Of a stretch of 64,000 bases of DNA, positions 1 through 64,000 are shown piece by piece. A model generated the notes under the pieces. That model was not told the origin of the DNA, did no database searches, and saw only the letters and a list, made by a program, of their open reading frames with translations. Positions within the stretch are counted from its first letter, which is position 1; each line of letters starts with the position of its first letter. The position numbers were made by a program, and so were the translations under genes. The DNA is from Rhizobium sp. Root483D2 (GTDB taxonomy: Bacteria > Pseudomonadota > Alphaproteobacteria > Rhizobiales > Rhizobiaceae), in assembly GCF_001426685.1 (NCBI RefSeq), contig NZ_LMFB01000005.1, positions 1,205-65,204 on the forward strand. The letters run 5' to 3'.

Positions 1-54
1 CCCCGAACAAGGCCGCGTGCACAAGTTCAACGACAAGGGGCTGGCAATCCGATG
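1..54 (+). CDS. 3' end of an unidentified gene (partial)
   Basis: The window opens inside a reading frame that runs 17 codons to a TGA at 52-54 and ends in the residues NDKGLAIR. The start lies outside the window. The fragment is too short to assign to a family. It is on the same strand as the sulfur operon that follows, but 275 bases and a strong inverted repeat separate the two, so it probably belongs to a different transcript. It could also be a chance open frame. Confidence 0.35.
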
Positions 55-87
55 ACACGGCTTACGGGGAAAAGCGCTCCGGTAGCG

Positions 88-126
88 TGTGCCCGGCCGC
101 AGCAAAAAAGGGACCGGCCGGGCACA
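88..126. repeat. 12-bp perfect inverted repeat, possible terminator stem
   Basis: TGTGCCCGGCCG at 88-99 is the exact reverse complement of CGGCCGGGCACA at 115-126, with a 15-base loop containing an A-run. It lies 33 bases after the stop of the upstream partial gene. There is no T-tract after the stem on either strand, so it is not a classical intrinsic terminator. It may be a transcript-end hairpin or a REP-like element. Confidence 0.55.
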
Positions 127-208
127 AAATGTTTGGCCGGGTGAGCCTTGCAAGCATGAACAACCAGCGGCTGTCCGGCCATGGCTGAGCGGCGATATAA
201 ATGGAATT

Positions 209-256
209 GGATTTCCTTATTTAGATTATAAAAAACATAGATTATCTGTATTTGCG
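209..256 (+). promoter_or_regulatory. AT-rich upstream element shared with ssuD
   Basis: This block contains GGATTTCCTT (209-218), then an A-rich stretch, then ATAGAT (237-242) and TTTGCG (251-256). It includes the dyad AGATTATCT and an ATA-N9-TAT pattern of the kind LysR-type regulators bind. The end of the block is 73 bases before the ATG at 330. The same blocks in the same order occur before ssuD at 45309-45353, 72 bases from its ATG. Role as promoter/operator is inferred from position and repetition. Confidence 0.5.
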
Positions 257-329
257 CGGATTTGCGGCTATTTTGTTCCGGCTTTGGCGGTGTTTTCAAC
301 CGCCGCCTGTCTGGAAACTGGAGATATCC

Positions 330-1745
330 ATGGCCCGTCAAATTCGCTTCAACGCTTTCGACATGAACTGCGTTGGCCACCAATCGCCGGGATTGTGGTC
401 GCATCCGCGCGACCGGTCATGGAAATACAAGGACCTCGACTACTGGCAGGATCTCGCCCGCACGCTCGAGCGCGGCGTCTTCGATGGCATCTTCATTGCC
501 GATGTCATCGGCTACTATGATGTCTACAAGGGCACCAATTATCACGCGATCCATCAGGCGGCGCAGATCCCGGTCAACGACCCGCTGCAGCTCGCAGCAC
601 CCATCGCGCTCGCCACCGAACATCTCGGCATCGGCATCACCGCATCGACCTCGTTCGAGCACCCCTACACCTTTGCCCGCCGGCTGGCGACGGCCGATCA
701 TCACACCAAGGGCCGTGTCGGCTGGAACATCGTCACGTCCTATCTGGAAAGCGGCGCCAAGAATATCGGTCAGGGCGGGCTGCGCGGCCATGACAACCGC
801 TACGAGGTCGCCACCGAATATGTCGAGGTGCTCTACAAGCTGTTCGAGGGCAGCTGGGAGGAGGGGGCGGTTTTGCGCGATCGCGAGAACCGCATCTTCA
901 CCGACCCCAGCAAGGTCCACGAAATCGGCCACAAGGGCAAATATTTCGATGTGCCCGGCTATCACCTCAGCGAGCCGTCGCCGCAGCGCACCCCGGTTCT
1001 CTACCAGGCGGGCGCTTCAGGTCCGGGCAAGACATTCGCCGCCGGTCATGCCGAGTGCATCTTCGTCGCCGCACCGACGAAATCGGTGCTCAAGGGCTAT
1101 GTCGCCGACATCCGCGAACGCATTGCCCAGGCCGGGCGCGATCCGAAGAAGGTGTTCATCTACACGCTGATCACCATCATCACCGACGAAACCGAAGAGA
1201 AAGCGCAAAAGAAGTTCGAGGAGTACAAGAGCTACGTCTCCTATGACGGCTCGCTCACCTTCATGTCCGGCTGGAGCGGCATCGATTTCGGCCAGTACGC
1301 GCCGACGGACGTGGTCAAGAAGATCGAGACCAACGCCATCCATTCCTTTGTCGAACATATTGCCGGTGGCGATACGTCGTGGACGATCGACGAGCTTGCG
1401 CAGTTTGGCGGCATCGGTGGCATGGGGCCCGTCTTCGTCGGCTCGCCTGAGCGGATTGCCGATATCCTGCAGGAATGGGTCGAAGATACCGGTGTCGATG
1501 GGTTCAACATCGCCTATGCGGTGACACCCGACAGTTTCGAGGATGTCGTCGGCCATATCGTGCCGGAACTGCAAAAGCGCGGCGCCTATCCCACCGCTTA
1601 CAAGCCGGGCACGCTGAGAGAAAAGCTCTTTGGCGATGGCCCCTATCTGCCCAAGACCCATCCGGCCGACGGCTACCGTGACATCGAGGCGGTCAAGGCG
1701 CGCCAGCTGCAAGGCGAGCCCAAGCTGAAGACGGTGGGTGCGTGA
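330..1745 (+). CDS. FMN-dependent monooxygenase, DszA/NtaA/SnaA family
   Basis: The 471-residue product is a luciferase-like, FMNH2-dependent monooxygenase of the group that includes dibenzothiophene-sulfone monooxygenase DszA and nitrilotriacetate monooxygenase NtaA. It has the family's N-terminal GLWSHPRD stretch, the GWNIVTS core motif at 131-137 and a conserved GKYFDVPGYH segment. ATG 330 is chosen because GGAG at 320-323 sits six bases upstream; the frame stays open further upstream. The stop overlaps the next start (TGATG). The operon joins it to a DszC-like flavoprotein and a MetNIQ transporter, so the substrate is probably an organosulfur compound used as a sulfur source. A separate flavin reductase must supply FMNH2; none is visible in the operon. 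Confidence 0.85.
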   Translation: MARQIRFNAFDMNCVGHQSPGLWSHPRDRSWKYKDLDYWQDLARTLERGVFDGIFIADVIGYYDVYKGTNYHAIHQAAQIPVNDPLQLAAPIALATEHLGIGITASTSFEHPYTFARRLATADHHTKGRVGWNIVTSYLESGAKNIGQGGLRGHDNRYEVATEYVEVLYKLFEGSWEEGAVLRDRENRIFTDPSKVHEIGHKGKYFDVPGYHLSEPSPQRTPVLYQAGASGPGKTFAAGHAECIFVAAPTKSVLKGYVADIRERIAQAGRDPKKVFIYTLITIITDETEEKAQKKFEEYKSYVSYDGSLTFMSGWSGIDFGQYAPTDVVKKIETNAIHSFVEHIAGGDTSWTIDELAQFGGIGGMGPVFVGSPERIADILQEWVEDTGVDGFNIAYAVTPDSFEDVVGHIVPELQKRGAYPTAYKPGTLREKLFGDGPYLPKTHPADGYRDIEAVKARQLQGEPKLKTVGA

Positions 1746-3055
1746 TGGGGGACACACTTCTCGAACGCCACGCAAAACCGGCCGCAGGCCTTTACCATCA
1801 ACCGGAAACGAATGCAGGAACGTCAGTGAGCCAGGTCGATTTGGTATGGGGCGCCGGGCCAAGCCCGCGCTATGAAACACTGGCCGCAGGTTTCCGGCCG
1901 CTCTTTGCCCGCATCGCTGAAGGTGCGGTGCAACGCGAACTCGAGCGCGGCCTGCCGCATGAGCAGATCGGCTGGTTGAAACAGGCCGGTTTCGGAGCCT
2001 TGCGGCTTCCCGTTGCAGAAGGTGGGCAGGGGGCGACGCTGCCGGAATTTTTCAATCTTCTCATTGAGTTGTCGGAGGCGGATTCCAACATCACGCAGGC
2101 GCTTCGCGGTCATTTCGGCTTTGCCGAGGATATCGTCAACAAGGCCAGCGGCGCGTGGCGAACCCGTTGGACCGAACGCCTGGTGCGCGGCGAAATCGCC
2201 GGTAATGCCTGGACGGAAATCGGCGAGGCAAAGCAGGAAGGCTTTTCGACGCGCGTTTCCGGAAAAGACGGCAAACTGGTTCTGAACGGCACCAAATATT
2301 ACACGACAGGTTCGCTGTTTGCCGACTGGATCGATGTCGGAGCGAGCAATGAGGACGGGCAGGGCGTTGCCGTCTCCGTGCGCCGCCATGCCGACGGTGT
2401 CGAGGTGATCGACGACTGGGATGGTTTTGGCCAGACGCTGACGGCCAGCGGCACGACGACCTTCACCAATGTGCACATCTCAGCCGACGACGTCATCATC
2501 GACGAAGAGAAATTCCGGTATTCCGCCGCTTTCTACCAGCTGGTGCATCTGGCAACGCTCGCCGGGATCGGCCGTGCGCTGACCAATGATGTCTCAAAGG
2601 CCGTGGCTGAGCGCCGCCGGACCTATACCAATGCGGCCGGCCCCCGTTCGAGCCAGGACCCGCAGGTCCTGCAAATCGTCGGCCGGATCCGCAGCAACGC
2701 CTATGGCGCCAGCGCCATCGTCCTGCAGGCGGCGCAATCGCTGCAGCGGGCCTTCGATGCGCATTTTGCGGGTGATCCCGAAGCGGAGGAGACGGCAAAT
2801 GCCGTTGCCGAGCTGGAGACCGCCCAGGCACAGACCGTGGTTTCGACGCTCATTCTTGATGCAGCAACCATCGTCTTCGATGCGCTCGGCGCGTCGGCCA
2901 CCAAGAAGCCGTCAGGGCTTGACCGGCACTGGCGCAATGCGCGGACGCTCGCATCGCACAATCCGCGCATCTACAAGGACCGCATCATCGGCGATTTCTC
3001 CGTCAACGGCACCTTGCCGCCCTATCAGTGGCGCATTGGCCTGAGTGCGGTCTGA
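1745..3055 (+). CDS. acyl-CoA-dehydrogenase-like flavin monooxygenase, DszC/SfnB type
   Basis: The 436-residue protein has the acyl-CoA dehydrogenase fold (alpha N-domain, beta domain with WTEIGEA and TKYYTTGSLFADW, alpha C-domain). The pattern is that of DszC and SfnB, which oxygenate sulfur compounds rather than oxidise acyl-CoA. ATG 1745 overlaps the upstream stop as TGATG; a GTG at 1742 is an alternative. It is probably translationally coupled to the DszA-like gene and is followed after six bases by metN. Such ACAD/LLM pairs act in sequence on sulfides, sulfoxides, sulfones or sulfonates. The exact substrate cannot be read from sequence. Confidence 0.8.
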   Translation: MGDTLLERHAKPAAGLYHQPETNAGTSVSQVDLVWGAGPSPRYETLAAGFRPLFARIAEGAVQRELERGLPHEQIGWLKQAGFGALRLPVAEGGQGATLPEFFNLLIELSEADSNITQALRGHFGFAEDIVNKASGAWRTRWTERLVRGEIAGNAWTEIGEAKQEGFSTRVSGKDGKLVLNGTKYYTTGSLFADWIDVGASNEDGQGVAVSVRRHADGVEVIDDWDGFGQTLTASGTTTFTNVHISADDVIIDEEKFRYSAAFYQLVHLATLAGIGRALTNDVSKAVAERRRTYTNAAGPRSSQDPQVLQIVGRIRSNAYGASAIVLQAAQSLQRAFDAHFAGDPEAEETANAVAELETAQAQTVVSTLILDAATIVFDALGASATKKPSGLDRHWRNARTLASHNPRIYKDRIIGDFSVNGTLPPYQWRIGLSAV

Positions 3056-3061
3056 CCCGTC

Positions 3062-4159
3062 ATGATCACGCTCGAAAACATCAGGAAGGATTTTCCCGGA
3101 AAGACCGGGGCCGTCACGGCACTCGATGGCGTCAACCTTTCGATCGCCAAGGGAGAAATCTTCGGCATCATCGGCTCCTCCGGCGCTGGAAAATCCACGC
3201 TGGTCCGGCTGATCAATCTGCTGGAGCGCCCGACCGGCGGCGAGGTGATCGTCGACGGCCGCGCCGTGACGGATTTCAAGGGCGGGGACCTGCGGGATTT
3301 GCGCCGTCAGATCGGCATGGTGTTTCAGCATTTCAATTTGCTCAGCGCCCGCACGGTCTTCGGCAATGTCGCCTATCCGCTGGAACTGACCGGCGAATAC
3401 GGCCGCCACGAGATTGCGGACAAGGTCAAAACCTTGCTGGCGCGGGTCGGGCTTGAAGCCCATGCGCAAAAATATCCGCGGCAATTGTCGGGCGGCCAGA
3501 AGCAGCGGGTGGGGATCGCCCGCGCCCTTGCCTGCGCGCCGAAAGTTCTTCTGTGCGACGAGGCGACCAGCGCGCTCGACCCGCAGACCACGGGCTCGGT
3601 GCTTGAGCTTTTGCGGCAGATCAACCGCGACCTCGGCGTGACCATCGTGCTCATTACCCATGAGATGGATATCGTTCGCCGCACCTGCGATCGTGTCGCG
3701 GTCCTCGACCATGGGCGGGTTGTCGAGACAGGGCCGGTCACGCAGGTCTTCCTGCATCCGCAACACGAGGCGACGTTGAAACTGGTGCGGGAAGCCGAAC
3801 CCGATGGCGGGCTTTTGAGCAATATCGCAGCCGCCGGCGTGTCGGGGCGGATCGTGCGGCTGACATTCCTCAACGATGCGGCGCGCAAGCCGCTGCTTGG
3901 CAAGATTGCCCGCGAACACGGCGCCGATTACCAGATCCTCGCCGGCCGGGTGGGCAATATCCGCGACACCCCCTATGCGCAATTCACCGTGTCGCTCTCC
4001 GGGCAGGATGTCGCGGGCGCCATTGCCGGATTGCGCGCCGGCGGCGTCACGGTCGAAGTCCATGGCGGTGAGCTCCATGACGCGGATGGGGAAAAGAGGC
4101 CTTCGCTGACGCCCTTGCCGGCTCTGCACAGGGACGGAGGCCTTCGTCATGTCGTTTGA
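3062..4159 (+). CDS. metN: MetN-type ABC transporter ATPase with NIL domain
   Basis: The 365-residue ATPase has Walker A GSSGAGKST (38-46), the signature LSGGQKQR (142-149) and Walker B LLCDEATS (163-170). A C-terminal ACT-like NIL domain (about 265-345) gives substrate-dependent inhibition in MetN of other bacteria. It would energise the permease encoded by the next gene, which overlaps it by 11 bases. By family this is a methionine importer. Its position in one operon with two sulfur-oxygenating flavoproteins suggests a methionine-like or other organosulfur substrate here. Confidence 0.9.
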   Translation: MITLENIRKDFPGKTGAVTALDGVNLSIAKGEIFGIIGSSGAGKSTLVRLINLLERPTGGEVIVDGRAVTDFKGGDLRDLRRQIGMVFQHFNLLSARTVFGNVAYPLELTGEYGRHEIADKVKTLLARVGLEAHAQKYPRQLSGGQKQRVGIARALACAPKVLLCDEATSALDPQTTGSVLELLRQINRDLGVTIVLITHEMDIVRRTCDRVAVLDHGRVVETGPVTQVFLHPQHEATLKLVREAEPDGGLLSNIAAAGVSGRIVRLTFLNDAARKPLLGKIAREHGADYQILAGRVGNIRDTPYAQFTVSLSGQDVAGAIAGLRAGGVTVEVHGGELHDADGEKRPSLTPLPALHRDGGLRHVV

Positions 4160-4808
4160 GAACCTCTACTGGGCCGATATCGTCAAGGCCCTGTCGCAAA
4201 CGCTGGCCATGGTCGGGGGCGCGCTGTCCTTGACGGTGCTTCTGGGGCTGCCTCTGGGAATTCTCCTATATCTGACCGGACGCCAGCAGATCTTTTCGCA
4301 GCCGCTTGCCTATGGCGGTCTGTCCTTCGTCCTGAACATCATTCGCTCCGTCCCCTTCATCATCCTTCTGATTGTCCTGATGCCCATTACGGTGATCGTC
4401 ACCGGTACGTCGCTTGGCATTCGCGGCGTGATCTTTCCACTGGTGATCGGCACGGCTCCCTTCTTTGCGCGGCTGGTCGAGACGGCGCTGCGCGAGGTCG
4501 ATGGAGGGATTATCGAGGCGAGCCAGGCGATGGGCGCCTCTACCACGCAGACGATTTTCCGCGCGGTCCTGCCGGAGGCCCTGCCGAGCCTTCTGGCTGC
4601 GGTGACCGTCACGGCGATCGTTCTGGTCGATTACACCGCCATGTCCGGCGCGATCGGCGGCGGCGGTCTTGGAGACCTGGCGATCCGCTATGGCTATCAC
4701 CGCTTCCAGACGGAAATCATGCTGGTCTGCGTGGTCATCCTCATCGTCTTCGTCCAACTCATCCAGGCGGCCGGCAACCGGCTCGTCTCCCACTTTTCCC
4801 GAAAATGA
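4149..4808 (+). CDS. metI: MetI-type ABC transporter permease
   Basis: The 219-residue inner-membrane protein has about five hydrophobic segments and the permease EAA loop (EASQAMGASTTQ near residue 125) that contacts the ATPase. Length and motif fit MetI. It overlaps metN by 11 bases and is followed closely by metQ, so the three are one transcription unit with the monooxygenase genes. Confidence 0.9.
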   Translation: MSFENLYWADIVKALSQTLAMVGGALSLTVLLGLPLGILLYLTGRQQIFSQPLAYGGLSFVLNIIRSVPFIILLIVLMPITVIVTGTSLGIRGVIFPLVIGTAPFFARLVETALREVDGGIIEASQAMGASTTQTIFRAVLPEALPSLLAAVTVTAIVLVDYTAMSGAIGGGGLGDLAIRYGYHRFQTEIMLVCVVILIVFVQLIQAAGNRLVSHFSRK

Positions 4809-4828
4809 ACCCATATAGGAGGATACGC

Positions 4829-5641
4829 ATGCGCATTCTGAAAACTCTGACCTTCGCGGCCGCTATGGCATTCGGCCTGTCGCAGGCGGCAAAGGCTGCC
4901 GATACGCTCATCGTCGGCGCGACCGCCATTCCGCACGCGGAAATCCTTGAATTCGTCAAGCCGATCGTCGCCAAGGAAGGCCTCGACCTCGATATCCGCG
5001 TCTTTACCGATTATATCCAGCCGAATGCGCAGCTCGTTTCCGGCGAACTCGACGCCAATTATTACCAGTACCGGCCGTTCCTCAACGATTACAACAAGGA
5101 GCGCGGAACGGGTCTCGTCCCGATCGTTCCGGTTCACATCGAGCCGTTCGTCGCCTATTCCACCAAGATCAGCGCGATCGACCAACTGGCCGATGGCGCG
5201 ACGGTGGCGATCCCCAACGACCCCGTCAACGGCGGGCGTGGCTTGCTGCTGTTGCAAAAGCTCGGGCTGATCAAGGTCAGCGGCAAGCCGGAACTCACCT
5301 CGCCGGACGACAAGCTGCCGACCCTCAAGGACGTGGTGGACAACCCCAAGAACCTGAAGATCGTCGAGCTTGAATCGGCACTTTTGCCGCGCGCACTGGG
5401 CGAAGTCGATCTCGGCGCGCTGAACGGCAATTATGTGTTCGAGGCCAAGCTTGATCTGTCCAAGGCGCTGCTGATCGATCGCGGCCAGGATGGCTACAAT
5501 GTCTGGAGCGAATATCTGGTCACGCGTCCGGAAACCAAGGATGATCCGCGGATTGCAAAGCTTGCAAAGGCCTTGAACAGCGCCGAAACGCGCAAGTTTA
5601 TCGAGGACCGTTACAAGGGCCAGATCGTCGCTGCCTTCTGA
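4829..5641 (+). CDS. metQ: MetQ/NlpA-family substrate-binding protein
   Basis: The 270-residue periplasmic binding protein begins with a signal peptide, MRILKTLTF followed by a hydrophobic stretch to AAKA|ADT. The ATG at 4829 has an excellent AGGAGG at 4817-4822, preferable to the ATG at 4805 that overlaps metI. The mature part has the family's YYQYRPFLNDYN and NDPVNGGRGLLLLQ segments. No lipobox cysteine is present, so this copy appears to be a soluble periplasmic protein, unlike the lipid-anchored MetQ of many bacteria. A terminator follows at 5661. Confidence 0.88.
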   Translation: MRILKTLTFAAAMAFGLSQAAKAADTLIVGATAIPHAEILEFVKPIVAKEGLDLDIRVFTDYIQPNAQLVSGELDANYYQYRPFLNDYNKERGTGLVPIVPVHIEPFVAYSTKISAIDQLADGATVAIPNDPVNGGRGLLLLQKLGLIKVSGKPELTSPDDKLPTLKDVVDNPKNLKIVELESALLPRALGEVDLGALNGNYVFEAKLDLSKALLIDRGQDGYNVWSEYLVTRPETKDDPRIAKLAKALNSAETRKFIEDRYKGQIVAAF

Positions 5642-5660
5642 TTTAACGCGGCCTTACGAA

Positions 5661-5692
5661 CCTGGCGGTGCTTCTGGCTCCGCCAGGGTTTT
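5661..5692 (+). terminator. intrinsic terminator after metQ
   Basis: CCTGGCGG (5661-5668) pairs with CCGCCAGG (5680-5687) around an 11-base loop and is followed by GTTTT. It lies 19 bases after the metQ stop and before sfnB, so the operon starting at 330 probably ends or is attenuated here. Confidence 0.7.
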
Positions 5693-5724
5693 CACGATGC
5701 AACACCAGCCAAAGACGGTTTTCC

Positions 5725-6990
5725 ATGAGTAACTCTGCCACTGCCGCAGCCATTCTCGCAACACCCCTGCTGCCGGGTGACACCGGATGGGTTCCGGCAA
5801 AACCGGCTATTGCGGCCCACGTGATCCGTGACGATGCCGAGGCACTTGCCGTCGCAGCACAGCTCAAGCCACTGTTTGCGGCCGAGGCGGTCGAGCGGGA
5901 CCGCGAGCGGCGGTTGCCTTTTGCCGAGGTCGATCTGTTTTCGCAAAGCGGGCTTTGGGGCATCACCATTCCCAAGGCGTATGGCGGCGCCGGCGTATCC
6001 CAGGTCATGCTTGCCAAGGTCTTTGCGACGCTGGCATCCGGCGACCCCTCCTTGACCCAGATCGCCCAGAACAGCTTCGAAATCATCGATGTGATCCGGT
6101 TGACCGGAAGCGAAGCGCAGAAACGCGATCTTTTCGGCAAGGTGCTGGCCGGGCAGCGGCTCGGCAATGCGTTTTCGGAATTCAAGGGCAAGAATGTCGA
6201 GGCCTTCGAGACGACCTTGAAGGCGCATGGCGACGGCTATGCCGTTCAAGGCCAGAAATTCTATTCGACCGGGGCGCTGTTTGCCCATCTCGTCCCCATC
6301 GTCGCGCTTGATGAGGACGGGCATGTGGTGGTCGCCGTCGCCGACCGCGATGCACCCGGCCTCACGGTCGTCAACGACTGGTCCGCCTTTGGGCAGCGGA
6401 CGACTGCGAGTGGCACGGTCATTATCGACAATGTCCTCGTCGATGCCGCGCGCGTCCTGCCAGCGCATATCGTTTATGAACATCCAAGCGCTGTCGGACC
6501 GCAGAGCCAGCTGATCCACGCGGCCATCGATGCGGGCATCGCCAGAGGCGCTATCGAAGCGACCATAGACCTCGTTCGCAATCATGCGCGTCCATGGATC
6601 GATAGCGGCCAGGCGCGCGCCTCGGATGATCCCTATACGATTGCGGCAATCGGCGATCTGAAAATCAAGCTGCATGCCGCCGAGGCCCTGTTGGAGCGCG
6701 CCGGCCTGCAACTCGATGCCACGATCGCTGAGGTCAGCGAGGAGACGATCGGTCTGGCCAAGATCGCGGTTGCCGAAGCCAAGGTGCTGAGCACGGATAT
6801 TGCGCTGCTTGCCTCGTCCAAACTGTTCGAACTTGCCGGAACGCGCTCGACGCTGGGCGTGCACAATCTCGACCGTTTCTGGCGCGACGCGCGCACCCAC
6901 ACGCTGCACGATCCCGTGCGCTGGAAACTGCACGCGATCGGCCAGTTCTATCTCAACGACATCCAGCCGCCGCTGCATTCCTGGATTTGA
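5725..6990 (+). CDS. sfnB: SfnB-family sulfur acquisition flavoprotein
   Basis: The 421-residue protein is an acyl-CoA-dehydrogenase-fold oxidoreductase. It closely follows the SfnB pattern, with PKAYGGAGVS, AQNSFEIIDVIR, GNAFSEFKGKN and GQKFYSTGALFAHL in order. SfnB proteins belong to sulfur-starvation regulons and act with sulfone or sulfonate utilisation genes. ATG 5725 gives the usual N-terminus; the frame is open upstream to 5668. It is a paralogue of the gene at 1745. It stands after a terminator, so it may be transcribed by read-through or from a weak promoter. It converges on the lacI-type gene with 25 bases between. Confidence 0.85.
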   Translation: MSNSATAAAILATPLLPGDTGWVPAKPAIAAHVIRDDAEALAVAAQLKPLFAAEAVERDRERRLPFAEVDLFSQSGLWGITIPKAYGGAGVSQVMLAKVFATLASGDPSLTQIAQNSFEIIDVIRLTGSEAQKRDLFGKVLAGQRLGNAFSEFKGKNVEAFETTLKAHGDGYAVQGQKFYSTGALFAHLVPIVALDEDGHVVVAVADRDAPGLTVVNDWSAFGQRTTASGTVIIDNVLVDAARVLPAHIVYEHPSAVGPQSQLIHAAIDAGIARGAIEATIDLVRNHARPWIDSGQARASDDPYTIAAIGDLKIKLHAAEALLERAGLQLDATIAEVSEETIGLAKIAVAEAKVLSTDIALLASSKLFELAGTRSTLGVHNLDRFWRDARTHTLHDPVRWKLHAIGQFYLNDIQPPLHSWI

Positions 6991-7015
6991 CGGAGCGGGC
7001 GGGTCGGAATTTTGC

Positions 7016-8041
7016 TCAGAGGTTTTCTTTCAGCAGAACCTCAATCCGGATCTTTTCCTGGGCGGCAATCGGGTCGCGCAAGTCGGCGCGGGCGCGCATG
7101 ATGCGCACGGCACTGCGCACCGCGTGGCCGGGGTCCTGCGCAATGATGGCGTCGATGCGTCCGGTGCGCAGGGCTTCCTCGCTGAACGGCGTGCGCTCAT
7201 GAACGACGACGGTGACCTTTTGCAGGTCGGCGTGCTCTGAGATCGCCGAGACCGGGATGCGGCTTTCCGGGCTCATCACATAGGCCGCCCTGATATCATG
7301 GTGACGCGCAACGACATTTTGAATGATCGCGGCGGCCCGGCTCCTATCCCCATAGGTTTCAAGTGATGGCAGGGCGCGCAGATGCGGAAACTGTTCGTTG
7401 ATGATGCTGTCGAACCCGCGGCGGCGCTCGATACTGTCGCGCGCCACCATGGTTTCGGCGACGATCATGATCTTGCCGGGCTCTTTGCCGAGAAAGCGGC
7501 CGATGATCCGGCCGGCCGTGGCGCCTGCGGCGAAATTGTCGACGCCGACAAAATCGGCGGTTTTCAATTTTTCCTGGCCGGATAGAAATTGCACAAGATG
7601 AATGCCGCGTGTCATCAGACGGCTTAAAGCGTCGCGCACCTGTGGCGATTCCGGGGCCATCACGGCGACGCCATCCACCTCTTCGGTTTCGATCGCCGCC
7701 AGATGCCGCGACAGTTGGTAGGGATCGTCGGTCGCAATCTGATCGACAGTGATCTCGGTCAGATCGGACTTGAGCGTCCGGCTGGCTTCCCCGACGCGGT
7801 TCAACAGTTCCAGCAGGTACTGGTCTCCCTTGCTGGGCAGGACGAAGCGGAACCGGTAGATCTTGTTGCGGGCAAGGGCCACGGCCGCAAGATTGCGGAC
7901 AAAACCAATTTTTTCAATGGCTTCCTGAACCCGCCGCGAGGCTCGGGCACTGACATTCGGCCTGTCGTTCAGCACCCGGTCGACAGTTGCCAGGCTGACG
8001 CCGGCGGCTTCCGCCAGATCCTTCGCGGTGGGTCGTATCAT
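7016..8041 (-). CDS. LacI-family transcriptional regulator
   Basis: The 341-residue protein has an N-terminal LacI helix-turn-helix (TAKDLAEAAGVS, recognition helix SLATVDRVLN), the hinge, and a periplasmic-binding-protein-like effector domain. It diverges from the ABC/kinase operon at 8317. Two copies of a 16-bp palindrome lie between the two genes, which fits a local repressor that senses the transported compound or its product. The effector is unknown. Confidence 0.92.
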   Translation of the reverse strand: MIRPTAKDLAEAAGVSLATVDRVLNDRPNVSARASRRVQEAIEKIGFVRNLAAVALARNKIYRFRFVLPSKGDQYLLELLNRVGEASRTLKSDLTEITVDQIATDDPYQLSRHLAAIETEEVDGVAVMAPESPQVRDALSRLMTRGIHLVQFLSGQEKLKTADFVGVDNFAAGATAGRIIGRFLGKEPGKIMIVAETMVARDSIERRRGFDSIINEQFPHLRALPSLETYGDRSRAAAIIQNVVARHHDIRAAYVMSPESRIPVSAISEHADLQKVTVVVHERTPFSEEALRTGRIDAIIAQDPGHAVRSAVRIMRARADLRDPIAAQEKIRIEVLLKENL

Positions 8042-8112
8042 CGAATGTCTTTCCGTTTCTCACGCATCGTCCACCGCCGTTTTCCAACAGTTTGCGCAAA
8101 AAAGCAAGAAAT

Positions 8113-8128
8113 TGAAGTGCGCACCTCA
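8113..8128. promoter_or_regulatory. upstream operator for the LacI-type regulator
   Basis: TGAAGTGCGCACCTCA differs by one base from the perfect palindrome at 8143-8158. The two copies are 30 bp apart centre to centre, close to three helical turns, which allows binding on the same face of the DNA. It lies between the divergent regulator and its presumed target operon. Confidence 0.75.
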
Positions 8129-8136
8129 AAATCATC

Positions 8137-8166
8137 TTGCATTGAGGTGCGCACCTCAGTTATACC
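8137..8166 (+). promoter_or_regulatory. operon promoter with operator in the spacer
   Basis: TTGCAT (8137-8142) and TTATAC (8160-8165) form a sigma-70-like promoter with a 17-bp spacer. The perfect palindrome TGAGGTGCGCACCTCA (8143-8158) fills that spacer, so a bound LacI-family dimer would block RNA polymerase directly. The transcript would have a leader of about 145 bases before the strong AGGGAGGAG site at the binding-protein gene. Confidence 0.75.
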
Positions 8167-8316
8167 ATCCTAACGACGGCGGCACAGACGGTCGATGGAC
8201 TGCGAAGCCGGATGTTGGAGGGAGGGCTGGCTTTTGAGCCGGTCTTGAATAGTGCTCGAGGAGAGCATTCAGACACATGCCGATGGAGGTCGGAGTGTCA
8301 CTAGGGAGGAGATTTC

Positions 8317-9654
8317 ATGCCACGTTCATATCTGAAATCGGCAGTTGCGGCCGGCGTCGTGACCGGTCTCGCGTCGTTCGGCGCGACGACATCCGCGCAG
8401 GCTGAAGACCTAACTTTGTGCTGGGCGGCATGGGATCCGGCCAATGCGCTGGTATCGCTCAGCAAGGATTTCGAGGCCAAATCGGGCAACACGATGCATT
8501 TCGAATTCGTTCCCTGGCCCAACTTTGCGGACCGCATGCTCAACGAGCTGAATTCGGGCGGCAAGCTTTGCGATCTGATGATCGGCGACAGCCAATGGAT
8601 CGGCGGCGCTGCGGAAAACGGCCAATATGTGAAGCTCAATGATTTCTTCGACAAGGAAGGCATCAAGATGAGCGATTTCATCCCGGCGACCGTTACCGGC
8701 TATTCCGAATGGCCCAAGGGAACGCCAAATTATTGGGCGCTTCCCGCTTTCGGCGATGTCGTCGGCTGGAGCTACCGCAAGGACTGGTTCTCACGGCCCG
8801 AACTCCAGGCCGAGTTCAAGCAAAAATACGGGCATGATCTTGCCGTTCCCAAGACCTTTGAAGAGCTGAAGCATATCGCGGAGTTTTTCCAGGGCCGGGT
8901 GATCGACGGCAAGACGGTCTATGGCGCTGCGATCTATACCGAGCGCGGCTCCGAAGGCATCACCATGGGCGCGATGGACGTGCTGTACAGCTACGGTTTC
9001 GAATATCAGAACCCAGACAAGCCCTATGAGCTTGAAGGATATGTCAATTCCGAGAAGTCGGTGAAGGGCCTGGAATTCTACAAGGAACTCTACAATTGCT
9101 GCGCTCCTCCCGGATCGTCCGATGCCTATATGTCGGAGAATATCGACGCCTATAAATCCGGCCAGGTGGCGCTGCAGATGAACTTCGCCTTCACATGGCC
9201 CGGCATCAATGCCGACCCCAATGTCGGCGGTGACAAGTCCGGCTACTTCCCCAATCCGGCCGGACCGGATGGCAAGCAATTTGCCCAGCTCGGCGGCCAG
9301 GGCATCTCGGTGGTGGCCGTTTCCGAAAAGCAGGATGCAGCGCTTGAGTATATCAAGTGGTTTGCCCAGCCCGACGTGCAAGCCAAGTGGTGGCAGCTGG
9401 GCGGCTACTCCGCTCTTCGCGCCGTGGTCGAGGATCCGGGATTTGCCAAGAGCCAGCCCTATGCCCAGACCTTCCTGGATTCCATGGCCATCGTGAAGGA
9501 TTTCTGGGCAGAGCCGTCCTATGCCTCGCTGCTGCAGGCATCGCAGAAGCGTTTCCATAACTATGTCGTTGCCGGCCAAGGCACCGCCAAGGAAGCACTC
9601 GATGGCCTTGCGGCCGACTGGAAGGCGATCTTCGAAGACGAGGACAAGTATTAG
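8317..9654 (+). CDS. ABC transporter substrate-binding protein, carbohydrate type
   Basis: The 445-residue protein has a signal peptide ending near ATTSAQA|EDL and the architecture of family-1 extracellular solute-binding proteins, with many aromatic residues in the mature part. It is the first gene of the operon, with a strong ribosome site at 8302-8310, as expected for the most abundant component. With two permeases, two ATPases and a dihydroxyacetone-kinase-family enzyme downstream, the ligand is likely a short sugar or polyol. The ligand itself is not readable from sequence. Confidence 0.88.
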   Translation: MPRSYLKSAVAAGVVTGLASFGATTSAQAEDLTLCWAAWDPANALVSLSKDFEAKSGNTMHFEFVPWPNFADRMLNELNSGGKLCDLMIGDSQWIGGAAENGQYVKLNDFFDKEGIKMSDFIPATVTGYSEWPKGTPNYWALPAFGDVVGWSYRKDWFSRPELQAEFKQKYGHDLAVPKTFEELKHIAEFFQGRVIDGKTVYGAAIYTERGSEGITMGAMDVLYSYGFEYQNPDKPYELEGYVNSEKSVKGLEFYKELYNCCAPPGSSDAYMSENIDAYKSGQVALQMNFAFTWPGINADPNVGGDKSGYFPNPAGPDGKQFAQLGGQGISVVAVSEKQDAALEYIKWFAQPDVQAKWWQLGGYSALRAVVEDPGFAKSQPYAQTFLDSMAIVKDFWAEPSYASLLQASQKRFHNYVVAGQGTAKEALDGLAADWKAIFEDEDKY

Positions 9655-9697
9655 GCGCCCGCCGCCTGAGCTTTCTGCGGGTGAGAGTGCCCGCGCA

Positions 9698-9722
9698 GGA
9701 CCGGCTGGTGGCCGGCCGGTCC
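9698..9722 (+). promoter_or_regulatory. intercistronic hairpin after the binding-protein gene
   Basis: GGACCGGC (9698-9705) pairs with GCCGGTCC (9715-9722). No T-run follows. A hairpin here, between a binding-protein gene and its permease genes, typically stabilises the first message or partly terminates, giving excess binding protein over membrane components. Confidence 0.5.
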
Positions 9723-9759
9723 TTGTGAGTGATGCTGCTTCTGATTTGAGGGGAATACC

Positions 9760-10743
9760 ATGCTCGATTCACCGGCCGGCCAGGCTGTGGGCGAAACGCC
9801 GCCCGCTCTGCCCGAAAGCAGTGGCGTGTCCAAACGCAATGGTGTGTCCAAGCGCAACCGGGGGCTCTCGGATAGAGCGATCGCCTGGCTGTTCGTGGCG
9901 CCATCCATTTTCCTGCTGCTCGCCGTCAATATCTTTCCCTTGATCTGGACAGTCCGGCTGAGTTTTACCAATTTCCGCGTCAACCGCCCCAATGCCGAGG
10001 TGCAGTTCGTCGGACTGAAGAATTACATCAGCGTCCTCACTGACGGCGATATCTGGCAGACGATGCAGGCGACAGCGCATTTCCTGATCTGGACGATCGT
10101 CCTGCAGGTCCTGATTGGCTTCGCGCTCGCCTATCTGATCAACAAGAAATTCCGCGGCAACGACCTGTGGACGACGATCATCGTCCTGCCGATGATGCTG
10201 AGCCCTGCCGTCGTCGGAAATTTCTGGACCTTTCTCTACCAGCCGCAAATCGGCCTGTTCAATTACGCGGTCGGCTATCTCACTGGAACCGACCCATCCG
10301 CCTTCTCGATGATCGGCGATGTTGCGCTGGCACCTTGGGCGATCGTCATCGTCGATACCTGGATGTGGACGCCGTTCGTCATGCTGATCTGCCTTGCGGG
10401 CCTGCGCTCCATACCCAGCAGCATCTATGAGGCGGCCGAATGCGACCGCGCCAGCAAATGGCGCCAGTTCTGGACGATCACCATTCCCATGGTGCTGCCG
10501 TTCCTGATGCTGGCCGTGCTGTTCCGGGGGATCGAAAACTTCAAGATGTTCGACCTCGTGGTTCAGCTGACCGGGGGAGGGCCGGGCTCGGTCACGGAAC
10601 TGACCTCCATCAACCTGAAGCGCGAAGCGTTTGAGAAATGGCGCACGGGATATGCGTCGGCCTACGCGGTCATCCTGTTCGTGACCGTCTTCGGCCTCGC
10701 GTCGATCTACGTCAAAGCGCTTAACAAGGTGAAGCAGAGATGA
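9760..10743 (+). CDS. sugar-type ABC permease (MalF-like)
   Basis: The 327-residue inner-membrane permease has six predicted membrane segments, the EAA loop EAAECDRASKWRQFW and the MalF/UgpA-type core. An unusual polar N-terminal extension of about 45 residues precedes the first membrane segment and contains a tandem GVSKRN-GVSKRN repeat. It pairs with the next gene, overlapping it by four bases. ATG 9760 follows GAGGGG. Confidence 0.88.
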   Translation: MLDSPAGQAVGETPPALPESSGVSKRNGVSKRNRGLSDRAIAWLFVAPSIFLLLAVNIFPLIWTVRLSFTNFRVNRPNAEVQFVGLKNYISVLTDGDIWQTMQATAHFLIWTIVLQVLIGFALAYLINKKFRGNDLWTTIIVLPMMLSPAVVGNFWTFLYQPQIGLFNYAVGYLTGTDPSAFSMIGDVALAPWAIVIVDTWMWTPFVMLICLAGLRSIPSSIYEAAECDRASKWRQFWTITIPMVLPFLMLAVLFRGIENFKMFDLVVQLTGGGPGSVTELTSINLKREAFEKWRTGYASAYAVILFVTVFGLASIYVKALNKVKQR

Positions 10744-11681
10744 GCAGCTATTCCGTCACAGAGCCTTCGGCTCGTCAGAAATGGGCTGCCGGAACGCTTG
10801 TCGTCCTCTATGCCCTGATCACCATCCTGCCGCTGCTATGGATCATCGCGACAAGCTTCAAGTCGCCGTCCGACGCCATCGCCTATCCGCCCAAGACCCT
10901 CTTCGAGCCGACCCTTGAAGGCTATGTCAACCTGTTCACCACGAGGACCCGGGCGACCGAACAGGATTTGAAGGAACTCGGCGAGCCCAACACCTGGTAT
11001 GACCGCATCGTGCGCAAGGACGGGTTCATCATTGCCGGCCCGTCGCGCTTCCTGGAGCGGTTCTCCAATTCGATGATCATCGGTTTTGGCTCGACCGTTC
11101 TGTGTATCGTTCTCGGGACGGCCGCAGCCTATGCGTTTTCGCGCTTCAAGGTGCCGCTGAAGGATGATCTGCTCTTCTTCATCCTGTCGACGCGCATGAT
11201 GCCGCCGATCGCGGTCGCCATCCCGATTTTCCTGATGTTCCGGTCTCTCGGGCTGAACGACACGCATGCCGGCATGATCCTGCTCTATACGGCCGTCAAC
11301 CTGTCGCTGGCCGTCTGGCTCTTGAAGGGGTTCATCGACGAAATCCCGATCGAATACGAAGAGGCGGCGCTGATCGATGGCTACACGCGCTTTCAGGCTT
11401 TCTACAAGGTCGTCCTGCCGCAGGCCATGACCGGCATTGCATCGACGGCGATCTTCTGCCTGATCTTTGCCTGGAACGAATATGCCTTTGCCGTTCTCCT
11501 CACATCGGGCACGGCCCAGACCGCACCGCCCTTCATTCCCACCATCATCGGTGTCGGCGGCCAGGATTGGCCGGCTGTGGCGGCCGGTGCGACGCTGTTT
11601 CTCGTGCCCGTCATGATTTTCACGATCGTCCTTCGCAAGCATCTGTTGCGCGGCATCACATTTGGAGCTGTCCGCAAATGA
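10740..11681 (+). CDS. sugar-type ABC permease (MalG-like)
   Basis: The 313-residue partner permease has six membrane segments and the EAA loop EEAALIDGYTRFQAF. A long periplasmic loop follows the first membrane segment (about 45-95). It overlaps both neighbours by the four-base ATGA, which indicates tight coupling and a heterodimeric membrane channel. Confidence 0.88.
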   Translation: MSSYSVTEPSARQKWAAGTLVVLYALITILPLLWIIATSFKSPSDAIAYPPKTLFEPTLEGYVNLFTTRTRATEQDLKELGEPNTWYDRIVRKDGFIIAGPSRFLERFSNSMIIGFGSTVLCIVLGTAAAYAFSRFKVPLKDDLLFFILSTRMMPPIAVAIPIFLMFRSLGLNDTHAGMILLYTAVNLSLAVWLLKGFIDEIPIEYEEAALIDGYTRFQAFYKVVLPQAMTGIASTAIFCLIFAWNEYAFAVLLTSGTAQTAPPFIPTIIGVGGQDWPAVAAGATLFLVPVMIFTIVLRKHLLRGITFGAVRK

Positions 11682-11866
11682 CCGAATTCATCAAGGGTAT
11701 CAGCGGCTTCAAGCGTGGCGCCTGGGAGATGCTTGCGTCGATCCTCATCGCGCTCGGCGTCTTCATGCTGATGCAGCCGTTTTCGCTGTCGCTCTACTCG
11801 GCCTCCTTCATCGTCACCCTGGTGGGCACCGTGATGTTCATCATCGTCAGTCATTTTCCGGAGTAA
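11678..11866 (+). CDS. small membrane protein of the ABC operon (62 residues)
   Basis: Two hydrophobic segments (about 16-33 and 38-58) follow a short charged N-terminus beginning MTEFIKGISGFKRG. The start overlaps the permease stop by ATGA and the stop is two bases before the next ATG, so it is a real operon member. A small membrane protein also occurs in the rhizobial glycerol transporter operon (glpSTPQV), and this could be an accessory subunit. I do not recognise a family. Confidence 0.75.
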   Translation: MTEFIKGISGFKRGAWEMLASILIALGVFMLMQPFSLSLYSASFIVTLVGTVMFIIVSHFPE

Positions 11867-11868
11867 CC

Positions 11869-12966
11869 ATGGCACAGATCAGAATTCAGAATGTGCGCAA
11901 GGAGTTCGGAGCCTTCACGGCCGTCCAGTCCTCCTCGTTTACGGTGGAGGACGGCGAGTTCTTCATGCTTTTGGGGCCGTCCGGCTGCGGCAAGACGACG
12001 ACCTTGCGGATGATGGCGGGCCTCGAACTGCCGACCAGTGGTGAAATCTACATCGATGGCGAGGAAGTCGGCATGAAGCCGGCCAGTCAACGCGACATCG
12101 CCTTTGTCTTCCAGATGTTTGCGCTCTATCCGCATATGAATGTGCGCAGGAATATCTCCTATCCGCTTCTGAGCCAGGGAATGTCCCGCACCGAGGCAAA
12201 AAGCCGTGTGGAAGAGGTCGCGCGTATTCTCAAGATCGAAAGCATTCTGGACCGGCCGGTTGGCGGATTGTCGGGCGGCGACCGGCAGCGTGTTGCGCTT
12301 GGCCGCGCGATCGTGCGCCGTCCCAAGGCCTTTTTCATGGATGAGCCGCTGGGCGCGCTCGATGCGGAGTTTCGCGAGCATATGGCCGAGGAGTTGCGCG
12401 CCCTTCACGACCGTATTGGCGCCACCACGGTTTACGTTACCCATGACCAGCTCGAAGCCATGCAGATGGGCGACAAGATCGTCGTGATGAACCATGGCGT
12501 CGTCGAACAGTTCGGCAAGCCGCAGGATATCTATGATTGGCCGGCAACCAAATTTGTCGCCAAATTCATCGGTTCCCCGGCCATGAATTTCTTCGACTTC
12601 GACGGTATGATCGGCACGGGCAGCGACGCTATCGAGCTCTCCGGACACCGGATCGATATCCCCGTGTCGAGGCAGGGTTTGAGCGGCAAGCTGACCATGG
12701 GCGTGCGGCCCGAACATATCCGCTTTTCCGATGCGTCGGCCTATCGCGGACGGGTGCTTGCCACCGAATATCTCGGCACGACGCAGATCGTCACGATGGC
12801 GACCCCCAACGGGGAGATCAAGGCGCGCACCCCGGCAAGGCAATCGGCAACGGCGGGGGAGATCATTGGTCTCGAATTCGACCGGCAAACCCTCACGGTC
12901 TTTGATGGCGTGAAGGGGCAGGCCTTGCTGTCTGAAGCCAATGAGAGGGTCTTGCGCCATGGTTGA
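11869..12966 (+). CDS. ABC transporter ATPase 1, MalK/UgpC type
   Basis: The 365-residue ATPase has Walker A GPSGCGKTT (36-44), the signature as LSGGDRQR (the usual form is LSGGQQQR), Walker B FFMDEP and a C-terminal OB-like regulatory domain (about 240-365) containing GVRPEHI. The frame is open upstream of ATG 11869, but that ATG directly follows the small membrane gene. A second, different ATPase follows with an 8-base overlap, so the motor is probably a heterodimer. Confidence 0.9.
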   Translation: MAQIRIQNVRKEFGAFTAVQSSSFTVEDGEFFMLLGPSGCGKTTTLRMMAGLELPTSGEIYIDGEEVGMKPASQRDIAFVFQMFALYPHMNVRRNISYPLLSQGMSRTEAKSRVEEVARILKIESILDRPVGGLSGGDRQRVALGRAIVRRPKAFFMDEPLGALDAEFREHMAEELRALHDRIGATTVYVTHDQLEAMQMGDKIVVMNHGVVEQFGKPQDIYDWPATKFVAKFIGSPAMNFFDFDGMIGTGSDAIELSGHRIDIPVSRQGLSGKLTMGVRPEHIRFSDASAYRGRVLATEYLGTTQIVTMATPNGEIKARTPARQSATAGEIIGLEFDRQTLTVFDGVKGQALLSEANERVLRHG

Positions 12967-13954
12967 TGTCGTCCTGGAAAACGTGACAAAGACCTTTGCC
13001 GGCCACGCGGCGCTCAACAGCCTGTCGCTGACGATCCCCGGCGGTTCCTTCGTGGTTCTGCTCGGCCCGACCGGTGCGGGAAAAACCACGACGCTGCGTA
13101 TGGTGTCGGGACTGGACAAGCCCGATAGCGGCAATATCTCTTTCGCCGGCCGTTCCGTTACAAACCTCACACCCGCCGAGCGCAATGTTGCAATGGTATT
13201 TCAGCAATATTCCCTCTACCCACATTTGACCGTTCGGCAGAACCTCGAATTCCCGTTGAAGTCACCGCTTTTGCGGACGCCGAAGGCCGAGATCGAGCGC
13301 AAGGTGAACGCGATTGCGGAGATGCTGCAGATTTCCCATAAGCTCGACAACAAGGCGACCAACCTTTCGGGCGGCGAGATGCAGCGCGTCTCGATCGGCA
13401 GAGCGCTTGTGCGCAATCCGCAGATCTATCTGATGGATGAGCCGCTCTCCTCGCTTGACGCCAAGCTGCGGGCTGACCTGCGCGTCGAGTTGAAGAGCAT
13501 CCAGGCCAATTCCGGCGCCACTCTGCTTTACGTCACCCATGATCAGATCGAGGCGATGACGATGGCGACCCATATCGGCGTTCTCAACGAAGGCAGGCTG
13601 GTCCAGTTCGGATCGCCGCGCGAAATCTACGAGCGTCCGGTGAGCCTCTATACGGCAACACGGCTCGGGCAGCCGCGCATCAATGTGCTCGCCGCCGATA
13701 CGTTCCCCGGCGCACCGCCGGGAGCCGTGAATATCGGCCTGCGGCCGGAGCATATTACGCAAGGCGAAGGTCAGGAGGCGCTGGTCAAACGCGTCGAGCA
13801 TCTTGGCGATCAGACGCGCCTTCACCTGGTCTTCAAGACAAAAGACATCGTCACCGTGACCGAGGCCCACACGCGGCTGAGGAGCGGGGACATCGTCAAA
13901 ATCCAGCCGGACAAGCCGCTCTACTTCGATGCGGACGGCATGCGCTTAAGCTAA
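12959..13954 (+). CDS. ABC transporter ATPase 2, MalK/UgpC type
   Basis: The 331-residue ATPase has Walker A GPTGAGKTT (36-44), signature LSGGEMQR, Walker B YLMDEP and the GLRPEHI motif in a shorter regulatory domain. It is clearly diverged from ATPase 1. Most carbohydrate importers use one ATPase as a homodimer. A heterodimeric pair is known in the R. leguminosarum glycerol system GlpS/GlpT, which is the closest parallel I can name. Confidence 0.9.
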   Translation: MVDVVLENVTKTFAGHAALNSLSLTIPGGSFVVLLGPTGAGKTTTLRMVSGLDKPDSGNISFAGRSVTNLTPAERNVAMVFQQYSLYPHLTVRQNLEFPLKSPLLRTPKAEIERKVNAIAEMLQISHKLDNKATNLSGGEMQRVSIGRALVRNPQIYLMDEPLSSLDAKLRADLRVELKSIQANSGATLLYVTHDQIEAMTMATHIGVLNEGRLVQFGSPREIYERPVSLYTATRLGQPRINVLAADTFPGAPPGAVNIGLRPEHITQGEGQEALVKRVEHLGDQTRLHLVFKTKDIVTVTEAHTRLRSGDIVKIQPDKPLYFDADGMRLS

Positions 13955-13964
13955 GGGAAGAGAT

Positions 13965-15584
13965 ATGGCACAGTTTATCAACACGCGGGAAGACCTGGTC
14001 ACCGAGGCGATTGATGGCCTCCTGGCCGTGAGCGGTGGCGCGCTAGTGCGTCTCGATGGTTACCCGCATATTCGCGTGGTCTTGCGCGGCGATTGGGACA
14101 AATCGCAGGTGGCGCTGGTCTCGGGCGGCGGCTCCGGGCACGAGCCGGCACATGCCGGTTTTGTCGGCAAGGGAATGTTGACAGCCGCCGTCTGCGGCGA
14201 CGTCTTTGCCTCGCCGAGCGTCGATGCGGTTCTCGCCGGAATCCTCGCCGTAACAGGCCCCGCCGGATGCCTTTTGATCGTCAAGAACTATACCGGCGAC
14301 CGGCTGAACTTCGGGCTGGCGGCGGAGCGCGCCCGGGCCTTCGGCCTCAACGTCAATATGGTCATCATCGGCGACGACGTCGCCTTGCCGGATCTGCCGC
14401 AGGCGCGCGGTGTGGCAGGAACGCTCTTCGTCCACAAGATCGCAGGCGCCCTTGCGCAAGGCGGCGCCGATCTTGAAACAGTCACGGCCGCCGCCCGCCG
14501 CGTCATATCCGGGGCAAAGAGCATCGGCATGTCGCTCGACACTTGCACGGTTCCGGGATCACCGAAAGAAGACCGCATTCCCGTTGGCATGGCCGAACTC
14601 GGCCTTGGCATCCACGGCGAAGCCGGTGTGGAACAGATCGCATTCACCGGCGCAAAAAACGCGATGCAGGCCGTGGCGGACAAACTGGCCGCTGCCATCG
14701 ATGAGCGCCCGCATGTTGCGCTGATCAACAATCTCGGCGGCACGTCGGCCCTTGAAATGTCGGTCCTGACCCATGAACTGATTGGCTCATCGATCGGCAG
14801 CCGGATTTCGCATGTTGTTGGGCCGGCACCCATGATGACATCGCTCGACATGCAGGGCTTTTCCATCTCGCTCTATCCGGCCGATGAAGCCGATATCCAG
14901 GCCTTGAGCGCCCCGGTTTCCATTGCGGCCTGGCCGGGACTATCCACTGTCAAACCCATCCGGATCGACGTGCTGCCAGACGGCTTGACGCCGATCACGC
15001 CGCAGCCGTCCAATCACCAGGAGACGCGCGACTTCCTCGTCGATTGCTGCAAGGTCCTGATTGCAGCGGAAGAAGATCTGAATGCGCTGGATGCCAAGTC
15101 GGGTGACGGCGATACGGGATCGACACTTGCAGGCGCTGCACGCGCCCTCATCAATGCGATCGATCGCCTGCCGCTCTCGGACCATACCCAACTCTATCGC
15201 GCCATTGGCCAGGAACTGAACCAGACGATGGGCGGCTCCTCCGGCGTGCTGCTTGCCATCTTCTTTGCGGCGGCCGGAGACGCGGCCTCAAGCGGCCTGC
15301 CGATGGCGGATTCGTTAAAGGCAGGCCTTGCCCGCATGCAGGAAATCGGCGGCGCTGACCTTGGCGACCGGACGATGGTGGATGCGCTGTCACCCGCCCT
15401 CGATGCACTGGAGACGGGTATCAAACCGGCCGCCGCCGCCGCCCGCACTGGCGCAAACCGCACGGCGGGCATGCTCAAGGCAAAAGCCGGCCGTGCCGCC
15501 TATATCAATGCGAAACAGCTGGAAGGCCATATCGATCCGGGTGCCGAGGCAGTGGCACGCCTGTTTGAGCATCTGGCGAGGTGA
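13965..15584 (+). CDS. dihydroxyacetone-kinase-family enzyme (DhaK-DhaL fusion)
   Basis: The 539-residue protein joins a DhaK domain (about 1-330) to a DhaL ATP-binding domain (about 350-539), the ATP-dependent single-chain form. DhaK has GGGSGHEPAHAG and the substrate-binding histidine in GIHGEAG (His217). DhaL has GDGDTGST, MGGSSGV and the metal/nucleotide loop DLGDRTMVDAL. Known members phosphorylate dihydroxyacetone, and relatives phosphorylate erythruloses. It ends the LacI-controlled operon, so it probably phosphorylates the imported compound or its keto product. No dehydrogenase or isomerase is in the operon, which favours direct import of a ketose. Confidence 0.9.
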   Translation: MAQFINTREDLVTEAIDGLLAVSGGALVRLDGYPHIRVVLRGDWDKSQVALVSGGGSGHEPAHAGFVGKGMLTAAVCGDVFASPSVDAVLAGILAVTGPAGCLLIVKNYTGDRLNFGLAAERARAFGLNVNMVIIGDDVALPDLPQARGVAGTLFVHKIAGALAQGGADLETVTAAARRVISGAKSIGMSLDTCTVPGSPKEDRIPVGMAELGLGIHGEAGVEQIAFTGAKNAMQAVADKLAAAIDERPHVALINNLGGTSALEMSVLTHELIGSSIGSRISHVVGPAPMMTSLDMQGFSISLYPADEADIQALSAPVSIAAWPGLSTVKPIRIDVLPDGLTPITPQPSNHQETRDFLVDCCKVLIAAEEDLNALDAKSGDGDTGSTLAGAARALINAIDRLPLSDHTQLYRAIGQELNQTMGGSSGVLLAIFFAAAGDAASSGLPMADSLKAGLARMQEIGGADLGDRTMVDALSPALDALETGIKPAAAAARTGANRTAGMLKAKAGRAAYINAKQLEGHIDPGAEAVARLFEHLAR

Positions 15585-15710
15585 TTTGATCACGCAGGCA
15601 GCGGGGCAGGGCGTGCCGCCGTCAAAGGCGGCGGGCGTTGCTCCCGCAGGCCGTTTATCCGTTCGATGCGTGAGACGATGTGTCCATCCAGAGCACCCTG
15701 GAGGGACCTG

Positions 15711-16319
15711 TCAACAGAAGCCGTTCAGCTTCAGGATCTTGTGCGCCTCGATGGAGGCGCGAAGTTCGTCTTCCGAGGTCCGGTTTCCCTGATTGGCATC
15801 GGGATGATGCATTTTCAGCCGTTCCTTGTAGCGGGTCTTGATCTCCTCGGCTGTCGCATCGTGTGAAAGACCGAGTGTTTCGAACGCCTTGGCTTCGAGA
15901 ACCTTGAGCTTGCGCACCTGGAGATTGGCCTTTTGCGCCTGGCGCTGCGCTGCATTTTTGCGCGCGTTCAATGCTTTTGCCGATCCGGAGCGAACGGTGG
16001 ACGGGATCGGGATTTCGCTCGCCTGGTTGACGCTGGTCCCCCATGTCGGGCGCCCGCCCGTGGTCGCTTCCCGCTGGTAGCGTGCGATGTCGGCGTCAGA
16101 CAGGCCGGTGGCGAAATTATATCCCTTGTTGTATTCCTTCACGTGCTCAAGACAGAACAGCAGATACAGGCCTTCCGCATCCCGCCCGACCGGCGCACGA
16201 TGCGTGCCTTTCTTGTCGCAGCCGTCCCATTGGCATTTCGGGCCGGTGGGCTCGCTGTCGGGCGCCTGCTTTTTACGCGTGGATTTCAGGCCAACGAATA
16301 TTTTCGAATCAAGTGTCAT
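15711..16319 (-). CDS. J-domain protein with N-terminal Cys/His cluster
   Basis: The 202-residue protein has a C-terminal J domain (about 143-200) with the essential HPD at 172-174, so it should stimulate an Hsp70/DnaK. The N-terminal half has Cys29, Cys34, His40, Cys56 and His59 in a pattern that could bind zinc. The J domain is at the end instead of the start and there is no G/F region, so this is a specialised J protein and not DnaJ. ATG 16319 gives the natural N-terminus MTLDSKIF; the frame is open upstream to 16406. Confidence 0.85.
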   Translation of the reverse strand: MTLDSKIFVGLKSTRKKQAPDSEPTGPKCQWDGCDKKGTHRAPVGRDAEGLYLLFCLEHVKEYNKGYNFATGLSDADIARYQREATTGGRPTWGTSVNQASEIPIPSTVRSGSAKALNARKNAAQRQAQKANLQVRKLKVLEAKAFETLGLSHDATAEEIKTRYKERLKMHHPDANQGNRTSEDELRASIEAHKILKLNGFC

Positions 16320-16474
16320 GGGACCTTTATGGAGGCAGAGGCCTCTTCTCGGCAAGAATGGATACGCTGGAAGAGACGCTTTAGCGAGAGCCGCCCTAAC
16401 TTTCAAGCTTCAGGGACGCTTGGAAATCCGCAGATCTGCGCGCTGCAACCATGGGGGAATGTCCCCCGCCTGTT

Positions 16475-17941
16475 TCAAGCCGTCTTCGGCTCCATACCCC
16501 CGTCGAGGCTGCCGATAAGCGCCGAACTTGCCCGATTGAGACCGGCGACTTCAACGGCAATATCATGCAGCTTGAACCGCTGCACCACCTTGTCGAGTGC
16601 CGCGACGGCAGTAATGTCCCAGAAATGCGCGTCCGACACATCGATCAAAACCGTCATCCCCTCCGCTTCCTGAATATCAAAAGCCTCGATGAAAATATCG
16701 GCGGACGCGAAGAAGACCTGGCCGGACACGCGGTAGCGGATACGGCGAGCCTGCGCATCGATCCCGGTTTCGACGCGCAACAACCGGGCAACCTTGAACG
16801 TGAAGAAGACGCCGCTCAGGAGCACGCCGACCGTGACGCCCAGTGCCAGGTTGGAGCTGAACACCGTCACGATGACGGTCGCCACCATCACGGCGCTCGA
16901 CATCTTCGGGTGAACAACCACCGAGCGCAGCGACGACCAGTCGAATGTATCGATCGACACCATCACCATGATGGCCACCAGTGCAGCGACGGGAACCTGC
17001 GAAACCCATGGCTTCAGCAGCACCATCAGGATCAGCAGGAACGCGCCCGCAAACAGGGTGGAGAGACGGCCACGTCCGCCATATTTGACGTTGCTGACCG
17101 TCTGGCCGATCATTCCGCACCCGGCGATCCCGCCAAACAGGCTGGCTGCGGAGTTGGCGATGCCAAGACCGGTGCATTCCCTGTTTTTCGAACTTGTGGT
17201 CGCCGTCAGGTCATCGACGACGCTGGCCGTCATCATGGATTCGAGCAGGCCGACCATGGCGATGGCAACGGCAGGGCCGGCGATGATGGTGAGTGTTTCC
17301 CAGGTCAGAGGCACGTGCGGCCAGCCGAAGACCGGCAGCGTATCCGGCAGCTTGCCAAGGTCCGCCACGGTCAGAACGGGAAGGTCCAGCGTGAACGATG
17401 CAACCGTCAGAACAAGGATGCAGATCAGCGGCGAGGGGATGACCGTGGTGATCCTTGGCACAAGATAGATCACGGCCAGACCGGCAGCCAGCATGACATA
17501 GGAAATCCAGTCGCCCCCGATAATATGCGGAAGCTGAGCCGCAAAGATCAGGATGGCCAGGGCATTGACGAAGCCGGTCCGCACGGAGTTTGACACGAAT
17601 CGCATGAGCACGCCAAGCCGCAACACCCCGAAGAGGATCTGGATCATGCCCGCCAGAAGACCGGCTGCAAACAGATAGTGCAGCCCGTGCGCATGCACCA
17701 GCGGCGCCGCAACAAGCGCGACCGACCCTGCCGCCGCCGAAATCATCGCTGGCCGCCCGCCGGTAAAGGCGATGACGATACCGATGACAAAGGACGCAAA
17801 CAAACCGACCTGCGGATCGACCCCCGCTACAAAGGAAAAGGCAATGACTTCCGGGATCAGCGCAAAGGTCGCGACAGCGCCTGCAAGCATGTCGCGTAAG
17901 GGATTGGCGGACCAATCCCGGCGGATGGATGAAAATTGCAT
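16475..17941 (-). CDS. SulP-family anion transporter with STAS domain
   Basis: The 488-residue protein has 10-12 membrane segments with the SulP hallmarks AFSFVAGVDPQVGLF near the N-terminus and GGIAGCGMIGQTVSN mid-protein. A cytoplasmic STAS domain occupies about 395-485 (FFASADIFIEAF, then DVSDAHFWDITAVAAL). SulP carriers take up sulfate, bicarbonate or other anions. Sulfate would fit the sulfur theme of the window, but bicarbonate is equally possible. It stands alone, 155 bases upstream of the J-protein gene. Confidence 0.88.
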   Translation of the reverse strand: MQFSSIRRDWSANPLRDMLAGAVATFALIPEVIAFSFVAGVDPQVGLFASFVIGIVIAFTGGRPAMISAAAGSVALVAAPLVHAHGLHYLFAAGLLAGMIQILFGVLRLGVLMRFVSNSVRTGFVNALAILIFAAQLPHIIGGDWISYVMLAAGLAVIYLVPRITTVIPSPLICILVLTVASFTLDLPVLTVADLGKLPDTLPVFGWPHVPLTWETLTIIAGPAVAIAMVGLLESMMTASVVDDLTATTSSKNRECTGLGIANSAASLFGGIAGCGMIGQTVSNVKYGGRGRLSTLFAGAFLLILMVLLKPWVSQVPVAALVAIMVMVSIDTFDWSSLRSVVVHPKMSSAVMVATVIVTVFSSNLALGVTVGVLLSGVFFTFKVARLLRVETGIDAQARRIRYRVSGQVFFASADIFIEAFDIQEAEGMTVLIDVSDAHFWDITAVAALDKVVQRFKLHDIAVEVAGLNRASSALIGSLDGGMEPKTA

Positions 17942-18329
17942 GGGATACAGTCTCGCAAAGCATGACCGGCGCGCTGGTGAATGCGGCTCTCAAATCGGCA
18001 TGCAGGTTTTGCGTTGTCTGGCGGATCGGCGGCCAGAAGAGCCACCCGGAATTCCACCGGGTCCGTGGTGATTGCAGGACTTATAAACCGGATTTTTGCA
18101 GCGACGCAATGCTCAAATCGGTGTGTCGGAAATTGAGAGTGAGGATCAGCGGCTCCCTCGCTAAATATATACCATATCTCCGCAAGCCGTTAGTGAGTAC
18201 CGGCGTTTTCGGATGCTAGTAGACAACCTGCGCTGGGCATGTAAGGTAAATAATCGTATCGAACAAGTCATCTTGATTACGGCCCCTCAGCTCAAAACTT
18301 TTCCCTAAACGCATCCAAACCATTCTCAC
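17942..18329. other. 388-bp intergenic region upstream of the SulP gene
   Basis: No open frame here looks coding. A short hairpin, ACCCGG (18044-18049) with CCGGGT (18057-18062), lies about 105 bases before the SulP start on the minus strand and would be in its leader. An AT-rich patch around 18163-18180 could hold the minus-strand promoter. The part near 18220-18330 is less GC-rich than its surroundings. I see no recognisable riboswitch. Confidence 0.4.
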
Positions 18330-18602
18330 TCATCTGCTAAGTCCGTAAACGAAAGCTGCGATCCCCACACTAGCCGCAATTGCCAGTGGTTGAGACCGGA
18401 TGTATTGGCGAATATCGTCGATCGCAGACTTCTTGGCTCGGGATGAGGCTTCCTGGGCATATGCTTCTAGTCGGGACTCCTCCGCTTGTAAGGCAGCCAA
18501 GCCTTGCCGTTTACCTGCGTTTCGATCCGTCGCTGCCAGCGCCTCATCGACAAGAGGAGCCGGCTCTTCTTCCGGCTTATGTGTTTTTACATCATCGGTC
18601 AT
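18330..18602 (-). CDS. small C-tail-anchored protein, ElaB/YqjD-like
   Basis: The 90-residue protein has a charged, helical N-terminal two-thirds and a single hydrophobic segment at the C-terminus (PLAIAASVGIAAFVYGLSR). This layout is typical of ElaB/YqjD/DUF883 proteins, which tether to the inner membrane and are linked to stationary phase and ribosomes in E. coli. The assignment rests on layout more than on motif. It lies 10 bases downstream of the next minus-strand gene, so the two are an operon. Confidence 0.65.
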   Translation of the reverse strand: MTDDVKTHKPEEEPAPLVDEALAATDRNAGKRQGLAALQAEESRLEAYAQEASSRAKKSAIDDIRQYIRSQPLAIAASVGIAAFVYGLSR

Positions 18603-18612
18603 GCTTACCCTC

Positions 18613-19005
18613 CTATTGCGTTTTCTCTGTGCCAGCGGGAGCCACGGACTGGGAATCTCCGCCTGTACCGGATTCGGCTGTCGGATCGCTGTCAGTGGGG
18701 GCGGGTTGCATTTTATCGCCTGCAGGCGGGGTGTTATCGATGACGTTTTGATCTGGTGGCGTCACGACGGCGTTTGTCTCGCTTGTGGCCGGCTGGGTGT
18801 TGGTTGCGGCATTGTTATCGATTGCCTCGCCATATTGTCCCACCACGGCCCAGGCAACGGCGGCCAAAAGCAGGCCGCCGATCAGCACCATCAGGACTGG
18901 TTTTCCCAATGGGCCCTGCCGCGTTTGCGCGGGGCTCGCTTGCACGACTTTTTCCGTCTCCGCTGTCGAGACCGTTTCGCCGCGTTCATCCTTATACGTT
19001 GCCAT
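18613..19005 (-). CDS. single-pass membrane protein with disordered Pro/Thr/Asp-rich tail
   Basis: The 130-residue protein has a polar N-terminus (MATYKDERGETV), one membrane segment (about 36-55) and a low-complexity periplasmic tail rich in Pro, Thr, Asp and Asn. ATG 19005 is chosen because AGGAAGGA sits six bases upstream; an ATG at 19077 is less likely. No function can be assigned. Together with the downstream small membrane gene it resembles the stress-induced small membrane proteins of rhizobia. Confidence 0.7.
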   Translation of the reverse strand: MATYKDERGETVSTAETEKVVQASPAQTRQGPLGKPVLMVLIGGLLLAAVAWAVVGQYGEAIDNNAATNTQPATSETNAVVTPPDQNVIDNTPPAGDKMQPAPTDSDPTAESGTGGDSQSVAPAGTEKTQ

Positions 19006-19354
19006 GATGGTTCCTTCCTGAATATCGCATGATGTAACCGTTGGTGGCGGTAAATGTTCCGTGTCTTGGCAGAGCATAGAGCTGCCGCTGCCCGGCCGGG
19101 AGAGAACTGCGCTTGCGTTGGCACATTGAGGATTTGTGGGAGGGCGCCGCCGCCGCCGATATCATCTTTTGGAGTACTTGCGGGGGAATGCAGGCGTGGA
19201 GAGCGAGGTGTGATCGCAGTCCTTGGCTAAGGCCCTTATCTCCGCCCGAAGATCACCAACGGCCTCTTGGTGTCTTAACCCATTGGGAGCGAGATAATCT
19301 GGCGCATTCCGTGGAACAATTGGAACGCGTCTAGGTTTCAACAGCCCGAATTCG
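19006..19354. other. 349-bp divergent intergenic region
   Basis: It separates the minus-strand membrane-protein pair from the plus-strand glycan cluster and must carry promoters for both directions. A perfect palindrome CCCGGCCGGG lies at 19091-19100. I see no clear -35/-10 pair, and no convincing ribosome site before the glycosyltransferase start at 19355. No coding frame looks real. Confidence 0.4.
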
Positions 19355-20653
19355 ATGATCTCAGTCGCGCTCAACACGCAGATTAAACGTGACCACCGCA
19401 ATCTGGACAAGGTGGAACTGAATGCGCTTTCGCCCGATGTGGCCGAATTGATGAATGAACTATCACGTCCCAAAGATAGGCCGCTAGAACTGATGAAACC
19501 AAATTCCAGACCCCGGCGGCTCGTCGTCATCAGCGATTTTCAGGATGGGGAAGCGTTCGCTGCGCGCGTGCCCACAATCGAAGAACTTTGCGCAAAATGG
19601 CGGAGCGAAATTGCGGCGCAGCGTGCTGCAGATGTTACCCTGGGCCACGATTTCGAAGTGGAGGGCGGGTATATCGAGCGTTTGCCGCTGGCATGCGTCA
19701 AAGCTGGTATTGTCGATGCCGTCGAGATCTGGACCCATTGGCGCGGTGATGATCCGCCTTCGGCGGATGTGCGCCATGCGCCGCATCTGGTCCGGCGATC
19801 GTTTCAGCTCAATGGTCCGCAAGCGCCGTTCGCATCAAACGACATGCTTGCTCATATCCTAACGTTCGGTGCGCCGGATATTCTTTGCGTCTGGGGGCTC
19901 GGCGTGTCGGCGGAGATTCTGGCTGCCTGTGAAACGAGCTACAAGATTTACAATTCGATCGATGCGCCGGCCTTGCGGGTTCCGCCCGAGGTCAGCCGGC
20001 ATTTCGATCTGGTGCTGACGGGGGCGCAGTGGCAGTCAGACGAGGTCACAGCCCGGCATCCCGGCATGAAAACCGCCATCCTGCCGATCGGTCCGGAATT
20101 TGCGTCCGACAGCATGTTTTATCCGATCGACGGGCCGAAACCCTATGACATCATCTATGTCGCCGCCGCTCAACATTACAAGCGGCACGACATTCTCTTC
20201 GATGCGATGGCAAAACTTCCACGGTCCATCAGCGCGCTCTGCGTCTTCGGTTATGGCGAACTCGGAGATGCCCTTCGGGAGCGTGCCCGTGACCTCCAGA
20301 TCAATGTCGATTTCGTTGGGCCGCCGGGCGTGCCGTTTGTGCAGGTTAACCGGCTGATGAACCAAGCCAAAATCGGTGTCGTCTGCGGCGTCGATGATGG
20401 GGCTCCTGCCATTCTCACCGAATATATGCTTTCGGGCCTACCGGTGCTTGCCAACAGCGCGCTCAGCTGTGGACTTCAATACATCACACCGCAGACGGGA
20501 CGGGTGGCGGCTTCAGGCGTTTTTCACGAGGGAATCCTGGATATGCTCGCAAGCCTTTCAGATTTTTCGCCACGGCAAGCCGTCATCGACAAATGGACCT
20601 GGCCTCATTCTGTGCGCAAACTACAGGCTCTGACAGGGCTTGGGATACATTAG
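19355..20653 (+). CDS. GT4-like glycosyltransferase, stand-alone
   Basis: The 432-residue protein has the two-domain GT-B layout. The C-terminal half carries YDIIYVAAAQHYKRHDIL and the nucleotide-sugar-binding stretch DDGAPAILTEYMLSGLPVLAN, in which the glutamate binds the donor. It is cytoplasmic, with no signal peptide. ATG 19355 is the first ATG after an in-frame stop, but it lacks a good ribosome site, so ATGs at 19451 or 19493 are possible starts. It is the first gene of the cluster and the only one not fused to another enzyme. Confidence 0.8.
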   Translation: MISVALNTQIKRDHRNLDKVELNALSPDVAELMNELSRPKDRPLELMKPNSRPRRLVVISDFQDGEAFAARVPTIEELCAKWRSEIAAQRAADVTLGHDFEVEGGYIERLPLACVKAGIVDAVEIWTHWRGDDPPSADVRHAPHLVRRSFQLNGPQAPFASNDMLAHILTFGAPDILCVWGLGVSAEILAACETSYKIYNSIDAPALRVPPEVSRHFDLVLTGAQWQSDEVTARHPGMKTAILPIGPEFASDSMFYPIDGPKPYDIIYVAAAQHYKRHDILFDAMAKLPRSISALCVFGYGELGDALRERARDLQINVDFVGPPGVPFVQVNRLMNQAKIGVVCGVDDGAPAILTEYMLSGLPVLANSALSCGLQYITPQTGRVAASGVFHEGILDMLASLSDFSPRQAVIDKWTWPHSVRKLQALTGLGIH

Positions 20654-20727
20654 AAATCTTTTAAGAGAGCTCCGGAACAAAGCCTTGGAATCGTAGTTCT
20701 CGTGCGTCTCTCAACAGCGGATGTGCA

Positions 20728-23079
20728 ATGAATCTCTCCAGTTCGTTCTTTCAGACGTCACCAGCAGTTCCGGCTCGCAATGCTCCGCTGATTTGTTTTT
20801 CCCATCTGCGCTGGGATTTTGTTTTGCAGCGTCCCCAGCATCTGATGGGCCGCTTCGCGCAAGACCGGCAGGTGTTTTTCTTTGAAGAGCAGATCCCTAC
20901 AGACCATCATCTCGCCTATCTGGAAATCCACCCTTTTGAAGGCACGACAGTCAAATCGGTTCGCCCGCGCATTCCGCATTGGTGGTCCGAGGCGGAGCGT
21001 GAAACCGCGCTCGGCAAGCTCCTGGACGAACTGCTGGCGCTGAATGACGCGATACGTCCGATCCTGTGGTTCTACACGCCGGTCATGTACAGTTTTGCGC
21101 GCCATGTGGATGCGTCGGCTATCGTTTATGATTGCATGGACGAACTGGCGAATTTCAAATTCGCACCACCCCGGCTGAAGGAAACGGAGGCGGCGCTGAT
21201 TGCCCGCGCCGATGTGGTGTTTACCGGCGGTCACAGCCTCTACGAGGTGAAGGCTCATCTGCATGACAATATCCATCCATTCCCTTCGAGTGTGGATGTC
21301 AGCCATTTCCGCACGGCGCGGGACGAAAGTGTTGAGCCATCCGATCAGAAGGCGATCCCTGGGCTGAAGCTTGGTTATTACGGTGTCATCGACGAACGTC
21401 TGGATCTCGTCTTGCTGGCTGCCGTGGCCAAGGCGCGGCCGAACCTGTCCTTTATTTTCATTGGCCCGGTCGTGAAGATCGCCCCGGAAGATCTGCCGAA
21501 GGCTGCCAATATCCATTATCTCGGGCAAAAGCATTACAGCGAATTGCCGGCCTATCTTTCAGGATGGGATGCGGCCTTGATGCCGTTTGCCCTGAACGAA
21601 GCGACGAAGTTCATCAGCCCGACCAAGACGCCGGAATATCTGGCCGCAGGGCGCCCGGTGGTCAGCACGCGAGTGACGGACGTCGTTCGCCATTATGGTG
21701 ATCTGGAAGGTGTCTTTCTGGCGGATGAGCCTGAAAGTTTTGCCGCCGCCTGCGACGAGGCGCTTGCCCTGAAAAAGGCAGGTGACGCATGGCTGACACC
21801 GGTCGATGAGATGCTTTCGGGTTCGTCCTGGGATCAGACGTTCTCGGCCATGAGTGTCCTGGTGGAAGAGGCCGTGACAAGGAGGCTGTCTCCCGTGAAA
21901 TCGCCCAGAAAGAGCCGTCCACATGGGTCAGGAAAAACTAATCCGTCCAATTATGACTACCTGATTGTTGGCGCGGGTTTTGCGGGTTCTGTTCTGGCTG
22001 AGCGGCTGGCCTCCGATGGCGGAAAGCGTGTGCTTGTCTGTGACCGCCGTCCGCATATTGCCGGCAATGCCTACGATGTCCAAAACGAAGACGGCATCCT
22101 CATCCACCAGTATGGGCCTCACATCTTCCACACCAACAGCGAGGATGTTTTCAACTATCTCTCCCGGTTCACCGCCTGGAGACCCTACGAACATCGGGTC
22201 CTTGCCGATGTCGATGGTCTGCGTTTGCCTGTGCCGATCAACGTGACGACCCTAAACGGGCTTTATGGCCTTGATCTGCACAACGAAGCGGAGGCGGCGC
22301 GCTTTTTGGCCGGGCGCGCCGAGCCGTGCGATCCGATCGTCACGTCGAAGGATGTGGTCGTGTCGCAGGTCGGCAGTGATTTGTACCGGACCTTTTTCGA
22401 AGGCTATACCCGCAAGCAATGGGGACTTGATCCCTCGCAGCTCGACAAATCGGTGACCGCGCGCGTTCCAACGCGCACAAATGCCGACGACCGGTATTTT
22501 CTGGATAATTTCCAGGCGATGCCGCTTCATGGTTATACCAAGATGTTCGAAAACATGCTCGATCATGACAATATCACCGTCATGACCTCAACGGAATATG
22601 CGGATATCCGCCGCGATTATCAGGTGGGCCACACGATCTTTACCGGCCCGATCGACGAATATTTCGACTACCGCTTTGGCCGTTTGCCGTATCGCAGTCT
22701 CAAATTCCAGCACGAGACGCATGACACGCGGCGTCTGCTTCCCGTTGGTGTCGTCAACTATCCCTCGGAGTCGGTTCCCTATACGCGGATCACCGAATAC
22801 AAGCACCTGACCGGGCAGATCCATCCGAAAACCAGCATTTCCTATGAGTTCGCCTGCGCAGACGGAGATCCCTATTACCCCATTCCACGGCCGGAAAACC
22901 AGGCGCTTTACAAGCAGTATGAGGCGCTGGCGCGTGAGCATAGCGATGTGACGTTTGTCGGACGGCTTGGCACCTACAAATATTACAATATGGATCAGGT
23001 GGTCGGCCAGGCCTTGGCCACATACAGGCGCATGACCAAGGCCGATGCGGGCGATGTCGTTACTGCCCGTGCGCAATGA
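20728..23079 (+). CDS. glycosyltransferase-UDP-galactopyranose mutase fusion
   Basis: The 783-residue protein has two complete parts. Residues 1 to about 390 are a GT-B glycosyltransferase (HLRWDFVLQRPQHLM at the start, SPTKTPEYLAAGRPVVSTR in the donor site). After a basic, Ser/Pro-rich linker, residues 409 to about 775 are a UDP-galactopyranose mutase with the FAD motif GAGFAGS, GPHIFHT, TRKQWG, YTRITEYKHLTGQ and the terminal GRLGTYKYYNMDQ. Mutase converts UDP-Galp to UDP-Galf, so the fused transferase plausibly adds galactofuranose. The two parts are in one frame without a stop or a good internal start. The stop overlaps the next start (ATGA). Confidence 0.9.
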   Translation: MNLSSSFFQTSPAVPARNAPLICFSHLRWDFVLQRPQHLMGRFAQDRQVFFFEEQIPTDHHLAYLEIHPFEGTTVKSVRPRIPHWWSEAERETALGKLLDELLALNDAIRPILWFYTPVMYSFARHVDASAIVYDCMDELANFKFAPPRLKETEAALIARADVVFTGGHSLYEVKAHLHDNIHPFPSSVDVSHFRTARDESVEPSDQKAIPGLKLGYYGVIDERLDLVLLAAVAKARPNLSFIFIGPVVKIAPEDLPKAANIHYLGQKHYSELPAYLSGWDAALMPFALNEATKFISPTKTPEYLAAGRPVVSTRVTDVVRHYGDLEGVFLADEPESFAAACDEALALKKAGDAWLTPVDEMLSGSSWDQTFSAMSVLVEEAVTRRLSPVKSPRKSRPHGSGKTNPSNYDYLIVGAGFAGSVLAERLASDGGKRVLVCDRRPHIAGNAYDVQNEDGILIHQYGPHIFHTNSEDVFNYLSRFTAWRPYEHRVLADVDGLRLPVPINVTTLNGLYGLDLHNEAEAARFLAGRAEPCDPIVTSKDVVVSQVGSDLYRTFFEGYTRKQWGLDPSQLDKSVTARVPTRTNADDRYFLDNFQAMPLHGYTKMFENMLDHDNITVMTSTEYADIRRDYQVGHTIFTGPIDEYFDYRFGRLPYRSLKFQHETHDTRRLLPVGVVNYPSESVPYTRITEYKHLTGQIHPKTSISYEFACADGDPYYPIPRPENQALYKQYEALAREHSDVTFVGRLGTYKYYNMDQVVGQALATYRRMTKADAGDVVTARAQ

Positions 23080-26000
23080 CCAGGCGAAGTCATCGGATTG
23101 TCCTTGCGACCGATAGTCTCGATCCATCGGGCATGGGCGAACATATGCTGACGCTTGGACGGTCGCTCCAGCCACAGTTCGACGTCACGCTCGCAGCCTA
23201 TGGCGACATGGAACTTTTGGCAAAAGCGGCAACTTGCGGGCTCGCGGTGAAGGCCATCGGCGATATCGGCGCGTTCGAGCTTTGGTTGCGCTCGTCCAGC
23301 GTTGCTTTGCTTCATGTCCATGCGGGTATCGGCTGGGAGGGGCACGCGATCGCAAACGCCGGTTCGGCCTGCACTATTCCCGTCATCCGCACGGAGCATC
23401 TGCCCTATCTTTTGACTGACACCGAGCAGCGGGAACAATATGCGCGGGAAAGCGAGGCGCTGTCTCATCACATTGCGGTCTCGGAATCGTCCCGCGCAAG
23501 CTTTCAAGAAAACGGCGTTGACGGCCAGCGGATAACGGTGGTGCGCAATGGTATTTTCGCGCTTCCGGAAGCCCGGTCTGCCAAAGCGGAGCTTGGCCTT
23601 GCAGGAAAGACGGTTCTTTTGACCGTGGCGCGGTTTTCCAAGCAAAAAGATCACGCGTCGCTGATCAGGGCGCTGCCTGCGGTTTTAGCTGCCGATCCAT
23701 CTGTCGTCCTGTTGCTGGTCGGCAAGGGTGAGGAGATGCAAGCGGTGCAGGCGCTGGTCGAAGATCTGTCGCTGTGCACGAATGTCCGGTTTCTGGGGCG
23801 CCGCACAGATATCGCAGAACTGATGGCCAGCGCCGACCTGTTCGTGCTGCCCTCGCAATTCGAGGGCCTGCCGCTCGCAGTGCTTGAGGCGATGTCGCTG
23901 GGACTGCCCGTTGTCGCAACCCGGATCGGCGGCACTGTCGAGGCGCTTGGAACCGGCCATCCCTTCCTTGCGGAAGCTGCCAATCCTCAGTCTCTCTCAG
24001 GCGTTCTGATTGAGGCACTCGGAAATCGATCTGAGGCAAAAGCGTCAGGGCAAGCCGGCCGCGAACGGTTCCACGCCGAATTTTCAGCACAGCGCATGGC
24101 GGATGAAACCGCCTCCGTCTACCGCCGCTTTCTCTCAGAACAGGCATTTGATGCACAAGGACATGCTTTCATGAACAAGACACGTATCGGCTTCATCGGC
24201 GTCGGTGGTATTGCCCACCGGCATCTTGATATTCTCGCCGGTTTCGAAGATGTAACACTGGCCGCCTTTGCCGACCCGGATTTCGACCGCGCCACGCAGG
24301 CCGCGTCGCGGTTCGGCGCCAAGGCTTTCGACAGCCACAGAGCGATGCTGGACCAGGAAACGCTGGATGCCGTCTATATCTGCATTCCACCCTTTGCCCA
24401 TGGCGAGGCCGAGCGCGATCTAATTGCGAGGGGTATCCCGTTCTTCGTCGAAAAGCCGATCACGCTCGATATCGGGCTGGCGGAAGAATTGTCAGCGGCA
24501 GTTGAGGCCGCCGGGCTCATCACAGGTGTGGGCTATCACTGGCGCTATCTCGATACTGTTGAGGAGGCACGCCGGCTTCTTGCCGATAATCCGGCGCAGC
24601 TTCTGTCCGGCTATTGGCTGGATCAAACGCCGCCGCCGCAATGGTGGTGGAAGCAGGATCGTTCGGGCGGCCAGATGGTCGAGCAGACGACGCATATCGT
24701 CGATCTCGCCCGTTATCTTGTTGGAGAGGTCACGGAAGTCTATGGCCGTACCGGCTTCAAGGAACGGCCGGAATTTCCCGGCCTCGACGTACCCGCCGTC
24801 ACCACCGCGAGCCTCACCTTTCAATCGGGCGTCATTGCCAATATTTCCTCGACATGCCTGCTTGGCTGGAGCCACAAGATAGGCCTGAATATCTTCGCCG
24901 ACCGCCTGGCAATCGAACTGACGGATCATGATATCATGGTCGACGTGGGCGCCGGCAGGCCGGTCCGGCAGGCCGAGGGTGATCCGGTCTGGCGGGAAGA
25001 CCGCGATTTTGTTGATGCGGTACGCGGTGGCGATAATCATATCCGCTGCACCTATGCGGATGCGCTGGCAACGCACCGGCTTGCGCTTGCGGTCGCATCC
25101 TCGGCACGCAGCGGCGAGCCGGTCGGCGTTGAGGCGCCGGCTCTTCACCGCAATGCAATGGCACCACTCCAGCATCAGCCCCGCATGGAGGCGCCGCAAG
25201 GCCTTGCGCCCGGCCATCGGCATATCCGCTCGCTCGGGATCGAGAGCCCCGGAAAAGCATATCACTTCGAGTATGAGGAGGGGCCGCCCGCAGACGGCCA
25301 TGTCCGGCTGGACACGCTTTACACCGGTTTTTCCGCCGGAACCGAACTCACCTTCATTAAGAACACCAATCCTTATTTTCACTCCCGTTTTGACGGTGGC
25401 CGTGGCGTGTTCATCGAAAATGAGCCCGACCTTCGTTACCCGGTTCCGTTCCTGGGTTATATGGAGGTGGCCCGCGTCTCTGAAAGCAAAGCTTTCGGCT
25501 TTCAACAGGGCGATGTCGTTGCCACGACCTATGCGCACAAGACCGGCCACACCGCCGATCCGTTCCACGACGTGCTGATCCCCATGCCTGCCGATATCGA
25601 TCCCGTTCTCGGCGTCTTCGTGGCGCAGATGGGACCGATTGCGGCCAATGGCATCCTGCATGCCGACGCGGATGCCCTCGGGAACAATGTCTTTGCGCTT
25701 GGCGCGGGGATTGCCGGGCGCCGGGTGGTGGTTCTGGGGGCCGGCACGGTGGGCTTGATGACGGCGTTGTTTGCGCAGAAACTCGGAGCGTCTGACGTCG
25801 TCATTGCCGACCCCTCGGAATTCCGGCGCGGCAAGGCGCAGGCCATGGGTCTGACGGCGATGAACGAGGAGGAGATCTGGCAGCATGCGAAGGCACGCTG
25901 GCACAATGGAGGCAACGATCGCGGCGCCGATATCGTCTTCCAGACGCGCGCGCAGTCCCGAAGCCTGCATGTGGCGCTGAAAGCGTTGCGGCCGCAGGGC

Positions 26001-26306
26001 ACGGTGATCGACCTGGCCTTCTATCAGGATGGTGCCGATGCGTTGCGGCTTGGCGAGGAATTCCATCATAACGGCCTGAACATTCGCTGCGCTCAAATCA
26101 ACCGCGTTCCGCGCGGACTGTCCCCGCTTTGGGACAGGCGCAGGCTTGCCGGCGAGACCGTGCAACTGATGAAAAGCCACGGCGCATTGATCCACGAGCA
26201 TATGATCACCCATATCGTCCCCTTTGAGGATGGGCCGAAATTCCTCGCCGATCTGGTGGAAAACCGGCCGGAATTCCTGCAAATCGTTTTCAAGGTCCAT
26301 GAATGA
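23076..26306 (+). CDS. triple fusion: glycosyltransferase, Gfo/Idh/MocA and MDR oxidoreductase
   Basis: The 1076-residue protein has three parts. Residues 1-365 are a GT4 glycosyltransferase (LLTVARFSKQKDH, then FVLPSQFEGLPLAVLEAMSL). Residues 366 to about 700 are a Gfo/Idh/MocA dehydrogenase with IGFIGVGGIAHRHL and FFVEKPITLD. Residues from about 720 are a medium-chain dehydrogenase/reductase with a second Rossmann motif GAGTVG near 888. In the MDR part the usual zinc-ligand CGTD position reads SAGTE (about 752-756), so the catalytic cysteine is missing. An ATG at 24171 (residue 366) is preceded by AAGGA and could also yield a separate oxidoreductase. It overlaps both neighbours by ATGA. Confidence 0.88.
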   Translation: MTRRSHRIVLATDSLDPSGMGEHMLTLGRSLQPQFDVTLAAYGDMELLAKAATCGLAVKAIGDIGAFELWLRSSSVALLHVHAGIGWEGHAIANAGSACTIPVIRTEHLPYLLTDTEQREQYARESEALSHHIAVSESSRASFQENGVDGQRITVVRNGIFALPEARSAKAELGLAGKTVLLTVARFSKQKDHASLIRALPAVLAADPSVVLLLVGKGEEMQAVQALVEDLSLCTNVRFLGRRTDIAELMASADLFVLPSQFEGLPLAVLEAMSLGLPVVATRIGGTVEALGTGHPFLAEAANPQSLSGVLIEALGNRSEAKASGQAGRERFHAEFSAQRMADETASVYRRFLSEQAFDAQGHAFMNKTRIGFIGVGGIAHRHLDILAGFEDVTLAAFADPDFDRATQAASRFGAKAFDSHRAMLDQETLDAVYICIPPFAHGEAERDLIARGIPFFVEKPITLDIGLAEELSAAVEAAGLITGVGYHWRYLDTVEEARRLLADNPAQLLSGYWLDQTPPPQWWWKQDRSGGQMVEQTTHIVDLARYLVGEVTEVYGRTGFKERPEFPGLDVPAVTTASLTFQSGVIANISSTCLLGWSHKIGLNIFADRLAIELTDHDIMVDVGAGRPVRQAEGDPVWREDRDFVDAVRGGDNHIRCTYADALATHRLALAVASSARSGEPVGVEAPALHRNAMAPLQHQPRMEAPQGLAPGHRHIRSLGIESPGKAYHFEYEEGPPADGHVRLDTLYTGFSAGTELTFIKNTNPYFHSRFDGGRGVFIENEPDLRYPVPFLGYMEVARVSESKAFGFQQGDVVATTYAHKTGHTADPFHDVLIPMPADIDPVLGVFVAQMGPIAANGILHADADALGNNVFALGAGIAGRRVVVLGAGTVGLMTALFAQKLGASDVVIADPSEFRRGKAQAMGLTAMNEEEIWQHAKARWHNGGNDRGADIVFQTRAQSRSLHVALKALRPQGTVIDLAFYQDGADALRLGEEFHHNGLNIRCAQINRVPRGLSPLWDRRRLAGETVQLMKSHGALIHEHMITHIVPFEDGPKFLADLVENRPEFLQIVFKVHE

Positions 26307-28543
26307 GCCCGCTCGAACCGCCGGTCCGTATCCTCTTCGTGTTCGCATGGCTGGTCGTGGGAGGGGAGGAAACCGAAGTCCGGCTTCTCGCCCGCAATCT
26401 CGACCGCGCGCACTACAAGCTCGATGTCGTCGCATGTTTCCGCAGGCCCAATATGCCGGAGCAGACGCATGAGCAACTGACGGCACTCGGTGTCGATGTC
26501 GATACGACACCTTACGAACTGTCGTTTCAGGACACGGTCGGCTATCTGGCACAGAAGATTCCGGGGTACGATATCGTGATCTCGTGCCAGAATGTTGCGG
26601 ACATATATCCGGCGCTGGAGCGTCTTCATCTGAGGCCGCCTTTGATCGAGCATGGCGGCCTGGTGTCGGAGGCCTTGGCGGGGCCGAAGCATTTTACCAG
26701 CCGTTATGTCGGCGTCTGCCGGTCCATACGCGATGCCGCCGCATCTATGATGCCGGGCCGTGAAGACGATGCGATCGAGATTCCGTCCATGGTGGACCTC
26801 GCGGAATTCGATCCGTCTCAGCGAAGTGCCGTGCGCGCATCACTCGGCGTCACGGACAGCAACGTTTTGATCGGCTGGGTCGGCCGTCTGGACCCCAAGA
26901 AAAATGTCGAGGATTTCATCGAAGCGGCTGCGATCGTGTATGCCACAGACGCTTCTGCGCGGTTCGTGGTCGTTGGCGGGCCGGATGCCTTCATGCCGGA
27001 TTATGCCATCCGGTTGACATCCCTGGTGGCCGCCCGCGGACTGGCTGGCGTCCTCACCTTCCTCGGAGACCGGAAGGATATTCCAGCGCTGCTGTCGGCT
27101 TTAGATATTTTCACCTGGCTGTCAAAAGGCGAGGGCATGCCCCATGTGATCGCAGAGGCGGGCGCGGCCGCCTTGCCGGTCATCGCCACGCCGGATAATG
27201 GCGCCCTGCAGCAGATCGAGGATGGGGTGTCCGGGCTGTTCGTTCCCTATGGTGACCCGGCTTCCGTCGCCACGACGATGAAGAGGCTGATCGCTTCAAG
27301 CGAATTGCGCGCAAGTCTTGGTAAAGCCTTGCGGCTAAAGGTCGAAACCCACTATAGCGTCGCCGCCGTGGTCCCCCAGTGGGAAGATCTCATACGGCAG
27401 GTCCTGGCAGAAAAGATGGCAGCACAGCCGACGGGACTGTTCCAATCCTTTCTGCAAGGCGGCTTCGAATGTTCCACGCACCGGTTGCGGGCGCATGAGG
27501 GTGAAACGGCCGGAAAACGCCTGGATGTCATTGCGGCGACCGGACACGATGTTCACGCGGCAAACGACTATTCGCAACTTGCCCGGCACGAAATCCGCAC
27601 GGTGCGGGATGGATTGCGCTGGCATCTGATCGAAACCGTTCCCGGACAATACGACTGGTCGAGTTTTCTGCCGATGCTCAAGGCGTCGAACGATACCGGC
27701 ACCCAGGTGATCTGGGACCTGCTGCACTATGGCTGGCCGGATGACATCGACATCTGGTCGCCGGATTTTGTTGCGCGTTTCGCCCGCTTTGCCCGTGCCG
27801 CAGCAAGCATCGTCAGGCAGGAAAGCGGCGCGGTTCCTTTCTATTCGCCTGTCAATGAAATCTCCTTCTTCTCCTGGGGTGGTGGCGATGCCGGCTATCT
27901 CAATCCTTTTGCGAACGGGCGCGGTTTTGAGCTGAAAATCCAGCTGGCGCGCGCGTCCATCGCGGCGATGGACGCCATTCTCACTGTCGATCCGCGTGCC
28001 CGCTTTGTCCATTGCGATCCGGTGATCAACGTCGTCCCCGAGCCGTCCCGCCCTTGGGAACGGCGGGTGGCGGAAGGTCATCGTCAGTCGCAGTTTCAAG
28101 GCTGGGACCTGATCGCCGGCCGGATGTGGCCGCAGATCGGCGGTGCGGAAAAATACCTCGATATTGTCGGCGTCAACTACTACCACAACAACCAGTGGAT
28201 TCACGGCGGGCCGCCGATCGACATGGATCACCCGCTCTATAAACCGCTGCGCACGATCCTGACCGAAACCTATGCGCGCTATGGAAAACCGATGTTTATC
28301 GCAGAAACGGGCATCGAGGCGGAGCGCCGAGAGAGCTGGATTGCCTATGTCCATGCCGAGGTTCAGGCCGCTTTGCGCAACGGTGTGCCGATCGAAGGCA
28401 TTTGCCTCTATCCCATCGTCAATCATCCCGGTTGGGACGACGACAGGGCTTGTGAGAACGGCCTCCTATCGATGCGGATTGAGGGGGCAGAGCGGCAGGA
28501 ATACGAGCCGCTTGCGAGGACACTGCGCAGTCTTCGGCGCTAA
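26303..28543 (+). CDS. glycosyltransferase-glycoside hydrolase (clan A) fusion
   Basis: The 746-residue protein starts with a GT4 glycosyltransferase (about 1-375; LIGWVGRLDPKKNVEDFIEA and KGEGMPHVIAEAGAAALPV). It continues with a TIM-barrel domain like the beta-glucosidase/6-phospho-beta-glucosidase group (about 385-735). Both clan-A acids appear in place: acid/base Glu519 in SPVNEISFF and nucleophile Glu668 in FIAETG, 149 residues apart. There is no signal peptide, so the hydrolase part is cytoplasmic. It may trim, proofread or transglycosylate the nascent glycan. It ends the cluster. Confidence 0.87.
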   Translation: MSPLEPPVRILFVFAWLVVGGEETEVRLLARNLDRAHYKLDVVACFRRPNMPEQTHEQLTALGVDVDTTPYELSFQDTVGYLAQKIPGYDIVISCQNVADIYPALERLHLRPPLIEHGGLVSEALAGPKHFTSRYVGVCRSIRDAAASMMPGREDDAIEIPSMVDLAEFDPSQRSAVRASLGVTDSNVLIGWVGRLDPKKNVEDFIEAAAIVYATDASARFVVVGGPDAFMPDYAIRLTSLVAARGLAGVLTFLGDRKDIPALLSALDIFTWLSKGEGMPHVIAEAGAAALPVIATPDNGALQQIEDGVSGLFVPYGDPASVATTMKRLIASSELRASLGKALRLKVETHYSVAAVVPQWEDLIRQVLAEKMAAQPTGLFQSFLQGGFECSTHRLRAHEGETAGKRLDVIAATGHDVHAANDYSQLARHEIRTVRDGLRWHLIETVPGQYDWSSFLPMLKASNDTGTQVIWDLLHYGWPDDIDIWSPDFVARFARFARAAASIVRQESGAVPFYSPVNEISFFSWGGGDAGYLNPFANGRGFELKIQLARASIAAMDAILTVDPRARFVHCDPVINVVPEPSRPWERRVAEGHRQSQFQGWDLIAGRMWPQIGGAEKYLDIVGVNYYHNNQWIHGGPPIDMDHPLYKPLRTILTETYARYGKPMFIAETGIEAERRESWIAYVHAEVQAALRNGVPIEGICLYPIVNHPGWDDDRACENGLLSMRIEGAERQEYEPLARTLRSLRR

Positions 28544-28925
28544 AAGGGTTGTGAGTGGCCGAATTCGGCGGCTTCCTGCCGCCGGATCGCACTGAGGCAA
28601 GCATGCCGTTCGTGTTGGCTCAGTCCGCCGGGTTGAACAGCGTGGTTTTTCCTCGCTGGGCGACGGATCGCCGGCTGCGGGCACCGGGCCGTGATGTAAA
28701 CATCCGCAGCGAATGGAACATGAAAAATTCAGCGGCGGCGGGCGGCGATACCTGAGCTGAAGGGCCGGAAAACGGCATATTTGCCCTTGATCCGATCATG
28801 ATGCCACCGTCGATGGCCAATGGAAATTCGTTCAAAACGGTCTTCTGGAAAGGGGTGATTAACCTTTATTTTCTATTGAAATGGGGTGTGCCCATTGCGC
28901 GTGAATTTTGAGTGAGCAGGTCCCT
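28544..28925. other. 382-bp intergenic region before ftsK
   Basis: A GC-rich hairpin, CGGCGG (28566-28571) with CCGCCG (28579-28584), lies 23 bases after the glycan cluster and may end its transcript, although no T-run follows. TTAACC at 28859-28864, just before an AT-rich stretch, resembles a CtrA half-site. That would suit a cell-cycle gene, but the second half-site is poor. No coding frame looks real. Confidence 0.4.
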
Positions 28926-31460
28926 ATGCGTCTTTCCCGAACCAATTTTTCGAACGGCTTTGATCATACAGGGGATCGGCCTGCAGACCCGGAAAATCAT
29001 CTGGGAAAAGCGGAGCGCCGCATCTATGGCGCTCCCGCCGATGTAAAGAGCGAGGAAGGCCCATATGAGGCCGATACCGACGCGATGGCTGAGATCGAGG
29101 GGCGGGGGGATGCGCCCGTCTGGCAGAGCGCGTTCGTGCTTGGACCCAACGTCCGCTTCACCCGGACCCCGGAAAGTGTCTATTCTAAGCGCCCCGCCGG
29201 CGAGATCCGCAAGGAAGCCGAAGAGCCGAACCAGCCTGTGCAGGATGTTGCCATCATAACCGTCCCCGCAGTGGTCGAACCGATAGAAACGGTCGTCGTT
29301 ACTGCGCAGCCTGTCCCGGTCGAGCCTGTGCCTGAAGAGAAGCCTGCCGTATCCGGTATTCAATTGCTGTCCTATCGTCTCAGGCAGGAACTGGAAGCGT
29401 CGCGCCTGGCTGCGAACGAACATGCTGAGCCCGCCGATCTCGATCTCGCCTGTTTTCCGGCCGAGCAGGAAGCCGTGGCCGCAGATGTGCTGGAACCGGT
29501 GACAAGGCAGGCCAGTTCCTTCCTGCATGTGTCGGATGAAGTGTTCTGGAACACATTGGATATGGATGCCGACATCAATATTCTGGCGCCGGTCATGCAT
29601 TGGCAGCCCCCAGAGGTTCATTCCGCCGCCGGTTCGGTGACGGCGCTCTACCGCGAAATCGGCGTGAAGGCGGCAGGCCGTTATGTTGCGGCGCCCAATG
29701 TTGCGGTACCTGTCGTGAGCAGCCCCGCGCCCGTCGAAACGACGCCGCCCATCGTTGAAGAGATCCGACCGGTTGTGGCAGAGCTCGCCGAGCCGGTTGA
29801 ACCTGTGCGCATTGCCAAGCCAGCCGTGGCGGTGTCCAGACCGATCCGCGCGGTGCGGCCCGATACGTTCGTGGCCATTCCCGAAATGACCTCGGATGCT
29901 GGGGCCGGCGAATATATTTTCCCTCCGGTGACGCTCCTGCAGGAACCATCCGTCCAGCAGACTGCTGTTATCACACAGGAAGCGCTGGAACAGAGCGCCG
30001 GCCTGCTCGAAAGCGTGCTCGAGGATTTTGGCGTGCGCGGCGAGATCATCGATGTCCGCCCGGGGCCTGTTGTGACCCTGTACGAATTCGAACCGGCGCC
30101 GGGCGTCAAGTCGTCGCGCGTCATCGGCCTGTCCGACGATATCGCCCGCTCGATGTCGGCGCTTTCGGCCCGTGTCGCCGTCGTGCCAGGCCGCAATGTC
30201 ATCGGCATCGAACTGCCGAACCCGGTGCGCGAGACGGTGTATTTCCGCGAACTGATCGAGTCTGAAAACTACGGCGAGACGCGTTTCAAGCTGGCCCTTT
30301 GCCTTGGCAAGACGATCGGCGGCGAGCCCGTTGTCGCGGAACTGGCAAAGATGCCGCATCTTCTGGTCGCCGGCACCACGGGCTCGGGCAAGTCGGTGGC
30401 GATCAACACGATGATCCTGTCCTTGCTCTACCGGCTGAAGCCGGAGGAATGCCGCCTGATCATGGTGGACCCGAAGATGCTGGAATTGTCGGTCTATGAC
30501 GGCATCCCGCATCTTCTGACACCTGTGGTGACGGACCCGAAAAAGGCGGTGATGGCGCTGAAATGGGCCGTGCGCGAAATGGAGGACCGCTACCGCAAGA
30601 TGTCGCGGCTCGGCGTGCGCAATATCGACGGCTACAATGCACGCGCTGCGATGGCGCGCGCCAAGGGCGAAACGATCCTGTGCAGCGTGCAGACCGGATT
30701 TGACCGCTCGACCGGCGAGCCGATCTTCGAACAGGAGGAAATGGATCTCGCGCCCATGCCCTATATCGTCGTCATCGTCGATGAGATGGCCGACCTGATG
30801 ATGGTTGCGGGCAAGGAGATCGAAGGGGCTATCCAGCGTCTGGCGCAGATGGCGCGTGCCGCCGGCATCCACCTGATCATGGCGACACAACGCCCCTCGG
30901 TCGATGTCATCACCGGCACGATCAAGGCAAACTTCCCGACCCGTATCTCCTTCCAGGTGACCTCGAAGATCGACAGCCGCACCATCCTGGGCGAGCAGGG
31001 CGCCGAGCATCTCTTGGGACAGGGCGATATGCTGCACATGGTCGGCGGCGGGCGGATTGCCCGTGTCCACGGCCCCTTCGTTTCCGACGAGGAAGTCGAA
31101 AAGGTCGTCGCACATCTGAAAACGCAAGGGCGCCCGGAATATCTTGGCACGGTCACAGAAGATGCCGAGGACATCGACGGGCCGGCCGAAGACGACGCTG
31201 CCGTTTTCGACAAGGGCGCAATGGCGGAAGAGGACGGCAACGACCTCTATGACAAGGCGGTCAAGGTCGTCTTGCGTGACAAAAAGTGCTCGACATCCTA
31301 TATCCAGCGCCGCCTGCAGATCGGCTATAACAGAGCAGCCTCGCTGGTCGAGCGGATGGAGCGCGAAGGGCTGGTCGGCTCGGCAAACCATGTCGGCAAG
31401 CGCTCGATCCTATCGGCAGGCCGCGAAGTCGCCGAAATGCCAACTGGCGACGAGGAATAA
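28926..31460 (+). CDS. ftsK: FtsK/SpoIIIE-type DNA translocase lacking membrane segments
   Basis: The 844-residue protein has a long acidic, Pro/Val/Glu-rich N-terminal region (1 to about 355) and then the FtsK motor: alpha domain, Walker A GTTGSGKS (483-490), Walker [12 protein letters not shown] (about 612-622), the [12 protein letters not shown] segment and a C-terminal winged-helix gamma domain (about 775-840). FtsK moves chromosomal DNA at the septum and activates XerCD. No membrane helices precede the motor, so this is the soluble form, probably a paralogue of a membrane-anchored FtsK elsewhere. ATG 28926 is preferred over a TTG at 28908. Confidence 0.88.
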
Positions 31461-31588
31461 AAGGGGCTGCCGGACTGCGGCCGGATGGGCGCAGTCCGTG
31501 GTTTCAAGCTGACGATTTGGAGTTGGCGACGGAGCCGCTGCCCGCGACGTTGGGCTTTGATGGACGATCAGATATTGTCCCAATTTCG

Positions 31589-32755
31589 CTAGATAAGATC
31601 AGCTAGGGCCTGTGCTGCCGAGGTAAGGGGCATTGCTGTCACATTGTCTTTGAGCGGAAAGTTCCCGGTTCCGGGATAGATCACGATGCGCTTCTCGGGA
31701 TCAATATCTTCGCACGCGAGGTAGAACCCCTTTTCCAATTTGGGGGCCAGACTGCGCTTGATTTCGATAGCCCAAGGCCTGCGGCCTGGAGGGGTGAGAA
31801 GCAGGTCGATCTCGGCACCGGCTGCGGTTCTGTAGAAGTTGCTTTGTGTGCCGGGCGGCGCTGCCGCTATCAGTGTTTCTATAACAAACCCCTCCCAGCT
31901 TGCTCCGGCAACGGGATGGCTGAGCAGGTCTTCCTGGGTGACAAGTCCGAGGAGCGTGTGGGCTATTCCGCTATCGCGAACATAGATGCGTGGTGATTTA
32001 ACAAGACGCTTGCCGAGATTTGAATGCCAGGGCTCGAGCCTGCGCACGAGCAAGATATCCACGAGAAGATCGAGATAGGACGCCACAGTCTTGCCATCGA
32101 CACCGAGTGCACGCGCAAAATCCGCAGCATTGAGGAGGCCTGACTGGTGGTGGGCGAGCATCGTCCAGAAACGGCGCAGTGTTTCAGCGGGAATGCGTGG
32201 CCCAAGCAGCGGTATATCCCGTTCAAGATAGGTCCTGATAAAATCCTGACGCCATCTCTGGCTGACGCGGTCGTTTGGTGCAAGAAAGCTGTCGGGAAAG
32301 CCGCCACGAACCCAAAGCGTATTTAGCGCAGCGGCTGGCACTTCCATGGCATCGATGGGGTTCATCTCTAGATAAGCAATCCGGCCCGCGAGGGTTTCTC
32401 CCGATTGTTTGAGCAATTCTATCGAAGCCGAGCCGAGAAGGAGGAAGCGTCCCGTTCTGTTTCCTTCACGTCTGCCGCTATCTATCAAGCCGCGCAGGTT
32501 CTGGAAGAGGTTGGGAAGCCGGTGGACTTCATCAAGTATGATGAGTTTATCGCTATGCTGCGCCAAATAAAGTTCTGGTTCGCCCAGTTTCGCGCGGTCT
32601 GCATCCGATTCAAGATCCAGATAGAGCGATGGGCGGGTTTTTCCGATTTCAAGGGCAAGGGTTGTTTTGCCAACTTGACGCGGCCCAATGAGCGCGACAG
32701 CCGGGGTGCTATCGATCAGGTCTTTCAGCTCTGCAGCAATCCGACGCTCAATCAT
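31589..32755 (-). CDS. DUF4143-type AAA ATPase
   Basis: The 388-residue protein has an N-terminal ATPase with Walker A GPRQVGKTT (24-32) and Walker B LIILDEVH, and a C-terminal DUF4143 domain with a nuclease-like EIDLLLTPPGRRPWAIEIKRS motif. These ATPases are common, often horizontally moved and of unknown role. Start 32755 (MIERRIAAEL) matches the usual family N-terminus; an in-frame ATG at 32782 and an open frame to 32914 are alternatives, and none has a good ribosome site. A 15-bp palindrome ends directly before the chosen ATG. Confidence 0.8.
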   Translation of the reverse strand: MIERRIAAELKDLIDSTPAVALIGPRQVGKTTLALEIGKTRPSLYLDLESDADRAKLGEPELYLAQHSDKLIILDEVHRLPNLFQNLRGLIDSGRREGNRTGRFLLLGSASIELLKQSGETLAGRIAYLEMNPIDAMEVPAAALNTLWVRGGFPDSFLAPNDRVSQRWRQDFIRTYLERDIPLLGPRIPAETLRRFWTMLAHHQSGLLNAADFARALGVDGKTVASYLDLLVDILLVRRLEPWHSNLGKRLVKSPRIYVRDSGIAHTLLGLVTQEDLLSHPVAGASWEGFVIETLIAAAPPGTQSNFYRTAAGAEIDLLLTPPGRRPWAIEIKRSLAPKLEKGFYLACEDIDPEKRIVIYPGTGNFPLKDNVTAMPLTSAAQALADLI

Positions 32756-32792
32756 CCTTGCATTTATGGAATTTGACTCCATAAATGCAAGG
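32756..32792. repeat. 15-bp perfect inverted repeat at the DUF4143 gene start
   Basis: CCTTGCATTTATGGA (32756-32770) is the exact reverse complement of TCCATAAATGCAAGG (32778-32792) with a seven-base spacer. An adjoining smaller repeat, AAGGTA and TACCTT around an A-run, follows. On the minus strand the large repeat ends right at the ATG at 32755, so it may be an operator or an RNA hairpin controlling translation. Confidence 0.7.
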
Positions 32793-33054
32793 TAAAAAAA
32801 TACCTTACGGCCGAATCCATCTGCACTGGATTGGAATAATTCGCTCTCCAAGCGTAAATCGCCGAGCCACAGGCGATCATAACCCCTTGTTAGGACTTTG
32901 TTGACCATAATCATCGCTGGAAACCCTTTTGATACGGGCTTTCCAAGCCGATTGTGTGGTTCATTTTTGGGCGGGTTTTGTTGTGTCAGCGTGTGTAACG
33001 GACAAGAGTTCAGCCGGATATTTGGCCAATCAAGCGGCCGGAATATTTTCCAAC

Positions 33055-34311
33055 ATGCTACGTTGCGTCACGCGGCTCATCATGACCATGCTTTTTGCCG
33101 TTCCCGCGCTCTTGGGCTCTGCGGCGGCCGCCGCTGCAGAGGACCGTGCGCTCAAACTTTACTTCACCCATACGGGCGAAAAAGCGACGATCACCTTCAA
33201 ACGCAATGGCAGGTTTGATCCGAAGGGAATGGAAAAGATCAACCGGTTGCTGCGGGACTGGCGGCGCAACGAGCCCGCCCGGATGGACCCGCGGCTGCTT
33301 GATCTGGTGTGGGAAGTGTATGATCGTAGCGGTGCCAGCGACTATATCCACATCGTGTCCGCCTACCGGTCGCCAGCGACCAACAATATGCTGCGCTCGC
33401 GCTCACGCAGCACGGGCGTTGCCAAGAACAGCCAGCATACACTTGGAAAGGCGATGGATTTCTTTATCCCCGGCGTGAAGCTTTCGACATTGCGCGCTGT
33501 TGCCATGCAGATGCAGGGCGGTGGAGTGGGATATTATCCTACGTCCGGGTCTCCCTTTGTCCATCTCGATGTCGGCAATGTCCGTGCCTGGCCGCGCATG
33601 TCGCGAAAGGAACTTGCCCGCATATTCCCGAACGGGCGAACGATGCATCTTGCCGCCGATGGCAGCTCACTGCCGGGCTATGCCCAGGCTGTCGCAGACC
33701 GCCGCAAACGCTCCGGTTCCGCCACTGTCGCCAGCGCGCGCCGAGCCACGGACGCAAAAACGCCTGCGACAGCGCAGGGCCTGGAGAACAATAGCGGTGG
33801 CCTGGTCACGGCGCTTTATTCCGCGCCGCGCAGCAAAGCTTTGGATGCTCTTGCTACGCAGACGGCCCCCGGTGGCCAGGTTGAAAAGCCATCCTTTGCC
33901 GATCTTTCCTCTTACGCCGTCCCCATTCCGATGATCCGGCCGATGCTGAAGCCGGTGATTGCCGCTCGGACTGCCGGTTCGTTGGACACGATAGAAACGG
34001 CGTCGATCGGGCCGATTACAGCGCTGACTGCGCCGGAAACGCCCAAGATACAATCAGGTTTCGTCGGATTTGAGCCGTTTGCAACGGCGCATGCCACCTT
34101 GAAGACCCGCATGGAAACACTCGCCTCCCTGCCGATCACCGTATCCTGGAAGCGGGAAGCAGATTTCGGCGCGATCTCCGGCACGTCATTGATGCGGTGG
34201 GCGCTGCATTCTCCCGGTGATGTCATCGGCATGAGAGCCCCGCGCGTTTCCAGGCAAACGCTCCAGGTCTTGCCAGCCTCATGGCGCGCAATTCCCGATC
34301 GTGCACTGTAG
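33055..34311 (+). CDS. DUF882 (M15-like) peptidoglycan-processing protein
   Basis: The 418-residue protein has a signal peptide (MLRCVTRL, hydrophobic stretch, AAAAAA|EDR) and a DUF882/YcbK peptidase domain (about 30-200). The LAS-type metal ligands are visible in SQHTLGKAMDFF and FVHLDVG, as in M15 DD-carboxypeptidase-like enzymes that act on peptidoglycan. The C-terminal half is low-complexity and Ala/Pro/Thr-rich. ATG 33055 is chosen for the signal peptide; the frame is open to a TTG at 32929, so a longer N-terminus is possible. It diverges from the DUF4143 gene. Confidence 0.8.
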   Translation: MLRCVTRLIMTMLFAVPALLGSAAAAAAEDRALKLYFTHTGEKATITFKRNGRFDPKGMEKINRLLRDWRRNEPARMDPRLLDLVWEVYDRSGASDYIHIVSAYRSPATNNMLRSRSRSTGVAKNSQHTLGKAMDFFIPGVKLSTLRAVAMQMQGGGVGYYPTSGSPFVHLDVGNVRAWPRMSRKELARIFPNGRTMHLAADGSSLPGYAQAVADRRKRSGSATVASARRATDAKTPATAQGLENNSGGLVTALYSAPRSKALDALATQTAPGGQVEKPSFADLSSYAVPIPMIRPMLKPVIAARTAGSLDTIETASIGPITALTAPETPKIQSGFVGFEPFATAHATLKTRMETLASLPITVSWKREADFGAISGTSLMRWALHSPGDVIGMRAPRVSRQTLQVLPASWRAIPDRAL

Positions 34312-34515
34312 AGATTTGGTCTCTGCCAGTTGGGCTATGGATTGCTGATATCGATCAGCAGCCTTCAACATCTTTGGGTGCGGCACGCCGCTAGCGTGAG
34401 ATTATCGTCCATCGCGGTGATAGGGCGTTTTGGGCCGTCTATCTTTGATCGAAGCGGACTCATCCGTTGCCGGTGACAACAGTGACTAATATTCAAGGAC
34501 ATTTTCATATTGCCT

Positions 34516-34534
34516 TATCCTCTCCAGGGGGATA
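34516..34534 (+). promoter_or_regulatory. putative operator of the CsoR/RcnR-type sensor
   Basis: TATCCTCTCCAGGGGGATA is an imperfect dyad (TATCC and GGATA arms, 9-base spacer) with a G-tract, the style of site CsoR/RcnR-family proteins use. It ends 10 bases before the sensor ATG and overlaps its ribosome-binding region, which suggests autoregulation. Confidence 0.5.
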
Positions 34535-34544
34535 GGTTTTTCGC

Positions 34545-34832
34545 ATGAGTGAAGAATCCCACGAACACACGCATGATAGCCACCCCGAGATCATCAAGCG
34601 GCTCAAGCGGGCCCAAGGCCACTTGAAAAGCGTGATCGCCATGATCGAGGGCGGGCGCCCCTGCCTCGACATTGCCCAGCAGCTTCATGCCGTTGAAAAG
34701 GCGATCACCAATGCCAAACGGACGTTGATCCAGGATCACCTCGATCATTGCCTCGAAGACACCGTCGGCTCGCTCGGCCGCGAACAAAGGCAGACGATGG
34801 CCGAGTTCAAGACCATCACCAAATATCTTTAA
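34545..34832 (+). CDS. CsoR/RcnR-family metal sensor, InrS-like
   Basis: The 95-residue all-helical repressor has the DUF156 pattern RLKRAQGHLKSVIAMIEGG and metal ligands at His8, Cys40, His65 and Cys69. Spacings are 32, 25 and 4 residues. I recall these as the same ligand types and spacings as the nickel sensor InrS of Synechocystis (His21, Cys53, His78, Cys82), whereas RcnR ends in His and CsoR lacks the first His. The N-terminus is His-rich (HEHTHDSH). It is followed by an MFS exporter gene, as inrS controls nrsD. Nickel or cobalt is the most likely signal; copper cannot be excluded. Confidence 0.88.
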   Translation: MSEESHEHTHDSHPEIIKRLKRAQGHLKSVIAMIEGGRPCLDIAQQLHAVEKAITNAKRTLIQDHLDHCLEDTVGSLGREQRQTMAEFKTITKYL

Positions 34833-34940
34833 GCACGGCCCAATATGAGCGCGGCCCTTTTTCTGCGGGCCGGAAGCGGGTGACCGGCGCCCGAAATTCC
34901 GCCGCCGCACCGCACCGACAACCGAAACTGGGGTGACCTG

Positions 34941-36203
34941 ATGCTCGCCGTCCTGAGAAACCGCACCTACCGTCATCTCTTTCTCGCGCAGGTGATTGCG
35001 CTGCTCGGCACGGGTCTGGCAACCGTCGCGCTAGGCCTGCAGGCGTTCGAACTTGCAGAAGGGAACGCAGGCGCGGTGCTCGGTACGGCGCTGGCAATCA
35101 AGATGATCGCCTATGTCGTCGTCGCCCCCATCGCCACGGCGTTCACCGAACAGCTGCCACGGCGCGCAATGCTGGTTTCGCTGGATCTCGTGCGCGCTGC
35201 CGTGGCGCTTTGTCTTCCGTTCATCACCGGCGTCTGGCAGGCCTATCTCCTGATCTTTGTGCTTCAGGCCGCCTCGGCCGCCTTCACGCCGACATTCCAG
35301 GCAACCATTCCCGATGTTCTTCCGGATGAAGACGACTACACAAACGCACTGTCGCTGTCGCGGCTGGCTTATGATCTGGAGAAGGTCGGAAGTCCGCTCC
35401 TCGCCGCCGCCCTTCTGGCGCTGATGAGCTACCATAATCTTTATCTGGGAACCGTCATCGGTTTCCTCGCATCGGCGAGCCTTGTTGTCTCGGTCCTCCT
35501 GCCCAGTCCAAAGCCCGCCCAGCCGCGCAGTATCTACGATAGAACCACGCGCGGCATCCGGCTTTACCTGACCGTCCCGCGCCTTAGGGGCCTGTTCGCG
35601 CTGAACCTTGCGGTTGCCGCTGGCGGTTCGATGGTCTTTGTCAATACGGTGGTTCTGGTCCAAAGCGCGCTGGGGCTTGGCGAGCGTTATACGGCCGTTG
35701 CGCTTGCCACATTCGGCCTTGGATCGATGCTTGCAGCTTTGTCTCTTCCCCGCCTTTTGAAAAAGATCGACGATCGCCCGGTCATGCTTGCCGGAACGGT
35801 GGTCCTTGTTGCCGCTCTCGTCGCCGGGATGTTCACCGCCTCCTATATTGGCCTGATCCTCGTCTGGGCGGTGATCGGCATCGGTTATTCTCTCGTCTTG
35901 ACGCCGTCGGGGAGAATCTTGCGGCGTTCCTCTTCGCCGGAAGACCGGCCGGCTTTGTTTGCGGCCCAGTTTGCGCTCTCACACGGATGCTGGCTGATAA
36001 CCTATCCGCTGGCAGGATGGCTCGGCGCGACGGCTGGCATCACCGCAACCTATATTGTTCTGGCGGTGATCACGGCGCTCGGAGCGTTTGCCGCCAGTGT
36101 CCTTTGGCCGGCAGATGACGATGACAAACGCCATGTTCATGTCGATCTCGATCCCGGCGGTTCTCAAGCCGTGGGCCGGAACCCGGCACCGCGCGAACGC
36201 TGA
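34941..36203 (+). CDS. MFS exporter, probable nickel/cobalt efflux
   Basis: The 420-residue protein has 12 membrane segments of the major facilitator superfamily. Its cytoplasmic C-terminus has an acidic and His-containing stretch (DDDDKRHVHVDLD) that could bind metal. It lies 108 bases downstream of the InrS-like sensor on the same strand. The pairing resembles InrS with NrsD and the NreB-type nickel exporters. The function is inferred from the pairing; a drug-type MFS is the alternative. Confidence 0.75.
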   Translation: MLAVLRNRTYRHLFLAQVIALLGTGLATVALGLQAFELAEGNAGAVLGTALAIKMIAYVVVAPIATAFTEQLPRRAMLVSLDLVRAAVALCLPFITGVWQAYLLIFVLQAASAAFTPTFQATIPDVLPDEDDYTNALSLSRLAYDLEKVGSPLLAAALLALMSYHNLYLGTVIGFLASASLVVSVLLPSPKPAQPRSIYDRTTRGIRLYLTVPRLRGLFALNLAVAAGGSMVFVNTVVLVQSALGLGERYTAVALATFGLGSMLAALSLPRLLKKIDDRPVMLAGTVVLVAALVAGMFTASYIGLILVWAVIGIGYSLVLTPSGRILRRSSSPEDRPALFAAQFALSHGCWLITYPLAGWLGATAGITATYIVLAVITALGAFAASVLWPADDDDKRHVHVDLDPGGSQAVGRNPAPRER

Positions 36204-36428
36204 TCAACCGCTGGAATGCTCCATCTACTCGCTTCTGGGGTTCCGCTGGCTATTCAGACCCAGCCAGCATCATCCCAACCAACGGACGTGACCCCTAAAA
36301 TCTAGTGCAGATTTGCAACGCCTCTGCGCATTTCACAACTGCATTTCAAGTTTTAGATAAATCATACCATTGCCGGACGCATCGAATGTGGCAAGAAAAG
36401 GGCAGGCTTTGAGTGGGGATTCAACCTA

Positions 36429-37391
36429 ATGAAATTTATAATGAAAGTAAGAATATTCCAATATGCGCTCATGGCAATGATGCTCAGTGCATCGCTGGTG
36501 CGTGCCAATGATCTGGTTGCAAGTTCTGCCGATGGCAGCTTCTGGCTCTCCGGTGGCGCAGGCGTCATGAACATTGAATCGCGCGAATATGTTTATCTCG
36601 GCAACGACAAAGCAAGCCAGCTCGATTGGGACGCAGACGGCGTTGTTCTCTACACCGCACAAGCTGGCGCCGATCTTGGTAACAACTGGCATATCAAGGG
36701 CAAGATTGATCTTGGTTTTGACGGGGATGGCCACATGGTCGACTATGACTGGGTGCCGGGTTTCGCCGTTGACCAGACCAAGAACGGCTGGAGCGACCGC
36801 TCCATTCATCCCGATACGCGTCTTGACTATTATTTCAGCGGCACGGTGGAAATCGGCCGGACCATCTTTGCCGACGACCGCAGCAATCTCAGCGTCGGTG
36901 GCGGGTTCCAGTACACCAAGTTGCGCTGGAAAGCCTTTGGCGGCTCCTACATCTACAGTGACGGCGGTTTCCGCAATGACATTGGCGACCTGCCGGATGG
37001 CGTCAACGGCATCTCCTACGAACAGAAGGTGCCGACCCTCTTTCTGGGGTTTGACGGCTCGACGCGTTTCGACCGCCTGACCCTGTCCGGTGGCGTGAAG
37101 GGCGGCATGACGCTTGGCATCGACGATCAGGACGATCACTGGCTGACCGGCACCCGATTTTTCGGAGACATGAAGGCCGCGCCGGTCCTCAAGCTTAATG
37201 CAGCCGTCGATTATCAATTGACCGACAGGGCATCGATCTATCTCGCTGGAAATTTCGAGAATGTCTTCCGCAAGAAGGGCGATCTGAACTCGACCGACAC
37301 GGCAACCGGGACGGAGGTCCTCTACAGAAACGCCGCCGGCGCCTCCCTCAAGACGATGTCGCTCCAGGTTGGTCTTCGTGGCCACTTTTAA
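36429..37391 (+). CDS. omptin-family outer-membrane protease
   Basis: The 320-residue protein has a signal peptide (to ASLVRA|NDL) and alternating beta-barrel sequence ending in a C-terminal Phe. All four omptin catalytic positions appear conserved: Asp105 and Asp107 in MVDYDW, and Asp235 and His237 in DDQDDHW (OmpT Asp83, Asp85, Asp210, His212). Length fits the family. Omptins cleave peptides between basic residues at the cell surface and need LPS. The gene stands alone after a 225-base gap that is AT-rich near 36350-36440. An inner ATG at 36441 is possible. Confidence 0.88.
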   Translation: MKFIMKVRIFQYALMAMMLSASLVRANDLVASSADGSFWLSGGAGVMNIESREYVYLGNDKASQLDWDADGVVLYTAQAGADLGNNWHIKGKIDLGFDGDGHMVDYDWVPGFAVDQTKNGWSDRSIHPDTRLDYYFSGTVEIGRTIFADDRSNLSVGGGFQYTKLRWKAFGGSYIYSDGGFRNDIGDLPDGVNGISYEQKVPTLFLGFDGSTRFDRLTLSGGVKGGMTLGIDDQDDHWLTGTRFFGDMKAAPVLKLNAAVDYQLTDRASIYLAGNFENVFRKKGDLNSTDTATGTEVLYRNAAGASLKTMSLQVGLRGHF

Positions 37392-37539
37392 TCTCTGAAG
37401 CGCAATGCGACGGTGAAGCCGCCAGCGATGGTGGCCTCGCCGGGCAAATCCGACGCCAGAAGCAGGTCTCTTGGCGAAAGCTTCCGGTGTGCCGCCTTAG
37501 GGGGGATGATGAGCCCTTCACTATGTCGAGGAGTATCCG

Positions 37540-38103
37540 ATGAGCGAAGCCTTCGGGTTCATGTTTGCCTTTTACGGCCTGCTGCTCGGTCTGGCCGTTG
37601 CCGAGGTCGCGGGCGGGTTTTCGCGCGCCTATGACGAACGCCATACCCGCAGGCTGGGGGTCGTCGCGCCCCTATTTGGCATCCTGCTTCTCGTTGATCT
37701 CATTACCTTCTGGATGAATGCCTGGGCCTATCGGGAACTGGCCGAGGTCAGCTATCTCGTCGCCTACGCTGTTGCCGTGGTCGCGCTGCTTTACTATTTC
37801 GCAGCCACGCAAGTCTTTCCGAAGGCCGCAGAGACAGCAACCCTCGACGACCATATCATGAGCCACCGGCGCGAAGTTGCCTTCTGCGTGCTCGCCAGCA
37901 ACCTGCTGACGCAGATTCCACCGGCAATATCCGCATTCACAACGCCGTGGCCACCCTCCAGCATCGCGCTTTGGGCGGGCCTGAACCTGACCTACTACGT
38001 CCTCCTGAGCTTAGCCGCATTGGCAAAGAGCAAAAAGACCGTCGGCATCGCGGTCGCCGCCGCCATCCTGCTTGTTACCGGGGCGACGGCACTGTTTGCC
38101 TGA
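37540..38103 (+). CDS. integral membrane protein of unknown function
   Basis: The 187-residue protein has about five hydrophobic segments, starting at residues 6-25, with short polar loops and no recognised motif. The AGGAG-like GAGGAG at 37529-37534 supports ATG 37540. It is 148 bases downstream of the omptin gene and probably transcribed separately. I do not recognise the family. Confidence 0.7.
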   Translation: MSEAFGFMFAFYGLLLGLAVAEVAGGFSRAYDERHTRRLGVVAPLFGILLLVDLITFWMNAWAYRELAEVSYLVAYAVAVVALLYYFAATQVFPKAAETATLDDHIMSHRREVAFCVLASNLLTQIPPAISAFTTPWPPSSIALWAGLNLTYYVLLSLAALAKSKKTVGIAVAAAILLVTGATALFA

Positions 38104-38229
38104 CGGCACTGCAAAGCGCTTCTGGAGCGGTTGCCGCACGAACCTGGATACCCCTAAAATGCTGCGGTAGCTGGAGACCGCGAAAAGAGGGCAGTGATCG
38201 CAATCCCGCCAAAACACCCTGATCCATAA

Positions 38230-38243
38230 TCATATGCATATGA
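38230..38243. repeat. 14-bp perfect palindrome before the HAAT operon
   Basis: TCATATGCATATGA is fully self-complementary and lies 120 bases before the binding-protein ATG, in an otherwise unremarkable 259-base gap. It could be the operator of a regulator encoded elsewhere, since no regulator gene adjoins this operon. Confidence 0.45.
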
Positions 38244-38362
38244 AATCCCGCTTGATATTTCATTTTACATTACCATTCTGCGTGACAAACTGCGGCCAAC
38301 TGTAGTTTCAGTCATTTGTGCCGGTTCTTCGGGAGCATGCCGGTCATTCAGGGAGGAGAATT

Positions 38363-39535
38363 ATGAAGCGGGCCATCATCGCCGCGTTTGCGGCCATTAT
38401 CATGGGCAGCGCTGCCTATGCCGATACGATCAAGATCGGTGTTGTCGGACCATTCTCCGGACCGTTCGCGTTGCAAGGCAGGAACTTCAAGGCCGGTATC
38501 GACGCCTATATCGCACTGCACGGCGCGGCGATCGGCGACGATACGGTCGAGATCGTCTACCGCGACCTGCCTGCTGCTGATCCCGCCCAATCCAAGGCTT
38601 TGGCGCAGGAACTGGTGGTCAAGGAAAAGGTCCAATATCTCGCCGGGTTCTACTTTACCCCCGATGCGATGGCCGTCACGCCGATCCTTCAACAGGCCAA
38701 TGTTCCGCTGATTGTCATGAATGCCGCGACATCGGCAATCGTGACGAAGAGCCCGCTGGTGGTTCGCACCTCCTTCACAACCTGGCAGACCTCGCTGCCG
38801 ATCGCCAAGGTCGCGCATGATGCCGGTGTTGCCAAGGTCATCTCCATCGTCAGCGATTACGGACCAGGTGTCGACGCCGAGAACGCGTTCAAGTCCGGTT
38901 TCGAGAAAGAGGGCGGATCCGTCGTCGAGGCGATCCGCATCCCGCTCTCCACCAATGACTTCAGCCCGATCATGCAGCGCATCAAGGATTCCGGCGCGCA
39001 GGGTGTTTTCGCCTTCCTGCCGTCCGGGCCGACCACGCTTGGTTTCGTCAAGGCCTATAATGAAAACGGCCTGAAGGCAGCCGGTATCAAGTTCCTGGCG
39101 CCGGGTGACCTGACGCAGGAATCCGATCTGCCGGCGCTGGGAGACGCTGCGTTGGGCATCCAGACGACGTTCCACTACGCGGTCTCGCACGATTCCCCTG
39201 AAAACAAGGCATTTGTCGAGGCGGCCTCCAAGGCGATCGGTAATCCGGCCGAGCTTTCCTTCCCGGCGGTCGGCGCCTTCGATGGCATGAATGTCATCTA
39301 CAAGATGATCGAGGCGACCGGTGGCGAACAGGACGCGCAGAAAGCCGTCGACGCGGTGAAGGGCCTGTCCTGGATCAGCCCGCGCGGCCCAGTGTCCATC
39401 GATCCGGAATCGCGCCATATCACGCAGAACATCTATCTGCGCGAAGTCACCAAGGCGGATGACGGCTCCTACTACAACAAGGAGATCCAGACCTTCGAAA
39501 AACAGGGCGACCCCGGCCTGGCAGCCGTCAAGTAG
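38363..39535 (+). CDS. branched-chain-type (HAAT) ABC substrate-binding protein
   Basis: The 390-residue protein has a signal peptide (MKRAIIAAF to SAAYA|DTI) and the Peripla_BP_6 pattern IKIGVVGPFSGPFALQGRN. ATG 38363 has a strong AGGGAGGAG site. Family members bind amino acids, amides, urea or other small polar compounds. Genes for both permeases and both ATPases follow in the usual order. The nearby SsuD and FAD/NAD(P) genes raise the possibility of a sulfonated ligand, but the sequence alone does not say so. Confidence 0.88.
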   Translation: MKRAIIAAFAAIIMGSAAYADTIKIGVVGPFSGPFALQGRNFKAGIDAYIALHGAAIGDDTVEIVYRDLPAADPAQSKALAQELVVKEKVQYLAGFYFTPDAMAVTPILQQANVPLIVMNAATSAIVTKSPLVVRTSFTTWQTSLPIAKVAHDAGVAKVISIVSDYGPGVDAENAFKSGFEKEGGSVVEAIRIPLSTNDFSPIMQRIKDSGAQGVFAFLPSGPTTLGFVKAYNENGLKAAGIKFLAPGDLTQESDLPALGDAALGIQTTFHYAVSHDSPENKAFVEAASKAIGNPAELSFPAVGAFDGMNVIYKMIEATGGEQDAQKAVDAVKGLSWISPRGPVSIDPESRHITQNIYLREVTKADDGSYYNKEIQTFEKQGDPGLAAVK

Positions 39536-39658
39536 CCGGTCAGGGCTATATCCGACCGGCGCCGCAGGATACCTAGACGCTGGTGGATTGCCAGGATTTT
39601 GCGATACGGGAGAGGGGGCCTTCCCGTCTCCCGTCAATAATCAAGTGGAAGTTGCGCA

Positions 39659-40522
39659 ATGCAAACAGTCTTCAGTATAGCCATCGACGCTGTCGCCTAT
39701 GGCATGGTGCTCTTCGTCATTTCGATCGGGCTTTCCGTCACCATGGGGCTGATGCGCGTGGTCAATCTGGCCCATGGTGCCTTTGCCATGATCGGCGGTT
39801 ACATCGCCTCCTATGCGGCGCAAAATCTTGGATTGGGCTATGCAGCCGCCGTTCTTCTCGCCGTCGCCGGCACCGTGATCATTTCAATCCCGATCGAACG
39901 GCTGCTCTACCGGCGGATTTATGGCGCGCCGGAATTGACGCAGGTCCTGATGACCATCGGCATTACCTTCTGCATCATCGGCATCGCCAATTATGTCTTC
40001 GGCCCGACCTTGAAGACGATCCCGCTGCCGGCGGCGCTGCAGGGATCGGCCGATCTCGGTTTCAGATCGATCGCCGTGCATCGCCTGTTTGCCATCATCT
40101 GCGGGCTTGCGGTGGCTGGTGCACTCTGGTTTGCCATCGAGAAAACCGCCTTTGGCGTCAAGTTGCGCGCCTCCGTCGACAATGCCTCCATGGCTGCGGC
40201 GCTGGGCGTGCGCACGGAAATCATCTACGCGGTCAGTTTTGCTGTGGCGGTCGGCCTTGCGGCTTTTGGCGGGGTCATTGGTGCTGAGCTCTTGCCGGTC
40301 GAACCCTATTATGCGCTGCGTTACATGGTCACCTTCCTGGTCGTCGTTTCCGTTGGCGGCGCGGGGTCCATCCCCGGCGCGCTTCTTGCCTGCCTGGTTC
40401 TCGGCGGTATCGATACGACCGGGCGCTATCTCATGCCGGAATTCGGCGAATTTTTCTTCTACCTCGCGGTTATCGCCATCATCTGCATTTTCCCGCGTGG
40501 CCTTGCCGGACGGGCACGCTAG
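39659..40522 (+). CDS. LivH-type ABC permease
   Basis: The 287-residue permease has about eight membrane segments and the LivH pattern MGLMRVVNLAHGAFAMIGGY near the N-terminus. It is separated by 123 bases from the binding-protein gene and is followed with one base between by the LivM-type gene. Confidence 0.9.
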   Translation: MQTVFSIAIDAVAYGMVLFVISIGLSVTMGLMRVVNLAHGAFAMIGGYIASYAAQNLGLGYAAAVLLAVAGTVIISIPIERLLYRRIYGAPELTQVLMTIGITFCIIGIANYVFGPTLKTIPLPAALQGSADLGFRSIAVHRLFAIICGLAVAGALWFAIEKTAFGVKLRASVDNASMAAALGVRTEIIYAVSFAVAVGLAAFGGVIGAELLPVEPYYALRYMVTFLVVVSVGGAGSIPGALLACLVLGGIDTTGRYLMPEFGEFFFYLAVIAIICIFPRGLAGRAR

Positions 40523-40523
40523 G

Positions 40524-41522
40524 ATGACGCTCATCATGAACTCTGACACCGCCGACACCCGGCAAAGCCGCACTTTCGGCCGCGATCTGATCGGCATCGG
40601 TGCCATCACGGCGGTTGCTGTCGTTGGTTACCTCCTGTTTCCCGATAATCTGGCGCTTTTGACCCGGATCATCGCCATCGCGCTTCTGGTCCTGTCGCTC
40701 GATCTCGTCACCGGCTATTGCGGCGTGGCAACCCTTGGCCATGCCGCCCTGTTCGGCTCCGGCGCCTATGCCGCAGGCATTGCCGCCGCACATTTCAGCA
40801 TCACCGACCCGCTGCTAATGACGCTTGCCGGCATTGTCGGCGGCGCCATCGCCGGACTGATCTGCGGCGTCATCATCCTGCGGGCCCATGGGTTGCCGCA
40901 GCTGGTCCTGTCGATTTCGCTGATCTATCTCTTCCATGAATTTGCCAACAAGGCGTCATCCTGGACGGGCGGCAGCGACGGCCTGTCGGGAATTTCCCCT
41001 GATCCGCTGTTCGGCCGGTTCGAATTCGATCTCTGGGGACAGACCGCCTATATATTCGGCGTTGTTCTGTTGCTTGCCGTCTTTGTCCTGTTGCGTTTTC
41101 TGGTGCGTTCGCCCTTCGGCATGCTGTGCCGGGGTATCAAGGAGGATCCGCTGCGCATCATGGCCATGGGTGCGTCGCCGAAAATCGCCTTGATCAAGAT
41201 GTATGTCATCTCCGGCGCCGTTGCCGGCGTCGGTGGGGCGTTGAATGCAATCTCCACGCAGGTCGTCGGCCTCGACAGTTTATCCTTTACCCAATCCGCC
41301 GAATCCCTGGTCATGCTGGTTTTCGGCGGCACCGGCTCGCTGTTTGGAGCGCTGACGGGCACCGTCGTCTTCATGCTGTTTGAGGATTATGTTTCGGCGG
41401 CCAATCCGTTCCACTGGCTGACCATGGTGGGCGCCCTTTTGATCGCGGTGGTCCTGTTTGCACCCAAGGGCCTTTACGGCACGGCATTCGCCTCGATCGC
41501 CCGCCGCCTGGAGAAACGCTGA
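40524..41522 (+). CDS. LivM-type ABC permease
   Basis: The 332-residue permease has about nine membrane segments, the LivM pattern GYCGVATLGHAALFGSGAYA, and ends with FAPKGLYG. ATG 40524 follows the LivH stop closely; the frame is open upstream but overlaps livH out of frame. An ATG at 40536 is a possible alternative. Its stop overlaps the next start (TGATG). Confidence 0.88.
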   Translation: MTLIMNSDTADTRQSRTFGRDLIGIGAITAVAVVGYLLFPDNLALLTRIIAIALLVLSLDLVTGYCGVATLGHAALFGSGAYAAGIAAAHFSITDPLLMTLAGIVGGAIAGLICGVIILRAHGLPQLVLSISLIYLFHEFANKASSWTGGSDGLSGISPDPLFGRFEFDLWGQTAYIFGVVLLLAVFVLLRFLVRSPFGMLCRGIKEDPLRIMAMGASPKIALIKMYVISGAVAGVGGALNAISTQVVGLDSLSFTQSAESLVMLVFGGTGSLFGALTGTVVFMLFEDYVSAANPFHWLTMVGALLIAVVLFAPKGLYGTAFASIARRLEKR

Positions 41523-42286
41523 TGAGCGCGGTTTTCGACGTTTTCAATCTGAACAAGGCGTTCAGTGGCCTTACCGTGACCAACGATGTCTCTTTGTCGA
41601 TGGCGCCGGGCGACCGGGTGGCGCTGATCGGTCCCAATGGGGCCGGCAAGACCACATTCGTCAATCTCGTCACCGGCAATCTGCGGCCCGATTCCGGCGA
41701 GGTCCGGCTCAACGGCGAAACCGTGACGAAAATCGATGCGATCGGCCGCGTCCGGCGCGGGCTGGTGCGCTCTTTTCAGGTGACGCGGCTGTTTCAGGAG
41801 ATGACGCCAGCCGAGCATGTGGCGCTGGCTATCCTGCAACGGGATGGACGCACCGGCAAGATGTTCGGCAATTTCCTGTCCATGCCCGATGTCATGGACG
41901 AGGCGAGCGTGCTCCTGACAAAACTCGGCCTGATCGACCTGATGCACCGCAAGGTGAGCGAGATTGCTTATGGCCAGCAGCGCCTGCTCGAAATCGCCAT
42001 GGCGCTGGCGCTCAAACCGAAAGTGCTGCTCTTGGACGAGCCCGCCGCCGGCGTGCCCCAAAGCGATACCGGCCGCATTGAACAGGCCCTTGCCGACCTG
42101 CCGGCCGATCTTGCGGTGCTGATGATCGAGCATGACATGGATCTGGTCTTCCGTTTTGCCAAGCGGGTCATCGTCCTGGCCGCAGGCACGATCATATTCG
42201 ACGGTTCTCCAGCCGATGTCACCAAGGATGCCGCCGTGCGCGAAGCCTATCTCGGGAGCTATGCCAATGCCAGCCACGCCGCTTGA
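41522..42286 (+). CDS. LivG-type ABC ATPase
   Basis: The 254-residue ATPase has Walker A GPNGAGKTT, a LivG-type helical insert and Walker B LLLDEPAAGV. The usual LSGGQQ signature is replaced by IAYGQQRLLE, a form common in LivG proteins. It forms a heterodimer with the LivF-type ATPase encoded next. Confidence 0.9.
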   Translation: MSAVFDVFNLNKAFSGLTVTNDVSLSMAPGDRVALIGPNGAGKTTFVNLVTGNLRPDSGEVRLNGETVTKIDAIGRVRRGLVRSFQVTRLFQEMTPAEHVALAILQRDGRTGKMFGNFLSMPDVMDEASVLLTKLGLIDLMHRKVSEIAYGQQRLLEIAMALALKPKVLLLDEPAAGVPQSDTGRIEQALADLPADLAVLMIEHDMDLVFRFAKRVIVLAAGTIIFDGSPADVTKDAAVREAYLGSYANASHAA

Positions 42287-42983
42287 CGTCGAAAACCTGT
42301 CGGCGGGTTATGGCCCGACCCGGGTTCTGGAAAACGTCTCCTTTTCGGTTGCGGCAGGGCAACGGTTGGCGGTGCTGGGCCGCAACGGCATGGGCAAGAC
42401 GACGCTGCTTGCAACGCTGGCTGGACAGACGAAACGCTATGACGGGCGCATCCGTCTTGGCGAAGCCGATGTTACCGGCATTTCCAGCGCGCTGCGCGCC
42501 CGCACGGGGCTCGGATATGTGCCGCAAACCCGCTGCATCTTTCCGACGCTGACGGTTGAGGAAAACCTGTTCGTCGGCCTGAAGGACCGGCCGAAAAGCG
42601 ATCTTCAGGAAGCTTATGCGATGTTTCCGCGTCTTTTCGAGCGCAAGGGAAATCTTGGGTCCCAGCTTTCCGGCGGCGAGCAGCAGATGCTGTCCACGGC
42701 GCGCACCATTCTTGGCCGCCCCACCGTCCTTCTGCTCGATGAGCCGCTTGAAGGGCTCGCGCCGGTGATCTGCGAAGAGCTGATGAAAGCATTCTCCGAA
42801 CTTGCAAGCACCGGCAACATGACCATCGTCCTTGTGGAGCAACGCATCCAGAGCGCTCTTGATTTCGCCGATCAGGTGATCGTGCTCGAACGCGGCAGGG
42901 TAGCCTGGAGCGGCACGCCGCAGGCGCTGGCTGCCGATCATGATGCGGTCGACCGGCTGCTCGGTGTGGGCGGGTTGCACTGA
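42267..42983 (+). CDS. LivF-type ABC ATPase
   Basis: The 238-residue ATPase has Walker A GRNGMGKTT, signature LSGGEQQM and Walker B LLLDEPLEGL, the LivF pattern. It overlaps the LivG-type gene by 20 bases. ATG 42267 is preferred because GGGAG lies about nine bases upstream; ATG 42261 is also in frame. It ends the transporter operon. Confidence 0.9.
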   Translation: MPATPLDVENLSAGYGPTRVLENVSFSVAAGQRLAVLGRNGMGKTTLLATLAGQTKRYDGRIRLGEADVTGISSALRARTGLGYVPQTRCIFPTLTVEENLFVGLKDRPKSDLQEAYAMFPRLFERKGNLGSQLSGGEQQMLSTARTILGRPTVLLLDEPLEGLAPVICEELMKAFSELASTGNMTIVLVEQRIQSALDFADQVIVLERGRVAWSGTPQALAADHDAVDRLLGVGGLH

Positions 42984-43148
42984 CCTGAAGCCAACTGATT
43001 TCCTGTCAGTGTTCACTTGCCAGGGGCTTCGCATAACCGCTGACTTTTTATTTTTTAAGCGGTGGAACAATCCTCACTTTCGTGCATTCTCGCGTCAGGT
43101 CGATTTCTGTCGGCACCAACCACCGTTCCCAACGATGAGGATGTGCTA

Positions 43149-43541
43149 ATGAACAACCTTTTACCCGAACTGCATGAGGGACACGCTCCGATCACGCTGC
43201 ATCTGCTGTTTCGTGATGCATTGGAAGCGTATGACGACTGGGCCGAGGATCCCGACGTTCCCGTCGTTTATCACCTGGGCATGCCAGTCTCCATCGGTGT
43301 GGTCTTCGACCATATGCGTGATTGCACCGACATCCTGCCCAACAACATGGTCAGCGCCATTACCGAGCGGCTCACCAAGCCCTGGAGCAGCAGCAACTCG
43401 CTGGACGAGATGACATTTTCCACGGCGGCCAGGGTGATGTGCGTGGTCATTCGCAAGAGACAGCTGCAACGCAGCGGCAGCGATATCGGCGTCTTTTTGC
43501 GCCGGTTTGAAAAGCTGCGGTCTCCCCGCGCCGAGACTTAA
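43149..43541 (+). CDS. small protein of unknown function (130 residues)
   Basis: The protein is soluble and acidic in the first half (EAYDDWAEDPDVPVVYH) and basic at the end, with no signal peptide or membrane segment. GAGG sits eight bases before ATG 43149. A strong hairpin follows at 43560, so it ends a transcript. I do not recognise the family. It stands 165 bases after the transporter genes and may be monocistronic. Confidence 0.65.
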   Translation: MNNLLPELHEGHAPITLHLLFRDALEAYDDWAEDPDVPVVYHLGMPVSIGVVFDHMRDCTDILPNNMVSAITERLTKPWSSSNSLDEMTFSTAARVMCVVIRKRQLQRSGSDIGVFLRRFEKLRSPRAET

Positions 43542-43559
43542 GAATTCTGGCTTTCCAGA

Positions 43560-43584
43560 CCGCTTCCGGCTTTGCCGGAGGCGG
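43560..43584 (+). terminator. hairpin terminator after the 130-residue gene
   Basis: CCGCTTCCGGC (43560-43570) pairs with GCCGGAGGCGG (43574-43584) around a TTT loop, with one G-T wobble. It is 18 bases after the stop codon. The T-run that follows is weak (CCGCTTTC), so termination may be partial. Confidence 0.6.
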
Positions 43585-43780
43585 CCGCTTTCACATATAT
43601 GCAACGTAAGTAACGGAAACATATCGCGTTTTAACAGGCTGTGAAAACGACTTGATAGGGCGGGTTGTCCGTGTTTAAACTAATGAATTACAGTGAATGT
43701 ACCGCATATTGATGAACTGGCGTTGGAGTAGGGGTGCCGAGGTTCAACCATCCAGCCGCGTGATGCGGGGAGGAAATGAT

Positions 43781-45178
43781 ATGACGGTTCATGGTCTTTC
43801 GCCGTCCTTCAGTCTGCGCGGCGATCAGCCGTTGCAGATCGCCATCGTCGGCCGCGGCTTTTCCGGCCTGATGATGGCCATCGCCCTGTTGAAGTCGGTC
43901 AACCAGCCATTCCGGCTGCGTATGTTTGATCCGCGCCCGATCATCAGCGGCGGACAGGCGCTGGCAACGGCGCGCTCCACCGAAATTCTCAACAGCCGCG
44001 CCCGCGATCTCTCCGTTTCGACCGGCGAGCCAAAGGATTTTACCCGCTGGCTACAGGCCAATGCCCCGTTTCGCGAAGCCGTGTCGGCTGCAATTCCGGG
44101 TTTCGGACAGATTTTCGTGCCAAAGGCCACGTTCAGCGATTATGTCTATCAGCGCTTTTCCGAGGCGCTGGCGCAGCGCACGGATGTGACCGTGCAGATG
44201 TCCAACGACGGCATCAGCCATATCCGCCGCAACGATAACGGCCTGTTCACGCTGAGCCTGGCCGATGGCGGCGAGGCGGTCTATGACACCGTTGTGCTTG
44301 CGACCGGCTACGGTTTGAAGCCGCCGCTGGAGACAAGCGAGCAGGTGATGGACGCCATTTTGATGGAGCATCCCGAGACCCGGCGGCATGTGGTCGTCAT
44401 GGGCAATGGCCTGCGCGCCGTCGACCAGGTTCTGCAATTGCGCGATGGCGGCTTTACCGGCCATATCACCATCCTGTCGCGCCGCGGTTTCCTGCCGCAG
44501 CCGCATACCCGCATGCCGGCCGACGCCGTCTTCCCGACGCAGCCCATGCCATCGCAGCTGCGCAATATCGTGCGTTTCGTTCGCGACGCCTGCGCCGAAG
44601 CTGAAGAGAACGGCTGGAGCTGGCAGGCGGCCATGAACGGGCTGCGCAAACGTGCCCGCACCCTTTGGGCATCGCTTCCCCCCAGCGAGAAAAGACAGTT
44701 CAACCGGCATCTGCGTGCGATTTACGACAGCCATCGCAATCGCCTTCCGGCCGATGTACATGCCAGGCTCGAACGTGAATTTGCCAGCGGCCTGACTGAA
44801 CTCAAGCGCGGAACCACGCTGAAACGCACGGCGGATGGCCTTTTGGTGCGGTGGGCAGGCCAGCCGGCCGAGAGCCATTTTGCAGCCGACGAGGTGATCG
44901 ACTGCCGCTGCCTGTCGCCCGATCTTCGGGACCCCGTCGTCGCCGACCTTCTGGATGCGGGCCTGGCAGCGACGGACGAACTCGACCTCGGTCTTGCCGT
45001 CAACCCCGCAGGCGAACTCATAACGCCAAAGGGCCGCCCCGCCGGTCTCTTCGCTGTCGGCCCGCTCGGTCTCGGCTCGCTGCCCGATATCGATCTTGTT
45101 CCCGAGATTGTCACGCAAACCTATGCGGCCGCGACTCTGATCGGCGCCCGGTCTCTGCCGCAGTTGCAGGCAAGCTGA
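43781..45178 (+). CDS. FAD/NAD(P)-binding protein
   Basis: The 465-residue protein starts with a Rossmann FAD motif, GRGFSG (24-29), and has a second dinucleotide fold around VVVMGNGLRAVDQV. It matches the NAD_binding_9 group, in which FAD and NAD(P) sites lie on one chain and the substrate is generally unknown. ATG 43781 has GGAGGAAA upstream. It precedes ssuD by 247 bases, but ssuD has its own AT-rich upstream element. A role as flavin-linked partner in sulfonate use is only a guess. Confidence 0.8.
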   Translation: MTVHGLSPSFSLRGDQPLQIAIVGRGFSGLMMAIALLKSVNQPFRLRMFDPRPIISGGQALATARSTEILNSRARDLSVSTGEPKDFTRWLQANAPFREAVSAAIPGFGQIFVPKATFSDYVYQRFSEALAQRTDVTVQMSNDGISHIRRNDNGLFTLSLADGGEAVYDTVVLATGYGLKPPLETSEQVMDAILMEHPETRRHVVVMGNGLRAVDQVLQLRDGGFTGHITILSRRGFLPQPHTRMPADAVFPTQPMPSQLRNIVRFVRDACAEAEENGWSWQAAMNGLRKRARTLWASLPPSEKRQFNRHLRAIYDSHRNRLPADVHARLEREFASGLTELKRGTTLKRTADGLLVRWAGQPAESHFAADEVIDCRCLSPDLRDPVVADLLDAGLAATDELDLGLAVNPAGELITPKGRPAGLFAVGPLGLGSLPDIDLVPEIVTQTYAAATLIGARSLPQLQAS

Positions 45179-45308
45179 TATCCGGTCATGACCCCTGTAA
45201 TAAGCTGGCCCGAACGCTGCCGTTTCTGAGCCGGGCCACACATTTCCGTTTGAACAGCCGGGTCATCCCTTGCGGGTGTAACGCCTCAAGAAGGCCGCCA
45301 ACGCGAAC

Positions 45309-45353
45309 GGATTTTCCTTTCACAAGAAAATTTATAGATATTATAATTTTGCG
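45309..45353 (+). promoter_or_regulatory. AT-rich upstream element of ssuD
   Basis: GGATTTTCCTT (45309-45319), an A-rich stretch, ATAGAT (45334-45339) and TTTGCG (45348-45353) repeat the order seen at 209-256. It contains the dyad TTATA-N5-TATAA. The block ends 72 bases before the ssuD ATG, compared with 73 bases at the other copy. It is likely a promoter/operator of a common sulfur regulator. Confidence 0.5.
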
Positions 45354-45425
45354 ATCCCGGCCGATCCCGGAAAAAATAGGCGCGATGACCCATTTCCTAT
45401 CAGACCATGCTGGAGACAATCGCAT

Positions 45426-46595
45426 ATGAGCCCCGTTCCGGAAAAGATCGACGTTCTCTGGTTTCTGCCGACCCATGGCGACAGCCGTTATCTCGGCACA
45501 TCGATCGGCGGCCGCAATGTCGATCTCAACTACCTGAAGCAGGTCGCCCAGGCGGCCGACACGCTCGGCTATTTCGGCGTCTTGATCCCGACCGGCCGCA
45601 GCTGTGAGGACAGCTGGATCGTTGCCTCGGCGCTGGCGCCGCTGACGGAAAAGCTGCGCTATCTCGTCGCCGTGCGTCCCGGCCTGCTCAGCCCGACGCT
45701 CGCCGCCCGCATGACCGCGACGCTCGATCGCATATCCAACGGCCGCCTGCTGATCAATGTTGTCACCGGTGGCGACCCGATCGAGAACAAGGGCGACGGC
45801 ATCCACTATTCGCACGAGGAACGCTACGAGGTCACCGAAGAGTTCATCAATATCTACAAGGCCGTGCTGCGCGGCGAAGACGTTACGACCAAGAGCAAGC
45901 ATTTCGATATCGAGGATGCCAAACTTCTGTTCAAGCCGGTCCAGGACCCGCACCCGCCTCTCTATTTCGGCGGCTCCTCCGGTGTCGGCCAGCAGGTTGC
46001 TGCCCGCACGATCGACAAATACCTGACCTGGGGCGAACCGCCCGAGGATGTGGAAAAGAAGGTGGCGGAGGTGCGGGCACTTGCGCAAGCCGAAGGCCGC
46101 GAGCTCACCTTCGGTATCCGCCTTCACGTCATCGTCCGCGAGACCGCAAAGGAGGCGTGGACCGCTGCCGACGAACTGATCAAATATGTCGATGAGGATA
46201 CGATTGCCGCCGCCCAGAAGGTTTTCGAGCGGATGGATTCCGTCGGCCAAAGCCGGATGAGCAAGCTGCATGGGGGCAGCAAGGACAAGCTGGAAATCAG
46301 CCCGAACCTGTGGGCGGGCGTCGGCTTGGTGCGCGGCGGTGCGGGGACCGCACTCGTGGGCGATCCCGATCAGGTCAAGGCGCGGATCGACGAGTACCGT
46401 CAGATCGGCATCGATACCTTCATCTTTTCCGGCTATCCGCATCTGGAAGAGGCGTACCGGTTCGGCGAACTGGTGCTCCCTAACCTTCCTCTCAACCACC
46501 CGGTCAAGTCTCACAAGGCGAGCGCCAATACCGGTCCGTTCGGCGAAACCATCGCCGGGGATCACCGTCCTCCGCTCAAGGTGGCGCAATCCTGA
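45426..46595 (+). CDS. ssuD: FMNH2-dependent alkanesulfonate monooxygenase
   Basis: The 389-residue protein is SsuD, which splits alkanesulfonates to aldehyde and sulfite using FMNH2 and oxygen. Diagnostic stretches are [36 protein letters not shown] and [10 protein letters not shown]. Cys60, Arg232 and His234 correspond to Cys54, Arg226 and His228 of the E. coli enzyme with a constant offset of six. GGAG lies upstream of ATG 45426. The usual partners ssuE and ssuABC are not adjacent, so reductase and transporter must come from elsewhere, possibly the HAAT system upstream. Confidence 0.93.
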
Positions 46596-46773
46596 GCTGA
46601 CGAAAACGCTATCGGCGGATTTGTTCGCGGTGGAACGAATAAATCGTAACATTCAACCGTTAACCAGGGCAGTGGCTATACAACAGCCGCTGCCGAAGTC
46701 CGGTTGACAAGCTTAAGGCGAGCCTAAAGAGTAAACCGGTTCAAAACGGCAGCGTTGGGGAGGACTTTTGTCT

Positions 46774-49700
46774 ATGCGCGCGTTTATCCGGTTATCAGCA
46801 CTTGTTCTCGGTGTTCTGGCATTTTCGCCCGCAGTTCAGGCGGCGGAGCAGGGCAGGCATATCGTCACCACGCAGGACGGCGATTATTTCGGCTTCGACC
46901 TGCGCACGCAACAGAACGTCTCCCTTGGCGATTGCGAAAAAATCTGTGTCGCAGATACGTCCTGCCGCGCCTTCACCTATAATCCGAAGGTGAAATGGTG
47001 CTTTCTCAAATCCGACTATAACACGTTGAACACATTCGCCGGCGCTGTCGCCGGCAAGGTTGTCGATGCTGCCTCGGCAGAACCGGATATTGGCGCGCCC
47101 CCGGCCTTGCCGTTCGTCACCGAACAACTGCTCACTGACGCCCGTGCCACCAAAGACAATCTCTCTGTGCTGTCGGACCAGGATGCACTGGGGCTGAAGG
47201 GCCGCAAGGACGCGGCCTATCGCGAGCTCGCGGCCGGCAATGTTGCCCCGGCATTGAAAGCCTTTCAGGGCGCGCTCGCCATCACGCCCGATGACGGCGC
47301 CTTGTGGATCGAAGCGGCGCGCGCTGCCAATCGCGTTTACGGTAATTCCGATTTTGCCACCCAGGCATCGCTTGCAGCGCTGAATGCCTATCAGCTGTCG
47401 CGCACCACGCAGGCGCGGGCAGAGGCATTGGAAGTTCTCGCTACCGCACTGAAAAATACCGAGAATTTTCGGGCCGCACTCAGCGCCTACAAGGCCAGCC
47501 TGGCGCTGGTCGAGGCGAAATCCGTCCGGGCCGATTACACGGACCTGCGCTCGCGCCAGGGTTTTCGCGTGACTGAACATAAGATTGATTCCGACAGTGC
47601 GACGCCACGCGTCTGCGTCCAGTTTTCCGAGCCGCTGGTCAAGGCCGGTGTCGATTACACGCCGTTCGTTCTCCTGGACGGCGCCACGCCCAAGGCTCTC
47701 GAAGCCAAGGGCAGCGAAATCTGCGTCGAGGGTCTGACCCACGGGCAGCGTTACAAGATTGCCTTGCGCTCGGGACTTCCGTCTTCCGTCGAGGAGCCGC
47801 TGGAAGCCAATGTCAATCTCGACGTCTACATTCCCGACCGCGCCGCAATGGTCCGCTTTACCGGCGACAGTTTCGTTCTGCCTGGCACGGCCCGCCGTGG
47901 CATTCCGATCGTTTCTGTAAACACCGCCAGCGCCAATCTGAAACTTTACCGCATCGGCGACCGCAACATTGCCTCGCTGCTGACGGCCTCGCAATTCCTG
48001 ACGCAGCTCGATGGCTATAGTGCCCAGCGCATCCAGGATGAAAACGGCGAAATGGTCTGGCAGGGATCGATCGACATTGCGACCGATCTCAACAAGGAAG
48101 TCGTGACCAGTTTCCCGGTCGATGAAGCGCTGCCGCAGCGTAAGCCGGGCGTCTATGTTTTGACCGCCGTTTCGGCCACGGGTGCGCGGAACGAATGGGA
48201 CAGCCAGGCAACGCAATGGTTCGTCATCTCGGATATTGGGCTTTCCACCTATTCCGGGACCGACGGGCTCTCCGTCTTTGCCCGCTCGCTGGCATCGGCC
48301 AAGCAGATGGCCGGGATCGAACTGACCTTGCTTGCCAAGAATAATGAAGTGCTGGGGACCTCGACCACCGACGCCGACGGCCGCGCGACATTCGATGCCG
48401 GCCTGCTGCGCGGCACCGCCGCCATGACGCCGGCCGTCATTACTGCAAAGAGCGGCGATGACGACTACGTTTTCCTCGACCTGACCCGCGCTGGTTTCGA
48501 CCTTTCCGACCGCGGCGTCACCGGCCGTGCGGCGCCTGGCGCCATCGACGTGCTGACCTGGACGGAACGCGGTATCTACCGCGCCGGCGAAACCGTGCAT
48601 GTCTCCGCACTGGCCCGCGACAGCGCCTCGATCGCGATTGAAAAACTGCCGCTGACCTTCATCTTCATGCGCCCCGACGGCGTCGAAGACCGCCGCGTTG
48701 TGAGCGACGGTGGCCTGGCGGGCGGCTATGCACTTGATCTGCCTCTGCAGCCCAATGCCATGCGCGGCACCTGGACGGTGCAGATCTTCACCGATCCGAA
48801 GGGTACGGCGATCAGCGAGAGGCAATTCCAGGTCGATGACTTCGTGCCCGACCGGGTCGAGTTCGACATGGCAAGCACCGCCAAGCAGATCGAGATCGAT
48901 ACGCCGGTACTGGTGACCATCGACGGCCGCTTCCTCTATGGCGCCCCGGCCGCTGGCCTGGAGCTCGAAGGCGAAGTCGGCCTGAAGCCGACCCGCGAAA
49001 CTGAAGATTTCAAGGGCTACCTGTTTGGTCTTGCCGATGAAGAGGCGACGGAAGACAGCCGTACGACATTGGAGGGACTGGAGCCGCTCGACGAAGATGG
49101 CAAAGCCACCTTCGACGTCACGTTGACGGACGTGCCCTCGACCACGCAATTGCTGAACGCCAATATCACCGTGCGTGTTCAGGAAGCCGGTGGCCGCGCT
49201 GTCGAGCGTTCGCTGACATTGCCGGTCAAGCCGGCGGGCGCCATGATCGGCATCAAGCCGGAATTTTCCGGCGATCTCGCGGAAAACGCCGTCGGCAAGT
49301 TCCACGTCATCGCCATCGACGAGAGCGGCGCCAAGCAGGCAAAGACCGGCCTGACCTGGAAGCTGCTGCGCGTCGAACAGGACTATCAGTGGTATCGCGA
49401 CGGCACCGCCTGGAAATATGAACCGGTCACATCCACCAAGCAGGTCTCGAACGGCACCCTGGACGTGACCACGGATGGCGGCGAGATCGCCATCTCGGCC
49501 GGTTGGGGCCGCTATAGGCTCGAATTGGAAACCGCCGATACCGACGGCCCGGCCTCCAGCGTCGAGTTCGATTCCGGCTGGTATGTCACCGCAAGCTCGA
49601 CGGAAACGCCGGATGGCCTGGAGGTTGCGCTCGACAAGCAGAATTACGCGATCGGCGACACCGCCAAGCTGCGCGTGTCGCCGCGTTTTGCCGGCGAAGT

Positions 49701-52224
49701 CCTGGTGACGATCGGCTCGGAAAAGCTGATCGCCACGCAGACGGCCTCCATCCCGGCCGAGGGCGGCGAGGTCGATATTCCCATCACCGCCGATTTCGGC
49801 GCGGGCGCCTATGTCACGGCAACGCTCTACCGTCCGGGCGATGCGCAGGAAAGCCGCATGCCGATGCGCTCCATCGGCATCAAATGGCTGGCTGTGGATC
49901 CCGCAGAGCGCAAGCTCTCCGTCACGCTCGACCTGCCGGAAAAGACGCTGCCACGCCAGACGCTGAATATTCCGGTCGCGGTGACCGGGGCAGGGGTGGG
50001 CGAGGAAGCCTATGTCACGGTTGCCGCCGTCGATGTCGGTATTCTCAACCTGACGCGCTATGAAGCGCCCGATCCGGCCGGATGGTATTTCGGCCAGCGC
50101 CAGCTTGGCCTCGAAATCCGCGATCTCTACGGGCGTTTGATCGACGGCTCGCTCGGAGCGACCGGGCGTCTGCGCACCGGTGGCGACGGCGGCCAGATGG
50201 CGTTGCAGGGCAAGCCGCCGACCGAAAAACTGGTGGCGTTCTTCTCCGGCCCGGTTCAGCTGGATGCGGACGGCAAAGCGATTGTCAGTTTTGACATCCC
50301 GCAATTCAACGGAACCGCCCGGGTCATGGCTGTCGCCTGGTCGAAGGCCGGCGTCGGGCATGCCTCAACCGATGTCGTCATTCGCGATCCGGTCGTGGTG
50401 ACGGCGAGCCTGCCGCAGTTCCTGGCGCCCGGAGATAAGGCGGAGCTTCGGCTCGACATCGCCAATACCGATGGCCCTGCCGGCGACATGAACCTGAAGG
50501 TGACGAGCAGTTCCTCCGTAGTGATCGATGCGGCGCAAGCCGAGCAGACCTTCAACGTCAAGCCGGGCGGTAAATTCGACCTCACTCTTCCGCTGTCCGG
50601 CGTCCATCCGGGTGACGGCGCGATCTCGATCGAGCTGACGAGCGCCGACGGGCTTTCGCTGCAACAGTCGGTTTCGGTTCCGGTCCGGCCCGCAGCCCTG
50701 CCGGTAACGACCCGCCACCCCATCACTATCGAGCCGAATGCCAGCCTCAAGGTCGATGGCGATCTTCTGGCCGAAAGCATGCTGCAGGGATCGGCCGTCA
50801 GCATCAGCGTCACCCGCTCTGCCGCCTTCGATATTCCGGCATTGCTGACATCGCTCGACCGCTACCCCTATGGTTGCGCCGAACAGACGACCAGCCGGGC
50901 GCTGCCACTGCTGTATCTGAGTGAACTCGCCAAGCAGTCCGGCCTGCCGGAGGATGGCGATGTCCAGAAGCGCGTTCAGGAAGCGATCTACCGGGTTCTG
51001 TCCTATCAGTCTTCGACCGGTAGTTTCGGCCTCTGGAGCCCCGGTTCCGGCGATCTCTGGCTCGACGCCTATGTCACGGACTTCCTGACACGCGCCCGCG
51101 AACAGAAATACCAGGTTCCGGACCAGGCCATGGTGCAGGCGCTCGATAACCTACAAAATGCGCTGAGCTACGATGTGGACATGAAGAGCCAAGGCAATGA
51201 GATTGCCTATTCGCTCTATGTGCTGGCCCGCAACCGCAAGGCTGCAATCAGCGATCTCAGATATTACGCCGACACCAAGCTTGCGGAATTCCCGACGCCG
51301 CTGTCGAAAGGGCATCTGGCTGCGGCTCTCGCCCTTTACGGCGATGCGCAGCGTTCGCAAAGTATTTTCGAGGATGCGCTGCAAATGTCGATGTCGGCAA
51401 GCGATGCAAGCCTTGACCGGTCCGACTACGGTTCGGCCTTGCGCGACGATGCTGCCGTTCTGACGCTGGCAGCGGAAGCCCGGCCGGTGCCAACGATCAT
51501 CCCGCAACTCGCCAAGATCGTCGCCCGCGAGTGGGAGCAGAAATCCTATACGAGCACGCAGGAGCAGATGTGGACGCTATTGGCCGCCCGCGCCATTCAA
51601 GGCGGCGATACCGACCTCAATCTCGACATTAACGGCACACCGCGCAGCGGTGGTTACGCCGCACGGTTGAGCGGCGACGAGGTTCTTGATCAGCCGGTGA
51701 CGATCACCAACCGGTCGAGCGAACCGGTTGCCGCCGTCGTCACGACGGTTGCGGCGCCCGCATTCCCGCTGCCTGCCGGCGGCAACGGCTTCAGCATCGA
51801 GCGAACCTATTATACGCTCGACGGTGAGGAGGCGAATGTCACGCAGGCCAGGCAGAACGAGCGTTACGTGGTCGTCATCAACGCCACGGAAAGCAACACC
51901 TGGCCGTCGCGGGTGCTGATCACCGACCTCCTGCCCGCCGGTTTCGAGATCGACAATCCGACCCTTGTCGATAGTGCCAAACTGTCGAACTTCGAATGGA
52001 TCGGCGAAGTCGAGGCTGCCCATACGGAGTTCCGCAGCGACCGTTTCGTTGCTGCCTTCGACCGGACAGCGGGTGATAACCGCTCGATCACCGTTGCCTA
52101 TGTGGTTCGTGCCGTGACGCCGGGCACCTATGATCATCCGGCTGCCAGCATCGAGGACATGTACCGGCCGCAATTCTCCGCGCGCTCCGCGATGGGGCGC
52201 ATGGAGGTTCAGGCGGTCGAATAA
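46774..52224 (+). CDS. alpha-2-macroglobulin family protein with thioester and PAN domain
   Basis: The 1816-residue protein is a bacterial alpha-2-macroglobulin, a periplasmic protease trap. A signal peptide ends at PAVQA|AEQ, with no lipobox. A PAN/Apple-like domain with paired cysteines follows (about 22-85; CEKICVADTSC), then helical repeats, MG domains and the thioester segment GCAEQT with Cys1368 and Gln1371, then the alpha-toroid and C-terminal domains. The thioester lets it bind attacking proteases covalently. ATG 46774 follows GGGGAGGA by nine bases. pbpC follows directly, the standard pairing for this family. Confidence 0.92.
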   Translation: MRAFIRLSALVLGVLAFSPAVQAAEQGRHIVTTQDGDYFGFDLRTQQNVSLGDCEKICVADTSCRAFTYNPKVKWCFLKSDYNTLNTFAGAVAGKVVDAASAEPDIGAPPALPFVTEQLLTDARATKDNLSVLSDQDALGLKGRKDAAYRELAAGNVAPALKAFQGALAITPDDGALWIEAARAANRVYGNSDFATQASLAALNAYQLSRTTQARAEALEVLATALKNTENFRAALSAYKASLALVEAKSVRADYTDLRSRQGFRVTEHKIDSDSATPRVCVQFSEPLVKAGVDYTPFVLLDGATPKALEAKGSEICVEGLTHGQRYKIALRSGLPSSVEEPLEANVNLDVYIPDRAAMVRFTGDSFVLPGTARRGIPIVSVNTASANLKLYRIGDRNIASLLTASQFLTQLDGYSAQRIQDENGEMVWQGSIDIATDLNKEVVTSFPVDEALPQRKPGVYVLTAVSATGARNEWDSQATQWFVISDIGLSTYSGTDGLSVFARSLASAKQMAGIELTLLAKNNEVLGTSTTDADGRATFDAGLLRGTAAMTPAVITAKSGDDDYVFLDLTRAGFDLSDRGVTGRAAPGAIDVLTWTERGIYRAGETVHVSALARDSASIAIEKLPLTFIFMRPDGVEDRRVVSDGGLAGGYALDLPLQPNAMRGTWTVQIFTDPKGTAISERQFQVDDFVPDRVEFDMASTAKQIEIDTPVLVTIDGRFLYGAPAAGLELEGEVGLKPTRETEDFKGYLFGLADEEATEDSRTTLEGLEPLDEDGKATFDVTLTDVPSTTQLLNANITVRVQEAGGRAVERSLTLPVKPAGAMIGIKPEFSGDLAENAVGKFHVIAIDESGAKQAKTGLTWKLLRVEQDYQWYRDGTAWKYEPVTSTKQVSNGTLDVTTDGGEIAISAGWGRYRLELETADTDGPASSVEFDSGWYVTASSTETPDGLEVALDKQNYAIGDTAKLRVSPRFAGEVLVTIGSEKLIATQTASIPAEGGEVDIPITADFGAGAYVTATLYRPGDAQESRMPMRSIGIKWLAVDPAERKLSVTLDLPEKTLPRQTLNIPVAVTGAGVGEEAYVTVAAVDVGILNLTRYEAPDPAGWYFGQRQLGLEIRDLYGRLIDGSLGATGRLRTGGDGGQMALQGKPPTEKLVAFFSGPVQLDADGKAIVSFDIPQFNGTARVMAVAWSKAGVGHASTDVVIRDPVVVTASLPQFLAPGDKAELRLDIANTDGPAGDMNLKVTSSSSVVIDAAQAEQTFNVKPGGKFDLTLPLSGVHPGDGAISIELTSADGLSLQQSVSVPVRPAALPVTTRHPITIEPNASLKVDGDLLAESMLQGSAVSISVTRSAAFDIPALLTSLDRYPYGCAEQTTSRALPLLYLSELAKQSGLPEDGDVQKRVQEAIYRVLSYQSSTGSFGLWSPGSGDLWLDAYVTDFLTRAREQKYQVPDQAMVQALDNLQNALSYDVDMKSQGNEIAYSLYVLARNRKAAISDLRYYADTKLAEFPTPLSKGHLAAALALYGDAQRSQSIFEDALQMSMSASDASLDRSDYGSALRDDAAVLTLAAEARPVPTIIPQLAKIVAREWEQKSYTSTQEQMWTLLAARAIQGGDTDLNLDINGTPRSGGYAARLSGDEVLDQPVTITNRSSEPVAAVVTTVAAPAFPLPAGGNGFSIERTYYTLDGEEANVTQARQNERYVVVINATESNTWPSRVLITDLLPAGFEIDNPTLVDSAKLSNFEWIGEVEAAHTEFRSDRFVAAFDRTAGDNRSITVAYVVRAVTPGTYDHPAASIEDMYRPQFSARSAMGRMEVQAVE

Positions 52225-54308
52225 TGGCTCTCTGGGCAAAAATCTGCGGCGCGTTGGTGGGCTCCGCCCTTCTATGCGTCGCCATCATGTCCGGCCTGGA
52301 AGCGGCGGACCACGCCTATCCGCCGCCGCTCGAGCAAGCGCGCACGGTCTCTGCCGAAGTGCTGGATGCGGACGGACAGCTGTTGCGGGCCTTTGCGACG
52401 CCGCAGGGCCGCTGGCGGCTGCAGACGACGGCGAAGGACGTCGATCCGCAATTCGTGCGCATGTTGATCGCCTATGAGGATCAACGCTTCTTCGAGCACA
52501 AGGGCGTCGATCCCATCGCACTGATGCGCGCCGCCGGGCAGTTCGCGACCCATGGGCGGATCGTCTCGGGCGCCTCAACGCTGTCGATGCAGGTGGCACG
52601 GCTGATCGAGCCGCGGGAAGGCCGGTCGTTTGCGGCAAAGTTTCGCCAGCTTGCCCGCGCCGTGCAGATCGAACGCCGCCTGAGCAAGGCCGAAATCCTT
52701 GATCTTTACCTCACCCACGCGCCCTATGGCGGCAATCTGGAGGGCATTCGTGCGGCAAGCCTTGCCTATTTCGGCAAGGAGCCCCGGCGTCTGACCGTAT
52801 CGGAAGCAGCCCTTCTGGTGGCGCTTCCCCAGCTCCCGGAAAAGCGCCGCCCCGACCGTCATCTGAAAGCCGCCGAGACGGCACGGCAACGGGTTTTGGA
52901 GCGCATGGCCGTTTCCGCCGTGATCGGCGAAGGGGAGGCGGAACGCGCTGGCCTGACCGCCGTGCCGGAGCGCCGTCTGCAATTGCCGGCCTTTGCAGCC
53001 CATGTCGCAGAAGCGGCGCGGCGAAAAGAACCTGCGGTTATCCAGCACCAGACGACGCTGCGCCGGAATATCCAGAAGGGGCTGGAAACCGTCGCCAAGG
53101 AGGCTGCCGCGCGCCTTGGGCCCAAGGTCTCGATCGCCATGGTCATGGCCGATGCGCGCACCGGCGAGATTGTCGGTGAACTCGGGTCGGCCGATTATTT
53201 CGATGCCAGCCGCTCCGGCTGGATCGACATGACGCGCATTTCCCGCTCGCCCGGCTCGACGCTGAAGCCGTTCATCTATGGCCTCGCCTTCGAGGAGGGG
53301 CTGGTGTCGCAGGAAACCATCATCGAAGACCGGCCGGCGGATTTCTTCGGCTACCGGCCGCGCAATTTCGACATGACCTATCAGGGCGATGTCAGCATCC
53401 GCCAGGCCCTGCAATTGTCGCTCAATGTCCCTGCTGTACGGTTGCTGGATGCTGTTGGCCCAACGCGCCTGATGGTGCGCTTCCGCCGCGCCGAGGTGAG
53501 GCCCATCCTGCCTGCGAACGAGGCGCCGGGCCTGGCCATCGGCCTTGGCGGCTTGGGCATCAACCTGAAGGATCTCGTGCAGCTCTATGCCGGCCTTGCC
53601 AATCGCGGTAAGCCGGTCCGTCTTGGCGACGGGATTCGCGAGCAACCGGGCCCAATTGAAAACGAACCGCTTCTCGACGCCGTTGCCACCTGGCAGATCG
53701 CCGATATTCTTTCGGGCGTGCTGCCGCCGGCAGGCGCCGTCCAGCGCGGTATCGCCTACAAGACAGGTACGAGCTACGGCTACCGCGATGCCTGGTCCGT
53801 CGGGTTCGATGGCCGCTATGTGCTGGGTGTCTGGGTCGGCCGTCCGGACAATGGCGCGGTCCCGGGCCTGACAGGCTACGGCATGGCGGCGCCAATCCTG
53901 TTTGACGGCTTTGCCAAGTCAGGCGTTGCCATGACGCCGCTTCCGCGTGCCCCGGCCGGTGCTGTTCGCATCGCGCAAGCCGAGTTGCCGATCAGCCAGC
54001 GCCGGTTTTCCTTAAGCGCCAATGGCCTCGTTTCCGCCTCCATCCGGGAAGCCGCGCCGCAGATCGTTTATCCGCCGGAAGGCGCCCGTGTGGAACTGGG
54101 GGTCGATACCGACGGCGTGGCGATGCCGCTTGTGCTCAAGCTCCAGGGCGGGCGGGCACCCTTCCGCTGGCTTGCCAATGGCAAACCGCTTCCCGAGACG
54201 TCGCGGCGCCGTGTCAATCAATGGGTACCGGATGGCGCCGGCTATTCCACGCTGACCGTCATCGATGCCGCCGGGCGGGCCGCGAGCGTGCGGGTTTTTC
54301 TCGACTAG
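52224..54308 (+). CDS. pbpC: penicillin-binding protein 1C
   Basis: The 694-residue bifunctional peptidoglycan synthase has one N-terminal membrane anchor (about 5-25), a GT51 glycosyltransferase domain with EDQRFFEHKG (catalytic Glu85), a transpeptidase domain with SxxK as STLK (345-348), SLN and KTGTS (513-517), and a BiPBP_C domain at the end. Its ATG overlaps the last base of the macroglobulin stop. The partner macroglobulin is thought to protect the cell when this enzyme repairs wall damage. Confidence 0.93.
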   Translation: MALWAKICGALVGSALLCVAIMSGLEAADHAYPPPLEQARTVSAEVLDADGQLLRAFATPQGRWRLQTTAKDVDPQFVRMLIAYEDQRFFEHKGVDPIALMRAAGQFATHGRIVSGASTLSMQVARLIEPREGRSFAAKFRQLARAVQIERRLSKAEILDLYLTHAPYGGNLEGIRAASLAYFGKEPRRLTVSEAALLVALPQLPEKRRPDRHLKAAETARQRVLERMAVSAVIGEGEAERAGLTAVPERRLQLPAFAAHVAEAARRKEPAVIQHQTTLRRNIQKGLETVAKEAAARLGPKVSIAMVMADARTGEIVGELGSADYFDASRSGWIDMTRISRSPGSTLKPFIYGLAFEEGLVSQETIIEDRPADFFGYRPRNFDMTYQGDVSIRQALQLSLNVPAVRLLDAVGPTRLMVRFRRAEVRPILPANEAPGLAIGLGGLGINLKDLVQLYAGLANRGKPVRLGDGIREQPGPIENEPLLDAVATWQIADILSGVLPPAGAVQRGIAYKTGTSYGYRDAWSVGFDGRYVLGVWVGRPDNGAVPGLTGYGMAAPILFDGFAKSGVAMTPLPRAPAGAVRIAQAELPISQRRFSLSANGLVSASIREAAPQIVYPPEGARVELGVDTDGVAMPLVLKLQGGRAPFRWLANGKPLPETSRRRVNQWVPDGAGYSTLTVIDAAGRAASVRVFLD

Positions 54309-54494
54309 AATCACCGGAATTGTTTCGGTCGAGCCGCCATCAGGCCGGAACTGGCAACTCCGAATTGTGCCCTATCAGGAATGGGGATTCCCGAACATCG
54401 TCTCATGATTTATCAGTGAGACATGATTCGATCCGATCTGATTCGAAACCGCGCCGGGGGGACACCCAGTTGCGATGACATTGACGGAGGCATA

Positions 54495-55421
54495 TTGTCT
54501 TTTCCGCTTCCCTTGGCCGTTCGATATGCGCTTGCCGGCGTCGTCCTGACGCTTGGTCTTGTCGGCTGCGGAGCGCGCGACGGCGTGAGATTGTCCGATA
54601 CTGCAACGACCGTGCCGACCGAGACGGCCTTTGCGCTGCCGGGACCGGGCGGGCCAGCCATCGTCAATATCGTCGAGCGCAGTTTCAGCAACGCGACCCA
54701 GCAGGACATCTTCCTGTTCACATCCGCCTCGACGCCCGGCCAGAATCTCATGCGTGTCCAGCTGTTCGGTCCGGTCGGATTGAAATTCGATGGAACGAAG
54801 TCGCTCGGTTACAGCTCTGTCCGCGCCGGCGATATTGCTAGGGAAATGCGCCGTGAGCTTCCGGGCGTAGCACTCCGGCAATCACCGATCTACATGCAGA
54901 ACAATTACGGGCCCTTCAGCTATGCCTATGGGCGCGGCCGCGGCAACGATGCATGCCTCTATGGCTGGCAGCAGATCCGCTCGCCCGACAATGCCAGAAC
55001 GGCCTTCCAGAACCAGGGCACGATCCAGGTCCGGCTGCGGCTTTGCGAAGAGAATGCCAGCGAGGAAAAGCTGGTCAGCCAGATGTACGGCTATACGATC
55101 CGTGGCGCATTCAATACGGCCACCTGGAACCCCTATGGCGCGCCCCAGAGTGTCGATCCGGCTTTTGGCCGGACTGGACATCCGATCTATCCGAAGGTCG
55201 ATGACATCCGCGGCAATCTGATGCCGGAAGTCCCTGCCGAGCGGGTTCGCCCCGCTGTGCGGCCGCGCCAAGTGGTTGTCGCGAAGGAAAAAATCGTGCC
55301 AATCAAACAACCGGCGCCGGAAGAAACCATTCCTTTACCAACATCGGGGGATATGAAGGGGATTGTTGTTCCGTCCCCTGATTGTGTGAGCCAATCGGCG
55401 GGTGCCGGGCAATGCAAGTAA
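54495..55421 (+). CDS. bcsN: cellulose biosynthesis protein BcsN, lipoprotein
   Basis: The product resembles BcsN, a protein of unknown biochemistry found in rhizobial cellulose operons. With a TTG start at 54495 (GGAGG at 54486-54490) it has 308 residues and a clean lipoprotein signal ending LVGC (Cys25). An ATG at 54423 would add 24 polar residues before the signal and has a poor ribosome site. A central segment (NNYGPFSYAYGRGRGNDAC) and a Pro/Val-rich tail follow. It precedes bcsA by 108 bases. The start choice is uncertain. Confidence 0.8.
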   Translation: MSFPLPLAVRYALAGVVLTLGLVGCGARDGVRLSDTATTVPTETAFALPGPGGPAIVNIVERSFSNATQQDIFLFTSASTPGQNLMRVQLFGPVGLKFDGTKSLGYSSVRAGDIAREMRRELPGVALRQSPIYMQNNYGPFSYAYGRGRGNDACLYGWQQIRSPDNARTAFQNQGTIQVRLRLCEENASEEKLVSQMYGYTIRGAFNTATWNPYGAPQSVDPAFGRTGHPIYPKVDDIRGNLMPEVPAERVRPAVRPRQVVVAKEKIVPIKQPAPEETIPLPTSGDMKGIVVPSPDCVSQSAGAGQCK

Positions 55422-55529
55422 CATCGGCATGATCCGAATTGCCGGTTGCAGTTTGAGTTGACCATGGCGTTTTGAGGGCGTCCGCCGGCACTGACGTGTC
55501 ACCGGGTGGCCTCCTGAAGGGCACCAACC

Positions 55530-57716
55530 ATGCGCAAGGCGAGTATCATTCTTTTCTGGGGAATAGCTTCCCTGTGCGTCATTGCGCTGGTGACGCTGCC
55601 GATCAACCTGCAGACCCAGTTGATCGCCAGTATTGCCGTCGTCACCTTCATGGCTGTTTTGAAAATCCTCAAAGCCGAGGGCACATGGCGGCTGACGGCG
55701 CTCGCTTTCGGCACGGCGATCGTGATGCGCTACGTCTACTGGCGCACGACCAGCACGCTGCCGCCGGTCAACCAGCTGGAAAACTTCATTCCCGGCTTTC
55801 TGCTTTATCTTGCGGAAATGTACAGCGTGATGATGCTGGCGCTCAGCCTATTCGTCGTCGCCATGCCGCTGCCGTCGCGCCCGTCGCGGGCTGCGTCGGA
55901 GGGGAAATATCCAAGCGTCGATGTTTACGTACCGACCTATAATGAGGATTCGCATCTGCTGGCCAATACATTGGCTGCAGCCAAGGCCATGGATTACCCG
56001 GCCGAGAAGCTGACCGTATGGCTGCTTGACGATGGCGGCACGCTGCAGAAGCGAAGCTCGGCCAATCTGCTCGAAAGCCAAACGGCCAAGTCCCGGCACC
56101 AGGAATTGCAGACGCTCTGCGCCGATCTCGATGTGCGCTACCTGACGCGCGACCGCAACGAGCATGCCAAGGCCGGCAATCTCAATAATGGCATGGCGCA
56201 TTCTGACGGCGAACTGATCGCCGTCTTCGACGCCGACCACGCGCCCGCGAGAGACTTTCTTCTGGAGACGGTCGGCTATTTTGAGGACGATCCACGGCTG
56301 TTTCTCGTTCAGACCCCGCATTTCTTCCTCAACCCCGACCCGGTCGAACGCAATCTGCGCACCTTCGAGAAGATGCCGAGCGAGAACGAAATGTTCTACG
56401 GCATTATCCAGCGCGGACTGGACAAGTGGAACGCCTCGTTCTTCTGCGGCTCGGCAGCCGTTTTGCGCCGTCAGGCGCTCGACCAGACCGGCGGCTTCAG
56501 CGGCGTCAGCATCACGGAAGACTGCGAAACCGCGATCGACCTGCATGCCAGCGGCTGGAACAGCGTCTATGTCGACCGGCCGCTGATCGCCGGGTTGCAA
56601 CCGGCGACGTTTGCCAGCTTTATCGGTCAGCGCAGCCGCTGGGCGCAGGGCATGATGCAGATCCTGCGGTTCAAATTCCCGCCCTTGAAGCGCGGCCTGT
56701 CGATCCCGCAGCGGCTTTGCTACATGTCCTCGACATTGTTCTGGCTCTTTCCGTTCCCAAGAACGATCTTTCTCTTTGCGCCGCTCTGTTACCTCTTCTT
56801 CGACCTGGAAATCTTCACCGCGTCCGGCGGCGAGTTCCTGGGCTATACCCTTGCCTATATGCTCGTGAACCTGATGATGCAGAACTATCTCTACGGCTCC
56901 TTCCGCTGGCCCTGGATCTCCGAGCTCTATGAATATGTCCAGACGGTTCACCTCCTGCCGGCCGTTGTCTCGGCGATCGTCAATCCGAGGAAGCCGAGCT
57001 TCAAGGTGACGGCGAAGGATGAATCCGTTCTCGTCAGCCGTTTGTCTGAAATCAGCAGGCCGTTCTTCATCATCTTCGGCGTGCTGCTGCTTGCGCTTCT
57101 GGTGACCATCTACCGGGTCTATACCGAGCCCTATAAGGCCGACGTGACGCTGGTGGTGGGCGCCTGGAACCTGCTCAATCTGGTGCTCGCCGGTTGCGCG
57201 CTCGGCGTCGTTTCCGAACGCGGCGAATTGTCGGCGACGCGGCGGGTCAAAGTCACGCGCCGCTGCGAATTCGGGCTGGGCGAACAATGGTATCCGGCAA
57301 CGATCGACGACGTTTCGGTCTATGGTGCCCGCATCAATGTCTATGCAAAGACGATCGGCTCACCTACGGTCAACACGCGCGGCCTGATCCGGTTTACGCC
57401 GCATGGCCGCGAAACGGCGGAAATCCTTCCCGTTGCCGTCCGTAACACGCAGGTCGATGGCGATATCGTCACGATGGGTTGCCAGTACCTGCCGGAAGCG
57501 GCCCGCGATCACAGTCTCGTTGCCGACCTGATTTTTGCAAACTCCCAGCAATGGACGGAATTCCAGTTATCACGCCGTGGCAATCCGGGCCTTTTCCGGG
57601 GAACGATCTGGTTCTTCGGGCTGGCTTTTTACCAGACAAGCCGCGGGCTCGCCTATTTCTTCAGCAATCGCGGTGGAGGCGGCAAGGCCAAGGTTGCAGC
57701 GGGAGCGAAAAAATGA
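55530..57716 (+). CDS. bcsA: cellulose synthase catalytic subunit BcsA
   Basis: The 728-residue inner-membrane enzyme polymerises glucose from UDP-glucose and extrudes cellulose. GT2 motifs are all present: LLDDGG (about 165-170), DAD (234-236), TED (329-331) and QRSRW (367-371), with about eight membrane segments around them. A C-terminal PilZ-type domain (about 565-660) has DVSVYG (594-599), but the upstream RxxxR is not exact: arginines are at 571, 572, 577 and 578. Its stop overlaps the bcsB start as ATGA. Confidence 0.95.
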   Translation: MRKASIILFWGIASLCVIALVTLPINLQTQLIASIAVVTFMAVLKILKAEGTWRLTALAFGTAIVMRYVYWRTTSTLPPVNQLENFIPGFLLYLAEMYSVMMLALSLFVVAMPLPSRPSRAASEGKYPSVDVYVPTYNEDSHLLANTLAAAKAMDYPAEKLTVWLLDDGGTLQKRSSANLLESQTAKSRHQELQTLCADLDVRYLTRDRNEHAKAGNLNNGMAHSDGELIAVFDADHAPARDFLLETVGYFEDDPRLFLVQTPHFFLNPDPVERNLRTFEKMPSENEMFYGIIQRGLDKWNASFFCGSAAVLRRQALDQTGGFSGVSITEDCETAIDLHASGWNSVYVDRPLIAGLQPATFASFIGQRSRWAQGMMQILRFKFPPLKRGLSIPQRLCYMSSTLFWLFPFPRTIFLFAPLCYLFFDLEIFTASGGEFLGYTLAYMLVNLMMQNYLYGSFRWPWISELYEYVQTVHLLPAVVSAIVNPRKPSFKVTAKDESVLVSRLSEISRPFFIIFGVLLLALLVTIYRVYTEPYKADVTLVVGAWNLLNLVLAGCALGVVSERGELSATRRVKVTRRCEFGLGEQWYPATIDDVSVYGARINVYAKTIGSPTVNTRGLIRFTPHGRETAEILPVAVRNTQVDGDIVTMGCQYLPEAARDHSLVADLIFANSQQWTEFQLSRRGNPGLFRGTIWFFGLAFYQTSRGLAYFFSNRGGGGKAKVAAGAKK

Positions 57717-60064
57717 CCAAGGCCGTCATCCTTGCTCTGACGCTGCTTGCTTTGCCGGCTGGCCCGCTCAACGCCCAGACATTGCCCTTTGACATGACGC
57801 CGGAGCGGCCCGCTTCCGACAGTCCCGCAGTGACGGCGCCGCCGGAAGGCGAGGGCAATGGTGCGGCCGGGTCCCAGCCGGTGACGGTTGCGCCGGTTGC
57901 CGAACCCGTCGAGACCGTTCCCTTCCAGCGTTATATCCTGCCGGAAGGCAGCCTTGGCCTGACAGGCGAATTCGAAGACCGCCTCTGGTCTGTCTATCTG
58001 ACCGCGCAACAGGCGGCTTCGGGGGCAAAGCTCAATCTCGGTTATCAGAACTCTATTTTCGTGGCCCCGGAAACCTCCCGCCTGACGGTCGAGGTCAACA
58101 ATACGAAGATTGCCGAGGAAGCCATCCGCTCGCCGGAATCCGTCTCCGACCTCAGTCTTGACCTGCCTAAGGACTTGCTGAAGCCGGGATCCAACCTGAT
58201 CCGCCTGCGCTCCAGCCAGCGTCACCGCACCGATTGCGATGTGCAGTCGACCTACGAACTCTGGTCGAATGTCGATGCCGAGAAAACCTTTCTCAGCTTT
58301 ACCGCCAATGATCCGGTGAGCATGCAGAGCCTTGACGATATCAAGGCCATCGGCGTCGATGAGGGCGGTCTGACCCGGTTCAATTTTGTCGTCCCGGCGC
58401 TGGAACAGCCGGTCTCGACGATACCATTGATGCGCCTGTCGCAGGGCTTGGCGGTCCTGGCCGATATGCCGAACCAATCCTTTTCTTTCGAAACGAGCAA
58501 ACTCACGCCCTCCGGGCCGGGAGAGATGACAGTCCTCGTCGGCACCAATGCCGAGCTGTCGCCGCTGCTGGCCTCCTTGCCCGATGGCGCGGCCGCCGCG
58601 CCGGTGGCCGGCTTCGTACAGGACCCCAAAACCGGGTCGCCGGTTCTGGTGATCACCGGCCCGACATGGCAGGCGATCCGCAGTGCGATCGAGAGCATCG
58701 TTGCGCCGACCGATGTTTCCCTGCCTGCACGCCGTGATGTCATCACCACGCAGCGCTGGCGCTCTCCGGATGCACCGTTCCTGTTTTCCAATAGCCGTCT
58801 GCCTTTTTCGCAGCTGGGGCTGAAGACCGAGGAATTTTCCGGCAGGCGGTTTCGAACCGACTTCACGATCGGCGTTCCGTCCGATTTCTATGCCGCCTCC
58901 TATGGCGAAGCCGTGATCCTTCTGGACGCGGCCTATTCTTCGGCCGTGCTGCCGGGCAGTCATATCGATATCTACGTCAATGACAGTATCGCCTCGACCG
59001 TGCCGATTACGTCATCAGGCGGCGGATTGCTTCGTCATCTGCCGATCAACGTCACGATGCGGCATTTCCGTCCAGGCGTGAACACGATTGCCATCGAAGC
59101 CATTCTGTCAACGGAAAGCGACAAGGTCTGTGCGCCTGGCGCAACCGGCACGGACGCGCCCCGCTTTGCGCTGTTCGATACGTCCGAATTCCACATGCCG
59201 GATTTTGCCCGGGTCGGCCAGTTGCCCAATCTCGCGGCGACCGCCGGGACCGGGGCGCCCTATAACAGGACCCCTGATCCCGTTCCGCTGTTCCTGGACC
59301 GGATCGACACCAACACGCTTTCGGCGGCGGCGACATTCCTTGGACGGCTTGCCGCATCCGCCGGACACCCGCTTCCCGTCGAAACGGTCGCATCGCCGGC
59401 ATTGATCGGCAACAGGAGCGCCATCTTTATCGGCTCGCTCTCGCAGATGCCGCCAGCGGTGTTTACGCAGATGAACATCTCGGAAGCGAGCCGGAACACG
59501 TGGGGCCCGAACACGGGCGCCCAGGCTCAAGGGGTCGATACGCAGGCCGCCTATAACGAGTGGCGCGATAAGCTGAAGGACGGTCCGTTCAGCGCCCAGA
59601 TCAGCGCGCTTGAAGGCTGGCTGAAGCAGAATTTCGACATCACGCTGACTTCGCTCCGCTTCGCGCCAAGGTCGGAAACCAGCTTCATGCCGTCAAGCGA
59701 CGCGTCGCTGCTGATGGCGCAGGCCGCGAGCCCGGATGGATCGGGGACCTGGACGGTCCTTGCCGCGCCGACCGGCAAGGATCTGCGCGACAACATGCAG
59801 GCCTTAAGCGGACATGCAAACTGGGAACAGCTTGCCGGGCGCATTTCGACCTATGAAGCCGGCACCAAGACGGTGCAGACCGTGCCGGTGAACAGCTTCC
59901 AGTTCGTGCCGACCCAGCCCGGATCATTCTTCAATTACCGGCTTATCGCCGCCAATTGGCTATCGACGAACATCCTGTCCTACGCTGTGCTGCTCGCCGT
60001 GCTGGCCGTCATCCTCGGCCTGGCAACCGCGACGATGCTGGGCAACCTCGGGCGGCGGAAATGA
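57713..60064 (+). CDS. bcsB: cellulose synthase regulatory subunit BcsB
   Basis: The 783-residue periplasmic subunit has a signal peptide (MTKAVILALTLLALPAG to NAQ|TLP), a Pro/Ala-rich stretch, alternating carbohydrate-binding and flavodoxin-like domains, and a C-terminal membrane anchor (about 755-776) that docks on BcsA. It guides the emerging glucan across the periplasm. Overlap with bcsA and bcsZ (ATGA both sides) shows tight coupling. Confidence 0.93.
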   Translation: MTKAVILALTLLALPAGPLNAQTLPFDMTPERPASDSPAVTAPPEGEGNGAAGSQPVTVAPVAEPVETVPFQRYILPEGSLGLTGEFEDRLWSVYLTAQQAASGAKLNLGYQNSIFVAPETSRLTVEVNNTKIAEEAIRSPESVSDLSLDLPKDLLKPGSNLIRLRSSQRHRTDCDVQSTYELWSNVDAEKTFLSFTANDPVSMQSLDDIKAIGVDEGGLTRFNFVVPALEQPVSTIPLMRLSQGLAVLADMPNQSFSFETSKLTPSGPGEMTVLVGTNAELSPLLASLPDGAAAAPVAGFVQDPKTGSPVLVITGPTWQAIRSAIESIVAPTDVSLPARRDVITTQRWRSPDAPFLFSNSRLPFSQLGLKTEEFSGRRFRTDFTIGVPSDFYAASYGEAVILLDAAYSSAVLPGSHIDIYVNDSIASTVPITSSGGGLLRHLPINVTMRHFRPGVNTIAIEAILSTESDKVCAPGATGTDAPRFALFDTSEFHMPDFARVGQLPNLAATAGTGAPYNRTPDPVPLFLDRIDTNTLSAAATFLGRLAASAGHPLPVETVASPALIGNRSAIFIGSLSQMPPAVFTQMNISEASRNTWGPNTGAQAQGVDTQAAYNEWRDKLKDGPFSAQISALEGWLKQNFDITLTSLRFAPRSETSFMPSSDASLLMAQAASPDGSGTWTVLAAPTGKDLRDNMQALSGHANWEQLAGRISTYEAGTKTVQTVPVNSFQFVPTQPGSFFNYRLIAANWLSTNILSYAVLLAVLAVILGLATATMLGNLGRRK

Positions 60065-61113
60065 GGACGAAACTGCTGGCGGCCTTCCTTGCAGGACTGT
60101 TCAGCTTTTGTCTGGCGGGTACCCCGGCGGCCGCTCAGCAGCCCCTGATCGCAGCCGAGGCCTGGCAAGCCTACAAGGCGAAATTCCTTGATCCGGGCGG
60201 CCGCATCATCGACGATGCCAACGGCAATATCAGCCATAGCGAAGGCCAAGGCTACGGGCTTTTGCTGGCCGTGCTTGCCGGCAACGCCGCAGATTTCGAA
60301 CTGATCTGGTCGTTTACCCGCACTGAACTGCTGTTGCGCAGCGATGGCCTTGCAGCCTGGAAATGGAACCCCGCCACAAAACCGCATGTCACCGACATCA
60401 ACAATGCGACCGATGGCGATATTCTGATTGCCTATGCGCTGGGATTGGCGGGCACACAATGGAACCGGCCGGATTACACCCAAAATGGCGCCAGCATAGC
60501 CAGGGCCATTCTGGAAAAGACGATTCTCCAAATCTCCGGCCGGACATTGCTCCTCCCGGCCGCAACCGGGTTTGCCGCCGGCGACCGCGAAGACGGCCCG
60601 GTCATCAATCCGTCCTACTGGATTTTCGAAGCCTTTCCGGTCTTGAATCAACTGGCCCCATCGCCGGTCTGGTCGAAGCTTCGTACCGATGGTCTTGCCC
60701 TTCTCGGCGAACTTCGCTTCGGCCCGAAACAACTTCCCGCAGATTGGGTCTCCCTGAAATCGGCACCGGGTCCTGCGATGGGTTTCCCCGCCGAATTCGG
60801 ATATAATGCCGTGCGCATTCCGCTTTATCTCGTGCGCGCCGGGGTGAAAGACCGGGATCTTTTGACACGGCTGATGCGCGGAACAACTGGTGCAAATGGA
60901 GGATACGCAACTATAGATATAGTATCCGGCTTGCCGAAGGACAGCCTTGCCGATCCGGGTTATCGAATAATTAACTATATTCTGGCCTGTGTGTTGGACA
61001 AGACGGCGGTACCGGAAGATGTGAAGCAATTCGCGCCGACCCGCTATTATCCTTCGACGCTCCATTTGCTGGGGCTATCCTTTATAGCTGCTCAGCAGCC
61101 GGAGTGCTTATGA
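60061..61113 (+). CDS. bcsZ: GH8 endoglucanase BcsZ
   Basis: The 350-residue periplasmic cellulase has a signal peptide (to TPAAA|QQP) and the GH8 motifs HSEGQGYG (catalytic Glu61) and ATDGDILIAYAL (Asp118, Asp120). It trims or edits cellulose during secretion; in Agrobacterium the equivalent is CelC. It sits in the operon between bcsB and the TPR gene, with ATGA overlaps. Confidence 0.93.
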   Translation: MRTKLLAAFLAGLFSFCLAGTPAAAQQPLIAAEAWQAYKAKFLDPGGRIIDDANGNISHSEGQGYGLLLAVLAGNAADFELIWSFTRTELLLRSDGLAAWKWNPATKPHVTDINNATDGDILIAYALGLAGTQWNRPDYTQNGASIARAILEKTILQISGRTLLLPAATGFAAGDREDGPVINPSYWIFEAFPVLNQLAPSPVWSKLRTDGLALLGELRFGPKQLPADWVSLKSAPGPAMGFPAEFGYNAVRIPLYLVRAGVKDRDLLTRLMRGTTGANGGYATIDIVSGLPKDSLADPGYRIINYILACVLDKTAVPEDVKQFAPTRYYPSTLHLLGLSFIAAQQPECL

Positions 61114-63287
61114 AGTCCACCTTCATCGCATTATCAGCAGCGGTCCTCGCCATTATCGTCTTCGGGATGAACAAGCCTGACTACGTCAAGAATGCCATGC
61201 GATCCCTTTCCCTGATGGATGCGGAAGAGCCCACATCGCTGTCGCCACGCTTGGCGCAGCAGTCGAACACGGGCGTCAATGGCGCAAGCACGCCGGTCTT
61301 CCGGGAAATCAAGCGATCTGCCCGGCCCGTTCTCGACAGCGTGGTGACGGCAGCGACTGCGGCGACGGTGGACGAGAGCGCGTTGCGCTATTTTGCCAGC
61401 CGTGGCGATACGGCCAGGCTGCAGGCCGAAATCTCGCGTTTGAAGGCGTTGTATCCGGATTGGGTGCCGCCAAAGGATCCCCTCGCGGTTCCTCAAAACG
61501 AGGACAAGCAGCTGGAGACGATGTGGGACCTTTACGCCCAGTCCCGCTACGCCGAGGTCCGCAAGGCTATCGCAGAACGCCAGACGGCGGAACCCGCATG
61601 GAAACCGCCTGCGGATCTGATCGACCGCTTGACCGTCGCCGAAGCGCGCGCGCGGCTGATCAATGCCTCTGACCTCAAGCAATATGACACCGTCGTGCGG
61701 ATCGGCTCCGAAACACCGAGCCTGCTCACCTGCAGCGAGGTCGATGTTCTCTGGCGCGTGGCCGAAGCCTTTTTCCGCACCGATAAGGCCCAGCGCGCGA
61801 CAGACGCCTATGGCTATATCCTGAACAATTGCCAGAATGCTGCCGAGCGGCTTGCCACGGTTCAAAAGGCCGCCGCCATTCTTCCCTCCAAGAGTGTCGA
61901 AGACCTGCTTGCGAAGGAAAAGACGGCGCCTGACGGCACGATGGAATTCGACAGTATTCGCGACGATCTCGCGCGCCGGTTCGTTGCCGAAGCCAATGCC
62001 GACGGAAAGATCGTCGTGCCACCGCAATATCTCTCGCGCATCGAGCGCCTTGCCGAAACCGGTGGCCTTGCTTCCGATGCCCTGTTGCTCGGCTGGTACT
62101 ACCTGCCGCGTGGCGACATGGAAACGGCCGAAAAATGGTTCCGCAAGGCGCGCGACAAGGAAGACACGGCGTCGGCTTCGCAGGGCCTTGCCCTGACCTT
62201 GATCGATCGCAACGACCAGCTCGCCGCCGAAGATACCATGTTTCGCTGGCGCGACGATTCCAAGGAAGCAAAGGCCGTCTATCTCGCGGCGACCGCCAAC
62301 CTTCTGGCACTGGAACCACCGGTTGCCATCACCGGTGACGTCTTGAAGCGCATTGCCACAGAGGTGATCAAATCACGCGATGCGGCCACGGCCCAGCAGT
62401 TCGGCTGGTATGCCCGCGCGCTGAACCAGCCGCAAACGGCCCTGCAATGGTTTCGCACTGCACTCAGCTGGAAGCTCGACGACGAGCCGTCGGCTTACGG
62501 CCTGGCCGTGACCTATCTGCAACTGGATGACCTGAAGGGCCTGACCGAAATCCAGCGCCTCTGGGCTGGACGGTCTGAACGCATTGCCAAGGTTGGCGAG
62601 GTCGAACAGCCAGACGTCGCCAAGCACCAGCTGCCTGTTGCCAATGAAACGGTTCCCATCCGGCGGCAGCAGCAGCGCACCGTTGTGGTCGCGCAGGATG
62701 TGGAATACGAGCGCTCTGAACAGAGCGAACAGGTTGTTTCGGCGCGGCCGCGCCGGACGGCCCCGGTCGACCGGGGTTGCAAATCGACGATCAATCCGCA
62801 GACGCTTGCTCCGGAAGCAGCGTTGACGCGCGGCTGGTGCCTGATGGAGCGTAACAGGCCGATCGAAGCGGCCGCGGCCTTCGAGGTTGGAATGCTTGGC
62901 TCTTCGGCAAAAACGCGTGAGGACGCCGCCTATGGCCAGAGCCTTGCCTATCTGCGCGCTGGTCTTGCCGGCAAAGCTGCCGTCTCCGCCGTCAAGGCGC
63001 CGCAAAACCGTCAACGCGCCTTCGAACTGCAACAGGCGCTTCTGGCCGACAAGGCTGTGGCGGCGTTCGACGCCGGCCGGCCGCGCGAAGCGCTGCTTGC
63101 GCTGGATCAGTTGAAGCAGATCGCGCCGGAACGGACCGACCTTTTGACGTTGCGGGGCTATGCCTATCTCAAGCTGAAACGCTACGACGACGCACGGCGG
63201 GTGTTCGAGGCGCTGGCTGCCATCGGCAATCGCGATGGCCAGCGTGGACTTGGCGTCATCCACGATATAACGGATAGAAAAGGTTGA
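61110..63287 (+). CDS. TPR protein of the cellulose operon (BcsK-like)
   Basis: The 725-residue protein has an N-terminal hydrophobic segment (about 4-22) that acts as signal or anchor, and helical TPR/Sel1-like repeats. The clearest repeats are around 310-480 and 560-720; a charged Arg/Gln/Glu-rich linker lies between (about 510-540). No outer-membrane porin domain follows, so it is not a full BcsC. It occupies the place of the TPR protein called BcsK in rhizobial-type operons, a name I use tentatively. ATG 61110 overlaps the bcsZ stop. Confidence 0.8.
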   Translation: MKSTFIALSAAVLAIIVFGMNKPDYVKNAMRSLSLMDAEEPTSLSPRLAQQSNTGVNGASTPVFREIKRSARPVLDSVVTAATAATVDESALRYFASRGDTARLQAEISRLKALYPDWVPPKDPLAVPQNEDKQLETMWDLYAQSRYAEVRKAIAERQTAEPAWKPPADLIDRLTVAEARARLINASDLKQYDTVVRIGSETPSLLTCSEVDVLWRVAEAFFRTDKAQRATDAYGYILNNCQNAAERLATVQKAAAILPSKSVEDLLAKEKTAPDGTMEFDSIRDDLARRFVAEANADGKIVVPPQYLSRIERLAETGGLASDALLLGWYYLPRGDMETAEKWFRKARDKEDTASASQGLALTLIDRNDQLAAEDTMFRWRDDSKEAKAVYLAATANLLALEPPVAITGDVLKRIATEVIKSRDAATAQQFGWYARALNQPQTALQWFRTALSWKLDDEPSAYGLAVTYLQLDDLKGLTEIQRLWAGRSERIAKVGEVEQPDVAKHQLPVANETVPIRRQQQRTVVVAQDVEYERSEQSEQVVSARPRRTAPVDRGCKSTINPQTLAPEAALTRGWCLMERNRPIEAAAAFEVGMLGSSAKTREDAAYGQSLAYLRAGLAGKAAVSAVKAPQNRQRAFELQQALLADKAVAAFDAGRPREALLALDQLKQIAPERTDLLTLRGYAYLKLKRYDDARRVFEALAAIGNRDGQRGLGVIHDITDRKG

Positions 63288-63336
63288 TCGGGACGCAAAG
63301 CTCCCCCCGCTCTTCCTGAGCATCACAGGGAGCGGA

Positions 63337-63897
63337 GTGGACAACGTGACATCTTCCCCTTTGGATATTCCGGTCAAGACAGCCGACGGCCGCTTGACGA
63401 CCCTCGCCGAATTTCGTGGCCGCGTGATGCTGGTCGTCAACGTCGCATCGAAATGCGGGCTGACGGTTCAGTATGAGGGCCTGGAAAAGCTGTATGAGGC
63501 CAAACGCGATGCGGGATTGGTCGTCCTTGCCTTTCCCTCAAACAATTTCATGCAGCAGGAGCCGGGAACGGAAGCCGAGATCATCGAATTCTGCACCAGC
63601 ACCTATGATGTGCAATTCCCGATCTTTGCAAAGATTTCCGTCAAGGGGGAGGGCGTTCACCCGCTGTATCGCAGCCTGACGGCAATCGCACCCGACGCCA
63701 TCGGTGAAGGTCCGATGCGCGACCGGCTGAAGGGCTATGGCGTTGATCCGGAAAACAAAGCCGACGTCCTGTGGAATTTCGAAAAATTCCTGATCGGCCG
63801 CGACGGCAAGGTCGCCGCCCGCTTTTCACCGGATGTCACCGCTGAGGATGCACGCCTTGTCTCGGCGATCGATCGGGAACTGTCACAGCGCGGTTGA
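63337..63897 (+). CDS. glutathione peroxidase family protein
   Basis: The 186-residue cytoplasmic peroxidase has the active-site Cys40 in NVASKCGLT, Gln74 in FMQQEPGT, and Trp-Asn in LWNFEKFLIGRDG, the GPx/BtuE pattern. It reduces hydroperoxides, in most bacterial members with thioredoxin instead of glutathione. The start is a GTG at 63337 after GGGAGCG. It is 49 bases after the cellulose operon but functionally unrelated to it. Confidence 0.92.
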   Translation: MDNVTSSPLDIPVKTADGRLTTLAEFRGRVMLVVNVASKCGLTVQYEGLEKLYEAKRDAGLVVLAFPSNNFMQQEPGTEAEIIEFCTSTYDVQFPIFAKISVKGEGVHPLYRSLTAIAPDAIGEGPMRDRLKGYGVDPENKADVLWNFEKFLIGRDGKVAARFSPDVTAEDARLVSAIDRELSQRG

Positions 63898-63925
63898 GAC
63901 GGCGCAATCTGTCCGGAAACAAGAA

Positions 63926-63958
63926 CGACCGGCCATGCGGTAAACGCAAAGCCGGTCG
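63926..63958. terminator. inverted repeat after the peroxidase gene
   Basis: CGACCGGC (63926-63933) pairs with GCCGGTCG (63951-63958) around a 17-base loop, 28 bases after the stop. No T-run follows. On the minus strand an eight-codon frame ending in TAA at 63977-63979 (IEKKSAR) runs off the window end, so this may be a hairpin between two convergent genes. That partial gene is too short to claim. Confidence 0.4.
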
Positions 63959-64000
63959 CAACAAATGCGGTGCGCATTACCGCGCTGATTTCTTTTCGAT

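Follow-up and report, generated by a model that had tools for sequence, protein, structure and literature searches.

Why should three consecutive genes each join a glycosyltransferase to a different second enzyme, and what might such a set of proteins make? This question is raised by a locus in a 64,000-nt stretch of DNA from Rhizobium sp. Root483D2 (contig NZ_LMFB01000005.1, assembly GCF_001426685.1), the whole of which we call the window. The reading that we favor, to which we assign a probability of roughly 0.55, is that the locus is a stress-regulated cassette for a galactofuranose-type glycan or glycolipid, whose genes have been fused step by step. None of the literature matches listed, a coverage that mostly excluded subscription journals, contains a recognizable description of the fusions or of the cluster, and the cluster is apparently undescribed so far. 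It would add an unrecognized, recurrent candidate glycan pathway to rhizobia and their relatives, and possibly to the general stress response.

Four transferases and their fusion partners

Four uninterrupted reading frames follow one another on the plus strand. GT1 (19355-20653), a 432-aa open frame, encodes a GT4-type glycosyltransferase (PF00534, 42.4 bits against a cut-off of 26.4). Next is the 783-aa GT2~UGM fusion (20728-23079), with a GT4-type transferase at residues 1-385 and a UDP-galactopyranose mutase (UGM) at residues 409-767. In the 1076-aa GT3~GFO~MDR fusion (23076-26306), a GT4-type transferase (residues 1-353) precedes a Gfo/Idh/MocA oxidoreductase (369-683) and an MDR oxidoreductase (approximately 700-1076). 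The 746-aa GT4~GH fusion (26303-28543) combines a GT4-type transferase (1-368) with a GH1-like clan-A glycosidase domain (371-746). The original prediction had described four consecutive GT-B glycosyltransferase genes, and this is borne out by a Glycos_transf_1 or Glyco_trans_1_4 match above the Pfam/NCBIfam cut-off in every protein, which identifies all four as GT-B enzymes of the GT4 type. Continuous frames, domain matches and ATGA overlaps, read directly from the sequence at 23076 and 26303, likewise uphold its description of the last three genes as fusions joined by two such overlaps. Genomes that were sequenced independently carry these three fusions too, so we ruled out an origin by assembly artifact or frameshift. 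The true start of GT1 probably lies near 19493, giving about 386 aa, because the first ~44 residues from 19355 are unmatched in the relatives compared and P. qamdonense has a stop codon there.

The UGM domain is a full-length match above curated cut-offs (TIGR00031, 364 bits against 303.75; PF03275, 263 against 26.3; PF13450, 64 against 21.9) and has an FAD-binding N-terminus. Its closest solved relative is the D. radiodurans UGM (3hdq, E 7e-166), with which its ARVPTR and YTR motifs align, so that the catalytic arginines have counterparts; we take these to be R198 and R305 in the Deinococcus enzyme. GT3~GFO~MDR matches GFO_IDH_MocA and ADH_zinc_N (Pfam/NCBIfam), and its Gfo/Idh/MocA portion is recognized in both halves (PF01408, 86.2 bits against 24; C-terminal domain PF22725, 48.5 against 27). 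Bi-domain oxidoreductases of polysaccharide loci also carry MDR and Gfo/Idh/MocA domains in one chain. However, in those enzymes MDR precedes GFO, whereas here GFO precedes MDR and both stand behind a transferase.

For the fourth gene, a clan-A glycoside hydrolase had been predicted; clan A stands, and the fold of the model narrows the assignment to GH1-like. The AlphaFold model of the C-terminal half of GT4~GH (pLDDT 94) has a GH1 fold, with a Foldseek match to 8kap (TM 0.75) and a best VIA-align Z of 36 among the families in Foldseek's top list, which this comparison covered. The acid/base and nucleophile glutamates (E152 and E301), invariant in 9 of 9 and in 42 of 42 sequences, sit in the model at the ends of strands 4 and 7, as in a GH1 barrel. 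Aligned NYY and C-terminal Trp motifs add to the likeness to glycoside hydrolase family 1. However, the domain also differs from this family: it is shorter, it is fused to a transferase, and it has no Pfam match, with none to the GH1 profile PF00232 in the window. GT4~GH is also absent from the PF00232 matches of its own genome, the score in Comamonas is 21.0 bits, below the cut-off of 22.6, and a PDB sequence search with the domain gave weak GH1 matches only. In a weak profile alignment (prob 20, E 0.001), the GH1 motif DNFEW aligns with NHPGW, so that its Glu, which we take to be a sugar-contact residue, is replaced by Gly.

An ECF-type promoter motif

Three ECF/EcfG-type motifs lie in or near the cluster. 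GGAAC-N16-AGTT (20674-20698, plus strand) is 54 bp before GT2~UGM, and GGAAC-N16-GGTT (19313-19337, plus strand), present in P. qamdonense too, is 180 bp before the probable GT1 start. The third, on the minus strand (19036-19060), precedes two small divergent minus-strand genes (18613-19005 and 18333-18602), which have no Pfam match and whose counterparts in P. qamdonense are annotated as hypothetical; they are at most candidate members of the cassette.

The motif that we tested was the loose form GGAAC-N16/17-NGTT, picked after viewing the window's own sites, with internal starts, mononucleotide shuffles and loci fetched afterwards as controls. Of 69 GT2 starts, 40 are preceded by it (0.84 expected), and in the Rhizobiaceae it stands before GT2 in 28 of the 30 loci, against 0.15 in shuffles; at internal starts, which lie within coding sequence, it was found in 0/60, 0/62, 0/73 and 0/56. 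Because the loose form was chosen with knowledge of the window's sites, the later-fetched loci provide a fairer test. Among these the motif precedes GT2 in 11 of 14 (absent at L131, L139 and L140), in a set where some loci are close kin of earlier ones, L137 and L138 represent the same site and the GT2 of L136 is partly aligned. For GT1, counted at 20-160 bp from the corrected start, it occurs in 10/30 Rhizobiaceae, 1/1 Phyllobacterium and 2/6 Devosia-type loci, and in 0/15 sphingomonads, 0/2 Rhodobacteraceae and 0/2 plasmid loci. Before GT2, it has no match in 7/9 Devosia-type, 4/4 cyanobacterial and 4/4 Stutzerimonas loci. Over the whole genome, the loose pattern has 337 matches and its reversed control 355, and is thus not enriched.

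Going by these motifs, the general stress sigma factor EcfG (RpoE2) most likely reads the operon. The -35 element GGAAC, the spacing and the GTT of the -10 element resemble the EcfG regulon of Alphaproteobacteria (PMC6599016, PMC3892343, PMC8103513), and so does the presence of DUF892 and catalase genes around the cluster in many relatives. Of 80 loci, 14 have DUF892 genes (18 in total, against 0.8 expected, or 1.0 if the density in the genus itself is used) and 13 have catalase genes (13 in total, against 0.3). Neither family was found on the window's contig. The cluster departs from this regulon in that its -10 element rarely starts with C (1 of 41 sites; AGTT in the window, instead of the canonical CGTT), and sphingomonad loci lack the motif before GT2 (0/16, or 2/17 with a more lenient pattern). 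The strict motif GGAAC-N16/17-CGTT is absent from the window and occurs near few GT1 or GT2 genes of relatives, and all 8 sites listed around nepR in the same genome (C1:83-92 kb) have CGTT. The genome of Root483D2 has two NepR genes. The consensus given in PMC6599016 is GGAAC-N17-20-GTT, and several EcfG-dependent promoters of S. melonis end in GGTT or AGTT. No link could be made between our cluster and genes #3505-3509 of S. melonis, which encode EcfG-dependent glycosyltransferases. As a stress sigma factor would read the operon, we propose that the glycan would be made under stress.

Some further neighbors deserve mention. A manganese catalase is present near the cluster, by annotation only, at L021, L025 and L031. 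Neighbor family 4, considered as a manganese catalase, was rejected as such; it is an SDR oxidoreductase and lies outside the catalase counts. An HWE-kinase-like neighbor family, assigned from one member, occurs in 10 loci.

Conservation of the locus and its possible product

The fused cluster is also present in Pararhizobium, Sinorhizobium and Rhizobium. It might seem natural to regard it as an ordinary strain-variable locus for a surface polysaccharide (EPS or LPS decoration), in which fusion arose as a neutral consequence of gene overlap and the link to stress is incidental. GT4 transferases, UGM and Gfo/Idh/MocA enzymes, all represented here, are common parts of EPS and LPS loci. The spread is patchy, with the GH gene in 13 of 101 relatives, and although P. 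qamdonense shares 95% DNA identity over the cluster itself, its upstream flank is a different one. However, gene content and order are constant over many genera, unlike those of serotype loci, and the ECF-type promoter is conserved. Moreover, the cluster and scanned flanks contain no flippase, polymerase, exporter or priming transferase, so the window's cluster lacks what marks a Wzx/Wzy or ABC-dependent polysaccharide locus, and the recurrent neighbor families identified in relatives include no flippase, polymerase or priming enzyme. We therefore consider this explanation doubtful. The original prediction had extended the lack of a flippase, polymerase and priming transferase to the entire window; this holds for the ORFs scanned near the cluster, although the window also encodes, at 55530-57713, a cellulose-synthase-type GT2 that carries a PilZ domain. 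An ABC exporter comes after GH in Azospirillum, Skermanella and Stutzerimonas.

Loci for galactofuranose (Galf) glycans usually consist of UGM and transferases. An example, from the accessible part of PMC12269835, is the pamABCDE galactan locus of Kingella kingae. Like it, our cluster is a small locus for a Galf-containing glycan, here predicted from the genes. Unlike pamABCDE, as far as that text describes it, our cluster has a UGM fused to a GT4 enzyme, an oxidoreductase pair, a cytosolic GH1-like domain and an ECF-type promoter, and is without an exporter in the window.

In the stress-regulated cassette that we favor, a core of three activities (the transferase GT2, UGM and the GH1-like glycosidase) would be extended in many Alphaproteobacteria by a block of GT1, GT3, GFO, MDR and GT4. 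UGM would convert UDP-Galp to UDP-Galf, GT2 would most likely consume it, and GT1, GT3 and GT4 would add further sugars. GFO and MDR would probably oxidize and reduce one hydroxyl of the donor or of the growing glycan, and the cytosolic GH1-like domain may trim or re-transfer a sugar on the product. In Rhizobiaceae and Phyllobacteriaceae, transcription would start from the ECF-type promoter, most likely through EcfG. Neighboring genes that overlap (by ATGA or 8 nt), and are probably translationally coupled, would have been fused joint by joint; fusion may set stoichiometry, and the pathway could function without it. An extended version, which we consider unlikely, is that under stress-sigma control the operon might make an undescribed galactofuranosyl glycolipid or oligosaccharide, that the transferase-fused cytosolic GH1-like domain might act as a transglycosidase rebuilding this product under drying or oxidative stress, and that the operon might be mid-way to multi-enzyme proteins. 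Plant SFR2 is presumably an analogue for such a transglycosidase role.

Probable UDP-galactofuranose supply and the states of fusion

UGM is available to the cluster either in cis or in trans. All 12 of the UGM-less clusters tested, which are in Rhizobiaceae, have a separate UGM elsewhere in the genome, versus an extra separate UGM in just 3 of 36 genomes with a fused one (Fisher 6.5e-9; as the loci are related, neither these counts nor our other locus counts are independent; a pairwise tree test for UGM, with 3 pairs only, gave p 0.25). At least one UGM occurs in every tested genome carrying the cluster, and all 13 genomes that carry the GH gene also have a UGM, versus 18 of the 88 that lack this gene. 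Because UGM-less clusters have a UGM elsewhere and genomes with a fused UGM mostly have no extra copy, these data support UDP-galactofuranose as a required donor of the cluster, most likely used by GT2, in agreement with the earlier expectation of galactofuranose in the product. The accessible part of PMC7998805 reports galactofuranose in R. leguminosarum EPS, based on sugar forms in methanolysis products; we did not use this report as support.

The original prediction also held that tethering each transferase to its partner is what makes the cluster work, as an assembly line in which channeling demands the fusions. While every fusion does pair a transferase with a partner and the fusions are widely kept, this claim is not supported by the distribution of separate genes. 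Tethering appears unnecessary because UGM is a separate gene elsewhere in the 12 genomes above; the UGM-less state takes about 6 changes on the tree; GT3, GFO and MDR are separate in Devosia; and UGM and GH are separate in Stutzerimonas and cyanobacteria. We thus regard required tethering as very unlikely, and UGM in cis or in trans as a testable case of whether fusion is needed or a shared UDP-Galf pool is enough. Least probable of all is salvage, in which galactose released from internal glycosides by the GH1-like enzyme would be re-activated to UDP-Gal and UDP-Galf: galT, galK and a GH2 gene adjoin the GH gene in Methylomagnum, and cyanobacterial loci have GH2, STAS and galT neighbors, but galT is recurrent only in these cyanobacterial loci among the neighbor families examined, galK and galT are unannotated at L018-L020, the four transferases favor synthesis, and the sugar-contact Glu of DNFEW is replaced in the weak alignment.

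It had been suggested that unfused orthologues be sought side by side elsewhere, and this search was positive. Order is kept in Devosia, in sphingomonads, where MDR alone is separate, and in Stutzerimonas and cyanobacteria, where GT2, UGM and GH are all separate genes; intermediate states are present across 80 loci. Of 7 loci with unfused GT3 and GFO, 4 have a 4-nt overlap between the two genes, and in sphingomonads the unfused GFO and MDR share 4 or 8 nt in 14 of 16 cases. Within GT3~GFO~MDR, the stretch FMNKTRIG keeps a methionine at the start position of three unfused Devosia genes. The simplest explanation is that coupled genes were joined one step at a time, and within this one operon genes can be seen apart, overlapping and fused, which makes it a natural series. 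The GFO~MDR fusion takes one change on the GT2 tree. However, the GT3/GFO fusion takes 5 changes on this tree, which has no root, so the series does not establish that the changes went in one direction only. GT3, GFO, MDR and full-length GT4 are all present (48) or all absent (10) in the 58 full-flank loci, which fits the earlier view of the cluster as one functional unit. Among individual loci, L019 has a break in GT3~GFO, and L020 has a partial GT1 only.

Cluster genes and their fused domains

All four cluster genes lie on the forward strand, and each encodes a GT4-type transferase domain that scores above the Pfam cut-off: GT1 (19355-20653, with a start that, judging by relatives, is probably near 19493 instead); GT2~UGM (20728-23079; the tilde marks a fusion), which continues into a UDP-galactopyranose mutase (UGM); GT3~GFO~MDR (23076-26306), with a Gfo/Idh/MocA oxidoreductase (GFO) and an MDR domain; and GT4~GH (26303-28543), with a C-terminal GH domain. 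The original prediction described continuous frames across the fusions and two ATGA overlaps joining the three fusions; all four frames are indeed uninterrupted, and both overlaps are present. GC3 shows no marked shift at the fusion joints of the window's genes.

A Pfam scan of the GH domain at the end of the fourth protein gave no match. The structural model (pLDDT 94), built from 42 aligned sequences, has a GH1-type barrel fold in which the two conserved glutamates lie at the ends of strands 4 and 7, and this modelled fold supports the proposal that the protein contains a clan-A glycoside hydrolase. In a weak profile match to GH1, the NE, NYY and ETG motifs and the final Trp are aligned; however, GH1's DNFEW is NHPGW in the cluster domain, which may therefore act on a sugar other than a standard pyranoside. 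Because the domain is fused to a cytosolic-type transferase, we infer that it should act in the cytosol.

Fusion states and gene content in other genomes

The same fused trio occurs in Pararhizobium qamdonense p2, whose proteins are about 97% identical to the window's, and in Sinorhizobium meliloti RCAM1115 and several Rhizobium replicons. Among 109 plasmid records that match P0004, the fourth cluster protein, 57 do so with at least 80% coverage. At E 1e-20 or better, 16 of 101 relatives match it; the GH domain is included in 13 of these, and the remaining three contain the transferase part only.

To compare loci, we scanned genome contigs with the GH alignment and used the best 80 of at least 584 confirmed relatives, a sample that leans to close relatives. 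In these best 80, GT2 and UGM are fused in 49 loci and separate in 9, with GT2 lacking UGM in 13 and neither seen in 9; GT3 and GFO are fused in 51 and separate in 7; GFO and MDR are fused in 29 and separate in 29; and GT4 and GH are fused in 62 (including L074, L077 and L106, whose GT4 match is weak and partial), with GH alone in 18. GT3, GFO and MDR are all joined in most Rhizobiaceae, the exceptions being L043 and L052, as well as L039 with a separate GT3. A separate MDR accompanies GT3~GFO in sphingomonads, Paracoccus and a few others, while Azospirillum and several Phyllobacterium combine GT2~UGM with GH.

The idea that unfused orthologues might sit side by side elsewhere proved correct: GT3, GFO and MDR are separate genes in the same order in Devosia, and Stutzerimonas and cyanobacteria have separate GT2, UGM and GH genes, with the remaining parts absent. 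Unfused GT3 and GFO genes share a 4-nt overlap at 4 of 7 loci; for unfused GFO and MDR genes, the overlap is 4 or 8 nt in 14 of 16 sphingomonads. Elsewhere, small gaps are found. The segment FMNKTRIG in the window's GFO part retains a methionine at the start position of three Devosia genes. On the unrooted GT2 tree, the GFO~MDR fusion amounts to one change and the GT3~GFO fusion to five; as the tree has no root, the direction of these changes is an inference. Parts are joined differently in Comamonas (GH-GT plus UGM) and in Erwinia and Pantoea (GH-GT-FAD proteins, each around 1,250 aa long). The Deinococcus GH is joined to an acyl-CoA dehydrogenase (L022, 11956-14295), and a PIG-L deacetylase gene comes next.

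Of the 58 loci whose flanks are complete, all eight parts are present in 34, only UGM is missing in 12, only GT1 is missing in 2, and 10 hold only GT2, UGM and GH. By the score thresholds used, GT3, GFO, MDR and GT4 are all-or-none in these loci, a count that treats the partial GT4 of L077 and L106 as absent. A literature search found no account of this cluster; its parts are known, and the combination, fusion series, UGM exchange and promoter appear to be undescribed in the literature searched.

Probable UDP-galactofuranose supply and possible chemistry

The best-supported step of the proposed mechanism is that UGM would make UDP-Galf for use by GT2. Each of 12 genomes with a UGM-less Rhizobiaceae cluster has a single UGM, encoded by its own gene away from the cluster (a thirteenth UGM-less locus, L071, was left out), versus an extra separate UGM in 3 of 36 genomes with a fused one (L046, L054 and L056). 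Fisher's test gives 6.5e-9 for loci that are related and not independent; a tree-aware test gives p 0.25 from 3 pairs only. The UGM-less state represents six changes on the tree, at least four of them on well-supported branches. Across 101 relatives, UGM is present in all 13 that carry the GH gene but in only 18 of the 88 that lack that gene. We read this as indicating that the cluster needs UDP-Galf, which any UGM in the cell can supply. This speaks against obligatory tethering, and the original proposal that the cluster works because each transferase is tethered to its partner is not supported, given that a separate UGM is present for the UGM-less clusters in 12 of 12 genomes. In L119, L120, L122 and L127, which are UGM-less, the separate UGM gene adjoins a roughly 2000-aa open frame.

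GFO is similar to inositol and sugar dehydrogenases. MDR matches solved relatives in its cofactor half only, and the usual zinc ligands seem, by eye, to be absent. Together, the two could oxidise and reduce one hydroxyl. An ABC exporter follows GH in Azospirillum, Skermanella and Stutzerimonas, which hints at product export.

Promoter motif and neighbourhood

Upstream of GT1 in the window is GGAAC-N16-GGTT, an ECF-type motif. A loose pattern, GGAAC-N16/17-(N)GTT, has six sites on both strands of the 64-kb window, three of them upstream of cluster-region genes. In 73 alphaproteobacterial loci it precedes 40 of 69 GT2 starts (0.84 expected) and none of the internal domain starts (0/60, 0/62, 0/73 and 0/56). 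By group, the GT2 counts are 28/30 in Rhizobiaceae, 5/5 in Phyllobacteriaceae/Brucellaceae, 2/9 in Devosia-type loci, 1/3 in Rhodobacteraceae, 4/6 in plasmid loci and 0/16 in sphingomonads; outside Alphaproteobacteria, cyanobacteria and Stutzerimonas each give 0/4. The pattern also occurs in 11 of 14 further loci fetched after it was set. Upstream of the corrected GT1 start, 10/30 Rhizobiaceae, 2/6 Devosia-type loci and 0/15 sphingomonads carry it. For our main reading, this GT1 count helps slightly and the five GT3~GFO changes hurt slightly, which leaves our confidence in it unchanged.

The spacing at GT2 sites is exactly 16 in 40 of 40, though 17 was permitted, and the spacer sequence is variable. 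The loose pattern agrees with the motif of the general stress sigma factor EcfG in Sphingomonas melonis, GGAAC-N17-20-GTT, several EcfG-dependent promoters of which end in GGTT or AGTT (PMC6599016, in excerpt); the Rhizobium etli EcfG1 motif is GGAAC-N16-CGTT (PMC3892343, in excerpt). The window's genome has two NepR genes. The main doubts about EcfG control are that the -10 box seldom contains C (1 of 41 sites) and that sphingomonads lack the motif, and it is possible that a related ECF sigma factor acts instead. Nine sphingomonad loci (L075, L080, L082-L085, L088, L100 and L101) share a different conserved stretch before GT2, without GGAAC.

DUF892 proteins are stress proteins. Among the best 80 of at least 584 loci, DUF892 lies near the cluster in 14 (18 genes, all Pfam-confirmed; 0.8 expected), catalase in 13 (0.3 expected) and either in 19, with expectations based on 41 genomes related to that of the window instead of on the 80 genomes themselves. 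In a partly overlapping set, DUF892 is within 10 kb in 5 of 9 cluster-bearing genomes (the window's included), one a fragment, versus 0.2 expected. Neither family was found on the window's contig, so the enrichment is a tendency of relatives and not of the window's locus.

Two small divergent genes at 18333-19005, without Pfam matches, have their own GGAAC-N16-GGTT site at 19060 (reverse strand); collinearity with P. qamdonense stops at 18324. Directly after the cluster is an FtsK-type DNA translocase with a gamma domain (28908-31457), which also adjoins the cluster on P. qamdonense p2. P. qamdonense lacks a stretch with a DUF4143 ATPase gene (31547-32759), although the region is otherwise collinear. 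Farther along, 46768-54305 encodes a bacterial alpha-2-macroglobulin (1818 aa) and then a PBP1C-type transglycosylase/transpeptidase. A cellulose-synthase-type GT2 with a PilZ domain (55530-57713) and a TPR-containing protein (61104-63284) perhaps belong to a second, bcs-like glycan locus.
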